Below are positions 1 to 64,000 of a DNA stretch of 64,000 nucleotides, piece after piece. Position 1 is the first letter of the stretch; the number at the start of each line of letters is the position of its first letter. A program made the position numbers and the translations under genes. The notes below the pieces were generated by a model. The model was not told where the DNA came from. It was given only the letters and a program-made list of their open reading frames with translations, and searched no databases. This DNA comes from Candidatus Nitrospira nitrosa (GTDB lineage: Bacteria; Nitrospirota; Nitrospiria; Nitrospirales; Nitrospiraceae). The DNA is taken from contig NZ_CZQA01000008.1 in NCBI RefSeq assembly GCF_001458735.1, positions 434,001-498,000 on the forward strand. Reading direction: 5' to 3'.

Positions 1-14
1 GCACTACTCCACAG

Positions 15-128
15 CTACCCCTGCCGCTGCTTGTGTCGTGGATTCTTGCAGAGGATCCGCACGACACCACGACGGCGAACGACTTTGCACTTCGCGCAAA
101 TTGGCTTCACTGACGACTTGACCTTCAT
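15..128 (-). CDS. rpmJ: 50S ribosomal protein L36 (zinc form)
   Basis: The 37-residue product begins [14 protein letters not shown] and ends PRHKQRQG. It is a small basic protein of the large subunit. The C-x2-C pair, a later Cys and a His form the zinc ribbon of the C+ type of L36. The gene is too short for usual ORF cut-offs but matches the family in length and sequence. It follows infA by 18 bases, the usual end of the spc block. The 14 bases after its stop contain GGAG on the minus strand, probably the ribosome binding site of the next gene (expected rpsM) outside the window. Confidence 0.95.
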
Positions 129-146
129 GGCAATCCTCAACTCCCG

Positions 147-365
147 TTACTTAAATCGATAGGTGATTCGACCCCTGGTCAAATCGTACGGAGACATCTC
201 CACAGTGACCTTATCCCCCGGCAAAATACGAATGAAATGCATACGCATTTTCCCAGAGATATGAGCCAATATGATATGGCCATTTTCAAGTTTGACGCGA
301 AACATGGCATTCGGAAGCGTCTCGGCGACTGAACCTTGAACCTCAATAATATCTTCTTTTGCCAT
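147..365 (-). CDS. infA: Translation initiation factor IF-1
   Basis: The 72-residue product is the standard length for IF-1 and begins [13 protein letters not shown]. It is a single OB-fold with the family pattern [17 protein letters not shown] and [18 protein letters not shown]-1 binds the 30S A site and helps IF-2 and IF-3 select the initiator tRNA. It lies between map and rpmJ, as in many bacterial spc operons, and is read from the same long transcript. Nothing unusual was seen. Confidence 0.97.
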
Positions 366-397
366 AACGGTGGCTATACCCTCTTGCTCACGGTAGT

Positions 398-1156
398 CTA
401 GGGCCTCTCCAACTGACTCATGATGCGAGGAGCTCCTGCTGGCTGTATGGCAATGGTATGTTCAAAGTGCGCCGATAAGCTCCCATCCACAGTGACCGCT
501 GTCCATCGATCATCGAGAACGCGAACGGCACTCCGCCCCATATTCACCATTGGTTCAATCGCCAAAACCATCCCAGATTGCAATCGAGGCCCTTGTCCAG
601 ACTTCCCGTAGTTCGGGACTTGGGGCTCTTCGTGCAGCTGTCGTCCAATGCCGTGGCCCACAAACTCCGTGACAACTGAAAACCCAGCAGCCTCTACATG
701 AGCCTGCACCGCATGTGAAATATCCGTCAACCGATTACCAACAACCGCTTGCTTGATTCCAAGGTAAAGGGCTTCCCTGGTCACCTGTACCAACTTCTCT
801 GTTTCATCAGGGACTCGACCAACTGCAACGGTCACAGCCGAATCCCCATAGAATCCTCCAACAATCGCCCCAAGATCCAAACCAATGATGTCTCCATCCT
901 TCAGTTTACGTTTCGATGGAATGCCATGAACGACCTGCTCATTGACTGAAGCACAAAGCGTTTTAGGGTAGTTTCTATATCCTTTAAATGCTGGGATTGC
1001 GCCACGAGCTCTAATTTCCTTTTCAGCAATAAGATCGAGTTCGTCTGTGCTGATACCTGGACGAACAGACTGCTTTACGATCTCCAATGCCTCAGCAACC
1101 ACTCGGGAAGCCGCCGCCATAACTTCGATTTCGGCTGGCGTTTTCAGAATGATCAT
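398..1156 (-). CDS. map: Methionine aminopeptidase, type I
   Basis: The 252-residue enzyme removes the initiator methionine from nascent proteins. The expected metal ligands are visible in order: two Asp in [16 protein letters not shown], His in GHGIG, Glu in LAIEPMV and Glu in HFEHTIAI. There is no N-terminal zinc-finger extension, so it is the short bacterial form. The start overlaps the adk stop by four bases (ATGA), which suggests coupled translation. The adk-map-infA-rpmJ order is the common arrangement after secY. Confidence 0.96.
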
Positions 1157-1809
1157 GCCGTCTGATATACCGACAGAGTGCGTACAAGCTCTTGATAGAC
1201 AGCCTCAACTGGTTCAGCGCCATTGAGATGGGATAATAATTGCCGCTGCTCATAGAAACTGATCAGGGGGGCAGTCTGCTCTTCATACACCTTGAGACGT
1301 GTCTCAATTGCCTCTCGCTGATCATCACTTCGTTGGACCAACAGTTCACCACAGCGATCACAAGATACACCATTCTTTGATGGAGCAAAGTCCACATGAT
1401 AGGTGGCCTGACACTTCTGACAACTCCTCCGTCCACTCAAGCGCTTAATGATCTCTTCCCGGGAAACTCTAAAATTAATAACCCTATCGAGCTGGATCCC
1501 CTGTCCAGCCAACACTGCAGCTAGAGCCTCTGCTTGAGGAACAGTTCTCGGAAATCCGTCAAGGACAAACTTCTTCGGTTCTGATAGCTCTGTCAGTTTT
1601 TCCTTCACCAACCCTATGACCACTGAATCAGGAACAAGCCGCCCTTGATCCATGTGCCCTTTAGCTTCCAAGCCAAGCGACGTCTTATTACGAACGGCTG
1701 CTCGGAGCAAGTCCCCCGTTGAAATCTTGGCGATGTGATACTGGGCGACAATTTTATCGGCCTGTGTGCCCTTACCAACACCGGGAGCTCCGAGAAAGAC
1801 AACCCGCAT
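1153..1809 (-). CDS. adk: Adenylate kinase with zinc-binding LID
   Basis: The 218-residue enzyme interconverts ATP plus AMP with two ADP. The P-loop GAPGVGKGTQ is at residues 8-17 and the AMP-binding GFPRT at 85-89. The long LID carries four cysteines at 130, 133, 150 and 153 (C-x2-C-x16-C-x2-C), the zinc-stabilised LID seen in many bacteria, in contrast to the Cys-less LID of E. coli. The gene starts two bases after the secY stop and overlaps map by four bases. Confidence 0.97.
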   Translation of the reverse strand: MRVVFLGAPGVGKGTQADKIVAQYHIAKISTGDLLRAAVRNKTSLGLEAKGHMDQGRLVPDSVVIGLVKEKLTELSEPKKFVLDGFPRTVPQAEALAAVLAGQGIQLDRVINFRVSREEIIKRLSGRRSCQKCQATYHVDFAPSKNGVSCDRCGELLVQRSDDQREAIETRLKVYEEQTAPLISFYEQRQLLSHLNGAEPVEAVYQELVRTLSVYQTA

Positions 1810-1811
1810 CG

Positions 1812-3131
1812 CTAACTACTTCTCCCTCTCAATGGTGCCATGCCCTTCCCCAGAAAACCCTCATAATTACGCATAAGCATATGAGACTCAATTTGTTGAG
1901 CCGTGTCCAAACCAACCCCAATGACAATCAGCAGCGATGTGCCACCAAAGTAAAACGGTACGTTTAACTTGTAAATCAAAAGCTCAGGGATCACGCATAC
2001 AATGGCGAGGTACATAGCTCCGGCAAAGGTAATTTTCGTCAATACGCTATAAATATAGTCGGAGGTTCGCTGACCAGGCCGTATTCCTGGAATAAATCCT
2101 CCATACTTTTTCATATTGTCGGCCATATCGACCGGATTAAGCACGACTGCGGTATAAAAGAAACAGAAGAACACAATCAGGCCGACGTACATCAAGGTGT
2201 ACAGAAGCGATCCTGGTGCCAGCTGCGCACCAATAGCTTGAACCCAAGGAGTCTCAAAAAATCCAGCGATCGTTGCGGGGAAGGCAATAATCGACGAGGC
2301 AAATATTGGGGGAATGACACCTGCCGTATTGATCTTCAACGGAATATGAGTACTTTGTCCCCCATACACACGTCGTCCTATGACACGCTTTGCGTATTGG
2401 ACTGGTATTTTCCTACGACCACTTTCCAGAAAAACAATTGCCGCAACCACGGCAACCATCAGGAGTGCTAGACCAACGAGCAAAAAAGCATTAAGTTGAC
2501 CGATTTCGTAGAGGTTGTACGTCTGGGCCACTGCGGCAGGCAGCCGTGCGACGATTCCCGCAAAGATGATCAATGATATTCCGTTGCCAATTCCCCGTTC
2601 GGTGATTTGCTCACCCAACCACATCAAGAATCCTGTGCCTGCAGTGAGGGTGATCACCGTCATAAGACGAAATCCCCAGCCAGCGTTCAGGACGAAGGCC
2701 CCTTGATTCATTTGCTCAAGTCCGATCGCAATCCCAAACCCCTGAATTAACGCAATACCAATGGTCCCGAATCGGGTGTATTGGATGATCTTCTTTCGAC
2801 CCCGTTCGCCTTCTTTGGCAAGCTTTGTCAAATGAGGGATGACGACCGTCAGTAGCTGGAGAATAATTGATGCACTGATATACGGCATAATGCCGAGTGC
2901 AAAAATCGTCAACCGAGACAGAGAGCCCCCCGAGAAAATATCCAGAAAACCAAGTAAGGAGCCGCCTTGCTTTTGCAGGAAGTCGGAAAGGGCTTCACCG
3001 TTGATCCCGGGGGTTGGAATGTGGGATCCGATGCGATACACCACAAGCATGCCGAGCGTGAACAAGACTCGAGTACGCAGCTCGGGGATCTTAAAAATAT
3101 TCTGAAAACTAGTCAGAAGACGTTCAAGCAC
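1812..3131 (-). CDS. secY: Preprotein translocase channel subunit SecY
   Basis: SecY forms the membrane channel for protein export with SecE, which is encoded at 28,270. About ten hydrophobic segments are visible, with conserved loops RGIGNGISLIIFAGI and NMKKYGGFIPGIRPG. I chose the GTG at 3131, giving [19 protein letters not shown], because this matches the usual SecY N-terminus, leaves an 8-base overlap with rplO, and has GAGG nine bases upstream. A TTG at 3146 is an alternative and would give 444 residues. The GTG start gives 439. Confidence 0.95.
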   Translation of the reverse strand: MLERLLTSFQNIFKIPELRTRVLFTLGMLVVYRIGSHIPTPGINGEALSDFLQKQGGSLLGFLDIFSGGSLSRLTIFALGIMPYISASIILQLLTVVIPHLTKLAKEGERGRKKIIQYTRFGTIGIALIQGFGIAIGLEQMNQGAFVLNAGWGFRLMTVITLTAGTGFLMWLGEQITERGIGNGISLIIFAGIVARLPAAVAQTYNLYEIGQLNAFLLVGLALLMVAVVAAIVFLESGRRKIPVQYAKRVIGRRVYGGQSTHIPLKINTAGVIPPIFASSIIAFPATIAGFFETPWVQAIGAQLAPGSLLYTLMYVGLIVFFCFFYTAVVLNPVDMADNMKKYGGFIPGIRPGQRTSDYIYSVLTKITFAGAMYLAIVCVIPELLIYKLNVPFYFGGTSLLIVIGVGLDTAQQIESHMLMRNYEGFLGKGMAPLRGRSS

Positions 3132-3573
3132 CGCCGATAACCTCAACTCTCCCGCCAGCCGCTTGAATCTTCGCTTCCGCTGATTTACTGAACTTGTGCG
3201 CCTGAACGACCAGAGACTTCTTCAACTCACCGACCCCGAGGATTTTAATCGGAAGCCGTTTTCGCTTTACCAGTCCAGCGTCTACCATCGCCTGAGGAGT
3301 AACCGTCCCCTCCCCCGTCCACTGCTCAAAGCTCTTCAGATTGACAATGGAATATTCAACCCGTGATGGATTTGTGAAACCAAACTTGGGCAGCCTCCTA
3401 ACCAATGGCATCTGGCCACCCTCAAACCCAGGACGTTTTCCTCCACCTGACCGCGCCAATATTCCCTTATGTCCTTTGGTCGCAGTCTTCCCATGACCAG
3501 AGCCAGGTCCGCGCCCAATCCGTTTACGACGTTTTTTTGATCCTGGTGCCGGAGATAAATTATGAAGGTTCAT
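3124..3573 (-). CDS. rplO: 50S ribosomal protein L15
   Basis: The 149-residue product has the family N-terminus [22 protein letters not shown], rich in Gly, Lys and Arg, and the C-terminal VEVIGG motif. L15 is a late-assembling 23S rRNA binding protein. Its ATG overlaps the rpmD stop (ATGA) and its end overlaps the secY start, so L30, L15 and SecY are probably translationally coupled. Confidence 0.97.
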
Positions 3574-3788
3574 GGACGTCCAACCTCGAGCAGATAGCCA
3601 ACTTTTCGAATCATCCCCTGAACTTGAGGCGTGTCTGGACGAATCACCGTCTGACGGATATGCCGGAGACCTAACCCGCGCAGAACAAGCCGATGGCTTT
3701 GCGGTGTGCCGATTGGACTACGTCGCAACGTCACCTGCACACGCTGCCCTTCAGGGGCTGCCTTTTTTTTTGCCGCTGTCGTTCCCAT
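3570..3788 (-). CDS. rpmD: 50S ribosomal protein L30
   Basis: The 72-residue product contains the L30 core [20 protein letters not shown] followed by [19 protein letters not shown]. It is about 12 residues longer than the usual 58-60-residue L30 because of a Lys/Ala-rich N-terminal tail ([16 protein letters not shown]). The start overlaps the rpsE stop by one base (TAATG), so I kept the upstream ATG; this supports the tail being translated. Confidence 0.94.
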
Positions 3789-4297
3789 TAGACCATAGCC
3801 CTTTCATACCCTTCAACCGCCGGCTGCCGACGGTGACGAAGCACATCTTCTACATTTCTCAGTTGCGTGAGCCCATCGAGTGTGGCACGAACCGTATTGA
3901 ACGGATTCCCACGGCCCAAGGTCTTTGCGATAACATTGTGAGCACCAACCAATTCCACCACCGCTCGAACCGCTCCTCCTGCAATAATCCCGGTCCCATC
4001 GACAGCAGGTTTTAACAACACATGCTCCGCCCCAAAGAGCCCATGAACTTCATGTGGAATCGTCCCACCCTTGAGCGGAACATGGACAAGATGCTTCTTC
4101 GCCTGTTCCACAGCCTTTGAAATCGCAACAGGCACCTCAGCGGCCTTACCTTTACCAATCCCAACCCATCCATGGCCATCTCCGACGACGACCAGTGCGC
4201 AAAAATTAAATCGCTTTCCACCTTTGACAACTTTTGCCACTCGGTTGATAAATACCACTTTATCTTTTAGGTTCAGTTCATCGGGATTGACTCGCAC
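3788..4297 (-). CDS. rpsE: 30S ribosomal protein S5
   Basis: The 169-residue product has the S5 N-terminal double-stranded-RNA-like domain ([20 protein letters not shown]) and the C-terminal domain with [15 protein letters not shown]5 helps decoding accuracy and mRNA unwinding at the entry site. It is followed immediately by rpmD. An 88-base gap separates it from rplR upstream, the longest in the spc block; no small gene or clear promoter was seen there. Confidence 0.97.
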
Positions 4298-4385
4298 GCT
4301 CTCACCCCTCAGTCCAACGTTCAGTTAAATTCCAGAAAAGAGAATCATCACCGACCTGACTTGTTCATGCCATCAGAGTCTTCAT

Positions 4386-4751
4386 CTAAAATTTCAGGCC
4401 GCCCTCACGAGATGCATCGGCCAATGCCTTGACACGGCCATGGTACATCCGACCGCCACGATCAAAGACGACCGCCGTTACCTTCACGGCTTTTGCTCGA
4501 TCAGCAATCAACTTCCCGACAGCCTTGGCCGCTTCAATTCCACCGGTTGACTTCACCGTTGTGCGAATCGACTTATCAAGAGATGAGGCCGCGGCAAGAG
4601 TGGTTCCCCGAATATCATCGATGACCTGAGCATAGATATGGGCCGTGCTCCTAAAAACATTCAGACGAGGACGTTCAGTTGTACCAAGAATTGACTGGCG
4701 CACACGCTTGCGCCGCCGTTCAAGCTGTCGAAATTTATCTGCAGCATTCAT
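4386..4751 (-). CDS. rplR: 50S ribosomal protein L18
   Basis: The 121-residue product matches L18: the basic N-terminus [20 protein letters not shown], then [14 protein letters not shown], and the C-terminal [24 protein letters not shown]18 binds 5S rRNA in the central protuberance together with L5, encoded at 6031. It lies 9 bases after rplF. Confidence 0.97.
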
Positions 4752-4760
4752 TGTCAGTTC

Positions 4761-5297
4761 CTACTTCCCAGTTTTGCCTTCTTTTTTGCGTAATGTTTCG
4801 CCAGCATAACGAACACCCTTTTGCTTGTACACATCAGGGGGTTTAATGGCTCGTAGATCAGCTGCGACCTGACCAACCAATCGCTTATCAACCCCTTTGA
4901 CATTGATGAGCGTTTGCTTATCAACCTTCACATCAATACCGGTCGGGATTTGATAAAGAACCGGGTTGATATATCCAACATTAAAGCTCAAGGTCCGCCC
5001 CTGAAGTTGCGTCTTGTAGCCGACACCGGTAATCTCAAGGGATCGCTCATATCCCTTCGTAACACCCTGGACCATGTTGCTCAGTTCAGCACGAGTGAGC
5101 CCGTGCAAAGCTCGTATCTTACGATCATCGCTTGATCGACCGATAAGCACCTGGCCATCCTTAACCGCCACATCAAGCCCCTGCACCATTGGCCACTCTA
5201 ATTTCCCCAAGGGACCCTTCACCGTCACCGTTGATCCGACTGCTTTTACTTCCACTCCAGTTGGAATGGTGATCGGCTTTTTTCCAATACGCGACAT
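4761..5297 (-). CDS. rplF: 50S ribosomal protein L6
   Basis: The 178-residue product begins MSRIGKKPITIPTGVEV and ends with the L6 signature region KPPDVYKQKGVRYAGE. It has two related alpha/beta domains. L6 lies near the sarcin-ricin loop and the factor-binding site. The length is normal and the gene is in its usual place between rpsH and rplR. Confidence 0.97.
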   Translation of the reverse strand: MSRIGKKPITIPTGVEVKAVGSTVTVKGPLGKLEWPMVQGLDVAVKDGQVLIGRSSDDRKIRALHGLTRAELSNMVQGVTKGYERSLEITGVGYKTQLQGRTLSFNVGYINPVLYQIPTGIDVKVDKQTLINVKGVDKRLVGQVAADLRAIKPPDVYKQKGVRYAGETLRKKEGKTGK

Positions 5298-5340
5298 GAT
5301 CTCTTACACCCTTCACCCGAGGTCCGAACAACCGATATCC

Positions 5341-5736
5341 TTACCATACCGAGCAGAGAACCTCGCCCCCGAGATGACTTTTGCGAGATTCTTGATCCGT
5401 CATGATTCCCTTAGATGTCGAAAGGATAGAGACACCAATGCCATTCCGAACCTTTCGAATATCCTGACTGCCAATGTACACGCGACGACCCGGCTTGCTA
5501 ATACGCTCAAGCCCCGTGATCATTGGCTGCCCTTCCCCTATATATCGAAGGCGCACATGCAGGACGGGATGCCCATCCTCGGTGCTGTCTTCAACCCCCT
5601 CAACATACCCCTCCCTCTTCAAAATCTCGAGGATAGCCCGTTTGAGCTTTGAGGTTGGAACCGTAACTGTCTCAAAACGCCGTTGGGCGCCATTTTTTAA
5701 TCTAACGAGAAGATCGCCGATTGGATCGGTAACCAT
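5341..5736 (-). CDS. rpsH: 30S ribosomal protein S8
   Basis: The 131-residue product begins MVTDPIGDLLVRLKNGAQ and has the C-terminal signature ILSTSKGIMTDQESR. S8 is a primary 16S rRNA binder in the platform, and in E. coli it is the translational repressor of the spc operon. Whether that regulation exists here cannot be told from sequence alone. Confidence 0.97.
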   Translation of the reverse strand: MVTDPIGDLLVRLKNGAQRRFETVTVPTSKLKRAILEILKREGYVEGVEDSTEDGHPVLHVRLRYIGEGQPMITGLERISKPGRRVYIGSQDIRKVRNGIGVSILSTSKGIMTDQESRKSHLGGEVLCSVW

Positions 5737-5799
5737 GCTATGTCCTTCTACCCCTCAGTGCTATTCGCTTGTTGACTGCCATCTACCCATGAACTCTGG

Positions 5800-5985
5800 C
5801 TACCAGCTTGACTTTCTCACTCCAGGGATCTCCCCCTTGAGTGTCAATATACGAAAGCAGATTCGACACATTCGAAACCGGCGCAAATACCCTCGGACCC
5901 TCCCACACACACCGCATCGATGATACTCCCGCGTGGAAAACTTCGGTTTCGCCGCAGCCTTATTTCTCAATGCTAAACGTGACAC
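5800..5985 (-). CDS. rpsN: 30S ribosomal protein S14, zinc type (type Z)
   Basis: The 61-residue product is the short zinc-containing form of S14. It shows C-x2-C (RCGVCGR) and, twelve residues on, C-x2-C (MCRICF). It begins [16 protein letters not shown] and ends [11 protein letters not shown]. It lies between rplE and rpsH as expected. S14 sits in the 30S head near the decoding site. Nothing in this window encodes the longer, Cys-less form. Confidence 0.96.
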
Positions 5986-6030
5986 AGGAACTCCTTCCGT
6001 CCAACCAACACCCGAGACTTGTACCGTTTC

Positions 6031-6675
6031 TTATGTTCTGAACGGCATCCCGAGGTGCTTTAACAAAGCTCTTCCTTCATCGTTTGTTTTTGCCGTGGTG
6101 ACAACCGTGATATCCATACCGTGAATCGATGCCACCTCGTCATACTTAATCTCTGGGAATATCAACTGTTCCTTCAGCCCAAGAGTATAATTTCCTCGGC
6201 CGTCAAATGCCTTCGGAGATATGCCCCGAAAATCTCGTATACGAGGAAGTGCCAACGTCACCAATCGATCAAAAAACTCGTACATCCGCCGACTACGGAG
6301 CGTAACTTTTGCTCCGATGGGTAGGCCCTGCCTGAGCTTAAATCCAGCAATGGCCTTTTTTGCGCGAGTCACAACCGGCTTCTGACCCGTAATCATGCCT
6401 AATTCAGTCACAGCACTTTCCAGAAGCTTGACATTTTGGATTGCCTCACCCATCCCAACGTTCAAGACAACCCGCTCAAGCTTGGGAACTTGCATGACGT
6501 TCTTATAGCCAAACTCCTTCATCAAAGCTGGCACGACCTGCTGTTCATAGACATCTCGAAGTCGTGGACGAAACTTTGACTCGGCACTTCCCTGATCCAG
6601 CTGTGGCGCCTCTTTTTTTGCCGATTTTCGCTCAGTGGCTTTACTTGTCGCTTTGCTTTTTGGTTCCTTAGCCAT
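6031..6675 (-). CDS. rplE: 50S ribosomal protein L5 with basic N-terminal extension
   Basis: The product is about 214 residues, against about 180 for usual L5. The core starts near residue 36 ([20 protein letters not shown]) and includes the conserved [14 protein letters not shown] and [18 protein letters not shown]. The first 35 residues are a Lys/Ser/Thr/Ala-rich tail. I chose the ATG at 6675, with AGGG six bases upstream; a TTG two codons earlier is possible. L5 binds 5S rRNA and contacts S13 across the subunits. The tail is unusual, but its function is unknown. Confidence 0.95.
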
Positions 6676-6683
6676 TGCCAACC

Positions 6684-7013
6684 CTATTCCAGAATCTCGT
6701 TAGATTTCTTACTAAAGCGTACTCGTCGCCCATCGGCTTGAGTTCGTATCCCTACCCGCGTCGGCTTCTGCGTGACCGGGCAGAAAAACATCACATTAGA
6801 AATTTGAAGCGGCGCCTCTCGCTCTAAGATACCGCCCTGTTTTGCCTTCTGATTAGGTTTCGTGTGTCGTTTAATAACATTCAGCTTTTCCACGACCACT
6901 TTTCCCGCTCGAAGGTCTACCGACATGACCTTCCCCGTCTTACCGCGCTCGCGACCGGAAATAACAACCACCGTGTCGCCTTTTCTAATTCTGCTTTTTG
7001 AGAGTACTTGCAC
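6684..7013 (-). CDS. rplX: 50S ribosomal protein L24
   Basis: The 109-residue product has the KOW motif region [20 protein letters not shown] and the family stretch [15 protein letters not shown]24 is an early assembly initiator near the exit tunnel. The gene lies between rplN and rplE with a short gap on each side. Confidence 0.97.
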
Positions 7014-7035
7014 AACGCCCCTCGCTCGTTCGACG

Positions 7036-7404
7036 CTATAAAACTTCTGGTGCCAATGAGATGATCTTCATAAACTTCTTCCAACGCAGTTCTCGTGCGA
7101 CGGGACCAAAGATACGTGTACCAATTGGCTCGCCGTCTTTATTAATCAGAACACATGCGTTGCGATCAAACTTGATGTAAGAGCCGTCCTCCCGACGAAC
7201 TTCTTTCGTGGTTCGGACAATAACTGCCCGGCTCACATCTCCCTTTTTCACACTCGCCTGCGGGATAGCCTCCTTCACAGCTACCACGACGACATCGCCC
7301 AAGGATGCATAGCGACGACGCGTCCCCCCGAAGACATGAAAGCACATGGCTTGTTTGGCCCCTGAGTTATCCGCTACGTCCATGTATGTATAGTTCTGAA
7401 TCAT
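7036..7404 (-). CDS. rplN: 50S ribosomal protein L14
   Basis: The 122-residue product is the standard L14 length. It shows [19 protein letters not shown] near the start and the signature region [21 protein letters not shown]14 forms part of intersubunit bridges with 16S rRNA. It is the first gene of the spc block, 50 bases after rpsQ. No separate promoter was recognised in that gap. Confidence 0.97.
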
Positions 7405-7454
7405 TGATATATTCCTACGAATCTCAAATGCTGAACCGAGCCAAATGAACGTTT

Positions 7455-7721
7455 CTACTTTTCAGGCTGGCCTTTTTCCATCACCTGAACGACACGCCAG
7501 TTCTTTTCTTTGCTCAGTGGGCGGGTCTGCACCAATTTCACCCGATCCCCTATCTTACAGATGCCACTTTCATCATGAGCCTTTAATCTTGTCACCCTTC
7601 TCAGGACTTTCTTGTAGATTGGATGAACAACCGATCGAGACACAGTCACGACAACAGTCTTCTGCATCTTATTACTGACGACATCACCATACCAATGACG
7701 CCGCTTTACCACGTCAGCCAT
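7455..7721 (-). CDS. rpsQ: 30S ribosomal protein S17
   Basis: The 88-residue OB-fold protein contains [18 protein letters not shown] and [20 protein letters not shown], both family signatures. S17 is a primary 16S rRNA binder in the 30S body. It is 8 bases downstream of rpmC and closes the S10 block. Confidence 0.97.
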
Positions 7722-7729
7722 AGCATTCC

Positions 7730-7945
7730 TTACCTTTTCGACTCGTCAGTTTGGCTCCGAACCTCATTAAGGATGGTCTTCACTCGCGCGATATCACGCT
7801 TTGTCTTTCGAATTTGCATTGGATTCTCAAGACGACCCGTACCGAACTGAAAACGGAGCGTGAACAGTTCCTGCACGAGCTGCTGCTCCTTCTCCTGGAG
7901 CTCACCCGCAGCCATCCCTCTCAACTCTTTCACATCAAGCGCCAT
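7730..7945 (-). CDS. rpmC: 50S ribosomal protein L29
   Basis: The 71-residue alpha-helical hairpin protein has the L29 motifs LRGMAAGELQEKEQQLVQEL and RLENPMQIRKTKRDIARVKT. L29 lies at the tunnel exit near L23, where chaperones and the signal recognition particle dock. It is placed between rplP and rpsQ as usual. Confidence 0.97.
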   Translation of the reverse strand: MALDVKELRGMAAGELQEKEQQLVQELFTLRFQFGTGRLENPMQIRKTKRDIARVKTILNEVRSQTDESKR

Positions 7946-7986
7946 ATCAGCTCTCCAAGTCCCATCCCAAGTTGACGTTTTGCCTT

Positions 7987-8403
7987 TTACCCGAACTCAC
8001 CGCGGACGACTAACTTCGTCGCGACCGGCAACTTGTGAGAGGCGAGCCGGAACGCCTCCTTGGCAGTTTCTGGAGTGACTCCATCCATTTCGTACAAGAT
8101 CCGACCCGGCTTCACCACTGCCACCCAGTATTCTGGATTGCCTTTCCCCTTTCCCATTCGAGTTTCAGCGGGCTTTTTCGTAATGGGCTTGTCGGGGAAA
8201 ATCCTGGTCCAAACCTGTCCACCTCGCTTCACATATCGCGTAATCGCAATACGTGCAGCCTCAATTTGGCGGCTTGTTACCCACCCAGGCTCCAACGCCT
8301 TTAACCCAAACTCACCGAGAGTAATCTGACCGCCACGATAGGCCTTCCCATTCATGCGGCCCTTTTGCATCTTTCTAAATTTGACTTTCTTAGGGGCTAA
8401 CAC
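7987..8403 (-). CDS. rplP: 50S ribosomal protein L16
   Basis: The 138-residue product begins [16 protein letters not shown] and contains the signatures [20 protein letters not shown] and [19 protein letters not shown]16 organises the A-site tRNA binding region of 23S rRNA. It follows rpsC by 12 bases. Confidence 0.97.
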
Positions 8404-8415
8404 AGCTCAATCTCC

Positions 8416-9087
8416 TCACCCAAACCGTCTATCCAACGTTGACTCTGCCTTCATGGGTTGCACTGGTAGAAGCTCGCCTTTATAGATCCACGTCTTCACC
8501 CCAATCTGCCCCATGGTTGTATGGGCCTCCGCAAAACCATAATCAATTTCAGCACGAAGCGTATGTAGAGGCACCCGCCCTTCCCGATACCACTCAGTCC
8601 TGGCGATTTCAGCACCACCCAATCGCCCAGCTACCATAATCTTAATCCCTTGAGCGCCAAGCCGCAGCGCTGACTGCACACTGCGCTTCATCGCCCTCCG
8701 GAATGCAACTCGTTTTTCGAGCTGCGTCGCGACATTCTCACTGACTAGCTGCGCATCAAGCTCAGGCTTCTTGATTTCTTTTACCGTAACGTAAACCTGC
8801 CCTCCATACTGCTTCTCAAGATCAGCCTTCAGCTTATCGACTTCCGCACCTTTTCGACCAATGATGATGCCTGGCCGAGCAGTATGGATAATAACTCTTG
8901 TCTGATCGCCGGAACGCTCAATTTCTACCTTTGCCACCCCGGCATGATAAAGACGAGCCTTCACGACCTTTCGAATTTTTACGTCTTGATGGAGCAATTT
9001 GGCATAATCTTTCCCAGCGTACCAACGAGAGCTCCAGGTATAGTTATAACCAAGCCGATAACCAATTGGATGTGTTTTCTGACCCAT
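8416..9087 (-). CDS. rpsC: 30S ribosomal protein S3
   Basis: The 223-residue product begins [15 protein letters not shown] type II KH domain is visible with the [10 protein letters not shown] loop (IIIGRKG), followed by the C-terminal domain [21 protein letters not shown]3 lines the mRNA entry tunnel with S4 and S5. Length and position are normal. Confidence 0.97.
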
Positions 9088-9118
9088 GCTCGCTATGCCT
9101 CAATAAATTAAAATCAGC

Positions 9119-9475
9119 CTACTTCTTTTGCCCACGCCCCTCTGATGCCGTGACCGCTACCGTAATGTGACTAGTACGCTTCTGAATCGCATTGGCTCTT
9201 CCCATAGACCTAGCCCTCACACGCTTGTACATAGGCCCGCCATTTACAAATGCCCTCGAGACCACCATCGATTCACTATCGCCCAACTCCTTCAATTCCG
9301 CATTAGCTACAGCAGAACGTAAAAGCTTCTCAACCACGCGTGCCGCATGACGAGGAGTATGCTTCAGCATGGCCAGCGCCATCGGAACTTGCTGACCCCG
9401 AATCATATCTATCACTGGCCTGGCTTTTCGTGGCGCAACACGGACAAACCTGAGAATGGCATGTGCTTCACTCAT
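9119..9475 (-). CDS. rplV: 50S ribosomal protein L22
   Basis: The 118-residue product has the L22 N-terminus AILRFVRVAPRKARPVIDMI, and its C-terminal hairpin (VNGGPMYKRVRARSMGRANA) reaches into the exit tunnel. This loop is where macrolide-resistance changes occur in other bacteria, and it looks ordinary here. Confidence 0.97.
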   Translation of the reverse strand: MSEAHAILRFVRVAPRKARPVIDMIRGQQVPMALAMLKHTPRHAARVVEKLLRSAVANAELKELGDSESMVVSRAFVNGGPMYKRVRARSMGRANAIQKRTSHITVAVTASEGRGQKK

Positions 9476-9556
9476 CGTACAATCCCGTTACCCTTCAGCG
9501 TTCCGAATTCAAATAGTCAGATTCCACACCCAACAGTGATCACGACAACCCACCGA

Positions 9557-9844
9557 CTACTTCAGTGCCACGGCTTTCTCAGTCTTCGCTTGACCATGCC
9601 CCTTAAAAAAACGAGTCGGGGCAAATTCGCCGAGCTTATGCCCGACCATATTTTCGGTTACGAAGACCGGGATGAATTTCTTACCATTATGAACGGCAAA
9701 CGTATGGCCAATCATGTCTGGCACCACAGTTGATCGCCTTGACCATGTCTTGATCAGCTTTCGATCCTTAGTCTGATTCATCTGCTCGACTTTTCTGAGA
9801 AGATGGTCGTCAACAAACGGCCCCTTACTAACTGATCTAGGCAT
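9557..9844 (-). CDS. rpsS: 30S ribosomal protein S19
   Basis: S19 of 95 residues starts [18 protein letters not shown], the usual N-terminus. An in-frame start nine codons further upstream exists, but the ATG at 9844 has GGAG six bases before it and gives the normal family length, with an 8-base overlap with the end of rplB. S19 forms a head complex with S13. The conserved TVAVHNGKK-type segment ([14 protein letters not shown]) and [11 protein letters not shown] are present. Confidence 0.96.
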
Positions 9845-10679
9845 TGCGCACTCCTGACTTACGTCGGGCAATTATGAACTTATCGGTCTTCTTATTATGT
9901 CTCGTCTTATAGCCCTTAGTGGGGACTCCCCATGGGGACACCGGATGTGGATTGCCTTGCCCGGATTTTCCCTCTCCACCTCCGTGCGGATGATCAACAG
10001 GATTCATGACCACACCTCGAACATGCGGTCTTTTTCCCTTCCAACGGTTCCTACCCGCCTTCCCTACACTGATATTTTCATGATCCACATTCCCAACTTG
10101 CCCAACAGTTGCCATACAGTGACCCAACACTCTCCGCATCTCACCAGACTTGAGCCGAACCTGTACATATTCGCCGTCACGGCCCATAACCTGGGCGAAT
10201 CCTCCGGCACTTCGTATCAGTTGACCGCCCTTACCGGCCTTGAGCTCAATGTTATGAATCGTTGTTCCAAGCGGCATATTAATCAACGGCAAGGCATTCC
10301 CAGGGCGAATTTCAGCCTGTGGACCTGATTGCACTTCATCATTAATGGCAAGACCGACAGGGGCCAAAATATAACGTTTTTCTCCATCGCGGTACTTCAA
10401 AAGAGCGATCCTCGCAGAGCGGTTTGGATCATACTCGATCGCGGTTACTTTTGCCGACACACCTACCTTATCTCGACGAAAATCAATAATCCGATAGAGC
10501 CTCTTGTGGCCAGCCCCACGAAACCGAACGGTTGTCCGCCCATCATTATTACGCCCACCGGTCCTCTGATGAAAAGAGGTCAATGACTTTTCAGGCCTCT
10601 TACTGCTCAATTCTTCTGTTCCCACTGCGGTCATCCCACGACGACCAGGGGACGTAGGGCGATATACTTTTATTCCCAT
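9837..10679 (-). CDS. rplB: 50S ribosomal protein L2
   Basis: The 280-residue product has all L2 landmarks: the N-terminal [13 protein letters not shown], the SH3-like/OB core, and the C-terminal [15 protein letters not shown] with the conserved His linked to peptidyl-transferase assembly. L2 contacts both tRNA ends and the subunit interface. It is followed by rpsS with an 8-base overlap. Confidence 0.98.
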
Positions 10680-10734
10680 GAGAACGACTCCTAAATTTCC
10701 GCTCTTAATTAACTACCCGCAAAACGGATACCGA

Positions 10735-11028
10735 CTAGGCACTTTCGTACATCTCAAGCTTTTCGCCTTCCTTGAGCGTGACAAAAGCCTTCTTCCAGTC
10801 CGACCGCCTACCCGCAAATCGGCCAAGGCGCTTCATTTTTCCGCGTACGTTCATCAAATTCACTTTCTCAACCTTGACCTTCAACAGTGACTCGACTGCC
10901 TGTTTCACCTGGACACGATTCGCCTCAGGATGGACGACAAAGCCAACCGTATTGCTTTTCTCGCGAAGGCCCGTAATCTTCTCGGTCAAGAGCGGCTGAA
11001 CCAGTATCCAATGCATACCCACATTCAT
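10735..11028 (-). CDS. rplW: 50S ribosomal protein L23
   Basis: The 97-residue product contains LVQPLLTEKITGLREKSN and KVEKVNLMNVRGKMKRLGRF, typical of L23. L23 is the docking site for trigger factor and SRP at the exit tunnel. Its start overlaps the rplD stop by four bases. Confidence 0.97.
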   Translation of the reverse strand: MNVGMHWILVQPLLTEKITGLREKSNTVGFVVHPEANRVQVKQAVESLLKVKVEKVNLMNVRGKMKRLGRFAGRRSDWKKAFVTLKEGEKLEMYESA

Positions 11029-11648
11029 GACCAGACCTCGTTTATCGCAACCAATTCATGCTCAGAAACCACAACAACTTGAGCACGAACAACGTCATAG
11101 ACATTTAGCTGATCCGCACTAAGTACCTTCACGGACGCTAAATTCCCAGCGGCCTGAATAATGCCGGACTGACTCTTTCCTGCAATTAACAACACCTCTG
11201 CACCTCCGCAAAATCCAACCAACGCCTGCGCCAAAATCTTAGTCTTCGGTTGCTGCAGAGAAAGATCGGTGACTACAAACAAGTTTCCACCCGCCACTTT
11301 TGCAGATAACGCGCTCTGAAGAGCAGCGCGATACTTTTTCTTTGGCATTGAATACGCGTAGCTTCTTGGTTTTGGCCCAAACACACTGCCACCGTGACGC
11401 CATACGGGAGACCGAAGCGAGCCAGCCCTCGCACGTCCGGTATGCTTTTGCTTCCAAGGCTTCTTTCCAGAGCCACTCACCTCACCACGCCGCAATGTGG
11501 AAGCAGTCCCACGACGCTCACACGCACGCTGCATAACAACGGCTTCGTGCACCAGCGCAACTTGAGGATCACAGCCGAATACCTGAGCAGATAACTCGAC
11601 TGTGCCAACCTTCTTTCTCTTCAAATCAACCAAATCAATCGTAGGCAT
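11025..11648 (-). CDS. rplD: 50S ribosomal protein L4
   Basis: The 207-residue product begins MPTIDLVDLKRKKVGTVEL. The reading frame is open 33 codons further upstream into rplC, but the ATG at 11,648 gives the usual L4 length and start and lies one base after the rplC stop. The tunnel loop region (RRGTASTLRRGEVSGSGKKP) is present. In E. coli L4 is the autogenous regulator of the S10 operon; this is not testable here. Confidence 0.96.
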   Translation of the reverse strand: MPTIDLVDLKRKKVGTVELSAQVFGCDPQVALVHEAVVMQRACERRGTASTLRRGEVSGSGKKPWKQKHTGRARAGSLRSPVWRHGGSVFGPKPRSYAYSMPKKKYRAALQSALSAKVAGGNLFVVTDLSLQQPKTKILAQALVGFCGGAEVLLIAGKSQSGIIQAAGNLASVKVLSADQLNVYDVVRAQVVVVSEHELVAINEVWS

Positions 11649-11649
11649 G

Positions 11650-12270
11650 CTAGCTCTTCTTTGATTTTCGAACGACAACGATCCCATTTGCAGCCCCAGG
11701 AACCGCCCCGCGGATGAATAAAAGATTTTCCTCAGTGCGTGACTCAACCACTTTTAATCGCTGAACGGTCACTCGCTCGGCCCCCATGTGCCCAGGCAGG
11801 GTCTTTCCCTTCCACACCCTGGAGGGGAACGAACTCGCTCCGATCGAGCCAGGAGCGCGATGAAACATAGACCCGTGCGATTCAGGACCACCTGCATAGT
11901 GATGTCGCTTGACGACCCCCTGAAATCCTTTCCCTTTGGACACACCGATCACATCGACCCAATCACCCTTCTTAAATATTCCAACCGTAACTAATTGCCC
12001 AGCCGTCACATCGCCGTCTTTCTTAAACTCACGCAAGATACGGCTTGCGGGTGCCTGATTTTTCTTCAAATGCCCAAGCTCTGCCTTTGAAAGTCGGCGC
12101 TCTTTCACCTCTCCAAAGGAAAGCTGGACGGCCCCATGGTGATTTTGCTCTTTCTCGTGAACCGTCACCACTCGACAAGGTCCCGCTTCAATCACCGTTA
12201 CCGGAGTGAGACGAGTTTCGTCAAAGACTTGCGTCATGCCGAGTTTTTTACCAATTAATCCGTTTGTCAT
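11650..12270 (-). CDS. rplC: 50S ribosomal protein L3
   Basis: The 206-residue product begins MTNGLIGKKLGMTQVF and contains the loop KGKGFQGVVKRHHYAGGPES with the conserved GSIGASSFPSRVWKGK. L3 is an early assembly protein that reaches towards the peptidyl-transferase centre. A 74-base gap separates it from rpsJ; no promoter or hairpin was recognised there. Confidence 0.97.
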   Translation of the reverse strand: MTNGLIGKKLGMTQVFDETRLTPVTVIEAGPCRVVTVHEKEQNHHGAVQLSFGEVKERRLSKAELGHLKKNQAPASRILREFKKDGDVTAGQLVTVGIFKKGDWVDVIGVSKGKGFQGVVKRHHYAGGPESHGSMFHRAPGSIGASSFPSRVWKGKTLPGHMGAERVTVQRLKVVESRTEENLLFIRGAVPGAANGIVVVRKSKKS

Positions 12271-12344
12271 ATTGTCCCAATATGCTGTACGCTCAAGTCC
12301 GTTCTATTATAAATTCATCGTGGAGTAAGATTAGAACTCAGCGC

Positions 12345-12656
12345 TCACAACTTAATCTCAACATCCACTCCTGCCGCAAGGTTGAGCTTCATCAATGAAT
12401 CCATCGTTTCAGGAGTCGCTTCCATAATATCGAGAAGCCTCTTATGCGTCCGCATCTCAAACTGCTCTCGAGATTTTTTATCTGCATGTGTCGATCGCTG
12501 AACCGTTATCTTCTCAATACGAGTAGGGAGCGGAATAGGACCAACGACTCTCGCCCCACTCCGACGGACGGTCTCAACAATTTCGCCTACCGATTGATCC
12601 AATACACGGTAGTCAAATCCTCTCAACCGAATTCTTATACGCTGATCGACTTTCAC
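12345..12656 (-). CDS. rpsJ: 30S ribosomal protein S10
   Basis: The 103-residue S10 starts at a GTG ([20 protein letters not shown]) with GGAG seven bases upstream. The frame is open further upstream into tuf, but those 41 codons do not resemble S10. S10 sits in the 30S head and also pairs with NusB in antitermination. The segment [20 protein letters not shown] is the family signature. It is the first gene of the S10 block and follows tuf by 37 bases. Confidence 0.95.
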
Positions 12657-12691
12657 TTCATTACTCCTACGGTATCCATCAACCGTGCACG

Positions 12692-13900
<1,209 letters not shown>

Positions 13901-13928
13901 CCCTACTCCCTCCCTGATTCAGCAATCA

Positions 13929-15998
13929 CTATTTTTTAATGATGGCTTCCGCAATATTCTTCGGAACTTGGTCGTAACGATCAAACTCCATACTATACGT
14001 CGCGCGCCCTTGAGTCCGAGAGCGAAGGTCCGTTGCATAACCAAACATTTCCATCAGCGGGACAACGGCATCAATCGCCTGAGCGCCAGCTCGGACCTTC
14101 ATGCCCTGCACCTTACCCCTTCGCCCATTCAGATTGCCAATGACGTCACCCATGAATTCCTGAGGAACCAACACTTCAACCTTCATAATTGGCTCAAGCA
14201 GAACAGGGTCCGCCTTCTTACAAGCATCAGAGAAGCCCATAGAGGCGGCAATTTTAAAGGCCATTTCATTCGAATCGACATCATGATACGAGCCGTCGAT
14301 GACCGTGACTTTCACATCACGGAGCGGATAACCAGCCACTACACCAGTCTCCATCCTTTCCCGAACACCTTTTTCAATGGCAGGAATATATTCCCTCGGG
14401 ATCGCCCCCCCCACTGTCTTATTAACAAATTCCAAACCCTTACCCACTTCGGACGGTTCAACGGTCAGGACAACATGGCCATATTGCCCACGCCCACCGG
14501 TCTGCTTAATATATTTCGATTCAGCCTCAGCCTTCCTTCTGATCGTCTCCCTGAACGCCACTTCAGGCTTTCCAACATTGGCCTCAACCTTGAATTCCCG
14601 TAACATTCGATCAACAATAATTTCCAGATGCAACTCGCCCATTCCGGCAATGATCGTCTGAGCCGTCTCCTCATCCGTTCGCACACGGAAGGATGGATCC
14701 TCTTGCGCCAATTTCTGGAGAGCAAAACCCATTTTCTCTTGGTCTTGCTTAGTTTTTGGCTCGATGGCCATAGCAATAACAGGCTCAGGGAACTTCATAA
14801 CCTCGAGCAGCACTGGCTGTTTTTCATCCGCCAAAGTATCTCCGGTGGTGGCGCCCTTAAGCCCCACCGCCGCAACAATATCCCCAGCATGAACTTCGTC
14901 GATTTCCTCTCGCTTGTTGGCATGCATCTTCAGAAGTCGACCGATCCGATCCTTTGCCCCCTTGGTGACATTCAAAACCGGAGTTCCGGTCTTAAGGGTT
15001 CCCGAATAGACCCGGAAATAGGTCAACTGACCAGCAAATGGATCAGACATGATCTTGAACGCCAACGCGGCAAAGGGCGCCGCATCATCTGATTTTCTCT
15101 CCACCTCTTTACCACTATTAGGATCTACCCCCACAACAGGAGGGATATCCAACGGGGAAGGAAGATAATCAATGACACCATCCAGGAGTTGCTGAACGCC
15201 TTTATTTTTAAAGGCGGATCCACAAAGGACTGGCGTGACCTTCATCGAAATCGTTGCCGCCCGAATCGCGCGGATGACCTCCTCTTCCGTCAAGGGATGA
15301 CCATTTAGATACTTCTCCATCACTTGGTCATCAAACTCCGCAACGGCATCAAGCATCTTCTCTCGATACTCTTTCGCTTGAGCAAGAAGATCGGACGGAA
15401 TCTCATCAACCTTATATTTCGCACCCAGCGTTTCGTCGTCGTAAAAATAGCCCTTCATCCGAACCAAATCTATCGAGCCACGAAACTCAGCTTCACGACC
15501 AATAGGGATCTGAATAGGAACCGGCCGTGCCCCAAGGCGGTCAATAATGGATTGAACACTGCCATAGAAGTCAGCTCCAATCCGATCCATCTTATTCATG
15601 AATGCGATTCGAGGAACGTGGTACTTGTCAGCCTGGCGCCAAACCGTCTCAGACTGAGGCTCAACCCCCTGCACGGAATCAAACGCAGCCACTGCTCCAT
15701 CAAGAACACGGAGCGAACGCTCAACTTCAATCGTAAAGTCCACATGCCCTGGCGTATCAATAATATTGATCCGATGGTCACGCCAGAAGCAGGTCGTCGC
15801 AGCAGCCGTAATGGTAATGCCGCGCTCTCGCTCCTGCTCCATCCAGTCCATCGTGGCCGCACCCTCATGGACCTCACCCAACTTATGAGTCATGCCCGTG
15901 TAATAAAGAATTCTCTCCGTGGTCGTAGTCTTCCCTGCATCAATGTGAGCCATGATGCCGATATTTCTAGTGTGATCCAACGATGTTTGACGAGCCAC
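13929..15998 (-). CDS. fusA: Elongation factor G
   Basis: The 689-residue translocase GTPase has the P-loop AHIDAGKTT, switch [14 protein letters not shown] (canonical, unlike EF-Tu here), DTPGHVDF and NKMD. I chose the GTG at 15,998 giving [16 protein letters not shown], because AGAGGGG lies about five bases upstream and the family usually starts here; a GTG two codons earlier is also possible. EF-G domains II-V follow, ending in a C-terminal [14 protein letters not shown] typical of the family. It lies between rpsG and tuf. Confidence 0.97.
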
Positions 15999-16112
15999 TT
16001 CCACCCCTCTAAAAACAAATATGCCGCAGATCAAGCCGCATCACACTGCTGCGATGTACGAACACCCCGATCTGCGAATCGCAGCACGGCTCAACTGCAG
16101 CACAGAACGACG

Positions 16113-16583
16113 CTACCAGCGATAATGAGCAAAGGCCTTATTGGCCTCAGCCATCCGATGCACGTCTTCCCGCTTCTTGACCGCAGCCCCAGTGTTATTT
16201 GAAGCATCAATCAATTCGGCTGCGAGCTTTTCACGCATACTCTTCCCACCACGCGTACGAGCAAATTGCGACAACCAACGCAACGCCAGCGAAACACGTC
16301 GAGCCGGCCTGATTTCAACCGGAACCTGATACGAAGCGCCCCCAACGCGGCGAGACTTCACCTCAACAATCGGCTTCACATTATCTACCGCCGCCTTAAA
16401 TACCTTGAGTGGATCGCCACCCGTTTTCTCCTGAATCGCATCGAAGGCTCCGTAGCAGATACGCTCAGTCGTGCTCTTTTTCCCGCTACTCATCAGGGCA
16501 TTAATAAACTTTCCCACCAGTTTGTCTCGATAGCGAACATCCGGAAGCACTTCTCGCTGACCTAAAAATCTACTGCGTGGCAT
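16113..16583 (-). CDS. rpsG: 30S ribosomal protein S7
   Basis: The 156-residue product begins [18 protein letters not shown] and contains [16 protein letters not shown], the S7 signature. S7 nucleates assembly of the 30S head and contacts the E-site tRNA. A gap of 114 bases to fusA downstream carries no recognised gene. In E. coli S7 represses the str operon; a similar control is possible but unproven. Confidence 0.97.
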
Positions 16584-16629
16584 AGTGACCTATTCCGATA
16601 TCTAGATTAAATCCATCACAACAAGATGT

Positions 16630-17001
16630 TTACTTTGGACGCTTAGCTCCGTACTTCGAACGACTCTGCTTTCGACCGGCAACCCCAACGGCATCCAATG
16701 CACCACGAACTAAATGGTAACGAACACCAGGAAGATCCTTGACGCGTCCTCCTCGCACGAGCACGATCGAGTGCTCCTGGAGATTGTGCCCCACACCAGG
16801 TATATAGGTCGTCACTTCCATTCCGTTCGTCAAACGCACACGAGCAACTTTCCTCAATGCCGAGTTTGGCTTTTTAGGGGTTGTCGTATAAACACGCAGA
16901 CAGACTCCTCTTTTTTGAGGACATGACCTCAAGGCAGGGCTTTTCGTCTTGGACTTGACAAACACCCTCCCTTTTCGAACCAACTGATTAATCGTAGGCA
17001 T
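16630..17001 (-). CDS. rpsL: 30S ribosomal protein S12
   Basis: The 123-residue product begins [12 protein letters not shown] and contains [13 protein letters not shown] and [13 protein letters not shown]. The lysines that correspond to E. coli K43 and K88, sites of streptomycin resistance, are unchanged, so the streptomycin-sensitive type is expected. S12 monitors codon-anticodon pairing. It is the first gene after the promoter at 17,059-17,087 and heads the str block rpsL-rpsG-fusA-tuf. Confidence 0.97.
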
Positions 17002-17058
17002 TCCGTTCAGATCCTCTTCAAGATATCAACTACGTCCCATCATCTGCAAAGCCGCCGG

Positions 17059-17087
17059 ATTATAGTGACGCGATCACCAACTGTCAA
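17059..17087 (-). promoter_or_regulatory. Sigma-70 promoter for rpsL-rpsG-fusA-tuf-S10-spc
   Basis: On the minus strand TTGACA (17,087-17,082) and TATAAT (17,064-17,059) are both perfect consensus hexamers with a 17-base spacer. The predicted transcript start is near 17,052, about 50 bases before the rpsL ATG. The bases after the -10 read CCGGCGGC, a GC-rich discriminator like those of stringently controlled ribosomal promoters. It lies just past the rpoC start-distal end (rpoC stop at 17,110), so the str/S10/spc genes can be transcribed independently of rpoBC. Confidence 0.88.
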
Positions 17088-17109
17088 GGGGTGAACGACC
17101 ACAACTTTG

Positions 17110-20100
17110 CTACGATCGAGTATTTTCTCCTGACGTGGTGGACACAGCTGGCTCTGATGTCAGAGCAGCGGCTGGCGTTCCAGCACCAACGGACAGGCCT
17201 TCCGGTTTTTCACTCATCACAAATGTATCTCGATACTCCTCAAACCCGGATCCGGCAGGAATGAGACGCCCGACAATGACGTTCTCCTTCAATCCCAAGA
17301 GATTATCCTCGCGACCATTGATAGCCGCTTCCGTCAAGACGCGCGTAGTTTCTTGGAAGGACGCCGCCGAGATAAAGCTGTCGGTCGTCAGGGCCGCCTT
17401 CGTAATACCCAACAGCACAGGCTTTCCTAAGGCCGGGGTTCCGTCTTTGGACAGTACTCGCTCATTCTCCCTCTCAAAGACCCCCTTACTCACCTGACTC
17501 CCAGGTAGAAATTGGGTGTCTCCAGGGTCCTCAACGCGAACCTTGCGCAACATCTGCCTCACGATGATTTCAATGTGCTTGTCGTTGATCGACACACCCT
17601 GTAACCGATAGACGTCCTGAACTTCATCCACCAAATACTTCTGCAACTCATTAGGACCAAGAACATCCAGAATGTCGTGAGGATTGGCCGACCCATCCAT
17701 AAGGGGCTCGCCAGCACGAACCCAATCGCCCTCATGTACGTTGACGTGCTTTCCTTTGGGGATAAAATACTCCTTCACATCGCCCATCTTATTGTCGACC
17801 AACACCTTACGCTGCCCCTTCACAAACCCACCGTAAGAAACCTCGCCATCGATTTCCGTGATGACGGCCTGCTCTTTTGGCTTTCTGGCTTCAAAGAGCT
17901 CCACGACACGAGGAAGACCCCCAGTAATATCTTTTGTCTTTGTGGTCTCTCGAGGAATCTTTGCTAAGACGTCCCCGGGAAATACCGTGGCCCCCTTCTC
18001 AACGAAGATATGGGCCCCAACCGGCAATAAGTATCGTGCGACAGCATTCGAGCCGCCAGGCACCTTAGCCGTCTTACCACCGTCATCTTTGATCGACACA
18101 CGAGGACGAAGTGTTTGACCGGTATGTTCAATGATTACCTTGCGCGACAAACCCGTCACTTCGTCAAACTCGTCCTTCATCGTGACACCTTCGACGATGT
18201 CCCCGTAGGCTATTCTCCCCCCCACCTCTGTTAGGATCGTAAGAGAGTACGGATCCCATTCAACGAGTTTTTGCCCGACGACAACGGGATCGCCATCTTT
18301 GATCTTGATCTTTGCCCCGTACACAACGGGGTACTTCTCTCGCTCTCGGCCACTCTCATCCACGATCGCAATTTTCGTATTGCGATTCATGACGACCCAC
18401 TCACCATCTTTATTGCGAACAGCAATCCCAGCATTGTGAATGTCGGCGTTCTTCTTCGCATCAAAACTCATGAACTTGATCCGCCCGGCATGTTTGGCCT
18501 CGACCACCGTTTGCTCCACCACCTTACTGGCCGTACCACCAATATGGAACGTCCGCATGGTGAGCTGCGTTCCAGGCTCTCCAATTGACTGTGCCGCAAT
18601 GACACCGACCGGCTCACCTTTCTCGACCAGACGCCCCCGCGCTAAGTCACGCCCATAACAGGCCCGGCACACCCCACGCGGCGCTTGGCAGGTCAGAACG
18701 GATCGAATCTTGACACGGTCCACTCCGGCCTCAACAACCGACTTTGTCAGCTCCTCAGTAATTTCCTCGTTCCAGGAAACAATGATTTCCCCTGTCACGG
18801 GATCACGAATGTCCTCGGCCGCCAACCGGCCAAGGATTCGCTCCTCTAAAGGCTGAATGACTTCCCCACCTTCCACGAGGGGGCTGACTGTAATGCCGTC
18901 GCGCGTCCCACAGTCGATCTCGTGAATGATCACGTCCTGGGCAATGTCGACGAGGCGACGAGTCAGATACCCTGAATTGGCGGTCTTCAGCGCGGTATCA
19001 GCAAGACCCTTACGGGCACCGTGAGTGGAGATAAAATACTGCAACACCGTCAGCCCCTCACGGAAATTAGCCGTAATCGGTGTTTCAATGATCTCACCCG
19101 ATGGCTTTGCCATGAGACCGCGCATCCCACCCAGCTGGCGGATTTGCTGTGAGCTGCCGCGCGCACCGGAATCAGCCATCATAAAAATGGGGTTAAACGA
19201 TTCAACCTTACCGGGATCGCCGCCAGCCCCAAGCTCTTTCATCATCTCATTGGAAACCTGTTCCGTGACGTGCGCCCAGATATCGATGACCTTATTGTAC
19301 CGCTCTCCGTTCGTGATCAACCCTTCAGAATACTGCTTCTCTATCTCATTGACCTCTCGTTGCGCCTTCCCGATAAAATCTTCTTTCTTACTGGGAATGT
19401 GCATGTTGTCGATACAGATCGACAACCCGGCTTTTGTCGCATAGGTAAAGCCGATATCCTTGATCTTATCCAGAAATTCCACCGTGTCGCGATGGCCGGT
19501 CTGACGGTAGACCGCATCAATAAGTTTGGTCATTTCCTTCTTTGTCATGAGCTTATTCGCATTCGCGAATGGAAGCCCAGACGGGAGAATTTCAGAGAGC
19601 AGCACCCGGCCGACGGTCGTCTGCACCAGTGAGCCGGACAGGCGCACCTTGATTCGAGCATGCTCATCCACTTCACGCGCATCAAATGCAATCCGAACTT
19701 CTTCAGCTGACCCGAAGACCTTCCCCTCACCCTTGGCTCCGAGCCGTTCCTTTGTCAGCCAGTAACATCCCAACACCATGTCCTGTGAGGGCACGGCAAT
19801 CGGTTTCCCGTTAGCCGGGGAGAGAATATTGTTGATGGCCATCATCAAAACGCGCGCTTCAACCTGTGCCTCCACAGACAACGGCACATGCACCGCCATT
19901 TGATCTCCATCGAAGTCTGCGTTGAACGCCGCGCAGACGAGCGGGTGCAAGCGAATCGCCTTCCCTTCCACCAACACAGGATCAAACGCTTGAATGCCCA
20001 ATCGATGGAGCGTTGGCGCCCGATTCAGCAATACCGGATGCTCCCGAATGACCTCATCCAACACATCCCAGACCTCCGGGCGCTCTTTCTCTACCAACCG

Positions 20101-21297
20101 CTTCGCACTTTTAATCGTTGTCGCCGCCCCACGAGCCTCCAGCTTATGGAAGATAAACGGCTTGAACAATTCCAGCGCCATCTTCTTGGGCAACCCGCAT
20201 TGATGAAGGCGCAACTCAGGGCCGACGACGATGACTGTACGACCTGAATAATCTACGCGCTTCCCGAGCAGATTCTGTCGGAACCGCCCCTGCTTTCCCT
20301 TGAGCATATCGCTTAACGACTTCAGTGGCCGCTTGTTTGGTCCACGAATGGCACGCCCTCTCCGCCCGTTGTCAAAAAGGGCATCGACCGCCTCCTGCAA
20401 CATTCGCATTTCATTCCGGATGATGACCCCCGGCGCCTTCAGCTCCATTAAACGCTTCAACCGATTGTTGCGATTAATCACACGTCGATAGAGATCGTTT
20501 AGGTCAGACGTAGCAAATCGCCCACCATCCAGCGGAACCAATGGGCGTAGTTCTGGGGGAAGAACCGGGATGACATCCATGATCATCCACTCTGGTTTAT
20601 TGCCAGACTTTCTAAAGGCTTCAAGTACCTTAAGTCGCTTCGCGTACTTCTTTTTCATCGCCGCAGAAGTGGACGCTCGGGCCTTTACCTGCAGTTCGTC
20701 CCACAACGCATTGATATCGATCTTCCTCAGCAAGTCACGGATGGCTTCAGCCCCAATCCCGACCTTAAACCCACTCGATCCATACTCCGAAACAAGCGTG
20801 CGCAACTTATCCTCAGGCACTAACTCTTTTTCCGAGAGATCCGTTGATCCGGGATCCACACACACGTAGCTTTCAAAGTAAAGAATCTTCTCCAACTGCT
20901 TCAGGCTCATATCGAGGAGAGTTCCGATACGGCTCGGTACACCCTTCAAAAACCAAATATGGGCGACAGGCGCAGCTAATTCGATATGTCCCATTCGCTC
21001 GCGACGAACCTTCGATTGAATGACTTCAACGCCGCACTTATCGCAGACGATTCCGCGATGTTTCATCCGCTTATATTTTCCGCAATTGCACTCCCAATCC
21101 TTCGTTGGGCCAAAAATCTTGGCACAGAAGAGCCCATCTTTTTCCGGCTTGAATGACCGATAATTGATCGTCTCCGGCTTTTTGACCTCACCATAGGACC
21201 AGGACCTTATTTTCTCGGGCGAGGCGATGCGAATACGCATCGAATCAAACGAGACAGAATCCCGCTGCTTTTCAAATAATGTATATACGCCTTCCAA
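17110..21297 (-). CDS. rpoC: DNA-directed RNA polymerase subunit beta'
   Basis: The product of about 1,395 residues carries the catalytic NADFDGDQM loop, the N-terminal zinc ribbon ([13 protein letters not shown] then CDKCGVE) and the second zinc site ([15 protein letters not shown]). I place the start at a TTG (21,297) giving [15 protein letters not shown], because AGGAGG lies eight bases upstream. An earlier in-frame TTG at 21,339 has no ribosome binding site. The 3' end has a Ser/Thr/Ala-rich tail. It follows rpoB by about 46 bases. Confidence 0.96.
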
Positions 21298-21343
21298 GGT
21301 AATGACCTCCTCCGATGCCGGCCACTCGCCGACACACAAGCGG

Positions 21344-24300
21344 TTAGTCTTGCGTCTTCACTAACTCGACATCAAGTCCCAAACTCTGCAACTCCTTGAC
21401 CAACACATTGAACGACTCAGGCAGCCCCGGCTCAAGGAAAGGCTCACCCTTGACGATCGCTTCATACATGCGAGACCGTCCAGGGACATCGTCGGACTTG
21501 ACCGTGAGGAATTCCTGCAATGTCGACGCCGCTCCGTACGCCTGCAAAGCCCACACTTCCATTTCCCCTAATCGCTGGCCTCCGAATTGGGCCTTCCCGC
21601 CCAACGGCTGCTGCGTCACAAGCGAATACGGACCGATGGACCGTGCGTGAATCTTGTCGTCCACCAAGTGGTGCAGTTTGAGCACATACATATACCCGAC
21701 GGTAACCGGGCTCCCGAACGGCTCTCCGGTTTTTCCGTCAACGAGATGTGCTTGGCCACTCGTTGGCAGCTTCGCCTTTTTGAGCAATTCCTTAATTTCT
21801 TTCTCAGAGGCTCCGTCAAAGACCGGGCTCGCCACTTTCACCCCTAATGCCTTTGCCGCCCATCCAAGGTGGGTTTCCAAGATCTGTCCGACATTCATAC
21901 GAGATGGCACACCAAGCGGATTCAAGACAATTTCAACGGGAGTCCCATCCGGCAAGTAGGGCATATCCTCCTCCGGCAACACTCGAGACACAACGCCTTT
22001 ATTGCCGTGACGGCCGGCCATCTTGTCGCCGACTTGAATCTTGCGCTTCATCGCAATATAGACCTTGACCAGCTTGATGACACCTGGAGGCAATTCATCG
22101 CCTCGCTTTAGCCGGCCGACTTTCTCGTCATACAGCGTTTGAAGGATCTCGATCTGCTCCTTCGCCCTCCGTTCGACATCCTCCAACTCCTTTTGCTCGT
22201 CTGGATCGCTCAGGATAATGTGCCGCACCGTGTCATCGGGCAATCGCTTGAGGATTTCGGCGGTCAATTTTCCCTTCTTCTTCAGAATGACATCGCCGCT
22301 TTCAGGATCCATCAGATCGCGTCCCACGACCTTACCGAGCAAGAGCTTCCGGATCTTCTTCGTCTTCTCTTCATCAATGATCCGCAGCTCTTCATGGTGA
22401 TCACGCTGCAATTTCATTTGGTCGTCGGTTTCAATGCTCTTCGATCGTTCATCCTTATCAAGCCCTTTGCGTGAAAAGATTTTCACGTCGACGACAATGC
22501 CTTCAACACCAGGAGGCACCGTGAGCGACGTATCCTTCACATCGCCGGCTTTCTCACCAAAGATCGCCCTGAGCAATTTCTCTTCCGGAGTCAGCTGAGT
22601 CTCACCTTTTGGCGTCACCTTACCGACGAGGATATCGCCAGGCTTTACCTCGGCACCGATACGAATGATGCCGCTTTCATCCAAATTCCGCAGCGCCTCT
22701 TCCCCAACGTTGGGAATATCTCGCGTCACATCTTCCTTCCCTAACTTGGTGTCCCGAGCTTCAACTTCAAACTCTTCAATATGAATTGACGTGAAGGCAT
22801 CCTCGCGGACCAACTTTTCACTGAGCAAAATGGCGTCTTCGAAGTTATATCCGCCCCAGGGCATGAACGCGACCAGCACGTTCTTCCCCAATGCCAACTC
22901 CCCATGATCAATCGCCGGCCCGTCTCCCAACACTTGGCCCTGTTTAACCGGCTGACCGATTCGAACCACGGGAGTCTGCGTAATGCAGGTGTTTTGATTT
23001 GATCGCTGGAACTTAATGAGATCGTATACATCCAGCCCCGAATCTTTCCCCTTCTTGCCGTCCTTTGCTTCGGCCCGCACGACGATGCGAGTCGCATCGA
23101 CACTCTCGACAACACCCGGACGCCGAGCCTGAATCACATACCCGGAGTCTCTTGCGACCACAGCTTCCATGCCTGTCCCAACCAGCGGAGATTCGGACGT
23201 GACCAACGGCACAGCCTGCCGCTGCATATTGGATCCCATCAGCGCGCGGTTGGCATCGTCATGCTCTAAAAATGGCACAAGAGCAGTCGCGACACTTACG
23301 ACTTGCTTTGGCGATACGTCCATATAATCGATTTTATCCGGCGCGGCTAAGACAAAGTCTCCACCATGACGACAAGACACGGTTTCCGACACTAACTTAT
23401 TAGTCCCATCCAGCTTCGAGTTTGCCTGAGCGATGATGTATTTATCGCCTTCGATCGCTGAGAGAAATTCCATTTCATCCGTGACACGCCCTTTTACAAC
23501 CTTTCGATAGGGTGCCTCAATGAATCCAAATTGGTTAATCCGCGCATACGTGGCCAGCGACGTGATCAACCCGATGTTCGGACCTTCCGGCGTTTCAATC
23601 GGGCAGATACGACTATAGTGAGACGGATGCACGTCTCTAACCTCGAACCCGGCACGCTCTCTGGTCAACCCGCCAGGACCAAGCGCGGACAGACGGCGTT
23701 TATGCGTAATCTCGGCCAGAGGGTTCGTTTGGTCCATAAATTGAGATAGCTGGCTACTGCTGAAGAATTCCTTGACCGCCGCAACCACCGGCTTGGCGTT
23801 GATCAGGTCGTGAGGGAGAACCGTTTCCATATCAAGGAGATTCATCCGTTCCTTGATGCTGCGCTCCATCCGAACGAGGCCCAATCGAAACTGATTTTCG
23901 AGTAATTCACCGACGGATCGTACACGACGATTACCCAAGTGATCGATGTCGTCGATTTCTCCCTTTCCGATCTTCAGATTCACGAGATAGCGAATGACTT
24001 CAACGATATCCTGGGCGGTGAGAGTCCGCTGTTCGAGCGGCAAATCTAATCCGAGCTTCTTATTGAGCTTAAGACGACCAACTGGCGACAGATCGTACCG
24101 CTTGGAGTTCAGAAAAAGATTATCGAACAAGGCCCGCGCGGTATCGACTGATGGAGTCTCCCCCGGGCGCAGACGACGGTAGATCTCCACCATCGCCTCC
24201 TCTTTTGACCCAATCTTTTCCATCTCCAACGTATCGAGAATCACCGGCGTGGCCGTGGCCATATCGAGATAGATCACCTTAAACTCTTCGACATCGCTCT

Positions 24301-25300
24301 CGACGATTTGCTCGACAATCTCGGCAGTCAACCGTTGATTCTTCTCCGCCAGCTTGTTTTTCTTTGAATCGACGACCTCCGTAAGAACGGCGCGGCCCAC
24401 CAACTCCCCGGGAAGCATCGGGATTTCTTTCACTCCTGCCGCCTTGAGCTTGGCGATCATCCCTTTCGTCAGCCGAGCCCCCTCTCGCACCAACGGTTCC
24501 TTGCTATTCTTGTCCGTGACCTCAGCGGAACAGCGAAGTCCATGATGAATCTCGGCATCCAACTTGCGGAACATCTTGCCCTTCGATACCCGGATTTCCT
24601 CAACGGGATAATACATTTTGAGCAAATCGTCACTCGAAAAGCCGAACGCTTTCAACAAAATCGTGGTGGGCATTTTCCGCCGACGATCAATCCGGACATA
24701 AAGAATGTCCCTGGCATCAAACTCAAAGTCGAGCCATGAGCCTCGATAGGGGATAATGCGCGCCGAGTACAAAACCTTCCCGCTCGCATGCGTACGCCCC
24801 TTATCATGAATGAAGGAGGCACCAGGCGATCGATGAAGCTGACTGACGACGACTCGTTCGGTTCCATTGACGATAAAGGTCCCTCGTTCGGTCATCAGAG
24901 GTAATTCACCGACATAAACCTCTTGCTCCCGCACATCGAGCACCTTCTTACGAGGCCCCTTATCTTCCTTATCGAATACCACCAAGCGAACACGCAGCTT
25001 CAGCGGAACAGCAAAGGTCATCCCTTGCTCAAGGCACTCGCGTTCATCGTACTTTGGTACACCCAAGGTGTAACTTGAGAATTCGAGTACAGCCGTATTG
25101 TTGTAGTCTGGAATCGGGAATACGCTGGCCAACGCCGCCTGCAATCCATAATCTTTCCGGCGATCCGGCTCGACCTCAAATTGCAGAAACTCCTCGTAGG
25201 AGCGCTTCTGAATTTCGATCAGATCTGGAATATCGATATTGGTTCGAATGCGTGAAAAATCTTTCCGCTCGACGAACTCCTGCAGAGTCGTTTCGGACAT
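21344..25300 (-). CDS. rpoB: DNA-directed RNA polymerase subunit beta
   Basis: The 1,318-residue beta subunit starts [17 protein letters not shown] with GGAGGAG just upstream. The rifampicin region reads [20 protein letters not shown] then [17 protein letters not shown]: the Asp, His and Ser that mutate in resistant strains are unchanged. The C-terminal clamp/switch region with [18 protein letters not shown] is present. The gap to rplL is 123 bases; no promoter was recognised there, so rpoBC probably depend on upstream transcription. Confidence 0.98.
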
Positions 25301-25423
25301 TCCTACTCCTCCACACTGGTTGGCGGTGAACAGCAGCCACCGGTCACGACACGTGCAAACAGGTCAACAGCGATCGACCTGCCGCTCATGCACAATGACC
25401 AGTGACTATGACGAATGATGTTC

Positions 25424-25825
25424 CTACTTCACTTCGACTTTTGCACCGCTTTCTTCGAGCTTTTTCTTCATCGTATCCGCCTCTTCCTTGGCCACTCCGG
25501 TCTTGACCGGTTTCGGAGCGCCTTCGACCAGATCCTTTGCTTCCTTCAACCCAAGATTGGTCAGTTCTCGAACCACCTTAATGACCTGGATTTTCTTGTC
25601 TGCCGGTGCGGATGCAAGAATGACATCGAATGCCGTCTTCTCTTCAGCCGGTGCCGCCGCTCCTCCGCCAGCAGCCGGTGCCGCCGCTACCGCAACTGGA
25701 GCGGCCGCCGTAACACCGAATCTCGTTTCCAATCCCTTCACAAGCTCGGCTAAATCGAGCACGCTCATACCTTCGATGGCCTTGATCAATTCCTCTTGCG
25801 ACAATTTTCCTTCTGTAGCTGGCAT
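25424..25825 (-). CDS. rplL: L7/L12, probable internal initiation inside the L10-L12 frame
   Basis: From the internal ATG ([20 protein letters not shown]) the product is 133 residues, a normal L7/L12: N-terminal dimerisation domain, an Ala/Gly/Pro-rich hinge, and a C-terminal domain with [20 protein letters not shown]. The bases before the ATG are AAGGAGAAGGGGAG, a strong purine-rich ribosome binding site that the fusion would not need. The stalk requires four to six copies of L12 per L10, so independent initiation here is the simplest way to meet the stoichiometry. This is an inference. Confidence 0.7.
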
Positions 25826-26359
25826 CTCCCCTTCTCCTTTCCGTTTATCCTGAATGGCTGCAATGACTCTGACAAACTTTGACAGCACCGCACTTAATGT
25901 ATACACAACACCACGAATCGGCCCTTGCATGGCCGAGAGCAACATCGCAATGAGCACTTCCTTCTTAGGCAGTGCCGCAACGGCCACGAGATCAGCCGGC
26001 TGAAGAAGCTTGCCCTCCAGCACACCGGCCGTCATTTTAATCTTCTCTCCCCGCTTCTCCGCTCCGATAAAATCCTTCAGCACCTTGGTCGGCAATACCG
26101 GATCATCATACCCAATGACGACACCGGTCGGTCCCTTGAGATGCTCCTTGAGCCCGATCAACGCCGTCCCTTCCGCAGCTCGAGCCGCGAGCGTATTCTT
26201 CACGATTCGGTATTCGGCCTTGACCCCTCGGAGCTGTTTGCGCAATTCCGTGACCTCATTGACAGGAAGACCGACACATTCCGTCAAGATAGCCAACCTG
26301 GCGCGACCAAACTTTTCAGCCAGTGCCGTCACTGTCGTAACCTTTTCTTCCTTCTTCAT
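25424..26359 (-). CDS. Ribosomal proteins L10 and L7/L12 fused in one frame
   Basis: One open frame of 311 residues contains a full L10 (residues 1-178, [18 protein letters not shown] to [13 protein letters not shown]) followed directly by a full L7/L12 (179-311). The DNA at the junction was re-read: there is no stop between them. L10 is normally a separate protein whose C-terminal helix binds L12 dimers. I chose the ATG at 26,359 because AGGAGAG lies just upstream; an ATG nine codons earlier has no such site. A strong internal ribosome binding site precedes the L12 start, so free L12 is probably made too. A single-base assembly error is the main alternative. Confidence 0.85.
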
Positions 26360-26452
26360 CGCTCTCCTTCTACGAGGTTTCGCCATCTACCACTGATCGA
26401 TCAGGACCTACCGGGCCTTCCAAATCGACCATTGATGACCGACGTCCTTCGT

Positions 26453-27145
26453 CTAACTCCACTGCTTCGTCAGTGCGATGGTATCCAACTTCACTCCCGG
26501 TCCCATCGTGCTCGTAATCGTGGCACTCTTGAGATAGCGCCCCTTACAGGAAGCAGGCTTTGCCTTAATGACAGATTCAAGAATGGCCGAGGCATTGTCG
26601 TAGAGCTTTGCCGGATCAAAGGACACTTTTCCGACCAGCACATGCACAATACCAGCCTTTTCAACTTTGAATTCAACCCGTCCCTTCCGAATATCGGCAA
26701 CAGCCTTCCCGACTTCGAATGTCACCGTCCCCGTTTTCGGATTCGGCATCAAACCTCGAGGCCCAAGCTGCTTTCCGAGCTTTCCGACAGACGCCATGAG
26801 ATCAGGTGTGGAAATGGCACAATCGAAGTCCATCCACCCGCCCTTGATCTTCTCCATCAAATCATCGGAACCCACGTAGTCCGCCCCCGCCTGTCTTGCC
26901 TCCTGCTCCTTTTCGCCCTTGGCAAAGACCAGCACGCGAACCTTCTTGCCCGTCCCATGAGGAAGCGCTGCCGTTCCGCGAACGAGCTGATCTGAACGCT
27001 TAGGGTCGATCCCAAGCCGAAGCGCCAGATCGACCGACTCATCAAACTTCGCAAACGCCGAGCGCTTCACGGTCTCAACCGCCTCACGCAATCCGTAGAC
27101 ACGCGGCTCAACATTCTTGAGCGCCGCATTCATCTTCTTTCCCAT
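26453..27145 (-). CDS. rplA: 50S ribosomal protein L1
   Basis: The 230-residue product has the signatures [19 protein letters not shown] and [20 protein letters not shown]1 forms the mobile stalk near the E site and in many bacteria represses its own rplKA mRNA. It lies between rplK (27 bases) and rplJ-rplL (93 bases). Confidence 0.97.
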
Positions 27146-27172
27146 AGCCTGCCGCTCCTTCGGTCTCGAAAA

Positions 27173-27598
27173 TTAACCCTGAATCACAACACCCATGCTT
27201 CGCGCAGTCCCTTCGATAATTCTGGCTGCCCCCTCCACATCGGCCGCATTCAGATCAGACATCTTCTTGCGCGCGATCTCATTCAGCTGCTGCCTGGTAA
27301 TTTTTCCCACTTTATCTTTCTGCGGGACACCAGAGCCCTTAATGACCCCGGCCGCCTTCTTCAGTAAATCCGAAGCCGGAGGCGTCTTCATGATGAAGCT
27401 GAATGTGCGATCCTTATAGACAGTGATGACCACGGGGATGATACTATCCCCCTCCTTCTGGGTCTTGGCATTAAACTGCTTACAAAACTCCATAATATTG
27501 ACGCCATGCTGGCCCAGCGACGGACCCACCGGAGGCGCTGGATTGGCCTTACCAGCCGGGATTTGCAATTTAATCTGTGCTGAAACTTCTTTTGCCAT
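27173..27598 (-). CDS. rplK: 50S ribosomal protein L11
   Basis: The 141-residue product has the Pro-rich N-terminal [20 protein letters not shown] and a C-terminal rRNA-binding domain. L11 is part of the GTPase-associated centre and is needed for RelA activation in E. coli. The 82-base gap to nusG is filled by a low-complexity heptad-like sequence (see findings). Confidence 0.97.
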
Positions 27599-27680
27599 GT
27601 CTCCTCTCCCGAGCTTTCAGTTTTGAGCTTTCGGCCTTCATCCTACGCTGAGAGCCGACGGCTAACCGCTGACCGCTGCA

Positions 27681-28217
27681 TTAAATCCGTTCAACCTGCA
27701 AGAATCCCAATTCAACCGGGGTCGACCGACCGAAGATGCTGACCATGACTTTCAATCGGCTATGATCCTGGTCAACTTCGTCCACCACGCCATTGAACCC
27801 CAAAAATGGACCATCGATAATGCGGACATTATCACTCTTGATGAATTTGACCTGCTCACGCGGTTCCGCTTGACCCGCATCAACTTGCTTGAGCAGGGAC
27901 TCGACTTCCTCATCGCTCAGCGGCGTTGGCACAACTCCTCCGCCGACAAATCCCGTTACTTTAGGGGTCTCCTTGATCATCTGAAGCGTCTCGTCCGCCA
28001 ACGGAGACTCCAACTCCACGAGAACGTACCCCGGGAAGAACTTCCGACGAGAAGTCCGCCGTTTCCCATCTTTTATTTCGATCACGTCTTCCGTCGGAAC
28101 AAGCACCTGCCCAACCTTCTCCACAAGCCCCATTTGACTCGCACGTTCCATGAGGCTGGTTTTCACACGCCCCTCAAAACCCGCGTACGTATGTATGACG
28201 TACCAGTTCTTTATCAT
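27681..28217 (-). CDS. nusG: Transcription termination/antitermination factor NusG
   Basis: The 178-residue product begins MIKNWYVIHTYAGFEGRVK and has the NGN domain followed by a C-terminal KOW (IIDGPFLGFNGVVDEVDQDH). NusG binds the RNA polymerase clamp and links transcription to Rho or ribosomal S10. It follows secE by 52 bases, the conserved secE-nusG pair. Confidence 0.97.
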   Translation of the reverse strand: MIKNWYVIHTYAGFEGRVKTSLMERASQMGLVEKVGQVLVPTEDVIEIKDGKRRTSRRKFFPGYVLVELESPLADETLQMIKETPKVTGFVGGGVVPTPLSDEEVESLLKQVDAGQAEPREQVKFIKSDNVRIIDGPFLGFNGVVDEVDQDHSRLKVMVSIFGRSTPVELGFLQVERI

Positions 28218-28269
28218 GCACCACCCTCAGGCCTTCGATGAAATACTGCAGCGCCTCTTCTTGACTGAT

Positions 28270-28464
28270 TCAAATGAGCTTCCCAACCAACCAGGAGAGG
28301 AATGAGTCAACGACGGACAAGTAGACCGACATCAGGATACAGAACACAATAACGACTGTTGTTGAGCCAATCGTTTCTGCACGACTCGGAAACGAGACTT
28401 TCTTCATCTCGGTCCGCACGTCCGTTACAAACAACCGAATTGATTCTGTCATACGCTTGAACAT
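28270..28464 (-). CDS. secE: Preprotein translocase subunit SecE
   Basis: The 64-residue product has a short basic amphipathic N-terminus (RTEMKKVSFPSRAE, matching the conserved K-V-x-W/F-P motif) and one C-terminal membrane segment (STTVVIVFCILMSVYLSVVD). This is the short single-span SecE common outside enterobacteria. GGAG lies six bases before the ATG. It stabilises SecY, encoded at 1812. Confidence 0.95.
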   Translation of the reverse strand: MFKRMTESIRLFVTDVRTEMKKVSFPSRAETIGSTTVVIVFCILMSVYLSVVDSFLSWLVGKLI

Positions 28465-28627
28465 CAGATACTCCGCGCGTTACTGCCCAACCAACACAAA
28501 GATCCCTACAAACCTATGAGCCACTCGCCCAAATTACCAAGCCCGATCGCACCCCCAGGCTCAACTTTCATCACCCCACAAAGCCTCTACCGCGCTCCTA
28601 AGGGCTACAGCAGAAGCACATCGAGGT

Positions 28628-28702
28628 TGGCAGGGGCACTAGGATTTGAACCCAGACTCTCGGTTTTGGAGACCGATGTGCTACCATTAACACCATGCCC
28701 CT
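28628..28702 (-). tRNA. tRNA-Trp (CCA anticodon)
   Basis: The minus strand shows a 7-base acceptor stem AGGGGCA pairing with TGCCCCT, the anticodon loop CTCCAAA within CGGTCTCCAAAACCG, the T-loop GGTTCAAATCC, and an encoded 3' CCA. The length is 75 bases. It lies between rpmG and secE, a placement seen in several other phyla. Confidence 0.95.
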
Positions 28703-28786
28703 CCCCTTTCAGTACCGAGCTACGAGCGTTGAGGGCCCACTTTCCGACGGTCCCTTCCACGACTCAGCCCTTATCATCTTCAGTAC

Positions 28787-28936
28787 TTACTTCACTTCCT
28801 TATGAGGCGTGTGCTTTCGACAGAACTTACAAAACTTGTTCTGCTCCAACCGATCCGGATCGTTTTTCTTGTTCTTCATGGACGAGTAGTTTCTCTGCTT
28901 GCAGAGCGTACAAGCCATGTCGATAATCTCGCGCAT
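28787..28936 (-). CDS. rpmG: 50S ribosomal protein L33 (zinc form)
   Basis: The 49-residue product reads [19 protein letters not shown] at the start and [12 protein letters not shown] at the end. Four cysteines in two C-x2-C pairs mark the zinc-binding C+ form. AGGAGAG lies seven bases before the ATG. It sits between tuf copy 2 and tRNA-Trp. A perfect 18-base palindrome lies in the gap to tuf. Confidence 0.95.
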
Positions 28937-28949
28937 CTCAACTCTCCTT

Positions 28950-28967
28950 AGCTGTCACATGACAGCT
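28950..28967. other. Perfect short palindrome between tuf and rpmG
   Basis: AGCTGTCA, two bases, TGACAGCT: 8-base arms, perfect. On the minus strand it ends just before the rpmG ribosome binding site. It could be an mRNA hairpin that separates tuf from rpmG by processing or pausing. It has no U-tract, so it is not a standard terminator. Confidence 0.6.
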
Positions 28968-28972
28968 CTCAA

Positions 28973-30181
<1,209 letters not shown>

Positions 30182-30264
30182 ACGTCACCCCTTTTTATCT
30201 AAAACCACTCAAAGGTGCTGACCCGCCGCTCATTCAAACCGCGGCAAGACGAGCAAACTTGGCC

Positions 30265-30340
30265 TGGAGCCCACGACGCGGATCGAACGCGTGACCTCGT
30301 CCTTACCAAGGACGTGCTCTGCCAACTGAGCTACGTGGGC
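30265..30340 (-). tRNA. tRNA-Thr (GGT anticodon)
   Basis: The acceptor stem GCCCACG pairs with CGTGGGC. The anticodon arm CGTCC-TTGGTAA-GGACG gives anticodon GGT, the T-loop is GTTCGATCC, and an encoded CCA ends the 76-base gene. It is 84 bases upstream of tuf copy 2. Confidence 0.95.
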
Positions 30341-30424
30341 CCCCTCGACTTCGTCTCGCGTCGTCCGTTATTCGTGAAGCGCACCCCTCTGCCACCCGAC
30401 ACTCTCTGCGCTTTACGGCTTCTC

Positions 30425-30499
30425 TGGAGCGGGCGATGGGATTTGAACCCACGACAGCCAGCTTGGAAGGCTGGAACTCTACCACTGAGCTACGCCCGC
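30425..30499 (-). tRNA. tRNA-Gly (TCC anticodon)
   Basis: The acceptor stem GCGGGCG pairs with CGCCCGC. The anticodon arm CCAGC-CTTCCAA-GCTGG gives anticodon TCC. The T-arm GTGGGTTCAAATCCCAT and an encoded CCA are visible. The gene is 75 bases. It lies between tRNA-Tyr and tRNA-Thr. Confidence 0.95.
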
Positions 30500-30695
30500 C
30501 TCTTCCCTTATAGTCCTGAGTGCTCAACGCTGAGTCCCACATCTGATACAGTGACCACTCAGAACTCAGCACTCACGACTGCCCGCTTCACAATCACCCC
30601 AGATACTCACACTTCCCTAACCTAGCACCCACCCAAAAACACCTACCAACTGCATGCCCACAGTCCACAATACCTGCAATCAACTCAGCGCTGCA

Positions 30696-30781
30696 TGGTG
30701 GGCAGGCAAGGATTCGAACCTTGGAAGACATAAGCCAGCAGATTTACAGTCTGCCCCCTTTGGCCACTTGGGTACCTGCCC
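30696..30781 (-). tRNA. tRNA-Tyr (GTA anticodon)
   Basis: This is an 86-base gene with a long variable arm. The acceptor stem GGGCAGG pairs with CCTGCCC, the anticodon loop CTGTAAA gives GTA, and an encoded CCA is present. It is the first gene after the promoter at 30,942-30,970, with a leader of about 150 bases. Confidence 0.95.
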
Positions 30782-30941
30782 GCAATGTTTCATTGATCGA
30801 TTCACACCAAACTCTGTAGCGCGAATAACAACCCGCTCAACAAAGACACATAGGCCTATCCGTGCACAAACTCCTTCCTCAATCCTCAATACAGATTGAT
30901 TCCTTAGAAGTGCTCGGACAGGCTAGGTTACGAAATGCCGG

Positions 30942-30970
30942 ATTCTATTGATGAACTTATACGATGTCAA
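30942..30970 (-). promoter_or_regulatory. Strong sigma-70 promoter for tRNA-tuf-secE-nusG-rplKAJL-rpoBC
   Basis: On the minus strand TTGACA (30,970-30,965), a 17-base spacer and TAGAAT (30,947-30,942). The predicted start is near 30,935, with CCGGC after the -10, a GC-rich discriminator very similar to that at the rpsL promoter. About 150 bases of leader precede tRNA-Tyr. No other strong promoter was found before rpoC, so this may feed the whole block. Confidence 0.85.
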
Positions 30971-30995
30971 GAGGAGAATTTGACCTCGGGCCTTT

Positions 30996-31943
30996 TTAGT
31001 TCGCTCTATCCTTCCCAGTCACACAGGTGGCTCGCCAGGCTGGACCGAACGATGCGTCGACAATCTTAACAAAATCACTCGAAAAACCAAATGCTTGCTC
31101 CATAATAGTGATGGCTTCTTCCAGGGATAGCTGTGAGGATTTAGCTAAGTACCGTTTCTGCGCAAGACGTCGTTCGTCCGGCTCTTCTGGGACATAGTAC
31201 CCACGAAACTCACCGTTTTCAAAAGCCCTTTTAAACCGTGGAATCCATTGATAAGCGTCTTGCCCCCCACGAAACGTTGATTTCCCTCTCTGCTGGCGCA
31301 ATTCCAGCTGATTCCACACCACCCAGCCGACAAAGACCGCCCACGTTTCATTCAAGGCCTCCCATGATTCCGCCTCCGTCAAATAGCGCGACTCCACTTC
31401 ATCCATTCGCTGGACGATCGGAGTAATCATCACCTCTCCATAGCGACAAACCTGCTGTTCCTTCGCAAAACGCAGGAGTGTTTCTGAATCGCGCCCGAGC
31501 TCCCCGAGCTGAACATCTCTGACCGTGATGTAATCCATATAGGCATGAAACAGTTCATGGGAGAACACCTCCAACTCCTTGTGCGTCATCCTCCCAAGCG
31601 GCTTGAGCACTCTCCCCGCCGCATTGAGTGACAGAGTTCGGTTGAGAAGCATCCGATGCTCACCGGGATGGTACTCAGCAGCGTAGGTCCGAAGCTCATC
31701 GAACTCAAAATGGATAAAGTCTGGCGGGACCGCACGAAGAAACTTTGTCGGCACTTGTAAGCGTTCCGCCTCTACCAAAAGACGCTCCCAGGACCGGCTC
31801 CCATTTTCTTGCTCATCATGAGATCGGACCCCTGCCTCTACCGAGGCAGCCGACACCCACCAACAGCACCACAACAGGAAGCATCGAATCGTGAAGCATT
31901 TCATACGCACGGGGGGACAACCGGCACCAGAGAGTACTCGCAT
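30996..31943 (-). CDS. Exported protein with HExxH motif
   Basis: The family was not recognised. The product is about 315 residues from an ATG that overlaps the helicase stop (TGATG), implying coupling; a second ATG at 31,904 gives a cleaner signal peptide (MKCFTIRCFLLWCCWWVSAA). A HELFHAY motif lies in the middle and resembles the zinc-binding HExxH of metallopeptidases, in a setting (KELEVFSHELFHAYMDY) typical of proteins that act on a chain fold. The third metal ligand could not be assigned, so peptidase activity is only a possibility. The product is probably periplasmic or membrane-attached. Confidence 0.7.
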   Translation of the reverse strand: MRVLSGAGCPPVRMKCFTIRCFLLWCCWWVSAASVEAGVRSHDEQENGSRSWERLLVEAERLQVPTKFLRAVPPDFIHFEFDELRTYAAEYHPGEHRMLLNRTLSLNAAGRVLKPLGRMTHKELEVFSHELFHAYMDYITVRDVQLGELGRDSETLLRFAKEQQVCRYGEVMITPIVQRMDEVESRYLTEAESWEALNETWAVFVGWVVWNQLELRQQRGKSTFRGGQDAYQWIPRFKRAFENGEFRGYYVPEEPDERRLAQKRYLAKSSQLSLEEAITIMEQAFGFSSDFVKIVDASFGPAWRATCVTGKDRAN

Positions 31944-33964
31944 CAATAGGGGTCTTGTGCCATTCCCCAATCTCCTCCGCCCTCTTCAACAAGGGCGAGC
32001 ATGTCGAGAAGGTCGGAAGACACATGATCGAGAAATCGCGACGGCTTCGAGAGCAACATCCCACTTGACCGATCATACACGTTAATGGGGTATGTCAAAA
32101 ACAAATGCCGCTTGGCTCGCGTGACAGCCACATAGAACAGGCGCCGCTCTTCTTCCAATTCGTCATCAGCTACAAAGGAATAGGCGGATGGGAATCGGCC
32201 GTCGACCGCCCAAATCACAAAGACACATTGCCATTCCAGCCCTTTCGCAGAGTGGATCGTCGAAAGAACGAGCCGTTCATCATCACGATCAGGCGCTTCC
32301 ACGTCCACAGCACTGCCGTCGGGGGGTTCCAGCGCCAGATCGGCTAGGAACTCATTGACGCCCTGATAGCCTTCAGCAATGGTGTGAAGATGATCGAGAT
32401 CTCTCGTGCGCTTCGGATAATCGTCGTATTGGTCCTTCAGGATGGGAAGATAGTACTCGTAGATATGGTTAACTTGCTCAGCAGGCTTCGGGTCGTCCAA
32501 TCGAGCCAGACTCTCCAGCGTATTAGCCAAAGCCTTGAGCCCCTGCCCGGAACGACCACTCGCCCCGCGTAGCACGTCAAACGGCTGTTCGGCCTTCACG
32601 ATCGCCGCAAGTACATCCTGAGCCTTCTTTGGCCCGACACCTTCTACCAACATCAGCACGCGATGCCAGCTGACCGTATCGAGCGGGTTCGCCACGACTC
32701 GCACATGCGCCAGCAAATCCTTGACATGAGCTGTCTCGATAAACTTCATTCCGCCGCGCTTGATAAAGGGCAATTCCTTGCGAGAGAGCTCGATTTCCAA
32801 GTCAAAGGAATGGAAGCTCGAACGAAACAGCACAGCCACCTCACTCAGCGGCACGCCTTCCTCGCGAAGCTCAAGAATCTTCTGCGAGATGAATCGTGAT
32901 TGCGCATTTTCTCCCGCCGCTTCCACGAGTGACGGCAGTGGCCCATCGATCTTTCTGGTAAAGAGGCGCTTCGTATATTTTTCGGCCGCTTCTTCGATAA
33001 TGCAGTTGGCCAGGTTCAAGATCGGTTGAGTGCTACGGTAATTTTCTTCCAGCTTGTAGACCGTCGTGCCGGGGAACAGCTCCGGGAATTCCATAATATT
33101 CTTGAAGGTCGCACCCCGGAAAGCATAGATGGACTGAGAATCATCCCCGACGACCATCACATTCTGATGGGTCGTCGCCAGCTGACGAATGACTTCGGCC
33201 TGCAATCGATTCGTGTCCTGATATTCATCCACGAGGATATGGCGATACTGACGTGAAATGTTCGTGCGAGCGGCCTCATCGAATAAGAGCAGCTGTCGCA
33301 GCATGACCAGCAGATCGTCGTAGTCCAACAGTTGCTTCTGCCGCTTCGCCGCCTCATAGGCCTTCTGAAGCCGACCCAGATCCTCTGAGTGATCCGCGAA
33401 GTGACTGAACTCTTCTAGAATGATCTCGTCAAGGCTGCGCAACGTGTTCGCGCTCTTGCTGATCATTTCCATAATCGTCCCCTTCCGGGGAAAGCGCTTG
33501 TCTTTTTCGTTCAACCCCAGTTGCGATCGGACCAGAGCGATCAAATCCTCCGCATCACCACGGTCCAGAATGGTGAAGCCAGGCTCGATCCCGATTGACC
33601 GGCCGTACCGCCGTAGCAGCAAATTCGCCACGGAGTGGAACGTCCCCCCACACACGCGACGACTGCTCATCCCGATCAGTTCACCAGCCCGCTCCAACAT
33701 TTCTTGCGAAGACTTACGCGTAAACGTCAGCAACAGAATATTTGAAGGATCAACTCCAGAATCAATCAGATACGCGACGCGATAGACCAACGTGCGCGTC
33801 TTCCCGCTGCCGGCCCCCGCAATGACCAACGATGGACCATCCCCCGCCGTCACCGCGGCCAACTGTTGCGCATTCAACGCAGCCGCGTAGTCGATGGACA
33901 ACGTGCGCGGCGCAGTCTCCTCAGTGGGCCGTTTCAGTACATAGGTTTTCACGTCTCGTTCCAT
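31943..33964 (-). CDS. UvrD/PcrA/Rep-type superfamily 1 DNA helicase
   Basis: The 673-residue product has the ordered SF1A motifs: Walker A AGAGSGKT (49-56), motif Ia LLLTFTRKSSQEM, Walker B DEYQDTN, motif III DDSQSIYAFRGA, motif IV ENYRST, motif V STIHSAKGLEW and motif VI YVAVTRAKRHLFL. It unwinds 3'-to-5' duplex DNA in repair or replication restart. Which of PcrA, UvrD or Rep it corresponds to is not clear by eye. No ribosome binding site was seen at the ATG. The downstream HExxH gene overlaps its stop. Confidence 0.93.
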   Translation of the reverse strand: MERDVKTYVLKRPTEETAPRTLSIDYAAALNAQQLAAVTAGDGPSLVIAGAGSGKTRTLVYRVAYLIDSGVDPSNILLLTFTRKSSQEMLERAGELIGMSSRRVCGGTFHSVANLLLRRYGRSIGIEPGFTILDRGDAEDLIALVRSQLGLNEKDKRFPRKGTIMEMISKSANTLRSLDEIILEEFSHFADHSEDLGRLQKAYEAAKRQKQLLDYDDLLVMLRQLLLFDEAARTNISRQYRHILVDEYQDTNRLQAEVIRQLATTHQNVMVVGDDSQSIYAFRGATFKNIMEFPELFPGTTVYKLEENYRSTQPILNLANCIIEEAAEKYTKRLFTRKIDGPLPSLVEAAGENAQSRFISQKILELREEGVPLSEVAVLFRSSFHSFDLEIELSRKELPFIKRGGMKFIETAHVKDLLAHVRVVANPLDTVSWHRVLMLVEGVGPKKAQDVLAAIVKAEQPFDVLRGASGRSGQGLKALANTLESLARLDDPKPAEQVNHIYEYYLPILKDQYDDYPKRTRDLDHLHTIAEGYQGVNEFLADLALEPPDGSAVDVEAPDRDDERLVLSTIHSAKGLEWQCVFVIWAVDGRFPSAYSFVADDELEEERRLFYVAVTRAKRHLFLTYPINVYDRSSGMLLSKPSRFLDHVSSDLLDMLALVEEGGGDWGMAQDPY

Positions 33965-34041
33965 GGAAATAGGAAAAGGGCTGCTTCAGCAATTCACGTC
34001 TTCAGGAAGAACTGGTCCTATACCATAACTCGGCCTACCTT

Positions 34042-34599
34042 TTATACAGACAGAACGGTCCAAAGCCTGTAGACCAGCCAGATCATGAAGGCGATTGTCA
34101 GCAACAGTAGCGCCACTGTTCCGCCAATGATCCCGGCCACATAAAACCAATCGGCATGGGTTTCACGATCCGGCTTCTGGGCAGCCTCACGCAACAGCGC
34201 CGCATTTCTGGCATGGCTCCGAAACCAGACAGAGAAGAGATCTCCGACGATTGGAATGGCCCCGACTGTCCCGTTAATCAGCAGATTGAGACTCATGCGG
34301 GTCAGCACGATGCGTGGAATCTGTAAGCGGGTCGCAATGCCAAGAATAACTGTGCCGATCAGATTGGCAATGGCGTCACCGATCCCTGGAATCAGTCCAA
34401 GCAACGGGTCCAATCCAATCGACCATGATGTCCCAGGAATTCTGATCGATGTATCCAGCACCTTGGCAAGAATGTCCGCGATCGCGAGTAGATGCTCCCG
34501 CGCCTCATCACGCGGCAGTACTGTAACCCGAGGTTCTGCCTCTGTGCCTGTTACTGAGCTCAATCGCATGTCGGAACTTATTGCCCTTCCAGCGCTCAC
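34042..34599 (-). CDS. DUF4112 membrane protein
   Basis: The product is up to 185 residues, with the DUF4112 hallmark DPLLGLIPGIGDAIANLIG followed by GAIPIVGDLFSVWFRSHARN, and a C-terminal membrane segment (AGIIGGTVALLLLTIAFMIW). The function of the family is not known. The first start is GTG; an ATG ten codons later (34,569) is equally possible. It sits 77 bases upstream of the helicase gene on the same strand. Confidence 0.85.
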   Translation of the reverse strand: MSAGRAISSDMRLSSVTGTEAEPRVTVLPRDEAREHLLAIADILAKVLDTSIRIPGTSWSIGLDPLLGLIPGIGDAIANLIGTVILGIATRLQIPRIVLTRMSLNLLINGTVGAIPIVGDLFSVWFRSHARNAALLREAAQKPDRETHADWFYVAGIIGGTVALLLLTIAFMIWLVYRLWTVLSV

Positions 34600-34806
34600 T
34601 CTATCGGAAGGGGGTGATGAGCAGCAATACAGTTGCAGAGCAAACTTGCAACAAGCATTCGATAAATTGTGCAGAACCTACAGACCCTGCTGCACTATCT
34701 CTGACGGGAAGCTATTTTGCGATACCATTTCAGGTGGAATAGGCTGGTAAAGTAAGTACGCAGTCACGGCACAATCAATGGACAAAACACCAACTAACTT
34801 TTTTGT

Positions 34807-35127
34807 TTAAGCTTGACCTTCGTCAGCCTCATACAAGAACTTTGGGCCAACATACCAAACACCTTCCAGACCTGGCTCTTTACACTGCCTTGAGATTTCA
34901 ACATCAAATGTCTCGAGATTAATTTGGGCTTCAGTCGAATTATCCCAGTCGATGCTACCTTCGTTGACCGCCGCGTCCGCCAGAGCTCTTGCTTGAGAAG
35001 TGCTACTCGCAGTAAGAGCAATATTTTGAAAGAACCCTCCTAAAAGTTCCTGTTTCCCAGTTTCATCTTCTCCCGTGTACGGGACATCAAGCAAGACGCT
35101 AATGGTTAGCAGATACTGTTTCAACAT
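34807..35127 (-). CDS. Hypothetical protein, 106 residues
   Basis: No family was recognised. The ATG start is preceded by only a weak purine stretch. The product is acidic (many Glu and Asp), has no signal peptide, and contains a single Cys. Its codons are more AT-rich than those of neighbours, and the flanking DNA (34,600-34,806) is also AT-rich and empty, which suggests a gene of separate origin. Coding status is likely but not certain. Confidence 0.6.
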   Translation of the reverse strand: MLKQYLLTISVLLDVPYTGEDETGKQELLGGFFQNIALTASSTSQARALADAAVNEGSIDWDNSTEAQINLETFDVEISRQCKEPGLEGVWYVGPKFLYEADEGQA

Positions 35128-35231
35128 GGGTGGAGCTCGTCTCTCGAAGCCACTCTCAATCTATCGGTTACACCCATAGAAATGGTACGCTTGAAGTCGA
35201 GAGCGAGCAAGAACTTGTAGAATCACCCTCT

Positions 35232-35260
35232 TTGCTCCCCACGCATGTCTCCGCTATAAT
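35232..35260 (+). promoter_or_regulatory. Probable promoter for the gene at 35,282
   Basis: A perfect -10 TATAAT (35,255-35,260) with a weak -35 TTGCTC 17 bases upstream. The predicted start is near 35,267, leaving a leader of only about 15 bases before the ATG. This is the first plus-strand gene after the long minus-strand block. Confidence 0.5.
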
Positions 35261-35281
35261 CCCTCGCTCCTCGGAAAACCT

Positions 35282-36118
35282 ATGGCTACCGTGACGACTG
35301 AATATAAAGACCGACTTCGCCAGTTGGCCGAACTGATGCTTGCCGTGTCGGGTGAATCCGTCACGATGATGAAGCGCAATGCCCCGGAACAGGCGCTGAA
35401 GCTCAAACGCCAGGATGAGTGGGGCATCTACCTGGAATTTCTCAAGATCATGTTCAACCTCACCGACCGCCTGGTGGCCCTGCACATTCCGTTGAAGGAT
35501 CAGCTGGAATTCATGAACGGGCTCGAAGATGCGGTGACGCAACAATTGAAGCAGGCGCTGGAACCGGCCTTCGGCAACAATGCCGATCAGATGGAAATCG
35601 TGATGACGATCGGCACCACCGTGGCGGAAAGCCGGCAGACTTACGAGCACTACAAATTCCTGATCACCGAAGACTCCAAGACCAAGACCGAGATGTTCCG
35701 TGACTTCGGCGAGAAAATGGCCGACGCACTCGGCGCGCCACGCAACGCGCAGCTCAGCGCCGCCGCGTCGCTCTGCGCCAGTGCCGTTGTCCCGGCTCTC
35801 AGCGCCGTGCTCCAAGGACAGGCTCCGCCTGCGCAGGATGCTGCACCGCTGCAATCCCCCGCAACCGGGCGCTCGACCGAGCAGAAACCATCAACCGGCC
35901 AAGAGATCAAGCTCGTCAGCTTGATGTCGAGTGTGTCGGGCGAAGAAGTCGAGACCCGCTGGGGACTCCATCCTCGATTCCGAGACGATCTCACGCTGTC
36001 CGAGCTTCAACAACTCACCAAGCTCTTGAACCGTGTCGCAAAAATCCTTGGCGAACGGTATGCCGCCGTGGCATTCTCTAAAGAGTGGGCCACGTGGCAT
36101 AAGGCCGGACACGCCTAG
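35282..36118 (+). CDS. Hypothetical cytoplasmic protein, 278 residues
   Basis: No family was recognised. The N-terminal 150 residues (MATVTTEYKDRLRQLAELML) look alpha-helical. An Ala/Pro/Gln-rich linker runs at about 180-210, and a C-terminal helical part contains LHPRFRDDLTLSELQQLTKL. There is no signal peptide and no membrane segment. Codon usage is GC-rich like its neighbours and the frame is clean. A short gap separates it from the phosphorylase gene, so they may be co-transcribed. Confidence 0.75.
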   Translation: MATVTTEYKDRLRQLAELMLAVSGESVTMMKRNAPEQALKLKRQDEWGIYLEFLKIMFNLTDRLVALHIPLKDQLEFMNGLEDAVTQQLKQALEPAFGNNADQMEIVMTIGTTVAESRQTYEHYKFLITEDSKTKTEMFRDFGEKMADALGAPRNAQLSAAASLCASAVVPALSAVLQGQAPPAQDAAPLQSPATGRSTEQKPSTGQEIKLVSLMSSVSGEEVETRWGLHPRFRDDLTLSELQQLTKLLNRVAKILGERYAAVAFSKEWATWHKAGHA

Positions 36119-36184
36119 CTCTCACCGGCAGTCGCCCATCATTCGCTCATAACACATTGCTCGCCCTTGACCAAAGGAGTGTTT

Positions 36185-38332
36185 GTGGATTCTCCAAATT
36201 CGACGAAGAGTTCTCTCCCTCAGAACCTGAATCGTCTGCCTGAACTGGCACGGAACCTCTGGTGGAGCTGGACCCTGGAAGCTCGCCAGCTGTTTGAAAC
36301 CATCGATCCAACCCTGTGGTTCCTGACCAACCATAATCCGGTCAAACTCCTCGCCGATATTCAGCCTAACCGGCTGACGCGCCTGGCTGAGGATCCTTCG
36401 TTTCTTCGCCAATACTCGGCCGTCTTCCGCCTGTTCGATGAATATCTGGCAAATAAGAAAAGTTGGGCCGGCACGCACCATGCCGACTTGGCAAAGAAGA
36501 CCATCGCCTACTTCTCGGCTGAGTTTGGACTGCACGCCTCCGTGCCGATTTATAGCGGCGGGTTAGGAATCTTAGCCGGAGACCATTGTAAAGAAGCGAG
36601 CGATCTTGGACTGCCGTTTGTCGGCGTCGGATTCATGTACCCCCAGGGCTATTTCCGTCAGCGCATTACACCTGAGGGCTGGCAAGAAGCTGCCTATGCA
36701 CCCTTTAACCGCGAGGAGTCGCCGATACAGTTAGCCCAGACGCCGTCCGGAGAATCCTGTCGGTTTACCGTCGACATGGGAAGCCGGCGCGTGACCGCTG
36801 CCGTCTGGAAGCTGTTAGTAGGCAGGATCACGCTGTTTCTCATCGATACGGATGTGCCAGAGAACAGCCCGGAAGACCGCGCCCTCTCCGCTCGGCTCTA
36901 TGGCGGTGATCAAGAAATGCGGATCTGCCAAGAAATCCTACTGGGAATCGGCGGCGTGCGCATGTTGCGCTCGCTCGGGATCTCGCCGTCCGTGTGGCAT
37001 GCCAATGAAGGACATTCGGCCTTTCTGACCTTGGAGCGGGTACGCGAGTTCGTTCAGAAGGGTTCGTCTCACGCAGAAGCCTGTGAGTTGGTCCGTCAGA
37101 GTACCGTCTTCACCACGCACACACCTGTCCCTGCCGGACATGATGTCTTCCCGCACCATTTGATGGACCGCTACTTTGCCGGATACTGGGAACAACTTGG
37201 CCTTTCACGCGACGAATTTCTCCGCCTGGGTGATACTCCTGAATCGCACGGTGGATTTAATATGACCGCACTGGTCATGCGCCTCTCCGCCCATGTCAAC
37301 GGCGTCAGCCGGGAGCATGGCCGCGTCACACGCGAGATGTGGCAACACTTCTGGCCTGGATTGCCGATTGATCAGATCCCTATCCGGAGCGTCACCAACG
37401 GTATTCATGCGCCGACCTGGATCTCACCGGAGCTCCACCATCTCTACAGCAAGTCACTCAGCCCGACCTGGACACAGACCTGCGACGATCCCGCCATGTG
37501 GCAACGAGTCATGGATGTTCCCGACCATGAACTCTGGGCGGTTCGCCAAACGATGAAGCGGAAACTGATGGGCTTTATCCGCGACCGGGCCAGGTCTGGC
37601 TGGATGCATGGACATCTCCAACCTTCACAAGTACTCACACGCGGAACGCTCATGGACCCTGAAGCCCTGACAATTGGGTTTGCCAGGCGGTTCGCAACCT
37701 ACAAGCGCGCCACCCTGCTTTTCCGCGATCTGGAACGGCTCAAAGCACTACTCCAAGACCGATGGCGGCCGGTCCAACTGATTTTCGCCGGCAAGGCCCA
37801 CCCAGCCGATGAGCCGGGCCGGTACTTCATCCATGAAGTGCTGTCGTTCTGCCACGATCATAAGCTCGGCGGTCGCGTCGCGTTCCTTGAAGATTACGAA
37901 ATGCATATGGCAAAGTACCTCGTGCAAGGCGTCGACATTTGGTTGAACACGCCTCGCTTTCCTTTGGAAGCAAGCGGCACCAGCGGCATGAAAGCCGCTC
38001 TGAACGGCGTGTTGAACCTGAGCGTCCTGGACGGATGGTGGGTTGAAGGCTACAACGGAGCCAATGGCTGGGGCATCCAACCGTTGAGCGAACAGGCAGA
38101 CACGCAGGCCCAAGATCATCACGATGGAGAACAGCTTTATCGCCTGCTGGAACAAGAAGTCGTTCCACTGTTCTATCAGCGAGATCGTGACGGAATCCCT
38201 CGTGGCTGGCTGCAAATGGTGAAGGAATGTATTCGCACCACCGCGCCTCAGTTCTGCACCACGCGGATGTTGAAAGATTACGTCAGTCTGATGTACCGCG
38301 CCGCCACTGTGCGCATGCCTGCGACGTGGTAA
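36185..38332 (+). CDS. glgP: Alpha-glucan (glycogen) phosphorylase
   Basis: The product of about 715 residues releases glucose-1-phosphate from alpha-1,4-glucans. The N-terminal region (LARNLWWSWTLEARQLFETI) matches the DUF3417-type head of the short alpha-glucan phosphorylases. FSAEFGLHASVPIYSGGLG and the PLP-lysine region EASGTSGMKAALNGVLN are present. I chose the GTG at 36,185 (MDSPNSTKSSLPQN) because AAAGGAG lies five bases upstream; an upstream TTG is possible. No other glycogen genes are next to it. Confidence 0.93.
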   Translation: MDSPNSTKSSLPQNLNRLPELARNLWWSWTLEARQLFETIDPTLWFLTNHNPVKLLADIQPNRLTRLAEDPSFLRQYSAVFRLFDEYLANKKSWAGTHHADLAKKTIAYFSAEFGLHASVPIYSGGLGILAGDHCKEASDLGLPFVGVGFMYPQGYFRQRITPEGWQEAAYAPFNREESPIQLAQTPSGESCRFTVDMGSRRVTAAVWKLLVGRITLFLIDTDVPENSPEDRALSARLYGGDQEMRICQEILLGIGGVRMLRSLGISPSVWHANEGHSAFLTLERVREFVQKGSSHAEACELVRQSTVFTTHTPVPAGHDVFPHHLMDRYFAGYWEQLGLSRDEFLRLGDTPESHGGFNMTALVMRLSAHVNGVSREHGRVTREMWQHFWPGLPIDQIPIRSVTNGIHAPTWISPELHHLYSKSLSPTWTQTCDDPAMWQRVMDVPDHELWAVRQTMKRKLMGFIRDRARSGWMHGHLQPSQVLTRGTLMDPEALTIGFARRFATYKRATLLFRDLERLKALLQDRWRPVQLIFAGKAHPADEPGRYFIHEVLSFCHDHKLGGRVAFLEDYEMHMAKYLVQGVDIWLNTPRFPLEASGTSGMKAALNGVLNLSVLDGWWVEGYNGANGWGIQPLSEQADTQAQDHHDGEQLYRLLEQEVVPLFYQRDRDGIPRGWLQMVKECIRTTAPQFCTTRMLKDYVSLMYRAATVRMPATW

Positions 38333-38361
38333 TTGGGTTCGAACGATCGAACCGGAGTCCG

Positions 38362-39735
38362 TTGCGCACGAGGTCTCCTCAGCCAGCTGCCGTCGCGATT
38401 GCGCTTGTTGGGCTGATTGCGTTTCTTGTTGGGGCACCTGTCGTTGCGACAACCGCAGGGGCACCTGCGTCTATTGAATCGAAGGCTACCGCCCTCTTCA
38501 AGGCGGGAGATTATCCGGAAGTTATAGCGCTCTACCGAAGTCTTCCGCCGGACGCGACGCCTCCCAAAGAACTCCTCCGTCTCGCCTTGCAGAGCTACGT
38601 CCGCCTTGGACGAACAGACGAAGCTCTCTCCATTTATTCCAAGCTGATCCAGCCTGGGCAATCGCACGATGCGGCGCTGCTTCGCCCCTTGGCTCTCGGC
38701 ATGATCACCAGCCACGTACGAGACCGCAACGAACATGTTCGGATCGCCGCATACTCAGCCCTCGCGGAGTTGGGTCTACAGGAGACCGCGGCCATTCTGG
38801 AAGATGGATTGCTGGATTCATCCGTCGTCGTACGCGCACGGGCCGCCGAGGCGATCGGGAAAGCCGGCCTCGGAGTGACATCCGGCGCCTTGCGCCGCGC
38901 GTTACGAGATGCCATGCCGACCGTCCGCATCGCTGCGATGACCGCCCTCGGCGATGCAACCGCCACCGATGTTCGGCAACGATTGATTGACGTGGCTCGT
39001 ACCGAGGATGGCCCTGAGTCCATTTTTGCTTCCGCCGCCTTGGTCAAGCTGGGCCATTCCGAACAGCTGGCTGAGATTATCAGTGCCGCAACGTTACCGG
39101 ACGCTGAATCTCGGATGGCGGCATTGGGTGTCTTGGGACGCCTCAAACGCCCGGCAAGCCTCGCCGTCCTCGCACAAGCCGTCTATGATCCCGATCCATC
39201 AGTCCGTGCCTTTGCGGCCGGTGCGCTGGGGGAATTTGGATCCCCCGATGGCGCACCCCCGCTGACACATGCCATTGGAGACGAGAGCGCGATGATCCGC
39301 GCTGTCGCAGCCGCAAGCCTGGGTAGACTCGGCATCAAGGATACCCGACCGCTGCTCCTGGCACTGACTCGCGACCCCGACGCACACGTCCGTGCCAATG
39401 CCGCAGAGGGATTACTACGCCTCGGTGATGCCTCAGCCATCGCTTTGGCGGCTGAGTTGGCCCGACATCCTGATCCATCCATTCGTGGTGCGGCAGCCCA
39501 AGCCTTGAGTGCTTCACCGGATGAGCAGGCGCTCACACTATTGCAATCGCTTCTATCGGACCAACAGCCGCTCCCTCGACTGTCGGCGGCCAAGGCATTG
39601 CGAAAAAGCAACGACAGAGCCATCCCTATTTTGGTACAAGGATTACGTGACACCGACGAGGCGGTACGCATTGCGGCGGCGAACAGCCTCCTCCAGCAAT
39701 TGGCCAAGCGCCCTGCATCAAAACGGCGCCGCTAA
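38362..39735 (+). CDS. Exported HEAT-repeat protein
   Basis: The product is about 457 residues. I placed the start at a TTG with CGGAG just upstream, giving a signal peptide (MRTRSPQPAAVAIALVGLIA). After it comes a short TPR-like segment (ALFKAGDYPEVIALYRSL) and then at least ten HEAT/PBS-lyase-type repeats such as VRARAAEAIGKAGL and VRAFAAGALGEFG. It probably acts as a protein-binding scaffold in the periplasm. The frame is open well into the end of glgP, but that part does not look like protein. A GTG at 38,326 is an alternative start. Confidence 0.85.
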   Translation: MRTRSPQPAAVAIALVGLIAFLVGAPVVATTAGAPASIESKATALFKAGDYPEVIALYRSLPPDATPPKELLRLALQSYVRLGRTDEALSIYSKLIQPGQSHDAALLRPLALGMITSHVRDRNEHVRIAAYSALAELGLQETAAILEDGLLDSSVVVRARAAEAIGKAGLGVTSGALRRALRDAMPTVRIAAMTALGDATATDVRQRLIDVARTEDGPESIFASAALVKLGHSEQLAEIISAATLPDAESRMAALGVLGRLKRPASLAVLAQAVYDPDPSVRAFAAGALGEFGSPDGAPPLTHAIGDESAMIRAVAAASLGRLGIKDTRPLLLALTRDPDAHVRANAAEGLLRLGDASAIALAAELARHPDPSIRGAAAQALSASPDEQALTLLQSLLSDQQPLPRLSAAKALRKSNDRAIPILVQGLRDTDEAVRIAAANSLLQQLAKRPASKRRR

Positions 39736-39747
39736 CCCAGGACCACT

Positions 39748-40203
39748 ATGGCCAAATTTCTCACAGTCTTGTTGCTTCTCGTCGGCGCGTTCGGGGCAGG
39801 CTATTACGTTGGACAACGGCCCGTCGGTACATTGCAGCAGTCCGTCTCCGACCTCCAGCACTCGCTGAAAGAGGTGTCAAAAAACGTGATGGATACCACG
39901 CTCGGAATCGAGCGCGATCTCCGTCGCCGTCAGGGGCTCGTCGAAGCCAAGTCTCGCTTCATACAAGCCAAGGTGTACGTGATCGACCAAAAGTATAGCG
40001 AGGCAGCGAAGGAACTCGCGGCAGTGATCGCGGCGATCGAAGCCGCGGCGAAGGGTGCAACGGTCGATGACACCACCGCGGCGCTGCATCACGTAATCGA
40101 TTCGCTGCGAGACATTCAATTGGAACTGACGACGGGAAAACAGGTCTCGTTCAAGAAATTGGATGAGCTGCAACAACGAATGGATCAACAGCTGAACAAA
40201 TAG
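39748..40203 (+). CDS. Membrane-anchored coiled-coil protein
   Basis: The 151-residue product begins MAKFLTVLLLLVGAFGAGYY, one N-terminal membrane segment or uncleaved signal, followed by a long helical region with heptad-like LQQSVSDLQHSLKEVS and AAKELAAVIAAIEAA. The family was not recognised. It follows the HEAT-repeat gene by 12 bases and is likely in the same operon. It converges with a gene on the other strand, with one base between the stops. Confidence 0.8.
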   Translation: MAKFLTVLLLLVGAFGAGYYVGQRPVGTLQQSVSDLQHSLKEVSKNVMDTTLGIERDLRRRQGLVEAKSRFIQAKVYVIDQKYSEAAKELAAVIAAIEAAAKGATVDDTTAALHHVIDSLRDIQLELTTGKQVSFKKLDELQQRMDQQLNK

Positions 40204-40204
40204 C

Positions 40205-41035
40205 TCAGGCGTTGGCGGGCTCAGAGGTCGACTGCTTCTTCCACTTCGCCAAAATCCGCTCGACCCGCATTTTCACGACCATATCGGAGTCTTTGAGCAA
40301 CGGTTTGATCGCCTCACGCCCACGATCGTCGCCGATTGACTCCAATGCCGCAGCTGCCGTCAAGCGTGTAAACCAGTCCTTGTCACCAAGCATTTGGATG
40401 AGAGGATCGATGGCCTCGCTGCTTTTGATCCGTCCCAATGCGAGGACGGCGCATTTCCGAACATTCTCATCTTTATCACGAAGCGCGGGGATGAGCTTCT
40501 CGACGGAGGGCGCACCCAATGCGACCAAGGCATCGATCGCATCGTCCTTAAACTCATCGTTCCGCAGCTGAAGCATTAAGGGATCCAGCACCCGCTCGTC
40601 GCGTATTTTTCCGAGGGCTGCGATGGCGTACTTGCGAACCTCCCAGTCACGGAGGAGCTTGAGCAGCGTCTCAACCGCAGGAGGTCCCACTTGGCCCATC
40701 GCTTCGATGGCGACTTCACGAACCTGCCAATCCCCATCACGCAACGCGCGGGCCAACGGTTCGACACACCGCTCGTCTCCCATCTCCCCTAGCGTAATAA
40801 CGGCTTCTCGTCGGACCACCCAGTCAGGATCAGCCAATAGATCAATCTGGATATCGATCTCGTCCTTGACCTGCTCTTCTTCAAGCGCAACCATGCCTGG
40901 ACCAGCCGTTTGCGGCTCGACGGTAACAGACCCAGCCGGTACGTCCTCAGCCATAGCCTCGCCGGACGGCTCGTCTCCAGTTTTCTGGTTGAGGGGATTG
41001 ATATCTGCAGGGAAGCGGTCGATCTTAGAGTCCAT
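40205..41035 (-). CDS. HEAT-repeat protein
   Basis: The 276-residue product has an acidic Pro-rich N-terminal 60 residues, then about seven HEAT/PBS-lyase repeats (VVRREAVITLGEMGDERCVE, VREVAIEAMGQVG, VRKYAIAALGKI). It is cytoplasmic, with no signal peptide, unlike the exported HEAT protein 500 bases away. The ATG at 41,035 is used; a TTG at 41,047 directly abutting GAGG is less likely. Binding partners are unknown. Confidence 0.85.
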   Translation of the reverse strand: MDSKIDRFPADINPLNQKTGDEPSGEAMAEDVPAGSVTVEPQTAGPGMVALEEEQVKDEIDIQIDLLADPDWVVRREAVITLGEMGDERCVEPLARALRDGDWQVREVAIEAMGQVGPPAVETLLKLLRDWEVRKYAIAALGKIRDERVLDPLMLQLRNDEFKDDAIDALVALGAPSVEKLIPALRDKDENVRKCAVLALGRIKSSEAIDPLIQMLGDKDWFTRLTAAAALESIGDDRGREAIKPLLKDSDMVVKMRVERILAKWKKQSTSEPANA

Positions 41036-41078
41036 AGAATCAGTCAACCTCTGACAAGATACCTTGCTGCGAGAGAGA

Positions 41079-41282
41079 TTATGCCGAAGCGGCGGCTTTG
41101 CTGCCGGCTGCCCGTTTTTTCCGCTGCGCGAGAGCCCGCCGCTTACGCTGTTCCCGCTTCAATCGCTTTTTCAAGGAGCGGACGGCGGCATCCCCTTCCG
41201 GATTACTGTGATTGGTCGTCTTTGTGGCAATCTTCTTCTTTAATTTCACTTCATCCGATTCTTGCGCGCGCTTCTTGGCCAT
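41079..41282 (-). CDS. Small basic protein
   Basis: The 67-residue product begins MAKKRAQESDEVKLKKKIAT and is dominated by Lys and Arg (RSLKKRLKREQRKRRALAQR). GGGGAGG lies nine bases before the ATG; an earlier in-frame ATG is less likely. It could be a nucleic-acid-binding or ribosome-associated protein, but no family was recognised. It is 43 bases upstream of the HEAT-repeat gene and may be co-transcribed. Confidence 0.7.
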   Translation of the reverse strand: MAKKRAQESDEVKLKKKIATKTTNHSNPEGDAAVRSLKKRLKREQRKRRALAQRKKRAAGSKAAASA

Positions 41283-41523
41283 CGAATCATGCCTCCCCTT
41301 AATATTCACTCGTTATGATGGTCTTCGGCTGATGGAAAGTGTGCAGTCTAGTGGAGAGCTTTACATACTGTCAACCGGAATGGGCCCCACACCGTGTTCC
41401 CGAAATGAGCCTGCGTTACTTAAGAAGGGCGGCCCCCAAAGTTCCGCCTCTTCATGAACACCTGCTGACATTCTGTTAGAGAGACAAGCCGAAGCATCCC
41501 GAAGGGGACCAATCCCAGGGCTC

Positions 41524-42159
41524 TCAGCTAAGAACTAACGAAGCAACCGGAATCTGGATTGGATCTACCACGGATAACATGGCAAGAGCCCACCGGTTCC
41601 TCCTCGCAATCCAGAGATCGCCCGGGAAATTTCTCTCGTGAGACGTCATACCCTGCGAAGTCCGATCAACCGGAAGCATTCGACCGGTAAGAACCCATGA
41701 CGCCGTGCCAGCGAATTGTTCCGCCATCAGCAGCAGCTCCGGACGGCGCTCACCGACCACCTCCACCTGCACATGTGCAACCCCTTCCCGTTCCATTCCC
41801 AGAAGAACGGCCGCCCCATGGGAGAGATCGAGAATCCGTCCCTTTTCATACGGTCCTCGGTCGGTCACTCGCACATGGAGATGTTTGCCGTTCGACAGAT
41901 TGACGACGCGAACCACACTCCCGAGCGGGATCGTCCTATGCGCAGCCGTCAGCCCTTCCATATCGAAGATCTCCCCGTTCGCGGCCTGCCTCCCATGAAA
42001 CTGTTCGCCATACCAGGAAGCAACCCCGCGATCCTTGATCCCGACATCCAGCTGGACCTCCCCTTTGGGAACCCAGGAACAAGCACCCAGGGACAAACAC
42101 AAGGCCAAGGCAAAAGAACTCTTCGAGAAGAGCCGATTGTGGGGACCATCCGTGTGCAT
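41524..42159 (-). CDS. rlpA: RlpA-like septal peptidoglycan lipoprotein
   Basis: The 211-residue product has a lipoprotein signal (SFALALCLSLGAC, Cys27) and the RlpA double-psi beta-barrel: GVASWYGEQFHGRQAANGE, TAAHRTIPLG and VRVTDRGPYEKGRILDLS. RlpA cuts glycan strands lacking stem peptides at the septum. I chose the ATG at 42,159 with GGGAGG ten bases upstream; an upstream start 28 codons earlier is unlikely. No SPOR domain is seen at the C-terminus, so this is a short form. Confidence 0.9.
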   Translation of the reverse strand: MHTDGPHNRLFSKSSFALALCLSLGACSWVPKGEVQLDVGIKDRGVASWYGEQFHGRQAANGEIFDMEGLTAAHRTIPLGSVVRVVNLSNGKHLHVRVTDRGPYEKGRILDLSHGAAVLLGMEREGVAHVQVEVVGERRPELLLMAEQFAGTASWVLTGRMLPVDRTSQGMTSHERNFPGDLWIARRNRWALAMLSVVDPIQIPVASLVLS

Positions 42160-42189
42160 ACTGGATCTACCTCCCTCTGAATGCTGACG

Positions 42190-42217
42190 TACTCTGATTT
42201 TCGATTGACTCAGAGTA
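42190..42217. other. Inverted repeat in the rlpA leader
   Basis: TACTCTGA and TCAGAGTA, perfect 8-base arms around a 12-base loop, lie 31-58 bases upstream of the rlpA ATG. A second hairpin, GACGGG-AGTA-CCCGTC, lies at 42,245-42,260. Both may be leader RNA structures or protein-binding sites. The gene-free stretch 42,160-42,650 holds only these and the promoter at 42,543. Confidence 0.55.
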
Positions 42218-42542
42218 TGAAAGGTCTGGCACTTCGACAACACCGACGGGAGTACCCGTCACCCCCACCTCCGTATAAGGTTCTTTATTGTATGCTCACA
42301 GAACAACCTCGCCGCAAATTTGTGACGAGGGGGCGATTCATAGAGCCCTTATATAGCGGAGACACGTTATAAGTTCAACACCTGATAGTGATCGAGACGA
42401 GTTACAAGGTGTGAGAGGGGTGCCCGTGCTACTTCAGTACGCTCATTATTTCTGGATATATTCTGAGAGGCCACCGCCTGCTTCATGCCTTCTTACTCCA
42501 GTCGTGTGAGGAAAGCCAGGCAAACTGAATTCCGTCGCCATA

Positions 42543-42571
42543 TTGACTGCATCGGACGGAGTGAGTAAGAT
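42543..42571 (+). promoter_or_regulatory. Probable promoter of the ABC exporter operon
   Basis: TTGACT (42,543-42,548), a 17-base spacer, then TAAGAT (42,566-42,571). The -35 is five of six and the -10 four of six to consensus. The predicted start is near 42,578, giving a leader of about 73 bases before the ABC ATPase gene. Confidence 0.5.
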
Positions 42572-42650
42572 CCCTCACAAGTAAGGATCGTTATTCTGAG
42601 AGCAGTACTGCTCCACATTCTCCACAGCTGTTCGCACCGACATCACTTTC

Positions 42651-43652
42651 GTGATTGACGTTCACAACATTACGAAGCGGTACGGCCATCACACGGCCAT
42701 TGATCGTGTCACCTTTTCTGTCGCGAAGGGAGAAGTGCTGGCCTTTCTTGGCCCCAACGGGGCCGGCAAGACGACGACGATGCGGATTCTGACCGGTTTC
42801 ATGCCCGCGACAGAAGGCACGGCACGCGTAGCAGGGTTCGACTGTACTGATCAACCCTTGGAGGTGAAGCGGCAGATCGGGTATCTCCCGGAAACGCCGC
42901 CGGTCTACCAGGAACTGACGGTCACGGAGTATCTGACCTTCGTCGGACAACTTCGTGGCATGACAGGACCAAACCTTACCTCGGCACTCGACCAATCCAT
43001 CGGACGACTTGAGCTGGGTACTGTCCGGCACCGACTGATCGGGAACCTCTCCCGTGGGTTTCGCCAGCGCGTAGGATTGGCACAGGCATTGTTGCATGAT
43101 CCTCCGGTCCTGATTCTCGACGAGCCGACTGTCGGCCTCGACCCAAAACAGATCATTGAGATCCGCGAACTCATCAAGAGCCTCGCTGGCTCGCATTCCG
43201 TCATTCTCAGCACCCATATCCTGCCCGAGGCGACGGCCGTCTGCCAGCGCGTGGTCATCATCAACAAGGGTCGGATCGTCGCAGAAGATACCCCTGAGCA
43301 ATTGTCGGCACGCCTCCGTCAGTCAGAAAAAGTCTCTCTGACCCTGAAGTCCTGCCCTGTGGACTGTGAGGCGAAACTGCGGGCAATCCCTGGCGTGTTG
43401 CATGTACTCCCCGGACAGGGAGGCGGCACCTTCCTTATCGAATGTGAGTTAGGTCGTGACCTCCGCGACGAACTTGCACGTGTCGCCGTGACAAACCAAT
43501 GGGGGCTGCTCGAACTCCGAACGGTATCCATGACCTTGGAAGACGTCTTCCTCCAGCTGACACGTCACGAAGACCATTCCACCGAAACCACAGAGGCCAC
43601 GGTGAGCCTGGCCGCGACTGATAGCACGGACGGACGGGTAAGAAACGTATGA
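42651..43652 (+). CDS. ABC transporter ATP-binding subunit (GldA-like)
   Basis: The 333-residue ATPase has Walker A GPNGAGKTTTM, the signature NLSRGFRQRVGLAQALLHDP (LSRGF in place of LSGGQ), Walker B PVLILDEPTVGLDP and the switch His in LSTHILPEA. The C-terminal 90 residues form the extra domain typical of ABC-2 export ATPases. The start is GTG without a clear ribosome binding site. Its stop overlaps the permease start by four bases, so the two are coupled. Confidence 0.92.
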   Translation: MIDVHNITKRYGHHTAIDRVTFSVAKGEVLAFLGPNGAGKTTTMRILTGFMPATEGTARVAGFDCTDQPLEVKRQIGYLPETPPVYQELTVTEYLTFVGQLRGMTGPNLTSALDQSIGRLELGTVRHRLIGNLSRGFRQRVGLAQALLHDPPVLILDEPTVGLDPKQIIEIRELIKSLAGSHSVILSTHILPEATAVCQRVVIINKGRIVAEDTPEQLSARLRQSEKVSLTLKSCPVDCEAKLRAIPGVLHVLPGQGGGTFLIECELGRDLRDELARVAVTNQWGLLELRTVSMTLEDVFLQLTRHEDHSTETTEATVSLAATDSTDGRVRNV

Positions 43653-44419
43653 CCCCAGTGCAAGCCATCATTGCCAAGGAACTACGCGTCTACTTTGTCT
43701 CGCCCATTGTCTACGTGGTCGGCGCGGTTTTTCTGCTGATTTTTGGGCTACTGTCCTACCTCTACGTCGGATTCGCGGGCGCGCAAGCCATCCAGTTAAT
43801 GCAAATGCAAGGCGGGCCGGCGCAGATCAACCTGAATGATCTGGTCTTTCGGAATCTCTTTGCGAGCATGCGAATCGTGCTCGTGATCATCTTGCCTATC
43901 TTGACGATGCGATTGTTCGCAGAAGAGCGCAAATTGCGAACGTTCGAATTTTTACTGACCTCGCCGTTGAGGGTCAGCGACATCGTGGTCGGCAAATTTA
44001 TCAGCGTATTTGTCATCTATCTTGGTCTGGTCGGACTTACCACATTGGTCCCGACCGTGCTGATGCTCTTCAGCGACTTTGACTGGAATCCCATCTGGAC
44101 CGGCTATCTCGGCATGGTGCTGCTGGGAGCGCTGTTTCTTTCTGTGGGCCTGTTCGCATCGGCAGTCACGGAAAACCAAATCGTTGCCGCCTTCGTCAGC
44201 TTCGGCCTGTTGCTCACGATTTGGTTGATCGCCGGACTAGGCAGCCTCTTCGGAGATACCACGGCGGGTCATCTCATCTCCTACCTGTCCTACATGGAGC
44301 ACTACGAACGACTCGTTCGGGGGCTGATCGACACGAGCGACCTGATGTACTTCGGAAGCGGTCTCGTGCTCATGCTGTTCTTGACACATCGAGTCGTGGA
44401 ATCGACCAGCTGGAAATGA
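43649..44419 (+). CDS. ABC-2 type permease (GldF-like)
   Basis: The 256-residue product has six hydrophobic segments and the N-terminal KELRVYFVSPIVYVVGAVFL pattern of ABC-2 permeases of the GldF/NosY kind, with the conserved FAEERKLRTFEFLLTSPL. It starts four bases inside the ATPase gene and its stop overlaps the next start (ATGA). The substrate is unknown. Confidence 0.9.
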   Translation: MTPVQAIIAKELRVYFVSPIVYVVGAVFLLIFGLLSYLYVGFAGAQAIQLMQMQGGPAQINLNDLVFRNLFASMRIVLVIILPILTMRLFAEERKLRTFEFLLTSPLRVSDIVVGKFISVFVIYLGLVGLTTLVPTVLMLFSDFDWNPIWTGYLGMVLLGALFLSVGLFASAVTENQIVAAFVSFGLLLTIWLIAGLGSLFGDTTAGHLISYLSYMEHYERLVRGLIDTSDLMYFGSGLVLMLFLTHRVVESTSWK

Positions 44420-45939
44420 AACTCCAATCTTTTCCCCTCGGCATTCTCGGAATCCTGCTCGGCATCGGCGGCATGGTCGCCTACAGCCTTCGACCGGATT
44501 GGCTCTGGGCTGTGACCATCTCAGAAGGCTTCGCACTGGCCTGCCTGGTCTCGTTCTTTGTGCTCCATTTTGAAGCCGTCAAGGCTTTCTCCGGTCGGCG
44601 CTCAACCAAGATGGGATTGAACAGCGTTCTACTGATCGTACTCTTCACGAGCATTCTCGTGATTCTGAATTTTCTGGCAGCACGGCATTCCATCAGATGG
44701 GACCTCTCGGAAAACCAGAACTTCACCCTCGCGCCCCAAACCTATCGGGTGCTTCGGACCCTCCCGCGAGACGTCAAGATCACGGCCTTCACACGCGAAA
44801 AAGACCCTGGCTATCAAGCCTTCAAAGAGCGCTTGGAGAGTTATCGGCAAGCTTCGACCAAGCTGAGCGTGGAATTCATCGATCCGGAAAAGCAACCAAA
44901 GATGGCCCAGACCTACGGCATCTTTCGGACCGACACGGCCATCTTCGAGAGCAACGGGCAGACGATCCGCGTGACGTCCCCCTCAGAAATCGAGCTGACA
45001 GGCGCATTGATCCGAATCTCCAAGGACTCAAAAAAGCGGATCGTCTTCGTTGAGGGCCACAGTGAGCTGAACGTCGAGGACAAAGACCGGAATGGTTTGT
45101 TCATTGCGAAGGAAGCCTTGATCCGCCAAGGGTACGACGTTGGGACGGTCTCGCTCCTGAAGGAAGTTACCGTGCCGGACCATACGTCCGTATTGGTTCT
45201 CGCCGGCCCACGTCGCTCCGTTATAAAAGAGGAGCAGGATCGCATTCACGCATATGTTGAGAAGGGTGGCCATCTGTTAGTCTTGGCCGATCCCGATACC
45301 CAGACGGGGCTCGAGGCACTGCTCGCCCGATGGGGATTAGGCCTGGGCTCCGGCGTCTTGGTGGATCTCCAAGATCGGTTAGCGCAGGGAGACCTTACCG
45401 CACTGCTGGTGAGAACGTTTACAGAACATGAGATCACGCAAGACCTCACCTCAGCCGTGCTGTTACCGCTGTCACGACACATCACCTTCGACGAGCAGAC
45501 CGGCAAAGACTGGGACTTTGTTCCCCTCGCCAGAACTTCGCCCAACAGCTGGGCCGAAACGAATATGCAAGGCCGCGTGGTGAGCCTGAGTGAAAAAGAA
45601 GACGTCAAGGGACCACTTCCGATGGCAGCTGCGCTGTCGCCCAAGAAGGCTCCGGAGGAAGGCAAACCTCATCCATCCATTGTGGTGATCGGCAACTCCA
45701 CCTTCGCCTCCAATGCCTTTTTCAATTTTCCCGGCAACAGCGACTTTTTTCTCCGTACAATCAGCTGGTTGGCTGAGGAACGGGACTTGATCTCTATCGC
45801 ACCACGAGAACCGGCGCTGCATCCCTTTACGCCCAATCCCACACAGGAGCGCGCGTTGATTTACATCCAGGTCGTCTTGTTGCCGCTCATGACCTTCCTG
45901 ACCGGGCTTATCGTGTGGAGAAAACGCCGACGATTATGA
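44416..45939 (+). CDS. GldG-like ABC accessory protein
   Basis: The 507-residue product starts MKLQSFPLGILGILLGIGGM at the ATGA overlap. It has three N-terminal membrane segments, a large periplasmic domain with RWDLSENQNFTLAPQTYRVL and KITAFTREKDPGYQAFKERL (the GldG/ABC_transp_aux pattern), and one C-terminal membrane segment (LLPLMTFLTGLIVWRKRRR). The frame is open 65 codons upstream within the permease gene, but only the portion from 44,416 is coding. Gliding and surface-export roles are known for Gld homologues in Bacteroidota; here the role is not established. Confidence 0.9.
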   Translation: MKLQSFPLGILGILLGIGGMVAYSLRPDWLWAVTISEGFALACLVSFFVLHFEAVKAFSGRRSTKMGLNSVLLIVLFTSILVILNFLAARHSIRWDLSENQNFTLAPQTYRVLRTLPRDVKITAFTREKDPGYQAFKERLESYRQASTKLSVEFIDPEKQPKMAQTYGIFRTDTAIFESNGQTIRVTSPSEIELTGALIRISKDSKKRIVFVEGHSELNVEDKDRNGLFIAKEALIRQGYDVGTVSLLKEVTVPDHTSVLVLAGPRRSVIKEEQDRIHAYVEKGGHLLVLADPDTQTGLEALLARWGLGLGSGVLVDLQDRLAQGDLTALLVRTFTEHEITQDLTSAVLLPLSRHITFDEQTGKDWDFVPLARTSPNSWAETNMQGRVVSLSEKEDVKGPLPMAAALSPKKAPEEGKPHPSIVVIGNSTFASNAFFNFPGNSDFFLRTISWLAEERDLISIAPREPALHPFTPNPTQERALIYIQVVLLPLMTFLTGLIVWRKRRRL

Positions 45940-46083
45940 TGAATCTGCCTTCTACACTCTTCTCTGCAGGATGGTCACAATGGCTGTCCGATGAGGCCAC
46001 AGCCAGTGAAAGGCCGAGGCGCACCCCCTGGGATACGTTGACGATGCCCGAATGCAGCCGGCGGCGATTTTCACCATCCTGAT

Positions 46084-47463
46084 ATGCGTTATTGGCCTAC
46101 ACTCCTGATGTTGTTGATCCTGGCTGGACTGGCTGGCTATCTCTACCTGGTCGAGTTTCCCGCCAAGCAACAGGAAGAAAAACAGGAGACGGCACAGAAG
46201 CAACTCCTCCCGTTCCCGGAAACCGCCATCACGGGCCTCTCCATCACCACCGCTCAGGGGCCGATTGAGCTGAAGCTGACCGAACCGGGGAAGTGGTCCA
46301 TCGTAGCTCCACTTCGGACCGAGGCGGACACACGCGAGGTTCAGGCCCTCGTTCGCGCACTGGTTACGGGAACCGTAACAAGAACTCTGGAGGACCAGAC
46401 TACACAGCTAGCCCCATTCGGTCTTGAACCGCCGGTGACCACCCTCACGGTGACAGCCGGCACGCGACAGGAAACGATTTCCATCGGCGACAGCGGCCCT
46501 CTGTCCAATACCCTCTACGTCTTGAGGAAGTCGGATCATCGCATCCTCTTAACGAGCCTGGCCCCGAAGGATTTTGTCAATAAGTCCTTGATGACCTTTC
46601 GGCGGAAGGAGCTGTTGAAGTTTGTTCAAAATGATATCGAGCGGGTTCGCCTGACCTATCCGACGACCGAAATCGTGATTTACAACATGGCCAAGGATAA
46701 GCCCAAACCTTCGTGGAAAATCCGGTATCCGATCGAAGCCGAAGCGGATCAAAACGAAGTTCGGTCATTGATGTTCCGCCTGGAAGATCTGAAGGCGCTC
46801 GGCATCATCGATCCGGGTCCTGAACGAGACAGCATGGCCAAGACCTTGACGACACCAAAAGTAAAGGTCACCCTGCATACAACCGCCGGGGACCAATCAG
46901 TCCGGCTCTACCAGCCAGACCCACAAAAAGGGGAAGCCATCGCAGAAACTACACCGGACGCGCCACTCTATCGCATTAACCCGGGACTGATCAGGGACCT
47001 GACGAAAGACCTCTTCATTCTTCAAGACAAGCGACTCTTCGGCCTCGACTACACGGATGTGGCCATGCTCTCGGTCAAAACCAGGGATCAGGAATACGTG
47101 TTGATCAACCAGAGCGGGGAGTGGGTCCTGGAGGACCAGTCCATGGAGAAGGTCAGTCAAGAGGTGGCAGATCTCTTCGTCAGTCGGGTGGCCAATCTAC
47201 CGGCGGAAGAACGGGTCATGAAACAATCCGCACCGCTCGCTCCCTATGGGCTCTTGTCTCCGTCCGCAGAGTTTGTCGCCACAGCAAAGGACGGCAAGGC
47301 CACGGGGAAATTGACGTTGGGCAGCCAGTCGGGAAATCTGCTCTATGCGACAGGCCAGCGACTCTCCGGTTTGTTCCAAGTGCGCCCGGACCTCCTGGCC
47401 CAGATTCCCTCTAAAACCGAGCTCCTCGGCAAGGTGCCGAGCGGAACGCCGTCACGGCAGTAA
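46084..47463 (+). CDS. DUF4340 domain protein
   Basis: The 459-residue product has an N-terminal membrane anchor (MRYWPTLLMLLILAGLAGYL) and repeated DUF4340 segments (e.g. WSIVAPLRTEADTREVQALV, WVLEDQSMEKVSQEVADLF). DUF4340 genes are regularly found next to GldG-like ABC modules, as here; the gap is about 144 bases and holds no obvious gene. The function is unknown. It is probably the fourth member of the export complex. Confidence 0.85.
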   Translation: MRYWPTLLMLLILAGLAGYLYLVEFPAKQQEEKQETAQKQLLPFPETAITGLSITTAQGPIELKLTEPGKWSIVAPLRTEADTREVQALVRALVTGTVTRTLEDQTTQLAPFGLEPPVTTLTVTAGTRQETISIGDSGPLSNTLYVLRKSDHRILLTSLAPKDFVNKSLMTFRRKELLKFVQNDIERVRLTYPTTEIVIYNMAKDKPKPSWKIRYPIEAEADQNEVRSLMFRLEDLKALGIIDPGPERDSMAKTLTTPKVKVTLHTTAGDQSVRLYQPDPQKGEAIAETTPDAPLYRINPGLIRDLTKDLFILQDKRLFGLDYTDVAMLSVKTRDQEYVLINQSGEWVLEDQSMEKVSQEVADLFVSRVANLPAEERVMKQSAPLAPYGLLSPSAEFVATAKDGKATGKLTLGSQSGNLLYATGQRLSGLFQVRPDLLAQIPSKTELLGKVPSGTPSRQ

Positions 47464-47491
47464 CATCAATCCTATTTATTAGATATGCTAT

Positions 47492-47516
47492 TCAAGTACC
47501 TGAATCAGGTACTTGA
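47492..47516. promoter_or_regulatory. Perfect 25-base palindrome overlapping a -35 element
   Basis: TCAAGTACCTGA, one base, TCAGGTACTTGA: 12-base arms without mismatch. It overlaps the -35 TTGACC at 47,513-47,518 ahead of the first cadherin-like lipoprotein gene. This is the size and placement of a dimeric repressor operator. It could also act as a terminator for the ABC operon ending at 47,463, but it lacks a U-tract. Confidence 0.65.
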
Positions 47517-47542
47517 CCTGACTAGTACAATTCCGCTATACG
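47513..47542 (+). promoter_or_regulatory. Promoter of cadherin-like lipoprotein gene 1
   Basis: TTGACC (47,513-47,518), 18 bases, TATACG (47,537-47,542). The predicted start is near 47,549, giving a leader of about 139 bases. The same TTGACC and TATA hexamers and a similar spacing precede genes 4 and 5. Confidence 0.6.
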
Positions 47543-47687
47543 TTCACCCCGTACCAATCGAGATATCTGGTAGTGCGCAATAAGGTCGAGTGGCCTCATC
47601 ATCCCTAAACGCTACAGTTTGGGTTCACCATACGTGGCCAAGCACATCCTTAACGATCCTCTCCAACAGAAAGTGAGTGGTTCTACC

Positions 47688-50264
47688 ATGATGCATCTGT
47701 GCACCCGTACCGGACGATCTCTCGCTGGACTGGTCCTGTTTTTAGTGGGTTTGAACGCCTACGGATGCGGGGACACAGGAACCCAAAGCCAACCGGCGGA
47801 GCTTGGAAGCCTATCCACCACCGCTGGCATACTGGAACCAAAATTCAATCCTGCAACAACTGCTTATACCGTGAAGCTGTTCGGCAATGAAACAAGCACA
47901 ACCATCACTGTCAGCCCTCGAGTCGCCGGTGACAGCATACGAATCAACAACCAGGCAAGAACTAGTCAGGCCGTCACTCTCACCTCGATAGGAACAAATG
48001 AAGTCCTAAATATTGTTGTCACGGATACAGGCGTAGGGAACACGTCAAAGTCCTATACCGTTCGGGTAAGCAGAGAGGAGGAGGATACCACGTTACAGGC
48101 GCTCTCATCTTTGCCGGGAACCGTGGCTCCCTCCCCATTCGATAAGACCGAACTGGAACCGTCGATTAATGGCGTCGGGAGCAGCGTCACAAGCATTAGG
48201 CTCACCGCCACGAAGTCTGACTCCAATACCGTGATGGTGATTGATATACCGACTAATCCAGTCACCGTCCCTGCGGGAACTGCAGTAGGAGAAGCGACCG
48301 TTCAGCTCGGCGGAACAGGATCCTCCACAAAGGTTCCGATCACCATCACGGGACCGAAAGGGGGCAAGAGCACCTACCAAGTGACAATCAATCGGGGTGC
48401 ATCGGACAATGCTTTCTTGGGAAGCTTGTCCATTTCGCCGGTGAATCTAAAAGACTTCAAGCCTAGCAACACGCTATATGAGGTTAGCGTCCCGAGTGGC
48501 ACCGACAAAGTCACGGTCACAGGAAAACCTCAAGACGCGACCGCGAGCATGAAGATATTGGTAAATGGCGTAGAAGACCCCCAACCACCTATTCAATTGC
48601 TTGGTCCAGGCCAAACCACCCCCATCACAGTCCATGTAACCGCGCAGGATGGAAAATCCCAACAGGACTACGTTATTAGGGTCAAGCGGGATGCCCTAGC
48701 CGGGAACAACAATCTACAGAGCTTGGCCATCTCACCAGGCACCCTCGATCCCTCCTTTACTGCGAATACGACGAGCTATACGGTGGCTGTACCAAACACC
48801 CTGACAAGCGTGACCGTCACACCACGGCTCCAAGATGCCAGTGCGACCATAACCGTGAATGGTCAAGCCACGAACTCTGGACAGGCCCGAACCGTTGCGT
48901 TGAATGGAGCGGGATCAAATACCCTGGTCAATATTGTCGTGACCGCGCAGAATGGCACTCAGAAAACCTATACCGCAAACGTTGCTCGGGCTGCCCTGGG
49001 CGGAAATAATAATTTACAAAGCTTGGCCGTCTCGCCGGGCGCCCTCGATCCCGCCTTTGCCGCGAATACCACGAGCTATACAGTGGATGTGGCCAGCAGC
49101 GTGGCCAGCATCACGGTCACGCCCACACGACAGGATCCTGCTGCCACGATCACCGTGAATGGGCAACCCACAAACTCAGGTCAGGGTCCAACCATAACGT
49201 TAAATGGGGCAGGATCAAATACCTTGGTCAATATCCTGGTGACCGCGCAGAACGGCAGTCAGAAAAATTACGCCGTGAACGTCAGCCGAGCCGCCCTAGG
49301 CAGCAACAATAATCTGTCGGCCATGAGCGTGTCACCTGGCACTCTGAGTCCCACATTCAGGGCTGATCGAGTCGCTTACACGGTGAACGTCGGCAGCACT
49401 ATCAACAGCCTCACCGTGACCGCTACGGTACAGGATGCCGGGGCAAGCTTGACCATGAATGGTCAAGGAGCAAGCTCAGGCCAGCCACGCTCGATTCCTT
49501 TAGATCAGCCCGGCACTACTACAGAAATTAATGTTGTTGTGAACGCTCCGAATGGCAATCCTAAAACCTACCAACTCGACGTGATTCGAGAGGCACTCGG
49601 AGGCAACAACAATCTGCAAAACTTGTCTGTATCACCTGATAGCTTGGCTCCCACATTTAGCGCGTCCACTGTGGACTATACGGTTTCGGTTCCGAGCGAT
49701 GTCTCAAGCGTAACGGTCACTCCAACACTTCAGGATACAAACGCCACCATGACGGTTAATGGACAAGGGTCGAGTTCTGGGCAGGCGATCACCATCCCGC
49801 TTGGAGCTGAAGGATCAAGCACAAGTGTGGCTATTGTTGTGACTGCTCCCAATGGAAGTCAAAAATCCTATGGTGTCACCATTAACCGCGCAGCGCCCGC
49901 TGCAAAACCGGCAACGCCAACGGTTGCGCCGGACCTGATACCGGAAGACGACTCCTGTGAACCGAATCTTCCTCTTAATCCGAATGAGTGCTTTCCTCCT
50001 ACCTCTCGTGAGGACAATATCACCGCCGTCAAAAGACCAAAATTCGGGATACCTCCGCCTGCAACGGGAACTCCAAGCCTTTATGTTGATACGAACAAGG
50101 ATACTTCGGCATCGTTTGATTCCGGGACCAACACGCTCCGGCCATCAGCAAATCTCAGTGACGGAGATCACACAATTACCTACACACTGACGAATGCTGG
50201 AGGTGAGTCTGACCCAAGTCCAGCATTGACGGTGACCATCAACACTACCGCCCCTGTCCAGTAG
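47688..50264 (+). CDS. Cadherin-like repeat lipoprotein 1 (seven repeats)
   Basis: The 858-residue product has a lipoprotein-type signal (LVLFLVGLNAYGC, Cys27) followed by seven tandem cadherin-like beta-sandwich repeats (Pfam-type PF12733) of about 95 residues. A typical repeat runs NNNLQSLAVSPGALDPAFAA to NGSQKNYAVNVSRAALG. Repeats 4-7 are most alike. A C-terminal Ig-like segment of about 120 residues (from PDLIPEDDSCEPN) carries DNITAVKRPKFG and DGDHTITYTLTNAGGESD and is not found in the other four genes. It is probably attached to a membrane and exported; binding to carbohydrate or protein is an inference. The start chosen is the first of two adjacent ATGs, with only a weak ribosome binding site. 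Confidence 0.85.
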   Translation: MMHLCTRTGRSLAGLVLFLVGLNAYGCGDTGTQSQPAELGSLSTTAGILEPKFNPATTAYTVKLFGNETSTTITVSPRVAGDSIRINNQARTSQAVTLTSIGTNEVLNIVVTDTGVGNTSKSYTVRVSREEEDTTLQALSSLPGTVAPSPFDKTELEPSINGVGSSVTSIRLTATKSDSNTVMVIDIPTNPVTVPAGTAVGEATVQLGGTGSSTKVPITITGPKGGKSTYQVTINRGASDNAFLGSLSISPVNLKDFKPSNTLYEVSVPSGTDKVTVTGKPQDATASMKILVNGVEDPQPPIQLLGPGQTTPITVHVTAQDGKSQQDYVIRVKRDALAGNNNLQSLAISPGTLDPSFTANTTSYTVAVPNTLTSVTVTPRLQDASATITVNGQATNSGQARTVALNGAGSNTLVNIVVTAQNGTQKTYTANVARAALGGNNNLQSLAVSPGALDPAFAANTTSYTVDVASSVASITVTPTRQDPAATITVNGQPTNSGQGPTITLNGAGSNTLVNILVTAQNGSQKNYAVNVSRAALGSNNNLSAMSVSPGTLSPTFRADRVAYTVNVGSTINSLTVTATVQDAGASLTMNGQGASSGQPRSIPLDQPGTTTEINVVVNAPNGNPKTYQLDVIREALGGNNNLQNLSVSPDSLAPTFSASTVDYTVSVPSDVSSVTVTPTLQDTNATMTVNGQGSSSGQAITIPLGAEGSSTSVAIVVTAPNGSQKSYGVTINRAAPAAKPATPTVAPDLIPEDDSCEPNLPLNPNECFPPTSREDNITAVKRPKFGIPPPATGTPSLYVDTNKDTSASFDSGTNTLRPSANLSDGDHTITYTLTNAGGESDPSPALTVTINTTAPVQ

Positions 50265-50278
50265 TCCAGTCCGATCAC

Positions 50279-50310
50279 CCCTGTGGCACGGAAGTACGTC
50301 GGCCACAGGG
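50279..50310. terminator. Terminator-like hairpin after gene 1
   Basis: CCCTGTGGC and GCCACAGGG form 9-base perfect arms around a 14-base loop, 14 bases after the gene 1 stop. There is no clear U-tract, so termination would be weak or Rho-assisted. The rest of 50,265-50,676 holds no gene or convincing promoter; a weak TTGACC-like match was not accepted. Confidence 0.45.
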
Positions 50311-50676
50311 CAGTCCAGTCGATGTACTGGTCTGGTTCACGCTGAATCAGAGAAAGTCATCCGACACACCTGACTGCTGGATCATTTCCCTGGAGTGACC
50401 AGAAGCCTCAATCGTTAACTCACCATTCCACATTCACCTTCCACCGGGGATGGCTCAGAATCAACTGGTGCCTCACCAGCCTCCTTTTATTCATGTAGTC
50501 GACTGAAGCAGAACCTCAGCAACCAGTACTGTCCCCACCTTGGCTCTGACCTCCCTTACCTCTGTAGGTCTAGACCGTTTCCCCATCCTCTCCTAGCATC
50601 AGGACTCTGTTATTTGGGGTCGGCAAGGCCCAAGAAGTTACAAATTCTTGTACCAAAAGAAATAACCGGGACCACC

Positions 50677-52302
50677 ATGAAACACCTTCTGACCTTCAGC
50701 AAGACCTGTTGCACCGTGTTTCTTGTCGCGGCAATCGGCTTAGCGACCTATGGATGCTCGGACAGCGTTTCGATCTCAGAACAAACCGTAGAAGTTCCCC
50801 TCTCTAGCCTCACAGTCACTCCTGGAACAATCCAGCCCGCGTTTTCAAGCAATACCACCACCTATACAGTTGACGCCCCAACCGGCACTGCAACGGTCAC
50901 CGTGGTCGCCACCCCGAAAAGCAGCACAACACTCGTAACAATTGATGGCACGATAGCCTCACAACGCTCCATATCCCTCGGCTCTCCAGGATCGATTAAA
51001 ATAATCCCCATCGTTCTAGAGTCACAGAATGGGCTCACGAGCACCTATACAGTCACGGTCACAAGACTCTTATCAGGCGATAACAATCTCTCGGCATTGA
51101 GCGTCAAAGCCAATAACGCAACTCCGCCCTTGGTTCCTGGCTTTGATGCAAATAGCCTGGACTACAAGGTGGATGTCCAGACAAACGTCGCGTCCGTGAC
51201 GATCACTGCCACCAAGTCAGATCCGAATGCCGCGATGCTGGTCGGGTCTATCACTGTTCCGGCAGGAACAAATCCTGGAGTAGCGTCCATTACACTAGGC
51301 AGCCCCGGGACAACCACGCCTATCCCAATCGAAGTGACCGCACCAAATGGCAGCAAGAAGACCTATACCCTATCCATAAAACGACTCGCAGGAGATAACA
51401 ACCTGTCGGCATTGAACGTCTCAGTCGGTACCTTGAATCCTGTCTTCGTCGCAGGCACTACACTCTACACAGTAGACGTGGCCACCCATGTCACCAGCGT
51501 GGATGTCTCGGCAACGAAATCCGACCCGAACGCCGTGATGTCTGGATCTTTATCTGCAGGAGTCGGAGTCAACCCCGGCCAGGCAACCATCTTCCTAAAC
51601 GGACCAGGGGTACCAACATCTGTGTCAATCACAGTGACCGCACCTAATGGTGATTCAAAAGCCTATAGCCTCACTGTGAATCGAGCGTCATCGAACGACA
51701 ACAATTTGTCTGGAGTAACGGTAGCATCTAGCGCTTCTCTTCTTCCCCTATCTCCCTCCTTTACTCCGAGCACTCAGGACTACGTGGTAGATGTGGCAAG
51801 CGACGTCGCTGAAGTTTCGGTGACTGCTACACTTGAAGATCCGAACGCGAGCATGACAATCGCGGGACAAGGAACCAGCTCAGGTCAGCCTCGTAACATC
51901 CCGTTGTTAGGTGCACCACCATCAAGCACAACAATTGACATCATCGTAATCGCACAAGATACCAGCCAAAAGCCTTACCGTATTACTGCAAACAGAGCTG
52001 CGCCATCGAGCGATGCCAATCTATCTGGATTGAGTGTGGTCCCAGGCACTTTAGATCAACTTTTTGCTCCTAATACCTTGGCCTACACAATCATAAACGT
52101 ACTGACAGGTGAGACCGTCGTTCTTGTGACTGCTACTAAGTCTGATCCAAATGCCACAATGTCCTCAATGGGATCGGTTATCGCCTTCCCCGGGACCCCA
52201 GACGCTGTAGTACAAGTTCCACTGGGGTCAACGGTGGATATTACGGTGATCGCGCAAGATGCAGTAACGAGCAAGTCTTACGCTGTCACCTTCAACCCAT
52301 AG
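50677..52302 (+). CDS. Cadherin-like repeat lipoprotein 2 (five repeats)
   Basis: The 541-residue product starts MKHLLTFSKTCCTVFLVAAI and has a putative lipobox ATYGC with Cys27. Five cadherin-like repeats follow, typified by GDNNLSALNVSVGTLNPVF and ATKSDPNAVMSGSL. The segment after the Cys (SDSVSISEQTVEVPLSSLTV) closely matches those of genes 4 and 5. Unlike repeats 4-7 of gene 1, most repeats here carry the ATKSDPNA pattern and a long variable loop. A start 21 codons upstream is unlikely. Exported, membrane-anchored; ligand unknown. Confidence 0.85.
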   Translation: MKHLLTFSKTCCTVFLVAAIGLATYGCSDSVSISEQTVEVPLSSLTVTPGTIQPAFSSNTTTYTVDAPTGTATVTVVATPKSSTTLVTIDGTIASQRSISLGSPGSIKIIPIVLESQNGLTSTYTVTVTRLLSGDNNLSALSVKANNATPPLVPGFDANSLDYKVDVQTNVASVTITATKSDPNAAMLVGSITVPAGTNPGVASITLGSPGTTTPIPIEVTAPNGSKKTYTLSIKRLAGDNNLSALNVSVGTLNPVFVAGTTLYTVDVATHVTSVDVSATKSDPNAVMSGSLSAGVGVNPGQATIFLNGPGVPTSVSITVTAPNGDSKAYSLTVNRASSNDNNLSGVTVASSASLLPLSPSFTPSTQDYVVDVASDVAEVSVTATLEDPNASMTIAGQGTSSGQPRNIPLLGAPPSSTTIDIIVIAQDTSQKPYRITANRAAPSSDANLSGLSVVPGTLDQLFAPNTLAYTIINVLTGETVVLVTATKSDPNATMSSMGSVIAFPGTPDAVVQVPLGSTVDITVIAQDAVTSKSYAVTFNP

Positions 52303-52306
52303 CTAT

Positions 52307-52316
52307 CCCCCCCCCC
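52307..52316. repeat. Run of ten C just after the gene 2 stop
   Basis: Ten consecutive C begin four bases after the gene 2 stop codon. It is outside any recognised coding region. Runs this long are prone to slippage in replication and in sequencing, so the exact length is uncertain. The rest of 52,303-52,646 holds a weak TTGAAG/TACACT promoter-like pair (52,470-52,497) and no gene. Confidence 0.7.
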
Positions 52317-52646
52317 TAGGTCGGCATGGTCCCTCTCCTGGAGCATTCCTTTCGCGACTGTCCCCCTCGTCACCGCTGACCGACCTACACCAGACAAAAG
52401 CACTCTCTTTAATACGATGTATTCTCTGATAAGGTTTGAGCACTCCCATCAATGCTCACCACATTCAATTTGAAGTATTCACCCTGCCAGCTACACTTGC
52501 CTCTTCTCGCACACCCTGCTGATCCATACACAAGTAGGGATAGACCGATCGGGAATCCCTTTCGTAAGATCTGCATCTCCCGAGTTGGTTCACCGGGTGG
52601 CTGGACCCAGCAGAGTTTCCAGCAAGGCGCATGTCGTGGGTCCATC

Positions 52647-53657
52647 ATGAAACACCGCTTCGCTTTCTATACACGATACCTTGCTCTCACTCTTCTCGCC
52701 GGGACTATCAGTTTTGAAATCTCTGGCTGCAATGACACAGGATCAATTGATCCAGGCCCTCAACTGGTCAGCCTTTCCGTCTCCGGCGCGTCGCTCCAAC
52801 CGCCATTCGCCGGCGACACGACCAGCTATACGGTTGATCTGCCCAGCAACCAGCAAGACATCACCATTTCAGCAACGAAATCTGCAGCGAATGACGTATT
52901 GTCTGGTGCCATCATTGCTCCGGCAGGACAAGTCACCGGTCAGGCTACGATTCAAGCGCCCGGACCTGGATCAACGAAGGATGTCTCCTTGACTGTCACT
53001 TCTTCCGATGGAAGAGCGAAAATCTACACCGTGACCCTGCGGGCGATCACCCTTTCCGGAGACAACAGCCTTAAGACCTTGACGATATCGCCAGGCACCT
53101 TGGCTCCTGCCTTTTCAGCAGGCACTCAGGACTATACGGTGAATGTGGCCAGCACCGTCACCGAAGTGACCGTCGTGACAACTAAATCTGATCCCAATGC
53201 CGTGATCTCAGGTGATGTGCCTAACGAAGGGCGCGCGACACTCAAGCTTGATGGCCCAGGGACCACCAAGATTGTCTCGTTGATCGTCACAGCCCCGAAC
53301 GGAACCTCGAGGACCTATACCATCACCATCAAACGAGCGAGACCCTCGAGCGACGATGCGCTCGCTGGCTTGACAGTCACTCCTGGTTCCTTAAGCCCTG
53401 ACTTTGCATCGGATATCTTGAGTTACCGGGTGACCGTACCTAACAACGTGGAGAGTGTAACCATCTCTGCAACGAAGTCTGATCCCAATGCCGTGCTGTC
53501 CACACCTGGTTCCATAGTCGCGGCGGCAGGAACACCCGTCGGACAAATCTCCCTCCCCCTTCAGGAAAGACGCACTGAGGTGGAGCTGATCGTCACTGCA
53601 CAGAACGGTGTGAATACACAGGCTTACGCCATCACTGTGATTCGGTCTCGCCGATAG
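52647..53657 (+). CDS. Cadherin-like repeat lipoprotein 3 (three repeats)
   Basis: The 336-residue product begins MKHRFAFYTRYLALTLLAGT with a putative lipobox ISGC (Cys28). Three repeats follow: QLVSLSVSGASLQPPFAGD, DNSLKTLTISPGTLAPAF and DDALAGLTVTPGSLSPDF. The stretch after the Cys (NDTGSIDPGPQ) is closer to gene 1 than to genes 2, 4 and 5. The frame is open 65 codons upstream, but that part has no protein-like character. It is one of the two smallest of the five, and its three repeats are the most divergent. Confidence 0.83.
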   Translation: MKHRFAFYTRYLALTLLAGTISFEISGCNDTGSIDPGPQLVSLSVSGASLQPPFAGDTTSYTVDLPSNQQDITISATKSAANDVLSGAIIAPAGQVTGQATIQAPGPGSTKDVSLTVTSSDGRAKIYTVTLRAITLSGDNSLKTLTISPGTLAPAFSAGTQDYTVNVASTVTEVTVVTTKSDPNAVISGDVPNEGRATLKLDGPGTTKIVSLIVTAPNGTSRTYTITIKRARPSSDDALAGLTVTPGSLSPDFASDILSYRVTVPNNVESVTISATKSDPNAVLSTPGSIVAAAGTPVGQISLPLQERRTEVELIVTAQNGVNTQAYAITVIRSRR

Positions 53658-53786
53658 GCAGTGGGCTGAGCCTCACCCTGACGTGGACATCATTCTGCCA
53701 CCGTTTGCCCACTACCAACGATTCTCCGCAATCACTTCACTGACATTTTCACACAGCGAGCCCATCATCCTTTCTCAACTCGTCCG

Positions 53787-53815
53787 TTGACCCGACCGAT
53801 CAGATCCGCTATATC
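53787..53815 (+). promoter_or_regulatory. Promoter of cadherin-like lipoprotein gene 4
   Basis: TTGACC (53,787-53,792), 17 bases, TATATC (53,810-53,815). The sequence from -35 to -10 is nearly the same as at 55,594. An inverted repeat TGCTCG-ATTTG-CGAGCA lies at 53,829-53,845, just after the predicted start. The leader is about 135 bases. The rest of 53,658-53,956 holds no gene. Confidence 0.7.
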
Positions 53816-53956
53816 AATTATCAGTTACTGCTCGATTTGCGAGCATCGTGAAGACCGACCTGAACCCGCTGAGACATTTCGTGGCTGACGGTTTGGATTC
53901 GGCAGACCAGATGGATCAGTTACGCCGTACAACAAAAGTGCTTTTGCGGTACCACT

Positions 53957-55546
53957 ATGAAACCCCGGTTGATCATCACAAGAGCAGATTGGGTTGCTCT
54001 TTGCCTCGTTGTTCTCTGTGTGACTCCCTACGGCTGTAAAGATTCTGCATCAGTTTCAGATAAACCCGATGTCCCACTAGCCAGCCTCAGCGTCACACCA
54101 GCCACCCTTCTGCCGGCTTTTTCCAGCGAGGCCACGAGCTACACCGCCCAGGCTCCGACGACAGCTACCAGTGTCACGGTCACCGCTACCCCCCAGGACA
54201 GCACGGTAACGGTATCGATCGACGGGACTATCGGCACGCAGCGTTCCATTGCCCTCGACCAACCGGGATCGACCAAAACGATCCCCATCGTGTTAACAAC
54301 ACAGACCGGTACGGACAGCACCTATTCGGTTCGTGTGACACGACTACTCTCGGGTGACAACAATCTGAAGACCTTGACTGTCACACCAGGTTCATTGAGC
54401 CCTCTCTTTGATCCAACCAAGCCCGATTACACCCTGGACGTGGCCACCAACATCTCCACTGTCGCCATAGCCGCAACCAAGGCCGATCCTGGGGCGGTGC
54501 TATCGGGGACCGTGTCCAATGACGGACGCGCCACCATTCAGCTTGATGGGCCGGGAACAAGTAAGGCGGTCTCGATCATCGTGACGGCCCCAAATGGCGA
54601 GAGCAAGACCTATCGGATCACCATCAACCGCGCGGCTTCGAGCAACAACAATCTGTCAGCCTTGCGCGTGCAAGTCGGCACCGCTGATCAAACCTTATCT
54701 CCTGGCTTTACTTCTGGAGAGACCAACTACAGGGTGGATGTGGGGACCACGGTTACCAGTATCACCATCACAGCAACCAAGGCTGATCCCCTTGCGGTGA
54801 TTTCTGGTGGCATTCCCAATGAAAGCCAAGCCACCATACCGCTTGACGGCCCAGGAACCAGCAAAGTCGTCTTGATTACGGTCACCGCCCAGGATGCGAC
54901 CACCTCGAAAATCTACCGCATCACCGTCAACCGCGCGGCATCGAGCAACAACAACCTATCGGCCTTGAGCATAACGCCGGGTCCTCTAGAGCCCCTGTTT
55001 GCTGCCAACACGCTGGACTATACGGTCACTGTTGCTCACACTATTTCCGCCGTCGTCATTTCTGCAACGAAGGAAGATCCGAATGCGGTCATATCAGGGT
55101 CTGTGCCAAACGAAGGCCAAGCCACCATACCGCTTGACGGCCCAGGGACCAGCAAAGTCGTCTTGATTACGGTCACCGCCCAGGATGCGACCACTTCGAA
55201 AACCTACCGCGTCACTGTCAACCGGCGTGCATCCAACGACAGCTCGCTGTCGGCCTTGACTGTGAGTGCCGGCACATTGGATCCTCCCTTCGCCTCCAAT
55301 ATCTTGAACTATACGGTCCAAGTTGGTCTCCTCGTCGGCGGCGTCACTATCTCAGCAACCAAGACTGACCCCAATGCCACCATGTCCTCACTAGGCTCGG
55401 TGATTGCAGCACCTGGCAATCCAACCGGCCAGGTGACGGTCGCGCCAGGACTGGGGATTGGCGTGCCGGTTGATATTCAGGTGATAGCGCAGGATGGAAT
55501 AAACACAACGACCCACAGGATTACTGTGAATCGAGGACTTTTCTAG
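53957..55546 (+). CDS. Cadherin-like repeat lipoprotein 4 (five repeats)
   Basis: The 529-residue product begins MKPRLIITRADWVALCLVVL with a putative lipobox PYGC (Cys27). Five cadherin-like repeats follow. Repeats 3 and 4 share a block of 109 bases with only about five differences (54,825 and 55,116, 291 bases apart), evidence of recent internal duplication. The post-Cys segment KDSASVSDKPDVPLASLSV matches genes 2 and 5. Last repeat: NDSSLSALTVSAGTLDPPF, nearly the same as the last repeat of gene 5. Confidence 0.86.
   Translation: MKPRLIITRADWVALCLVVLCVTPYGCKDSASVSDKPDVPLASLSVTPATLLPAFSSEATSYTAQAPTTATSVTVTATPQDSTVTVSIDGTIGTQRSIALDQPGSTKTIPIVLTTQTGTDSTYSVRVTRLLSGDNNLKTLTVTPGSLSPLFDPTKPDYTLDVATNISTVAIAATKADPGAVLSGTVSNDGRATIQLDGPGTSKAVSIIVTAPNGESKTYRITINRAASSNNNLSALRVQVGTADQTLSPGFTSGETNYRVDVGTTVTSITITATKADPLAVISGGIPNESQATIPLDGPGTSKVVLITVTAQDATTSKIYRITVNRAASSNNNLSALSITPGPLEPLFAANTLDYTVTVAHTISAVVISATKEDPNAVISGSVPNEGQATIPLDGPGTSKVVLITVTAQDATTSKTYRVTVNRRASNDSSLSALTVSAGTLDPPFASNILNYTVQVGLLVGGVTISATKTDPNATMSSLGSVIAAPGNPTGQVTVAPGLGIGVPVDIQVIAQDGINTTTHRITVNRGLF
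54825..54933 (+). repeat. Near-identical direct repeat within gene 4, unit A
   Basis: About 109 bases are repeated at 55,116-55,224 with about five mismatches, and the offset of 291 bases equals exactly 97 codons, the length of one cadherin-like unit. The frame is kept. This points to unit duplication or gene conversion. Confidence 0.85.
55116..55224 (+). repeat. Near-identical direct repeat within gene 4, unit B
   Basis: This is the partner of 54,825-54,933. Differences cluster at third codon positions near its 3' end. Confidence 0.85.
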
Positions 55547-55593
55547 AAACTGAACCTCTATGGTGAGCATGTGCTATTTCTCGGCCCTATCGA

Positions 55594-55622
55594 TTGACCC
55601 GACCGAGCAGATTCGCTATACG
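55594..55622 (+). promoter_or_regulatory. Promoter of cadherin-like lipoprotein gene 5
   Basis: TTGACC (55,594-55,599), 17 bases, TATACG (55,617-55,622). The spacer is almost the same as at 53,787 (CGACCGAkCAGATyCGC in shorthand). An inverted repeat GTGTCA-TATGC-TGACAC lies at 55,622-55,638, over the end of the -10 and the start site. The leader is about 130 bases. Confidence 0.7.
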
Positions 55623-55758
55623 TGTCATATGCTGACACACTGTTCTCGTGCATAGCAGGCAGACGATGGATCATCAGCGGTTAGCATGACCATCACATAT
55701 GTACGCTTTTTACCGGAGCGGAGCAGGGTGCCTTCTCGATCCCTGAGAGGTTGACTAC

Positions 55759-56811
55759 ATGTCCATGAAGCACACGCTCATTTCTACAAGTTGCCACACC
55801 GCTGTCCTTCTCATCACCCTCTGCTTCAGTGCCTCTGGCTGCAAAGACAGTGCGTCAATCTCAGAACGCTCGGTAGAAGTACCCCTTGCCAGTCTAACCA
55901 TAACCCCACCCGGTGGGCTCCAACCGGCCTTTTCTAGCAATACCACCAGCTATACCGCTAGCGTGCCCACTGCCGTGACCAGTGTGACAGTGACAGCCAG
56001 TCCCCAAAGTAGCACGACCACGATTATGATCAAGGGGGTGATCACCCCTGCAGGGCAAGGCCACCCTGTGCCACTCGGCCAGCCTGGATCAACCACCCCC
56101 ATCGAAGTGGTCGCTTCCTCACAAAACGGGCTTGAAAGCAGGTACACCGTCACGGTCACACGGCGACTTTCAGGCGATAACCGCCTCTCAGATTTGAAAG
56201 TGACAACAAGTACTGTCCTGCAGCCGTTGTTGCCGAGATTTGATACCAATGTTCTGAACTATACGGTGAACGTGGCAAACACCGTTGAACAGGTCACGAT
56301 CACCGCCACCAAGTCCGACCAGAGTGCCACGATGCTGATGAGTTCAGCGGCGAACTCCGTCAGTATTGGGCCAGGGATCAATCCCGGGCAATTACCGGTC
56401 ACGCTTGGTAATCCAGGGACAACCACCTCTGTGTCGATTACTGTCACCGCACCCAGTGGAGCCGCCGAGACCTACTCCATCACCATCAACCGCCTCTTCT
56501 CCAACGACAGTCTTCTGTCTGCGTTACAAGTAAACGCGGGTTCTTTGGACCCACCCTTTGCGCCCGACACAGAGAACTATACCGTGAAGGTAGGCCTCCT
56601 CGTCCCCGATGTCACCATCACGGCGACGAAATCCGATCCGAATGCCACAATGTCGGCGTTGGGATCGGTGATTGCCACGGCAGGAACCCCAACCGGCCAG
56701 GTGATCATCTCGCCGGGGCTGGGCCCAAATCCACCGGTTGGAATAGCCGTCATTGCGCAAGACGGAGTGACCAGCACGACGTACAACGTCACTGTTATTC
56801 GAGGGCTCTAG
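55759..56811 (+). CDS. Cadherin-like repeat lipoprotein 5 (three repeats)
   Basis: The 350-residue product begins MSMKHTLISTSCHTAVLLIT with a putative lipobox SASGC (Cys28). GAGAGG lies eight bases before the ATG, the best ribosome binding site of the five. Three repeats follow: PLASLTITPPGGLQPAFSS, DNRLSDLKVTTSTVLQPLL and NDSLLSALQVNAGSLDPPF. The last repeat ends GVTSTTYNVTVIRGL without a C-terminal extra domain. Confidence 0.86.
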   Translation: MSMKHTLISTSCHTAVLLITLCFSASGCKDSASISERSVEVPLASLTITPPGGLQPAFSSNTTSYTASVPTAVTSVTVTASPQSSTTTIMIKGVITPAGQGHPVPLGQPGSTTPIEVVASSQNGLESRYTVTVTRRLSGDNRLSDLKVTTSTVLQPLLPRFDTNVLNYTVNVANTVEQVTITATKSDQSATMLMSSAANSVSIGPGINPGQLPVTLGNPGTTTSVSITVTAPSGAAETYSITINRLFSNDSLLSALQVNAGSLDPPFAPDTENYTVKVGLLVPDVTITATKSDPNATMSALGSVIATAGTPTGQVIISPGLGPNPPVGIAVIAQDGVTSTTYNVTVIRGL

Positions 56812-56969
56812 CAGGTCATCTCGCCCGGGAACCGCTTAGTTTCTTTCCTAGCTTGGAGCCTGTCTCCTGTCTTAATTGCGGCGCATGCCATCCGCTCGCA
56901 ACTGTTCTTGAAAGCGCAACATGCCGCCGAACAAAAGGCAGGTAAACGATCAATATATTGGCAGCAGAT

Positions 56970-57641
56970 CTATCGTTTTGGGTCCAGCTCGATTAAACCT
57001 TTGCGGATGGCGAGAATGGCCGCCTGGGTGCGGTCGTACACTTGTAACTTGTGAAAAATATTCCTGACGTGATTCTTGACCGTCTTTTCACTGAGGTCCA
57101 AACTATTGGCGATTTCTTTATTGGTCTTTCCATCAGCGACCAACCGCAACACGGTAATTTCCCGCTCCGTCAAATCATGCTCGGCCCATGCCGACTTTTT
57201 CCCTTTTTTCTGCGCCATGAGCGAAAACTCGGCCAGGATTTTGCTGGCGACCGATGGGTGGATCAACGATTCTCCACGGTAGATCGCGCGGATAGCCGCC
57301 ACGATCTGCGACGATTCAGAGTCCTTCAGGAGATATCCTGTCGCGCCTGCACGGACCAGGTCAAAGATGTATTGCTGTTCCTCATACATGGTCAACGCGA
57401 CCACGCCGATGTGTGGGAATTCACGCTTGATCTGTCTGGTCGCCTCGACGCCGCCCATTCGTGGCATACTGACGTCCATCAGAATCACGTCCGGAAGCAA
57501 GGCGCGGGCTTTCTCCACCGCTTCCATCCCATCCTGCGCCTCGCCGAGGACATGAATATCTTCTTTCGTCTTGAGAATAGCGGCTAACCCTTCTCGGACG
57601 ACCCGATGGTCGTCGGCGATGAGGACCTTAATCTTTTCCAT
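56970..57641 (-). CDS. NarL/LuxR-family response regulator
   Basis: The 223-residue product begins MEKIKVLIADDHRVVREGLA. The receiver domain has Asp56 as the phosphate acceptor in DVILMDVSMPRMGG, and the C-terminal LuxR-type HTH reads LTEREITVLRLVADGKTNKE and LSEKTVKNHVRNIFHKL. AGGAGG lies nine bases before the ATG. Its start overlaps the kinase end by 14 bases, so the pair is cotranslated. Target genes are unknown; the cadherin-like array is adjacent on the opposite strand. Confidence 0.93.
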   Translation of the reverse strand: MEKIKVLIADDHRVVREGLAAILKTKEDIHVLGEAQDGMEAVEKARALLPDVILMDVSMPRMGGVEATRQIKREFPHIGVVALTMYEEQQYIFDLVRAGATGYLLKDSESSQIVAAIRAIYRGESLIHPSVASKILAEFSLMAQKKGKKSAWAEHDLTEREITVLRLVADGKTNKEIANSLDLSEKTVKNHVRNIFHKLQVYDRTQAAILAIRKGLIELDPKR

Positions 57642-58737
57642 GCTGTTGCTCCTCCTTCTGACCCAATGGCACTTCAACAACGATCCTGGTGCCTTTGCCT
57701 GGTTTGGATTCGACTCGCCCCTCCCCTCCGACTAATCGGGACCGCTCCAAGATACCTTTGATCCCGAAATGGTCCCATTTCTCAGGGTCGCGTAGCACGG
57801 TCTCCATATCGAACCCAATTCCATTATCAGTGATCGTGACTCGCAGCAGATCGATCTCGATATCCAGCTTAATCGTCACGCGATCCGCCTTGGCATGTTT
57901 TTGAACATTCCCCAAGGCCTCTTGAATGATGCGAAAGAGAAACATCTTCGTTCGAGGAAACAGAATCTGTTCGTCCCCGGAGAAGGCAAACTTGGTGGTG
58001 ATGTGTGTCTGGGTCTGATAGGACTTGAAGTAGTTGGTCAGCGCCGAAATCAATTCCATCTTGTCATAATGCAGAGGACGCAAATTAAAGATGACCTGCC
58101 GGGCTTCTTGAATCGCCAGTTTCAGCTGAGCCTTACTCTCCTTGAGCGTCGCCAAACTCGCTCGGGGATTCTTTCGGAGGAGCTGCTGACACAGATCCAG
58201 TTTGAAATTGACCCCCGCCAAGATCTGCACGAACCCATCATGAATCTCACAGGCGATTCTGGTCCGTTCATCCGTCACCGCAGCGCCGGTTTCCTTCACA
58301 TACAATCGGTAGAGAGATTGATACTTGTTCAACGTTTTTTCGATCTCCGCCGTCGCGCGAATTCTGGCTCCGATCAACTCCCACATGAACTTGGCACTGG
58401 CTCCTCCAATGACGGTCACGCCCATTCGATGAAAATCTTGGAGGAATTGCCAAACGTCCGGGTCTCCAGACACATCAATGATTAGGTCGACACGCTCCAT
58501 CGTGAGCAGCTGTTGATAGTCGTGAGTGATCGGAATCTTCAACTGCGTGGCCAACTCAAGTCCCGGCGCACCAGGATTGACCTCCGCAACCCCGACGATC
58601 TGCACCAACGGGTCGTTCGCAAAGATCTCGATCAACGCAGTGCCTCCGCGACCAGCACCGATAATGGCGACGCTGGTTGCCGCAGACACCGATGCGTTTC
58701 GTTTCCCACGCTGAGATGGAGGCTTGATCGTCGGCAT
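57628..58737 (-). CDS. Histidine kinase with N-terminal Rossmann domain
   Basis: The 369-residue soluble kinase has an unusual sensor: residues 20-130 form a Rossmann fold (VAIIGAGRGGTALIEIFAND, VDLIIDVSGDPDVWQFL) like NAD(P)- or CoA-binding oxidoreductases, with no PAS, GAF or membrane part. A short helix links it to a HisKA_3 dimerisation domain (ERTRIACEIHDGFVQILAGV, His166) and an HATPase_c domain (N-box EALGNVQKHA, DNGIGFD at 304-310, GIKGILERSRLVGGEG). It probably reads a nucleotide or redox cue. The ATG start is used; a TTG eight codons earlier is possible. The gap 58,738-59,047 holds no gene. Confidence 0.9.
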   Translation of the reverse strand: MPTIKPPSQRGKRNASVSAATSVAIIGAGRGGTALIEIFANDPLVQIVGVAEVNPGAPGLELATQLKIPITHDYQQLLTMERVDLIIDVSGDPDVWQFLQDFHRMGVTVIGGASAKFMWELIGARIRATAEIEKTLNKYQSLYRLYVKETGAAVTDERTRIACEIHDGFVQILAGVNFKLDLCQQLLRKNPRASLATLKESKAQLKLAIQEARQVIFNLRPLHYDKMELISALTNYFKSYQTQTHITTKFAFSGDEQILFPRTKMFLFRIIQEALGNVQKHAKADRVTIKLDIEIDLLRVTITDNGIGFDMETVLRDPEKWDHFGIKGILERSRLVGGEGRVESKPGKGTRIVVEVPLGQKEEQQHGKD

Positions 58738-59047
58738 CGAGGTTCTAGGAGATTTCAACAAAGCAGTGTGGACGCTGCTCAGAGACGCGTGACTGCATGA
58801 TCTTGTACGCGATCCCTTGCTCTACAGGATGTCCGGCAGAGCCGTTCCGCCGGGCCCCAATCGGCAAAGAAGTGAGGTGAACTCCTCGCCGCACCCTACC
58901 CGACTGATGGAAGCCTGACCCATGCAGGAGAGCTAGGGTTTCACTATCCGGCTCGTACTCGAATCACCCCTCTTGTCACCGTGTGGGACATGAAACGACC
59001 GAGACGGAACCACTCTGGGAAGAGAAAGGATCGACAACGGTCGGAGG

Positions 59048-59512
59048 TCAGGGCTCATTACGTTCCTGCGCCAAGGTCTTCAACTCATCCAAGAATTGGT
59101 CGATGTCCTTGAACTCCCGATACACGGACGCAAATCGGACGTAGGCGACCTGGTCCAACTGGTGCAGTTCCTTCATCACTTCTTCCCCGACGATCCGGCT
59201 CTCGATCTCCGTCTCGCCCATCTCTTGGATGTGCTTTTCAATACGGTCGGTCACGGCCTCAATGGTGCTGATGCTGATCGGCCGCTTTTCGCAGGCTTTC
59301 TTTAAGCCCACGAGAATCTTATTGCGATCGAACGATTCCCGCCGTCCGTCCTTTTTCACGACAACCGGGAGAATCTCTTCGACACGTTCGTAGGTGGTAT
59401 AACGACGCTTACACCCAAGGCACTCGCGACGGCGACGGATGACCTCGCCTTCCTTGGCCATACGAGAGTCAACCACCTTGTCTTCGAGCTCATCACAGAA
59501 CGGACATTTCAC
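59048..59512 (-). CDS. nrdR: Transcriptional repressor NrdR
   Basis: The 154-residue product has the zinc ribbon [15 protein letters not shown] and [15 protein letters not shown], then an ATP-cone domain ([20 protein letters not shown]). NrdR represses ribonucleotide reductase genes when dATP is high. It is the last gene of the row tdh-kbl-rplI-glyA-nrdR; the glyA-nrdR pairing is common in other bacteria. No NrdR box was recognised in the window. Confidence 0.96.
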
Positions 59513-59545
59513 CGGTGGCGACCCTGTCCCCTTGCTAGTGGCTGG

Positions 59546-60811
59546 TTAGTACTGATGGATGAAGGGGAACCGACTGTTCAATGCCTTTGCCTCAGCCCGT
59601 ACTGCTTCCAGCACCGCCGGCTCTTGCCGATGTTGCAGCACGCGGTCGACCAGCCCCACGATCTGCTTCATCTCAGGCTCTCGCATGCCGCGCGTCGACA
59701 CGATCGGCGTTCCAAGGCGAATTCCGCTGGCCACGGCCGGTGGCTTCTCATCGTACGGCACCGCATTCTTGTTGACGATAATCCCCGCGGCATCGAGCGC
59801 CGCATCGGCATCTTTCCCCGTAATATCCTTGTTCGACAAGTTGAGGAGCATCAGATGTGTATCAGTCCCCCCGGAGACGATCTTATACCCACGCTCCACC
59901 AACCCCTGCGCCAAGGCCTTGGCATTGGCCAGGACCTGTTGCTGATAACGCTTGAACCCTGGAGAGAGAGCCTCTTGAAACGCAACGGCTTTGGCCGCGA
60001 TCACATGCATGAGCGGTCCGCCTTGTAATCCAGGGAACACCAGCTTGTCGACTCCCTTGGCGTACTCGGCTTTGCACATCGTCACACCCCCACGCGGGCC
60101 ACGCAGCGTTTTGTGGGTCGTTGTGGTCACAAAGTCCGCATAGGGAACAGGGTTCGGGTGAAGTCCCGCCGCGATAAGCCCGGCGATATGGGCGATATCG
60201 ACAAGTAAATAGGCACCGACTGATTTCGCAATCTGCTGAAACCGCGGGAAATCGAGGATCCGCGCATAGGCGCTCGCCCCCACCACGATCATGCGCGGAC
60301 GGCATTCCTCAGCTACCTTCTGCACCGCATCATAGTCGATGGTTTCGGTCTGGCGATCAACGCCATAGGAGAAGACCCGAAAGAGAATGCCGGAGAAATT
60401 GACTTTGCTGCCATGCGTCAAATGGCCGCCCTGAGCCAGATCCATCCCGAGAATCGTATCACCCGGTTTTAAGACCGACAGATAGGCTGCCATGTTGGCC
60501 TGCGACCCTGAGTGCGGCTGGACATTGACATGTTCCGCACCAAAGATCTGCTTGCATCGCTGAATAGCCAGGTCTTCGACGGCATCAGCATGCTGACAAC
60601 CGCCGTAATACCGCTTTCCAGAGTAACCCTCGGCGTATTTATTGGTGAGCAACGAGCCCTGGGCGGCAAGCACCGCTGGGCTGGCGAAATTCTCCGAGGC
60701 AATCAGGAGCAACTTTTCACGTTGCCGGACCTCTTCAGACTCAATCGCGGCATAAACCGCGGGATCTACCGCTTTTAGTGCATCCAATGAGCCGATCGCG
60801 TCCTGCATCAT
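59546..60811 (-). CDS. glyA: Serine hydroxymethyltransferase
   Basis: The 421-residue PLP enzyme interconverts serine and glycine and loads tetrahydrofolate with C1 units. The PLP-lysine motif [13 protein letters not shown] and [13 protein letters not shown] are visible. GAGGGGTGA lies upstream of two adjacent ATGs; either may be used. It works naturally with kbl and tdh, which make glycine from threonine. Confidence 0.97.
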
Positions 60812-60829
60812 GCTGTCATCACCCCTCAG

Positions 60830-61300
60830 TTATGAAGCGGAAGGTTCTTCTGCCTCTTGTTTCTTCACCACGCAAACCGTCACGGTCGCGACCACATCCC
60901 TGGGCATCTTAATGGGTACGGACACCGTGCCCAACTCCTTGATCGGGTGTGCGAGTTGGATCTTCCGCCGATCCACTGTGACACCCTGCGCAGCCAGTCC
61001 TTCAGCGATATCTTTGGTGGTAACGGAGCCGAACATCTTATCGTCTTTGCCGACCTGCGCCTCGATCGTCAGCGACACCGCCGACACTTTCTTGGCATGG
61101 GCTTCGATCTCCAGCTTCTCTTTCTTCGCCTTCTCAGCCGCCACCCGTTTCACATGCTCGAACGCCTTCATGCTTCGGCTGTCGGCTTCGACAGCCTTAC
61201 GCCTCGGCAACAAGTAGTTTCTCGCAAACCCATCGGCGACGTTGATGAGATCGCCGAGATGCCCAACCCCTTCCAGGGTCTCTTGAAGAATAACTTTCAT
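60830..61300 (-). CDS. rplI: 50S ribosomal protein L9
   Basis: The 156-residue product begins MKVILQETLEGVGHLGDLI and has the long central helix plus C-terminal domain (KMFGSVTTKDIAEGL). AAGGAG lies just before the ATG. L9 is usually found with rpsF, ssb and rpsR; here it stands alone between kbl and glyA, an unusual placement. Confidence 0.95.
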   Translation of the reverse strand: MKVILQETLEGVGHLGDLINVADGFARNYLLPRRKAVEADSRSMKAFEHVKRVAAEKAKKEKLEIEAHAKKVSAVSLTIEAQVGKDDKMFGSVTTKDIAEGLAAQGVTVDRRKIQLAHPIKELGTVSVPIKMPRDVVATVTVCVVKKQEAEEPSAS

Positions 61301-61385
61301 AGCCCTACTCCTTCACATAATAAAGTGCCAGAGAATACTGAGCTGGCCGCGAAATGTCAATTCGGAGGGATACGGGTGGGGACAC

Positions 61386-62576
61386 CTATGGAATGATACC
61401 GAGCGCACGGCCCGCTTTGGAAAACGCCGCCACCGCCTGTTGAAGCTGCGGCTTGGTATGGGCCGCCGACATTTGGGTCCTGATCCTCGCCTGCCCTTGC
61501 GGCACGACGGGATAGCTGAAGCCGACGACATAGACCCCTTCGGTGAGCAGCGCCTCAGCCATTGAAGTGGCAAGAACGGCATCACCCAGCAGCACTGGGA
61601 TAATGGGATGCTCACCTGGAACAAGCCGAAAACCGAGCTTGCTCAACTCACCCCTAAAAAATACAGCGTTGGCCCGCAGCTGTTGCCGGAGATGATCGCC
61701 TTGCTCGACGAGCCCAAGCGCACAGAGCGCCCCTGCCGTGATAGGGGGGGGAAGGGAGTTCGAAAACAAGTAGGGCCTCGACCGTTGCCGGAGAAGTTCA
61801 ACGATTTCGGTTTTGCCGGAGGTAAAGCCGCCCGTCGCGCCTCCGAGTGTCTTGCCCAAAGTGCTTGTCATGATCTCGATGCGGTCTGCCACGCCAAAGT
61901 GAGCCGGGGTGCCCCTCCCCTTTGGACCAAGCACCCCAGTGGCATGGCTGTCATCGACAATTACAGCCGCGTCATACCGTTCCGCCAGCTCCACGATTTG
62001 ATCCAGCTTGGCCAGGTCACCGTCCATCGAAAACACGCCATCCGTGACGATGAGTCGAAGGCGACAGTCACCTGCTTCCCGAAGTCGCGCTTCGAGATCT
62101 GCCATATCGGAATGGGCGTACCGAAATCGTTTAGCCTTACAGAGGCGGATCCCATCGATCAGACTCGCATGATTCAATGCGTCGCTGATGACCGCATCCT
62201 TCTCATCCAACAACACTTCAAAGAGCCCGCCATTCGCATCGAAGCAGGAACTATAGAGAATCGTGTCCTCAGTACCGAGGAACGCACTGACGGCCTGTTC
62301 CAGCTGCTTGTGCAGATTTTGCGTGCCGCAAATAAACCGCACCGAGGCCATGCCATACCCATGTGTGTCCAACCCCGTTTTCGCCGCCTGGACGATCGCC
62401 GGATGATTCGCGAGTCCCAGATAATTGTTGGCGCAGAGGTTCAACACCGAGCCCTGAGAAACCCGAATGTCCGAACCTTGTGGACTCAGAATGCGCCGCT
62501 CGGCTTTATACAGGCCTTTGGCGCGGATGTCGGCGAGTTGGGTCTCGAGAACGTATTTGAGCGATGTGTAGGCCAT
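61386..62576 (-). CDS. kbl: Glycine C-acetyltransferase (2-amino-3-ketobutyrate CoA ligase)
   Basis: The 396-residue PLP enzyme of the alpha-oxoamine synthase family cleaves 2-amino-3-ketobutyrate with CoA to glycine and acetyl-CoA. [30 protein letters not shown] and the PLP-lysine [13 protein letters not shown] are present. It follows tdh by 61 bases. A clear ribosome binding site was not seen. Confidence 0.95.
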
Positions 62577-62585
62577 GATTAGAAC

Positions 62586-62636
62586 AGGACTGAGAGATGA
62601 GGACTGAGTGGAGACCTCTGCTTTTCCCTCAGTCCT
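62586..62636. repeat. CTGAG-rich intergenic repeat between tdh and kbl
   Basis: AGGACTGAG occurs twice (62,586 and 62,600) and CTCAGTCCT once (62,628), so a 9-base-arm hairpin can form. This belongs to the CTGAG-rich low-complexity style also seen at 30,507-30,580. Confidence 0.6.
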
Positions 62637-62637
62637 A

Positions 62638-63672
62638 CTATGGGAATAACACTACTTTCCCGCATCGTCCCGACTGAATCAAGTCAAAGCCGGTCGCAAA
62701 CTCTTTCAGTGGGAACGTATGGGTGATGACCGGCCGAATATTGAGGCCAGCTTTGAAGAGACCGGCCAGCCGGTACCAGGTCCCAAACAACCGCCGTCCG
62801 GTAATTCCATACACACGGATCCCCTTGAAGATCATTTCGTTGGGAAGATCAAAGGTCACGGGGCCGGTCGGAATGCCGAACAGCGTGACCCGCCCACCGT
62901 TCTTCACAGCTCGAAAGGCCTGATGCAGCGCCGTGGGGTCCCCTGACATCTCCAACGACGCATCAACCCCTTCACCGGCGGTGATCTCCATGATCGCTGC
63001 CGCAAGTTGTTCCGGAGATTCCGTCTTGGCGTTGAGGATATGATCGGCACCAACTTGCTTGGCCAACCCAAGCCGGTAGTCACTGATATCTGACGCAATA
63101 ATCATCGCCGCTCCGGCGGTTCGTGCCACGGCCGCGGCAAACAAACCGGTCGGGCCACAGCCCGTAATCAACACCGTCTGGCCGGTCAAGTCTTCAGCCA
63201 GGGCGGCGTCGACGGCATTGCCGATTGGTTCCTGGAGACAGGCTAACTCAGGCGGAATGTTCGGATCTGTTTTCCACAGGACGCCTTCAGGTAACGCAAC
63301 ATACTGCGCATAGGATCCGTCTCGGTCGATTCCGAGGATCTTGTAATTTTTGCATACATGCGCCAATCCCGTCCGGCATTGAAAACAGGCCCCACAGGTC
63401 AGGTGCGATTCGGCGGCAACATAGTCTCCAATCTTGACGAGAGACACCTCGCGTCCGACCTCCACGACGTGGCCGCACAATTCATGGCCGATCACCCGTG
63501 GCGGATGGATCCGCCGTTGAGCCCACTCATCCCATCGATAGATATGGGCGTCGGTTCCACAGAGCGAGGTCGCAGCCACCTTCACCACCACATCATGTGG
63601 CCCAGGGACTGGATCCGCCCAATCCGTGAGTGTGAGGCCGGGTCCCGCAACCGTCTTGACGAGAGCTTGCAT
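62638..63672 (-). CDS. tdh: L-threonine 3-dehydrogenase
   Basis: The 344-residue zinc medium-chain dehydrogenase oxidises threonine to 2-amino-3-ketobutyrate with NAD. It has the catalytic zinc region [23 protein letters not shown], the structural zinc cysteines [15 protein letters not shown] and the NAD-binding [13 protein letters not shown]. It works with Kbl downstream. There is no ribosome binding site; a TAGAAT -10 element lies six bases before the ATG, so the mRNA may be leaderless. Confidence 0.95.
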
Positions 63673-63678
63673 AACGGT

Positions 63679-63684
63679 ATTCTA
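63679..63684 (-). promoter_or_regulatory. -10 element placing the tdh transcript start at its ATG
   Basis: TAGAAT on the minus strand lies six bases before the tdh ATG, so transcription would start at or next to the first base of the start codon. The -35 is weak. No purine-rich site is present between. Confidence 0.45.
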
Positions 63685-63730
63685 TCGCACGTTGCTCGAT
63701 TGGACACCCATGTTTCTAGAAACGCACTGG

Positions 63731-63759
63731 TTGCGTCGCTTCTCAGCCCTGGGTAGGAT
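63731..63759 (+). promoter_or_regulatory. Possible promoter of the YceI-family gene
   Basis: TTGCGT (63,731-63,736), 17 bases, TAGGAT (63,754-63,759); both hexamers are partial matches. It would start about 45 bases before the ATG. Confidence 0.35.
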
Positions 63760-63811
63760 GCGGTATCAATAGTTCACACGGGCCAGACTAGAACAACCGA
63801 GAGGTGATGAT

Positions 63812-64000
63812 ATGAGACATAGGAGAAGCTGGATCCAGGGGATTGCAATAGCCAGCCTGTTCGCGTTTCTTCCGCTGGGCGCCCAAGCCGAGACCGCTCG
63901 TTGGGAGATCGATCCAGACCACTCGCTGATCGAGTTCCGCGTGGCACACATGGTGATCTCGAAAACCTCGGGGCGATTCACGGATTATCGTGGATTTATC
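63812..64000 (+). CDS. YceI-family periplasmic protein, 5' part
   Basis: The first 63 codons are present; the gene runs off the window. A signal peptide (MRHRRSWIQGIAIASLFAFL, cut after AQA) is followed by RWEIDPDHSLIEFRVAHMV, the N-terminus of the YceI fold, a lipocalin-like pocket for isoprenoid lipids or amides in known cases. GAGGTGA precedes the ATG. It is divergent from tdh. Confidence 0.85.
   Translation, partial: MRHRRSWIQGIAIASLFAFLPLGAQAETARWEIDPDHSLIEFRVAHMVISKTSGRFTDYRGFI

Follow-up and report, generated by a model that had tools for sequence, protein, structure and literature searches.

The window, a stretch of 64,000 nucleotides from Candidatus Nitrospira nitrosa (contig NZ_CZQA01000008.1), carries five neighbouring plus-strand genes between 47688 and 56811 (coordinates counted from the ATGs; Table 1), each encoding a hydrophobic N-terminal signal that terminates in a cysteine and a series of PF12733 (Cadherin-like) repeats. 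Membership of that Pfam family is clear for genes 1 to 5, with E-values of 3e-102, 1.5e-59, 7.5e-35, 2.1e-63 and 3.7e-46, and bit scores of 335.7, 198.9, 119.7, 211.2 and 155.9 against a curated cut-off of 24.2. The first-pass annotation of this DNA, made from the letters alone, had described five adjacent repeat genes with about 23 repeats in all, three to seven per gene, bounded by a two-component system on the other strand. Open reading frames and Pfam searches agree with this description throughout: the repeats number exactly 23 (7+5+3+5+3), every one of them is PF12733 above the curated cut-off, and the 3’ end of the array meets the convergently oriented genes of a response regulator and a histidine kinase. 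According to a whole-genome search, these 23 repeats are the entire PF12733 complement of the 4.42 Mb genome, which has two amoA copies and belongs to a comammox Nitrospira, while the same domain search found the family in none of 14 control genomes. The proteins measure 335-858 aa, and in four of the five the last repeat is the end of the protein; gene 1 has an Ig-like Big_13 tail (Pfam, E 8.6e-9) that the first-pass annotation had overlooked. A C10 tract is present at 52307, directly past the stop codon of gene 2, and is not found in the relatives’ sequences read there. Homopolymer phase variation was considered and rejected, as this tract lies outside gene 2 and no coding switch was seen.

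Table 1. Positions in the window of the array genes, the promoter-like elements upstream of them and the flanking genes
Feature	Position	Strand	Description
Left flank, outside the system	42651..47463	+	ABC ATPase, permease, auxiliary protein (GldA/F/G-like, below cut-off), DUF4340 protein
Class A promoter-like element, gene 1	47513..47540	+	TTGACC-N18-TATACG, about 175 nt before ATG
Gene 1	47688..50264	+	YGC|GDTG N-terminus, lipoprotein-type; 7 PF12733 repeats; Big_13 Ig-like C-terminal tail
Class B promoter-like element, gene 2	50557..50599	+	TAC-N4-GTAGG-N2-TAGACC-N17-TAGCAT
Gene 2	50677..52302	+	YGC|SDSVSISE N-terminus, lipoprotein-type; 5 PF12733 repeats
Class B promoter-like element, gene 3	52527..52570	+	TAC-N4-GTAGG-N2-TAGACC-N18-TAAGAT
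Gene 3	52647..53657	+	SGC|NDTGSIDPGP N-terminus, lipoprotein-type; 3 PF12733 repeats
Class A promoter-like element, gene 4	53787..53813	+	TTGACC-N17-TATATC
Gene 4	53957..55546	+	YGC|KDSASVSD N-terminus, lipoprotein-type; 5 PF12733 repeats
Class A promoter-like element, gene 5	55594..55620	+	TTGACC-N17-TATACG
Gene 5	55765..56811	+	SGC|KDSASISE N-terminus, lipoprotein-type; 3 PF12733 repeats; AlphaFold2 pLDDT 87, three beta-sandwiches
Right flank	56970..58761	-	LuxR-type response regulator; HisKA_3 kinase with N-terminal Rossmann-like stretch

N-termini, repeat classes and predicted structure

Among 91 array proteins of the genus, the position before the cysteine is a glycine in 87, position +3 is an aspartate in 85, and position +2 is an aspartate in none, such that the start after the signal is conserved as C-x-D-[ST]. 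Judged by sequence, these are signal peptides ending in a lipobox with an invariant cysteine, although residues -3/-2 (often A, T or S and then Y) differ from the textbook lipobox. The lipoprotein-type signal that had been proposed for each gene is thus backed by the G-C junction in array proteins across the genus, and the cysteine would be lipidated. The division of the sequences after the cysteine into two groups (genes 2, 4 and 5 versus genes 1 and 3), also noticed at first pass, is real and recurs in relatives.

What had been overlooked is that the repeats sort into N-cap, internal and C-cap classes. The best cross-species match falls in the same class for 52 of 53 N-cap, 130 of 146 internal and 34 of 42 C-cap repeats; the other 16 internal repeats have theirs in the end classes. 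Most of the arrays read contain one long member whose C-terminus is extended by about 115-145 aa. D/N-rich linkers between the repeats were noticed by eye.

Structure prediction with AlphaFold2, which the first-pass annotation had suggested, returned chains of beta-sandwiches. The three of gene 5 are well resolved (pLDDT 87), and the less confident model of gene 1 has strands in succession across all seven repeats, without a resolved tail. Top Foldseek matches include the RTX adhesin 6xi1, E-cadherin (7stz/3q2v) and the S-layer protein SbsB (4aq1), among other Ig-like proteins. The best match of a second look was a C-terminal domain of AgaBb (8yk1_A 746-844; Z 13.5, rmsd 2.0, 98 residues), with VIA-align rows at Z of about 8 or less counted as generic Ig-like matches. 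A known enzyme fold, which would have spoken against a surface role, does not occur among the structure matches of the array model, and a sequence search of solved structures returned no match for the repeats. It should be noted that likeness of fold alone does not establish what the array proteins do.

Sequence divergence, distribution and history

Between species, the flanking proteins are 82-99% identical to those of the window, against about 40-87% for the array proteins. Likewise, dN/dS amounts to 0.22-0.35 for the array genes and 0.02-0.09 for the flanks, which indicates that the array genes are constrained, and hence functional, yet evolve much more loosely than their surroundings. How they diversify can be read from one genome (G024), in which three neighbouring repeats are 94-97% identical, and two adjacent genes share 99.4% of the last 320 nt as opposed to 75% of the preceding 100 nt, which points to recent tandem expansion of repeats and to gene conversion. 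The most similar copies within the window share no more than 75% of their DNA sequence over 300 nt.

The usual array site in the genus lies between the genes for an ABC ATPase, a permease, an auxiliary protein and a DUF4340 protein on one side, and those for the response regulator and kinase, nrdR and glyA on the other. The flanks on both sides predate the array, since the kinase is present in 59 of 59 Nitrospirales genomes and a homologue of the DUF4340 protein in 54 of 59, array-less ones included. In a tree of the right flank, all array genomes fall in one clade (support 0.83). Intact arrays range from about three to five or six genes, whereas the sister genomes have an empty or near-empty site, making for a sharp phylogenetic boundary: in array-less G021 the DUF4340 and response regulator genes abut, with some 170 nt between the ORFs, and in G017 a different gene of about 1066 codons occupies the site. 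As such, close relatives do carry the array between the same flanks, and the absence from close relatives that would have weakened the first reading was not seen. The proposed expansion by duplication is well supported by the single clade, by gene and repeat counts that vary between fixed flanks, and by the events in G024.

Elsewhere, G022, G026 and G230 (another genus) have a PF12733 lipoprotein gene near dnaE instead, and this may be the ancestral site; dnaE was recognised by eye, from the start of its protein. A further genus (G282) has its own array in a different place, G304 has extra single genes in addition to the usual array, and the array of G012 is split by an IS-type insertion or rearrangement. 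The frameshifts that interrupt array genes of G007, G029 and G034 are probably assembly artefacts, because they lie at near-identical repeats, in an N-containing stretch or at an apparent deletion. Several Nitrospira are without an array, which is therefore not essential for the genus. A strict association with comammox was rejected as well, given that some amoA-positive genomes lack the array and some amoA-negative ones have it. The nearest relative of the window’s genome (G032; kinase 98% identical) has 19 repeats; it probably represents UW-LDO-01, a strain from a planktonic habitat that Camejo et al. compared with Ca. Nitrospira nitrosa (PMC5596200). As this strain appears to retain the array, the locus is not simply a marker of biofilm growth.

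The first-pass annotation had also suggested that a Gld-type ABC module just upstream might help to export or assemble the array proteins, and this is not supported. The three proteins score 313, 128.8 and 71.9 bits against the NCBIfam equivalog cut-offs of 402.6, 288.5 and 389.85 for GldA, GldF and GldG. Their genes accompany DUF4340 in array-less members of the genus, and the two flanks of the array are separated in G022, G025 and G030. On these grounds, we rejected the module as a partner of the array.

Promoter-like elements

Two recurrent elements, overlooked at first pass, were found in the regions upstream of 88 array genes. Class A, about 120-178 nt upstream of the ATG, reads TTGACC-N17/18-TATA. 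In class B, about 95-110 nt upstream of the ATG, a TAC-N4-GTAGG dyad leads straight into TAGACC-N17/18-TANNAT. While each gene in the window has one of the two (Table 1), some array genes of relatives carry A and B in tandem and others have neither in recognisable form. The elements are nearly exclusive to the arrays. In the window’s genome, the exact pattern of class A has three matches and class B two, all within the array, and a looser class B pattern adds none. An exact-pattern search of the 59 genomes returned 33 matches for class B and 28 for class A, compared to one per class for reversed-pattern controls. With the exception of one stray class A match (G009:C124), every match is located at an array or on a contig with array pieces; those on one contig of G032 (G032:C208), which has both kinds, were assigned to the arrays by their spacing. 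The separate array of G282 is without A/B elements. A class B element does occur some 129 nt before the dnaE-side PF12733 gene of G230, and from this shared occurrence the element seems to have spread along with the gene family.

The A and B elements are absent from the output of a generic sigma-70 scan, so we infer their promoter role only from position, spacing and conservation. Each array gene is probably a separate transcription unit. Dedicated elements of this kind would point to a specific regulator for the array set. The response regulator next door would be a candidate; its neighbouring kinase is present in all 59 genomes, whereas A/B elements are found only where the array occurs. A leader RNA hairpin, hinted at by AACCCT...AGGGTT in some genes, was rejected: Rfam gave no plausible match, and the RNAalifold consensus of 49 leaders was without structure.

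Discussion

The reading that we favour, with moderate confidence, is that the array genes encode rod-like lipoproteins of the outer membrane, co-regulated as a set, which would coat the cell with an adhesive or matrix layer for cell-cell or cell-matrix cohesion. Surface adhesion, as proposed at first pass, is made plausible by the lipoprotein-type N-termini, the predicted beta-sandwich rods, the fold matches, and an evolution that is fast but constrained; in this reading the proteins would be exposed on the cell surface. Comparison of the genomes supports a history in which one or more ancestral genes, preceded by a class B-like element and probably derived from near dnaE, landed between the DUF4340 and response regulator genes in one Nitrospira clade and then multiplied through duplication of genes and repeats and through gene conversion. 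The signal peptide ending in G-C and the C-x-D-[ST] start would provide a lipid anchor for a rod of three to seven beta-sandwiches (an N-cap, variable internal domains and a C-cap) that projects outward from the outer membrane; in microcolonies, flocs and biofilms, the varied internal domains would serve as modules for cohesion or adhesion. A specific regulator may turn on the whole set, or two subsets (A: genes 1, 4 and 5; B: genes 2 and 3). A more speculative extension, to which we give little credence, is that A and B form a private regulon for alternative surface coats according to state, with C-x-D-[ST] acting as a surface-export signal undescribed in Nitrospira.

The main rivals are a structural role in the periplasm and a variable coat driven by predation. 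A lipoprotein stays in the periplasm by default and reaches the surface only if it is exported, and we identified no export system near the array, the ABC module being unlinked. The proteins could thus face the periplasm, anchored in the outer membrane at its inner leaflet, and serve as structural spacers or envelope linkers instead of adhesins, with which the strongly conserved start after the cysteine would agree. We nevertheless regard this as rather unlikely, since the strong variation of the internal repeats relative to the flanks and the turnover in gene number better match what is typical of outward-facing proteins. Those same properties (fast evolution, changes in copy number, gene conversion and repeat expansion), together with the S-layer proteins among the fold matches, also fit a shield or S-layer-like coat under predation by phages or protists, in which diversification is selected and not stickiness. 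However, dN/dS is well under 1, the divergence among the window’s copies argues against recent switching here, and no crystalline-layer domain was seen in the array; to this explanation we assign a low probability, slightly below that of a periplasmic role. Lastly, the rods could be scaffolds for the capture of substrates such as glycans, like surface glycan-binding lipoproteins, as SGBP-B (6e57) and glycosidase C-terminal domains (8yk1) are among the fold matches. Ig-like domains are generic, however, neither a carbohydrate-active enzyme nor a SusC-like partner is among the neighbouring genes read, and Nitrospira are chemolithoautotrophs, which together make this very improbable.

Nitrospira are key nitrifiers of wastewater treatment and grow as dense microcolonies, and to our knowledge the proteins that hold these together have not been established. 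The array locus offers a concrete set of candidates. Moreover, its sharp phylogenetic boundary and identifiable promoter signature make cohesion, surface variation and regulation testable in existing enrichments. The PF12733 family receives very little treatment in the open literature that we searched, in which we found no paper on the Nitrospira arrays or genes. While the domain was already known, we are not aware of any earlier description of a multi-gene array that occupies one conserved site and has its own dedicated elements.

Among known systems, RTX/Bap-type adhesins (6xi1 of Aeromonas; BapP of Pseudoalteromonas tunicata, PMC12153261) share with the array a chain of cadherin-like beta-sandwiches, the fold match to 6xi1 and a proposed role in cell cohesion. 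The array proteins, in contrast, are short, probably lipid-anchored, and mostly end at their last repeat; they contain no RTX family (Pfam, E 0.01) but an N-terminal lipoprotein signal instead, and no type I secretion genes are among the array neighbours read. With classical cadherin, the likeness is a resemblance of fold only. The three upstream ABC proteins resemble the GldA/GldF/GldG gliding module, yet reach just 313, 129 and 72 bits of the 403, 289 and 390 of the models. The Ig-like He_PIG lipoproteins beside the PF12733 gene of G230 have the same GCNDVSN start and, judged by eye, sequences like class B upstream, but another Ig-like domain (PF05345) and another locus. Like other PF12733 proteins, those of the array are exported proteins with tandem repeats, all 23 above the curated cut-off; what sets them apart is that the repeats are divided among a number of distinct lipoproteins, whose genes form an array and have promoter-like elements of their own.

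Flanks of the array and related loci

The histidine kinase gene to the right of the array encodes a HisKA_3-HATPase protein with a Rossmann-like NAD-binding stretch fused at its N-terminus, where the matches to DapB_N and GFO_IDH_MocA are weak. A search of 59 Nitrospirales genomes turned up relatives of this kinase in every one. The protein may sense redox state or an NAD-linked signal. On the opposite flank, the DUF4340 gene of the relative G019 appears broken, reading as two overlapping frames in this assembly. Within the array itself, a C10 tract lies shortly beyond the stop codon of gene 2, and is absent from the matching stretches of three relatives.

The array of G012 lies in two pieces on two contigs (L059 and L090); transposase-like ORFs occur where it is broken, and the same start gene is present on either side. 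In KAN-bin2/G220 (L072 and L110) a transposase-like ORF, MTCLRRLKRWHQSGV..., has inserted at the array end, just ahead of the response regulator.

Coordinates of the features discussed
Feature	Genome (locus)	Position
C10 tract	window	52307-52316
Histidine kinase	window	57628-58761
He_PIG domain	G000, genome of the window (L115)	C11:93496-93783
DUF4340 flank gene	G019 (L063)	11681-13079
Two He_PIG lipoproteins	G230 (L107)	8524-12353
Five-gene PF12733 array	G282 (L100)	5345-16388

In G230, of another genus, two He_PIG Ig-like lipoproteins adjoin the PF12733 lipoprotein gene near dnaE, with which they have the GCNDVSN start in common; their upstream sequences, judged by eye, resemble the promoter-like class B element. 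Elsewhere in the window's genome, a He_PIG domain lies in an open frame of 3810 aa, possibly another giant surface protein. G282, from a different genus of the same family, has a five-gene PF12733 array at another locus; class A and B elements are absent from this array, and its genes differ in their lipoprotein start, GCIPSSD.
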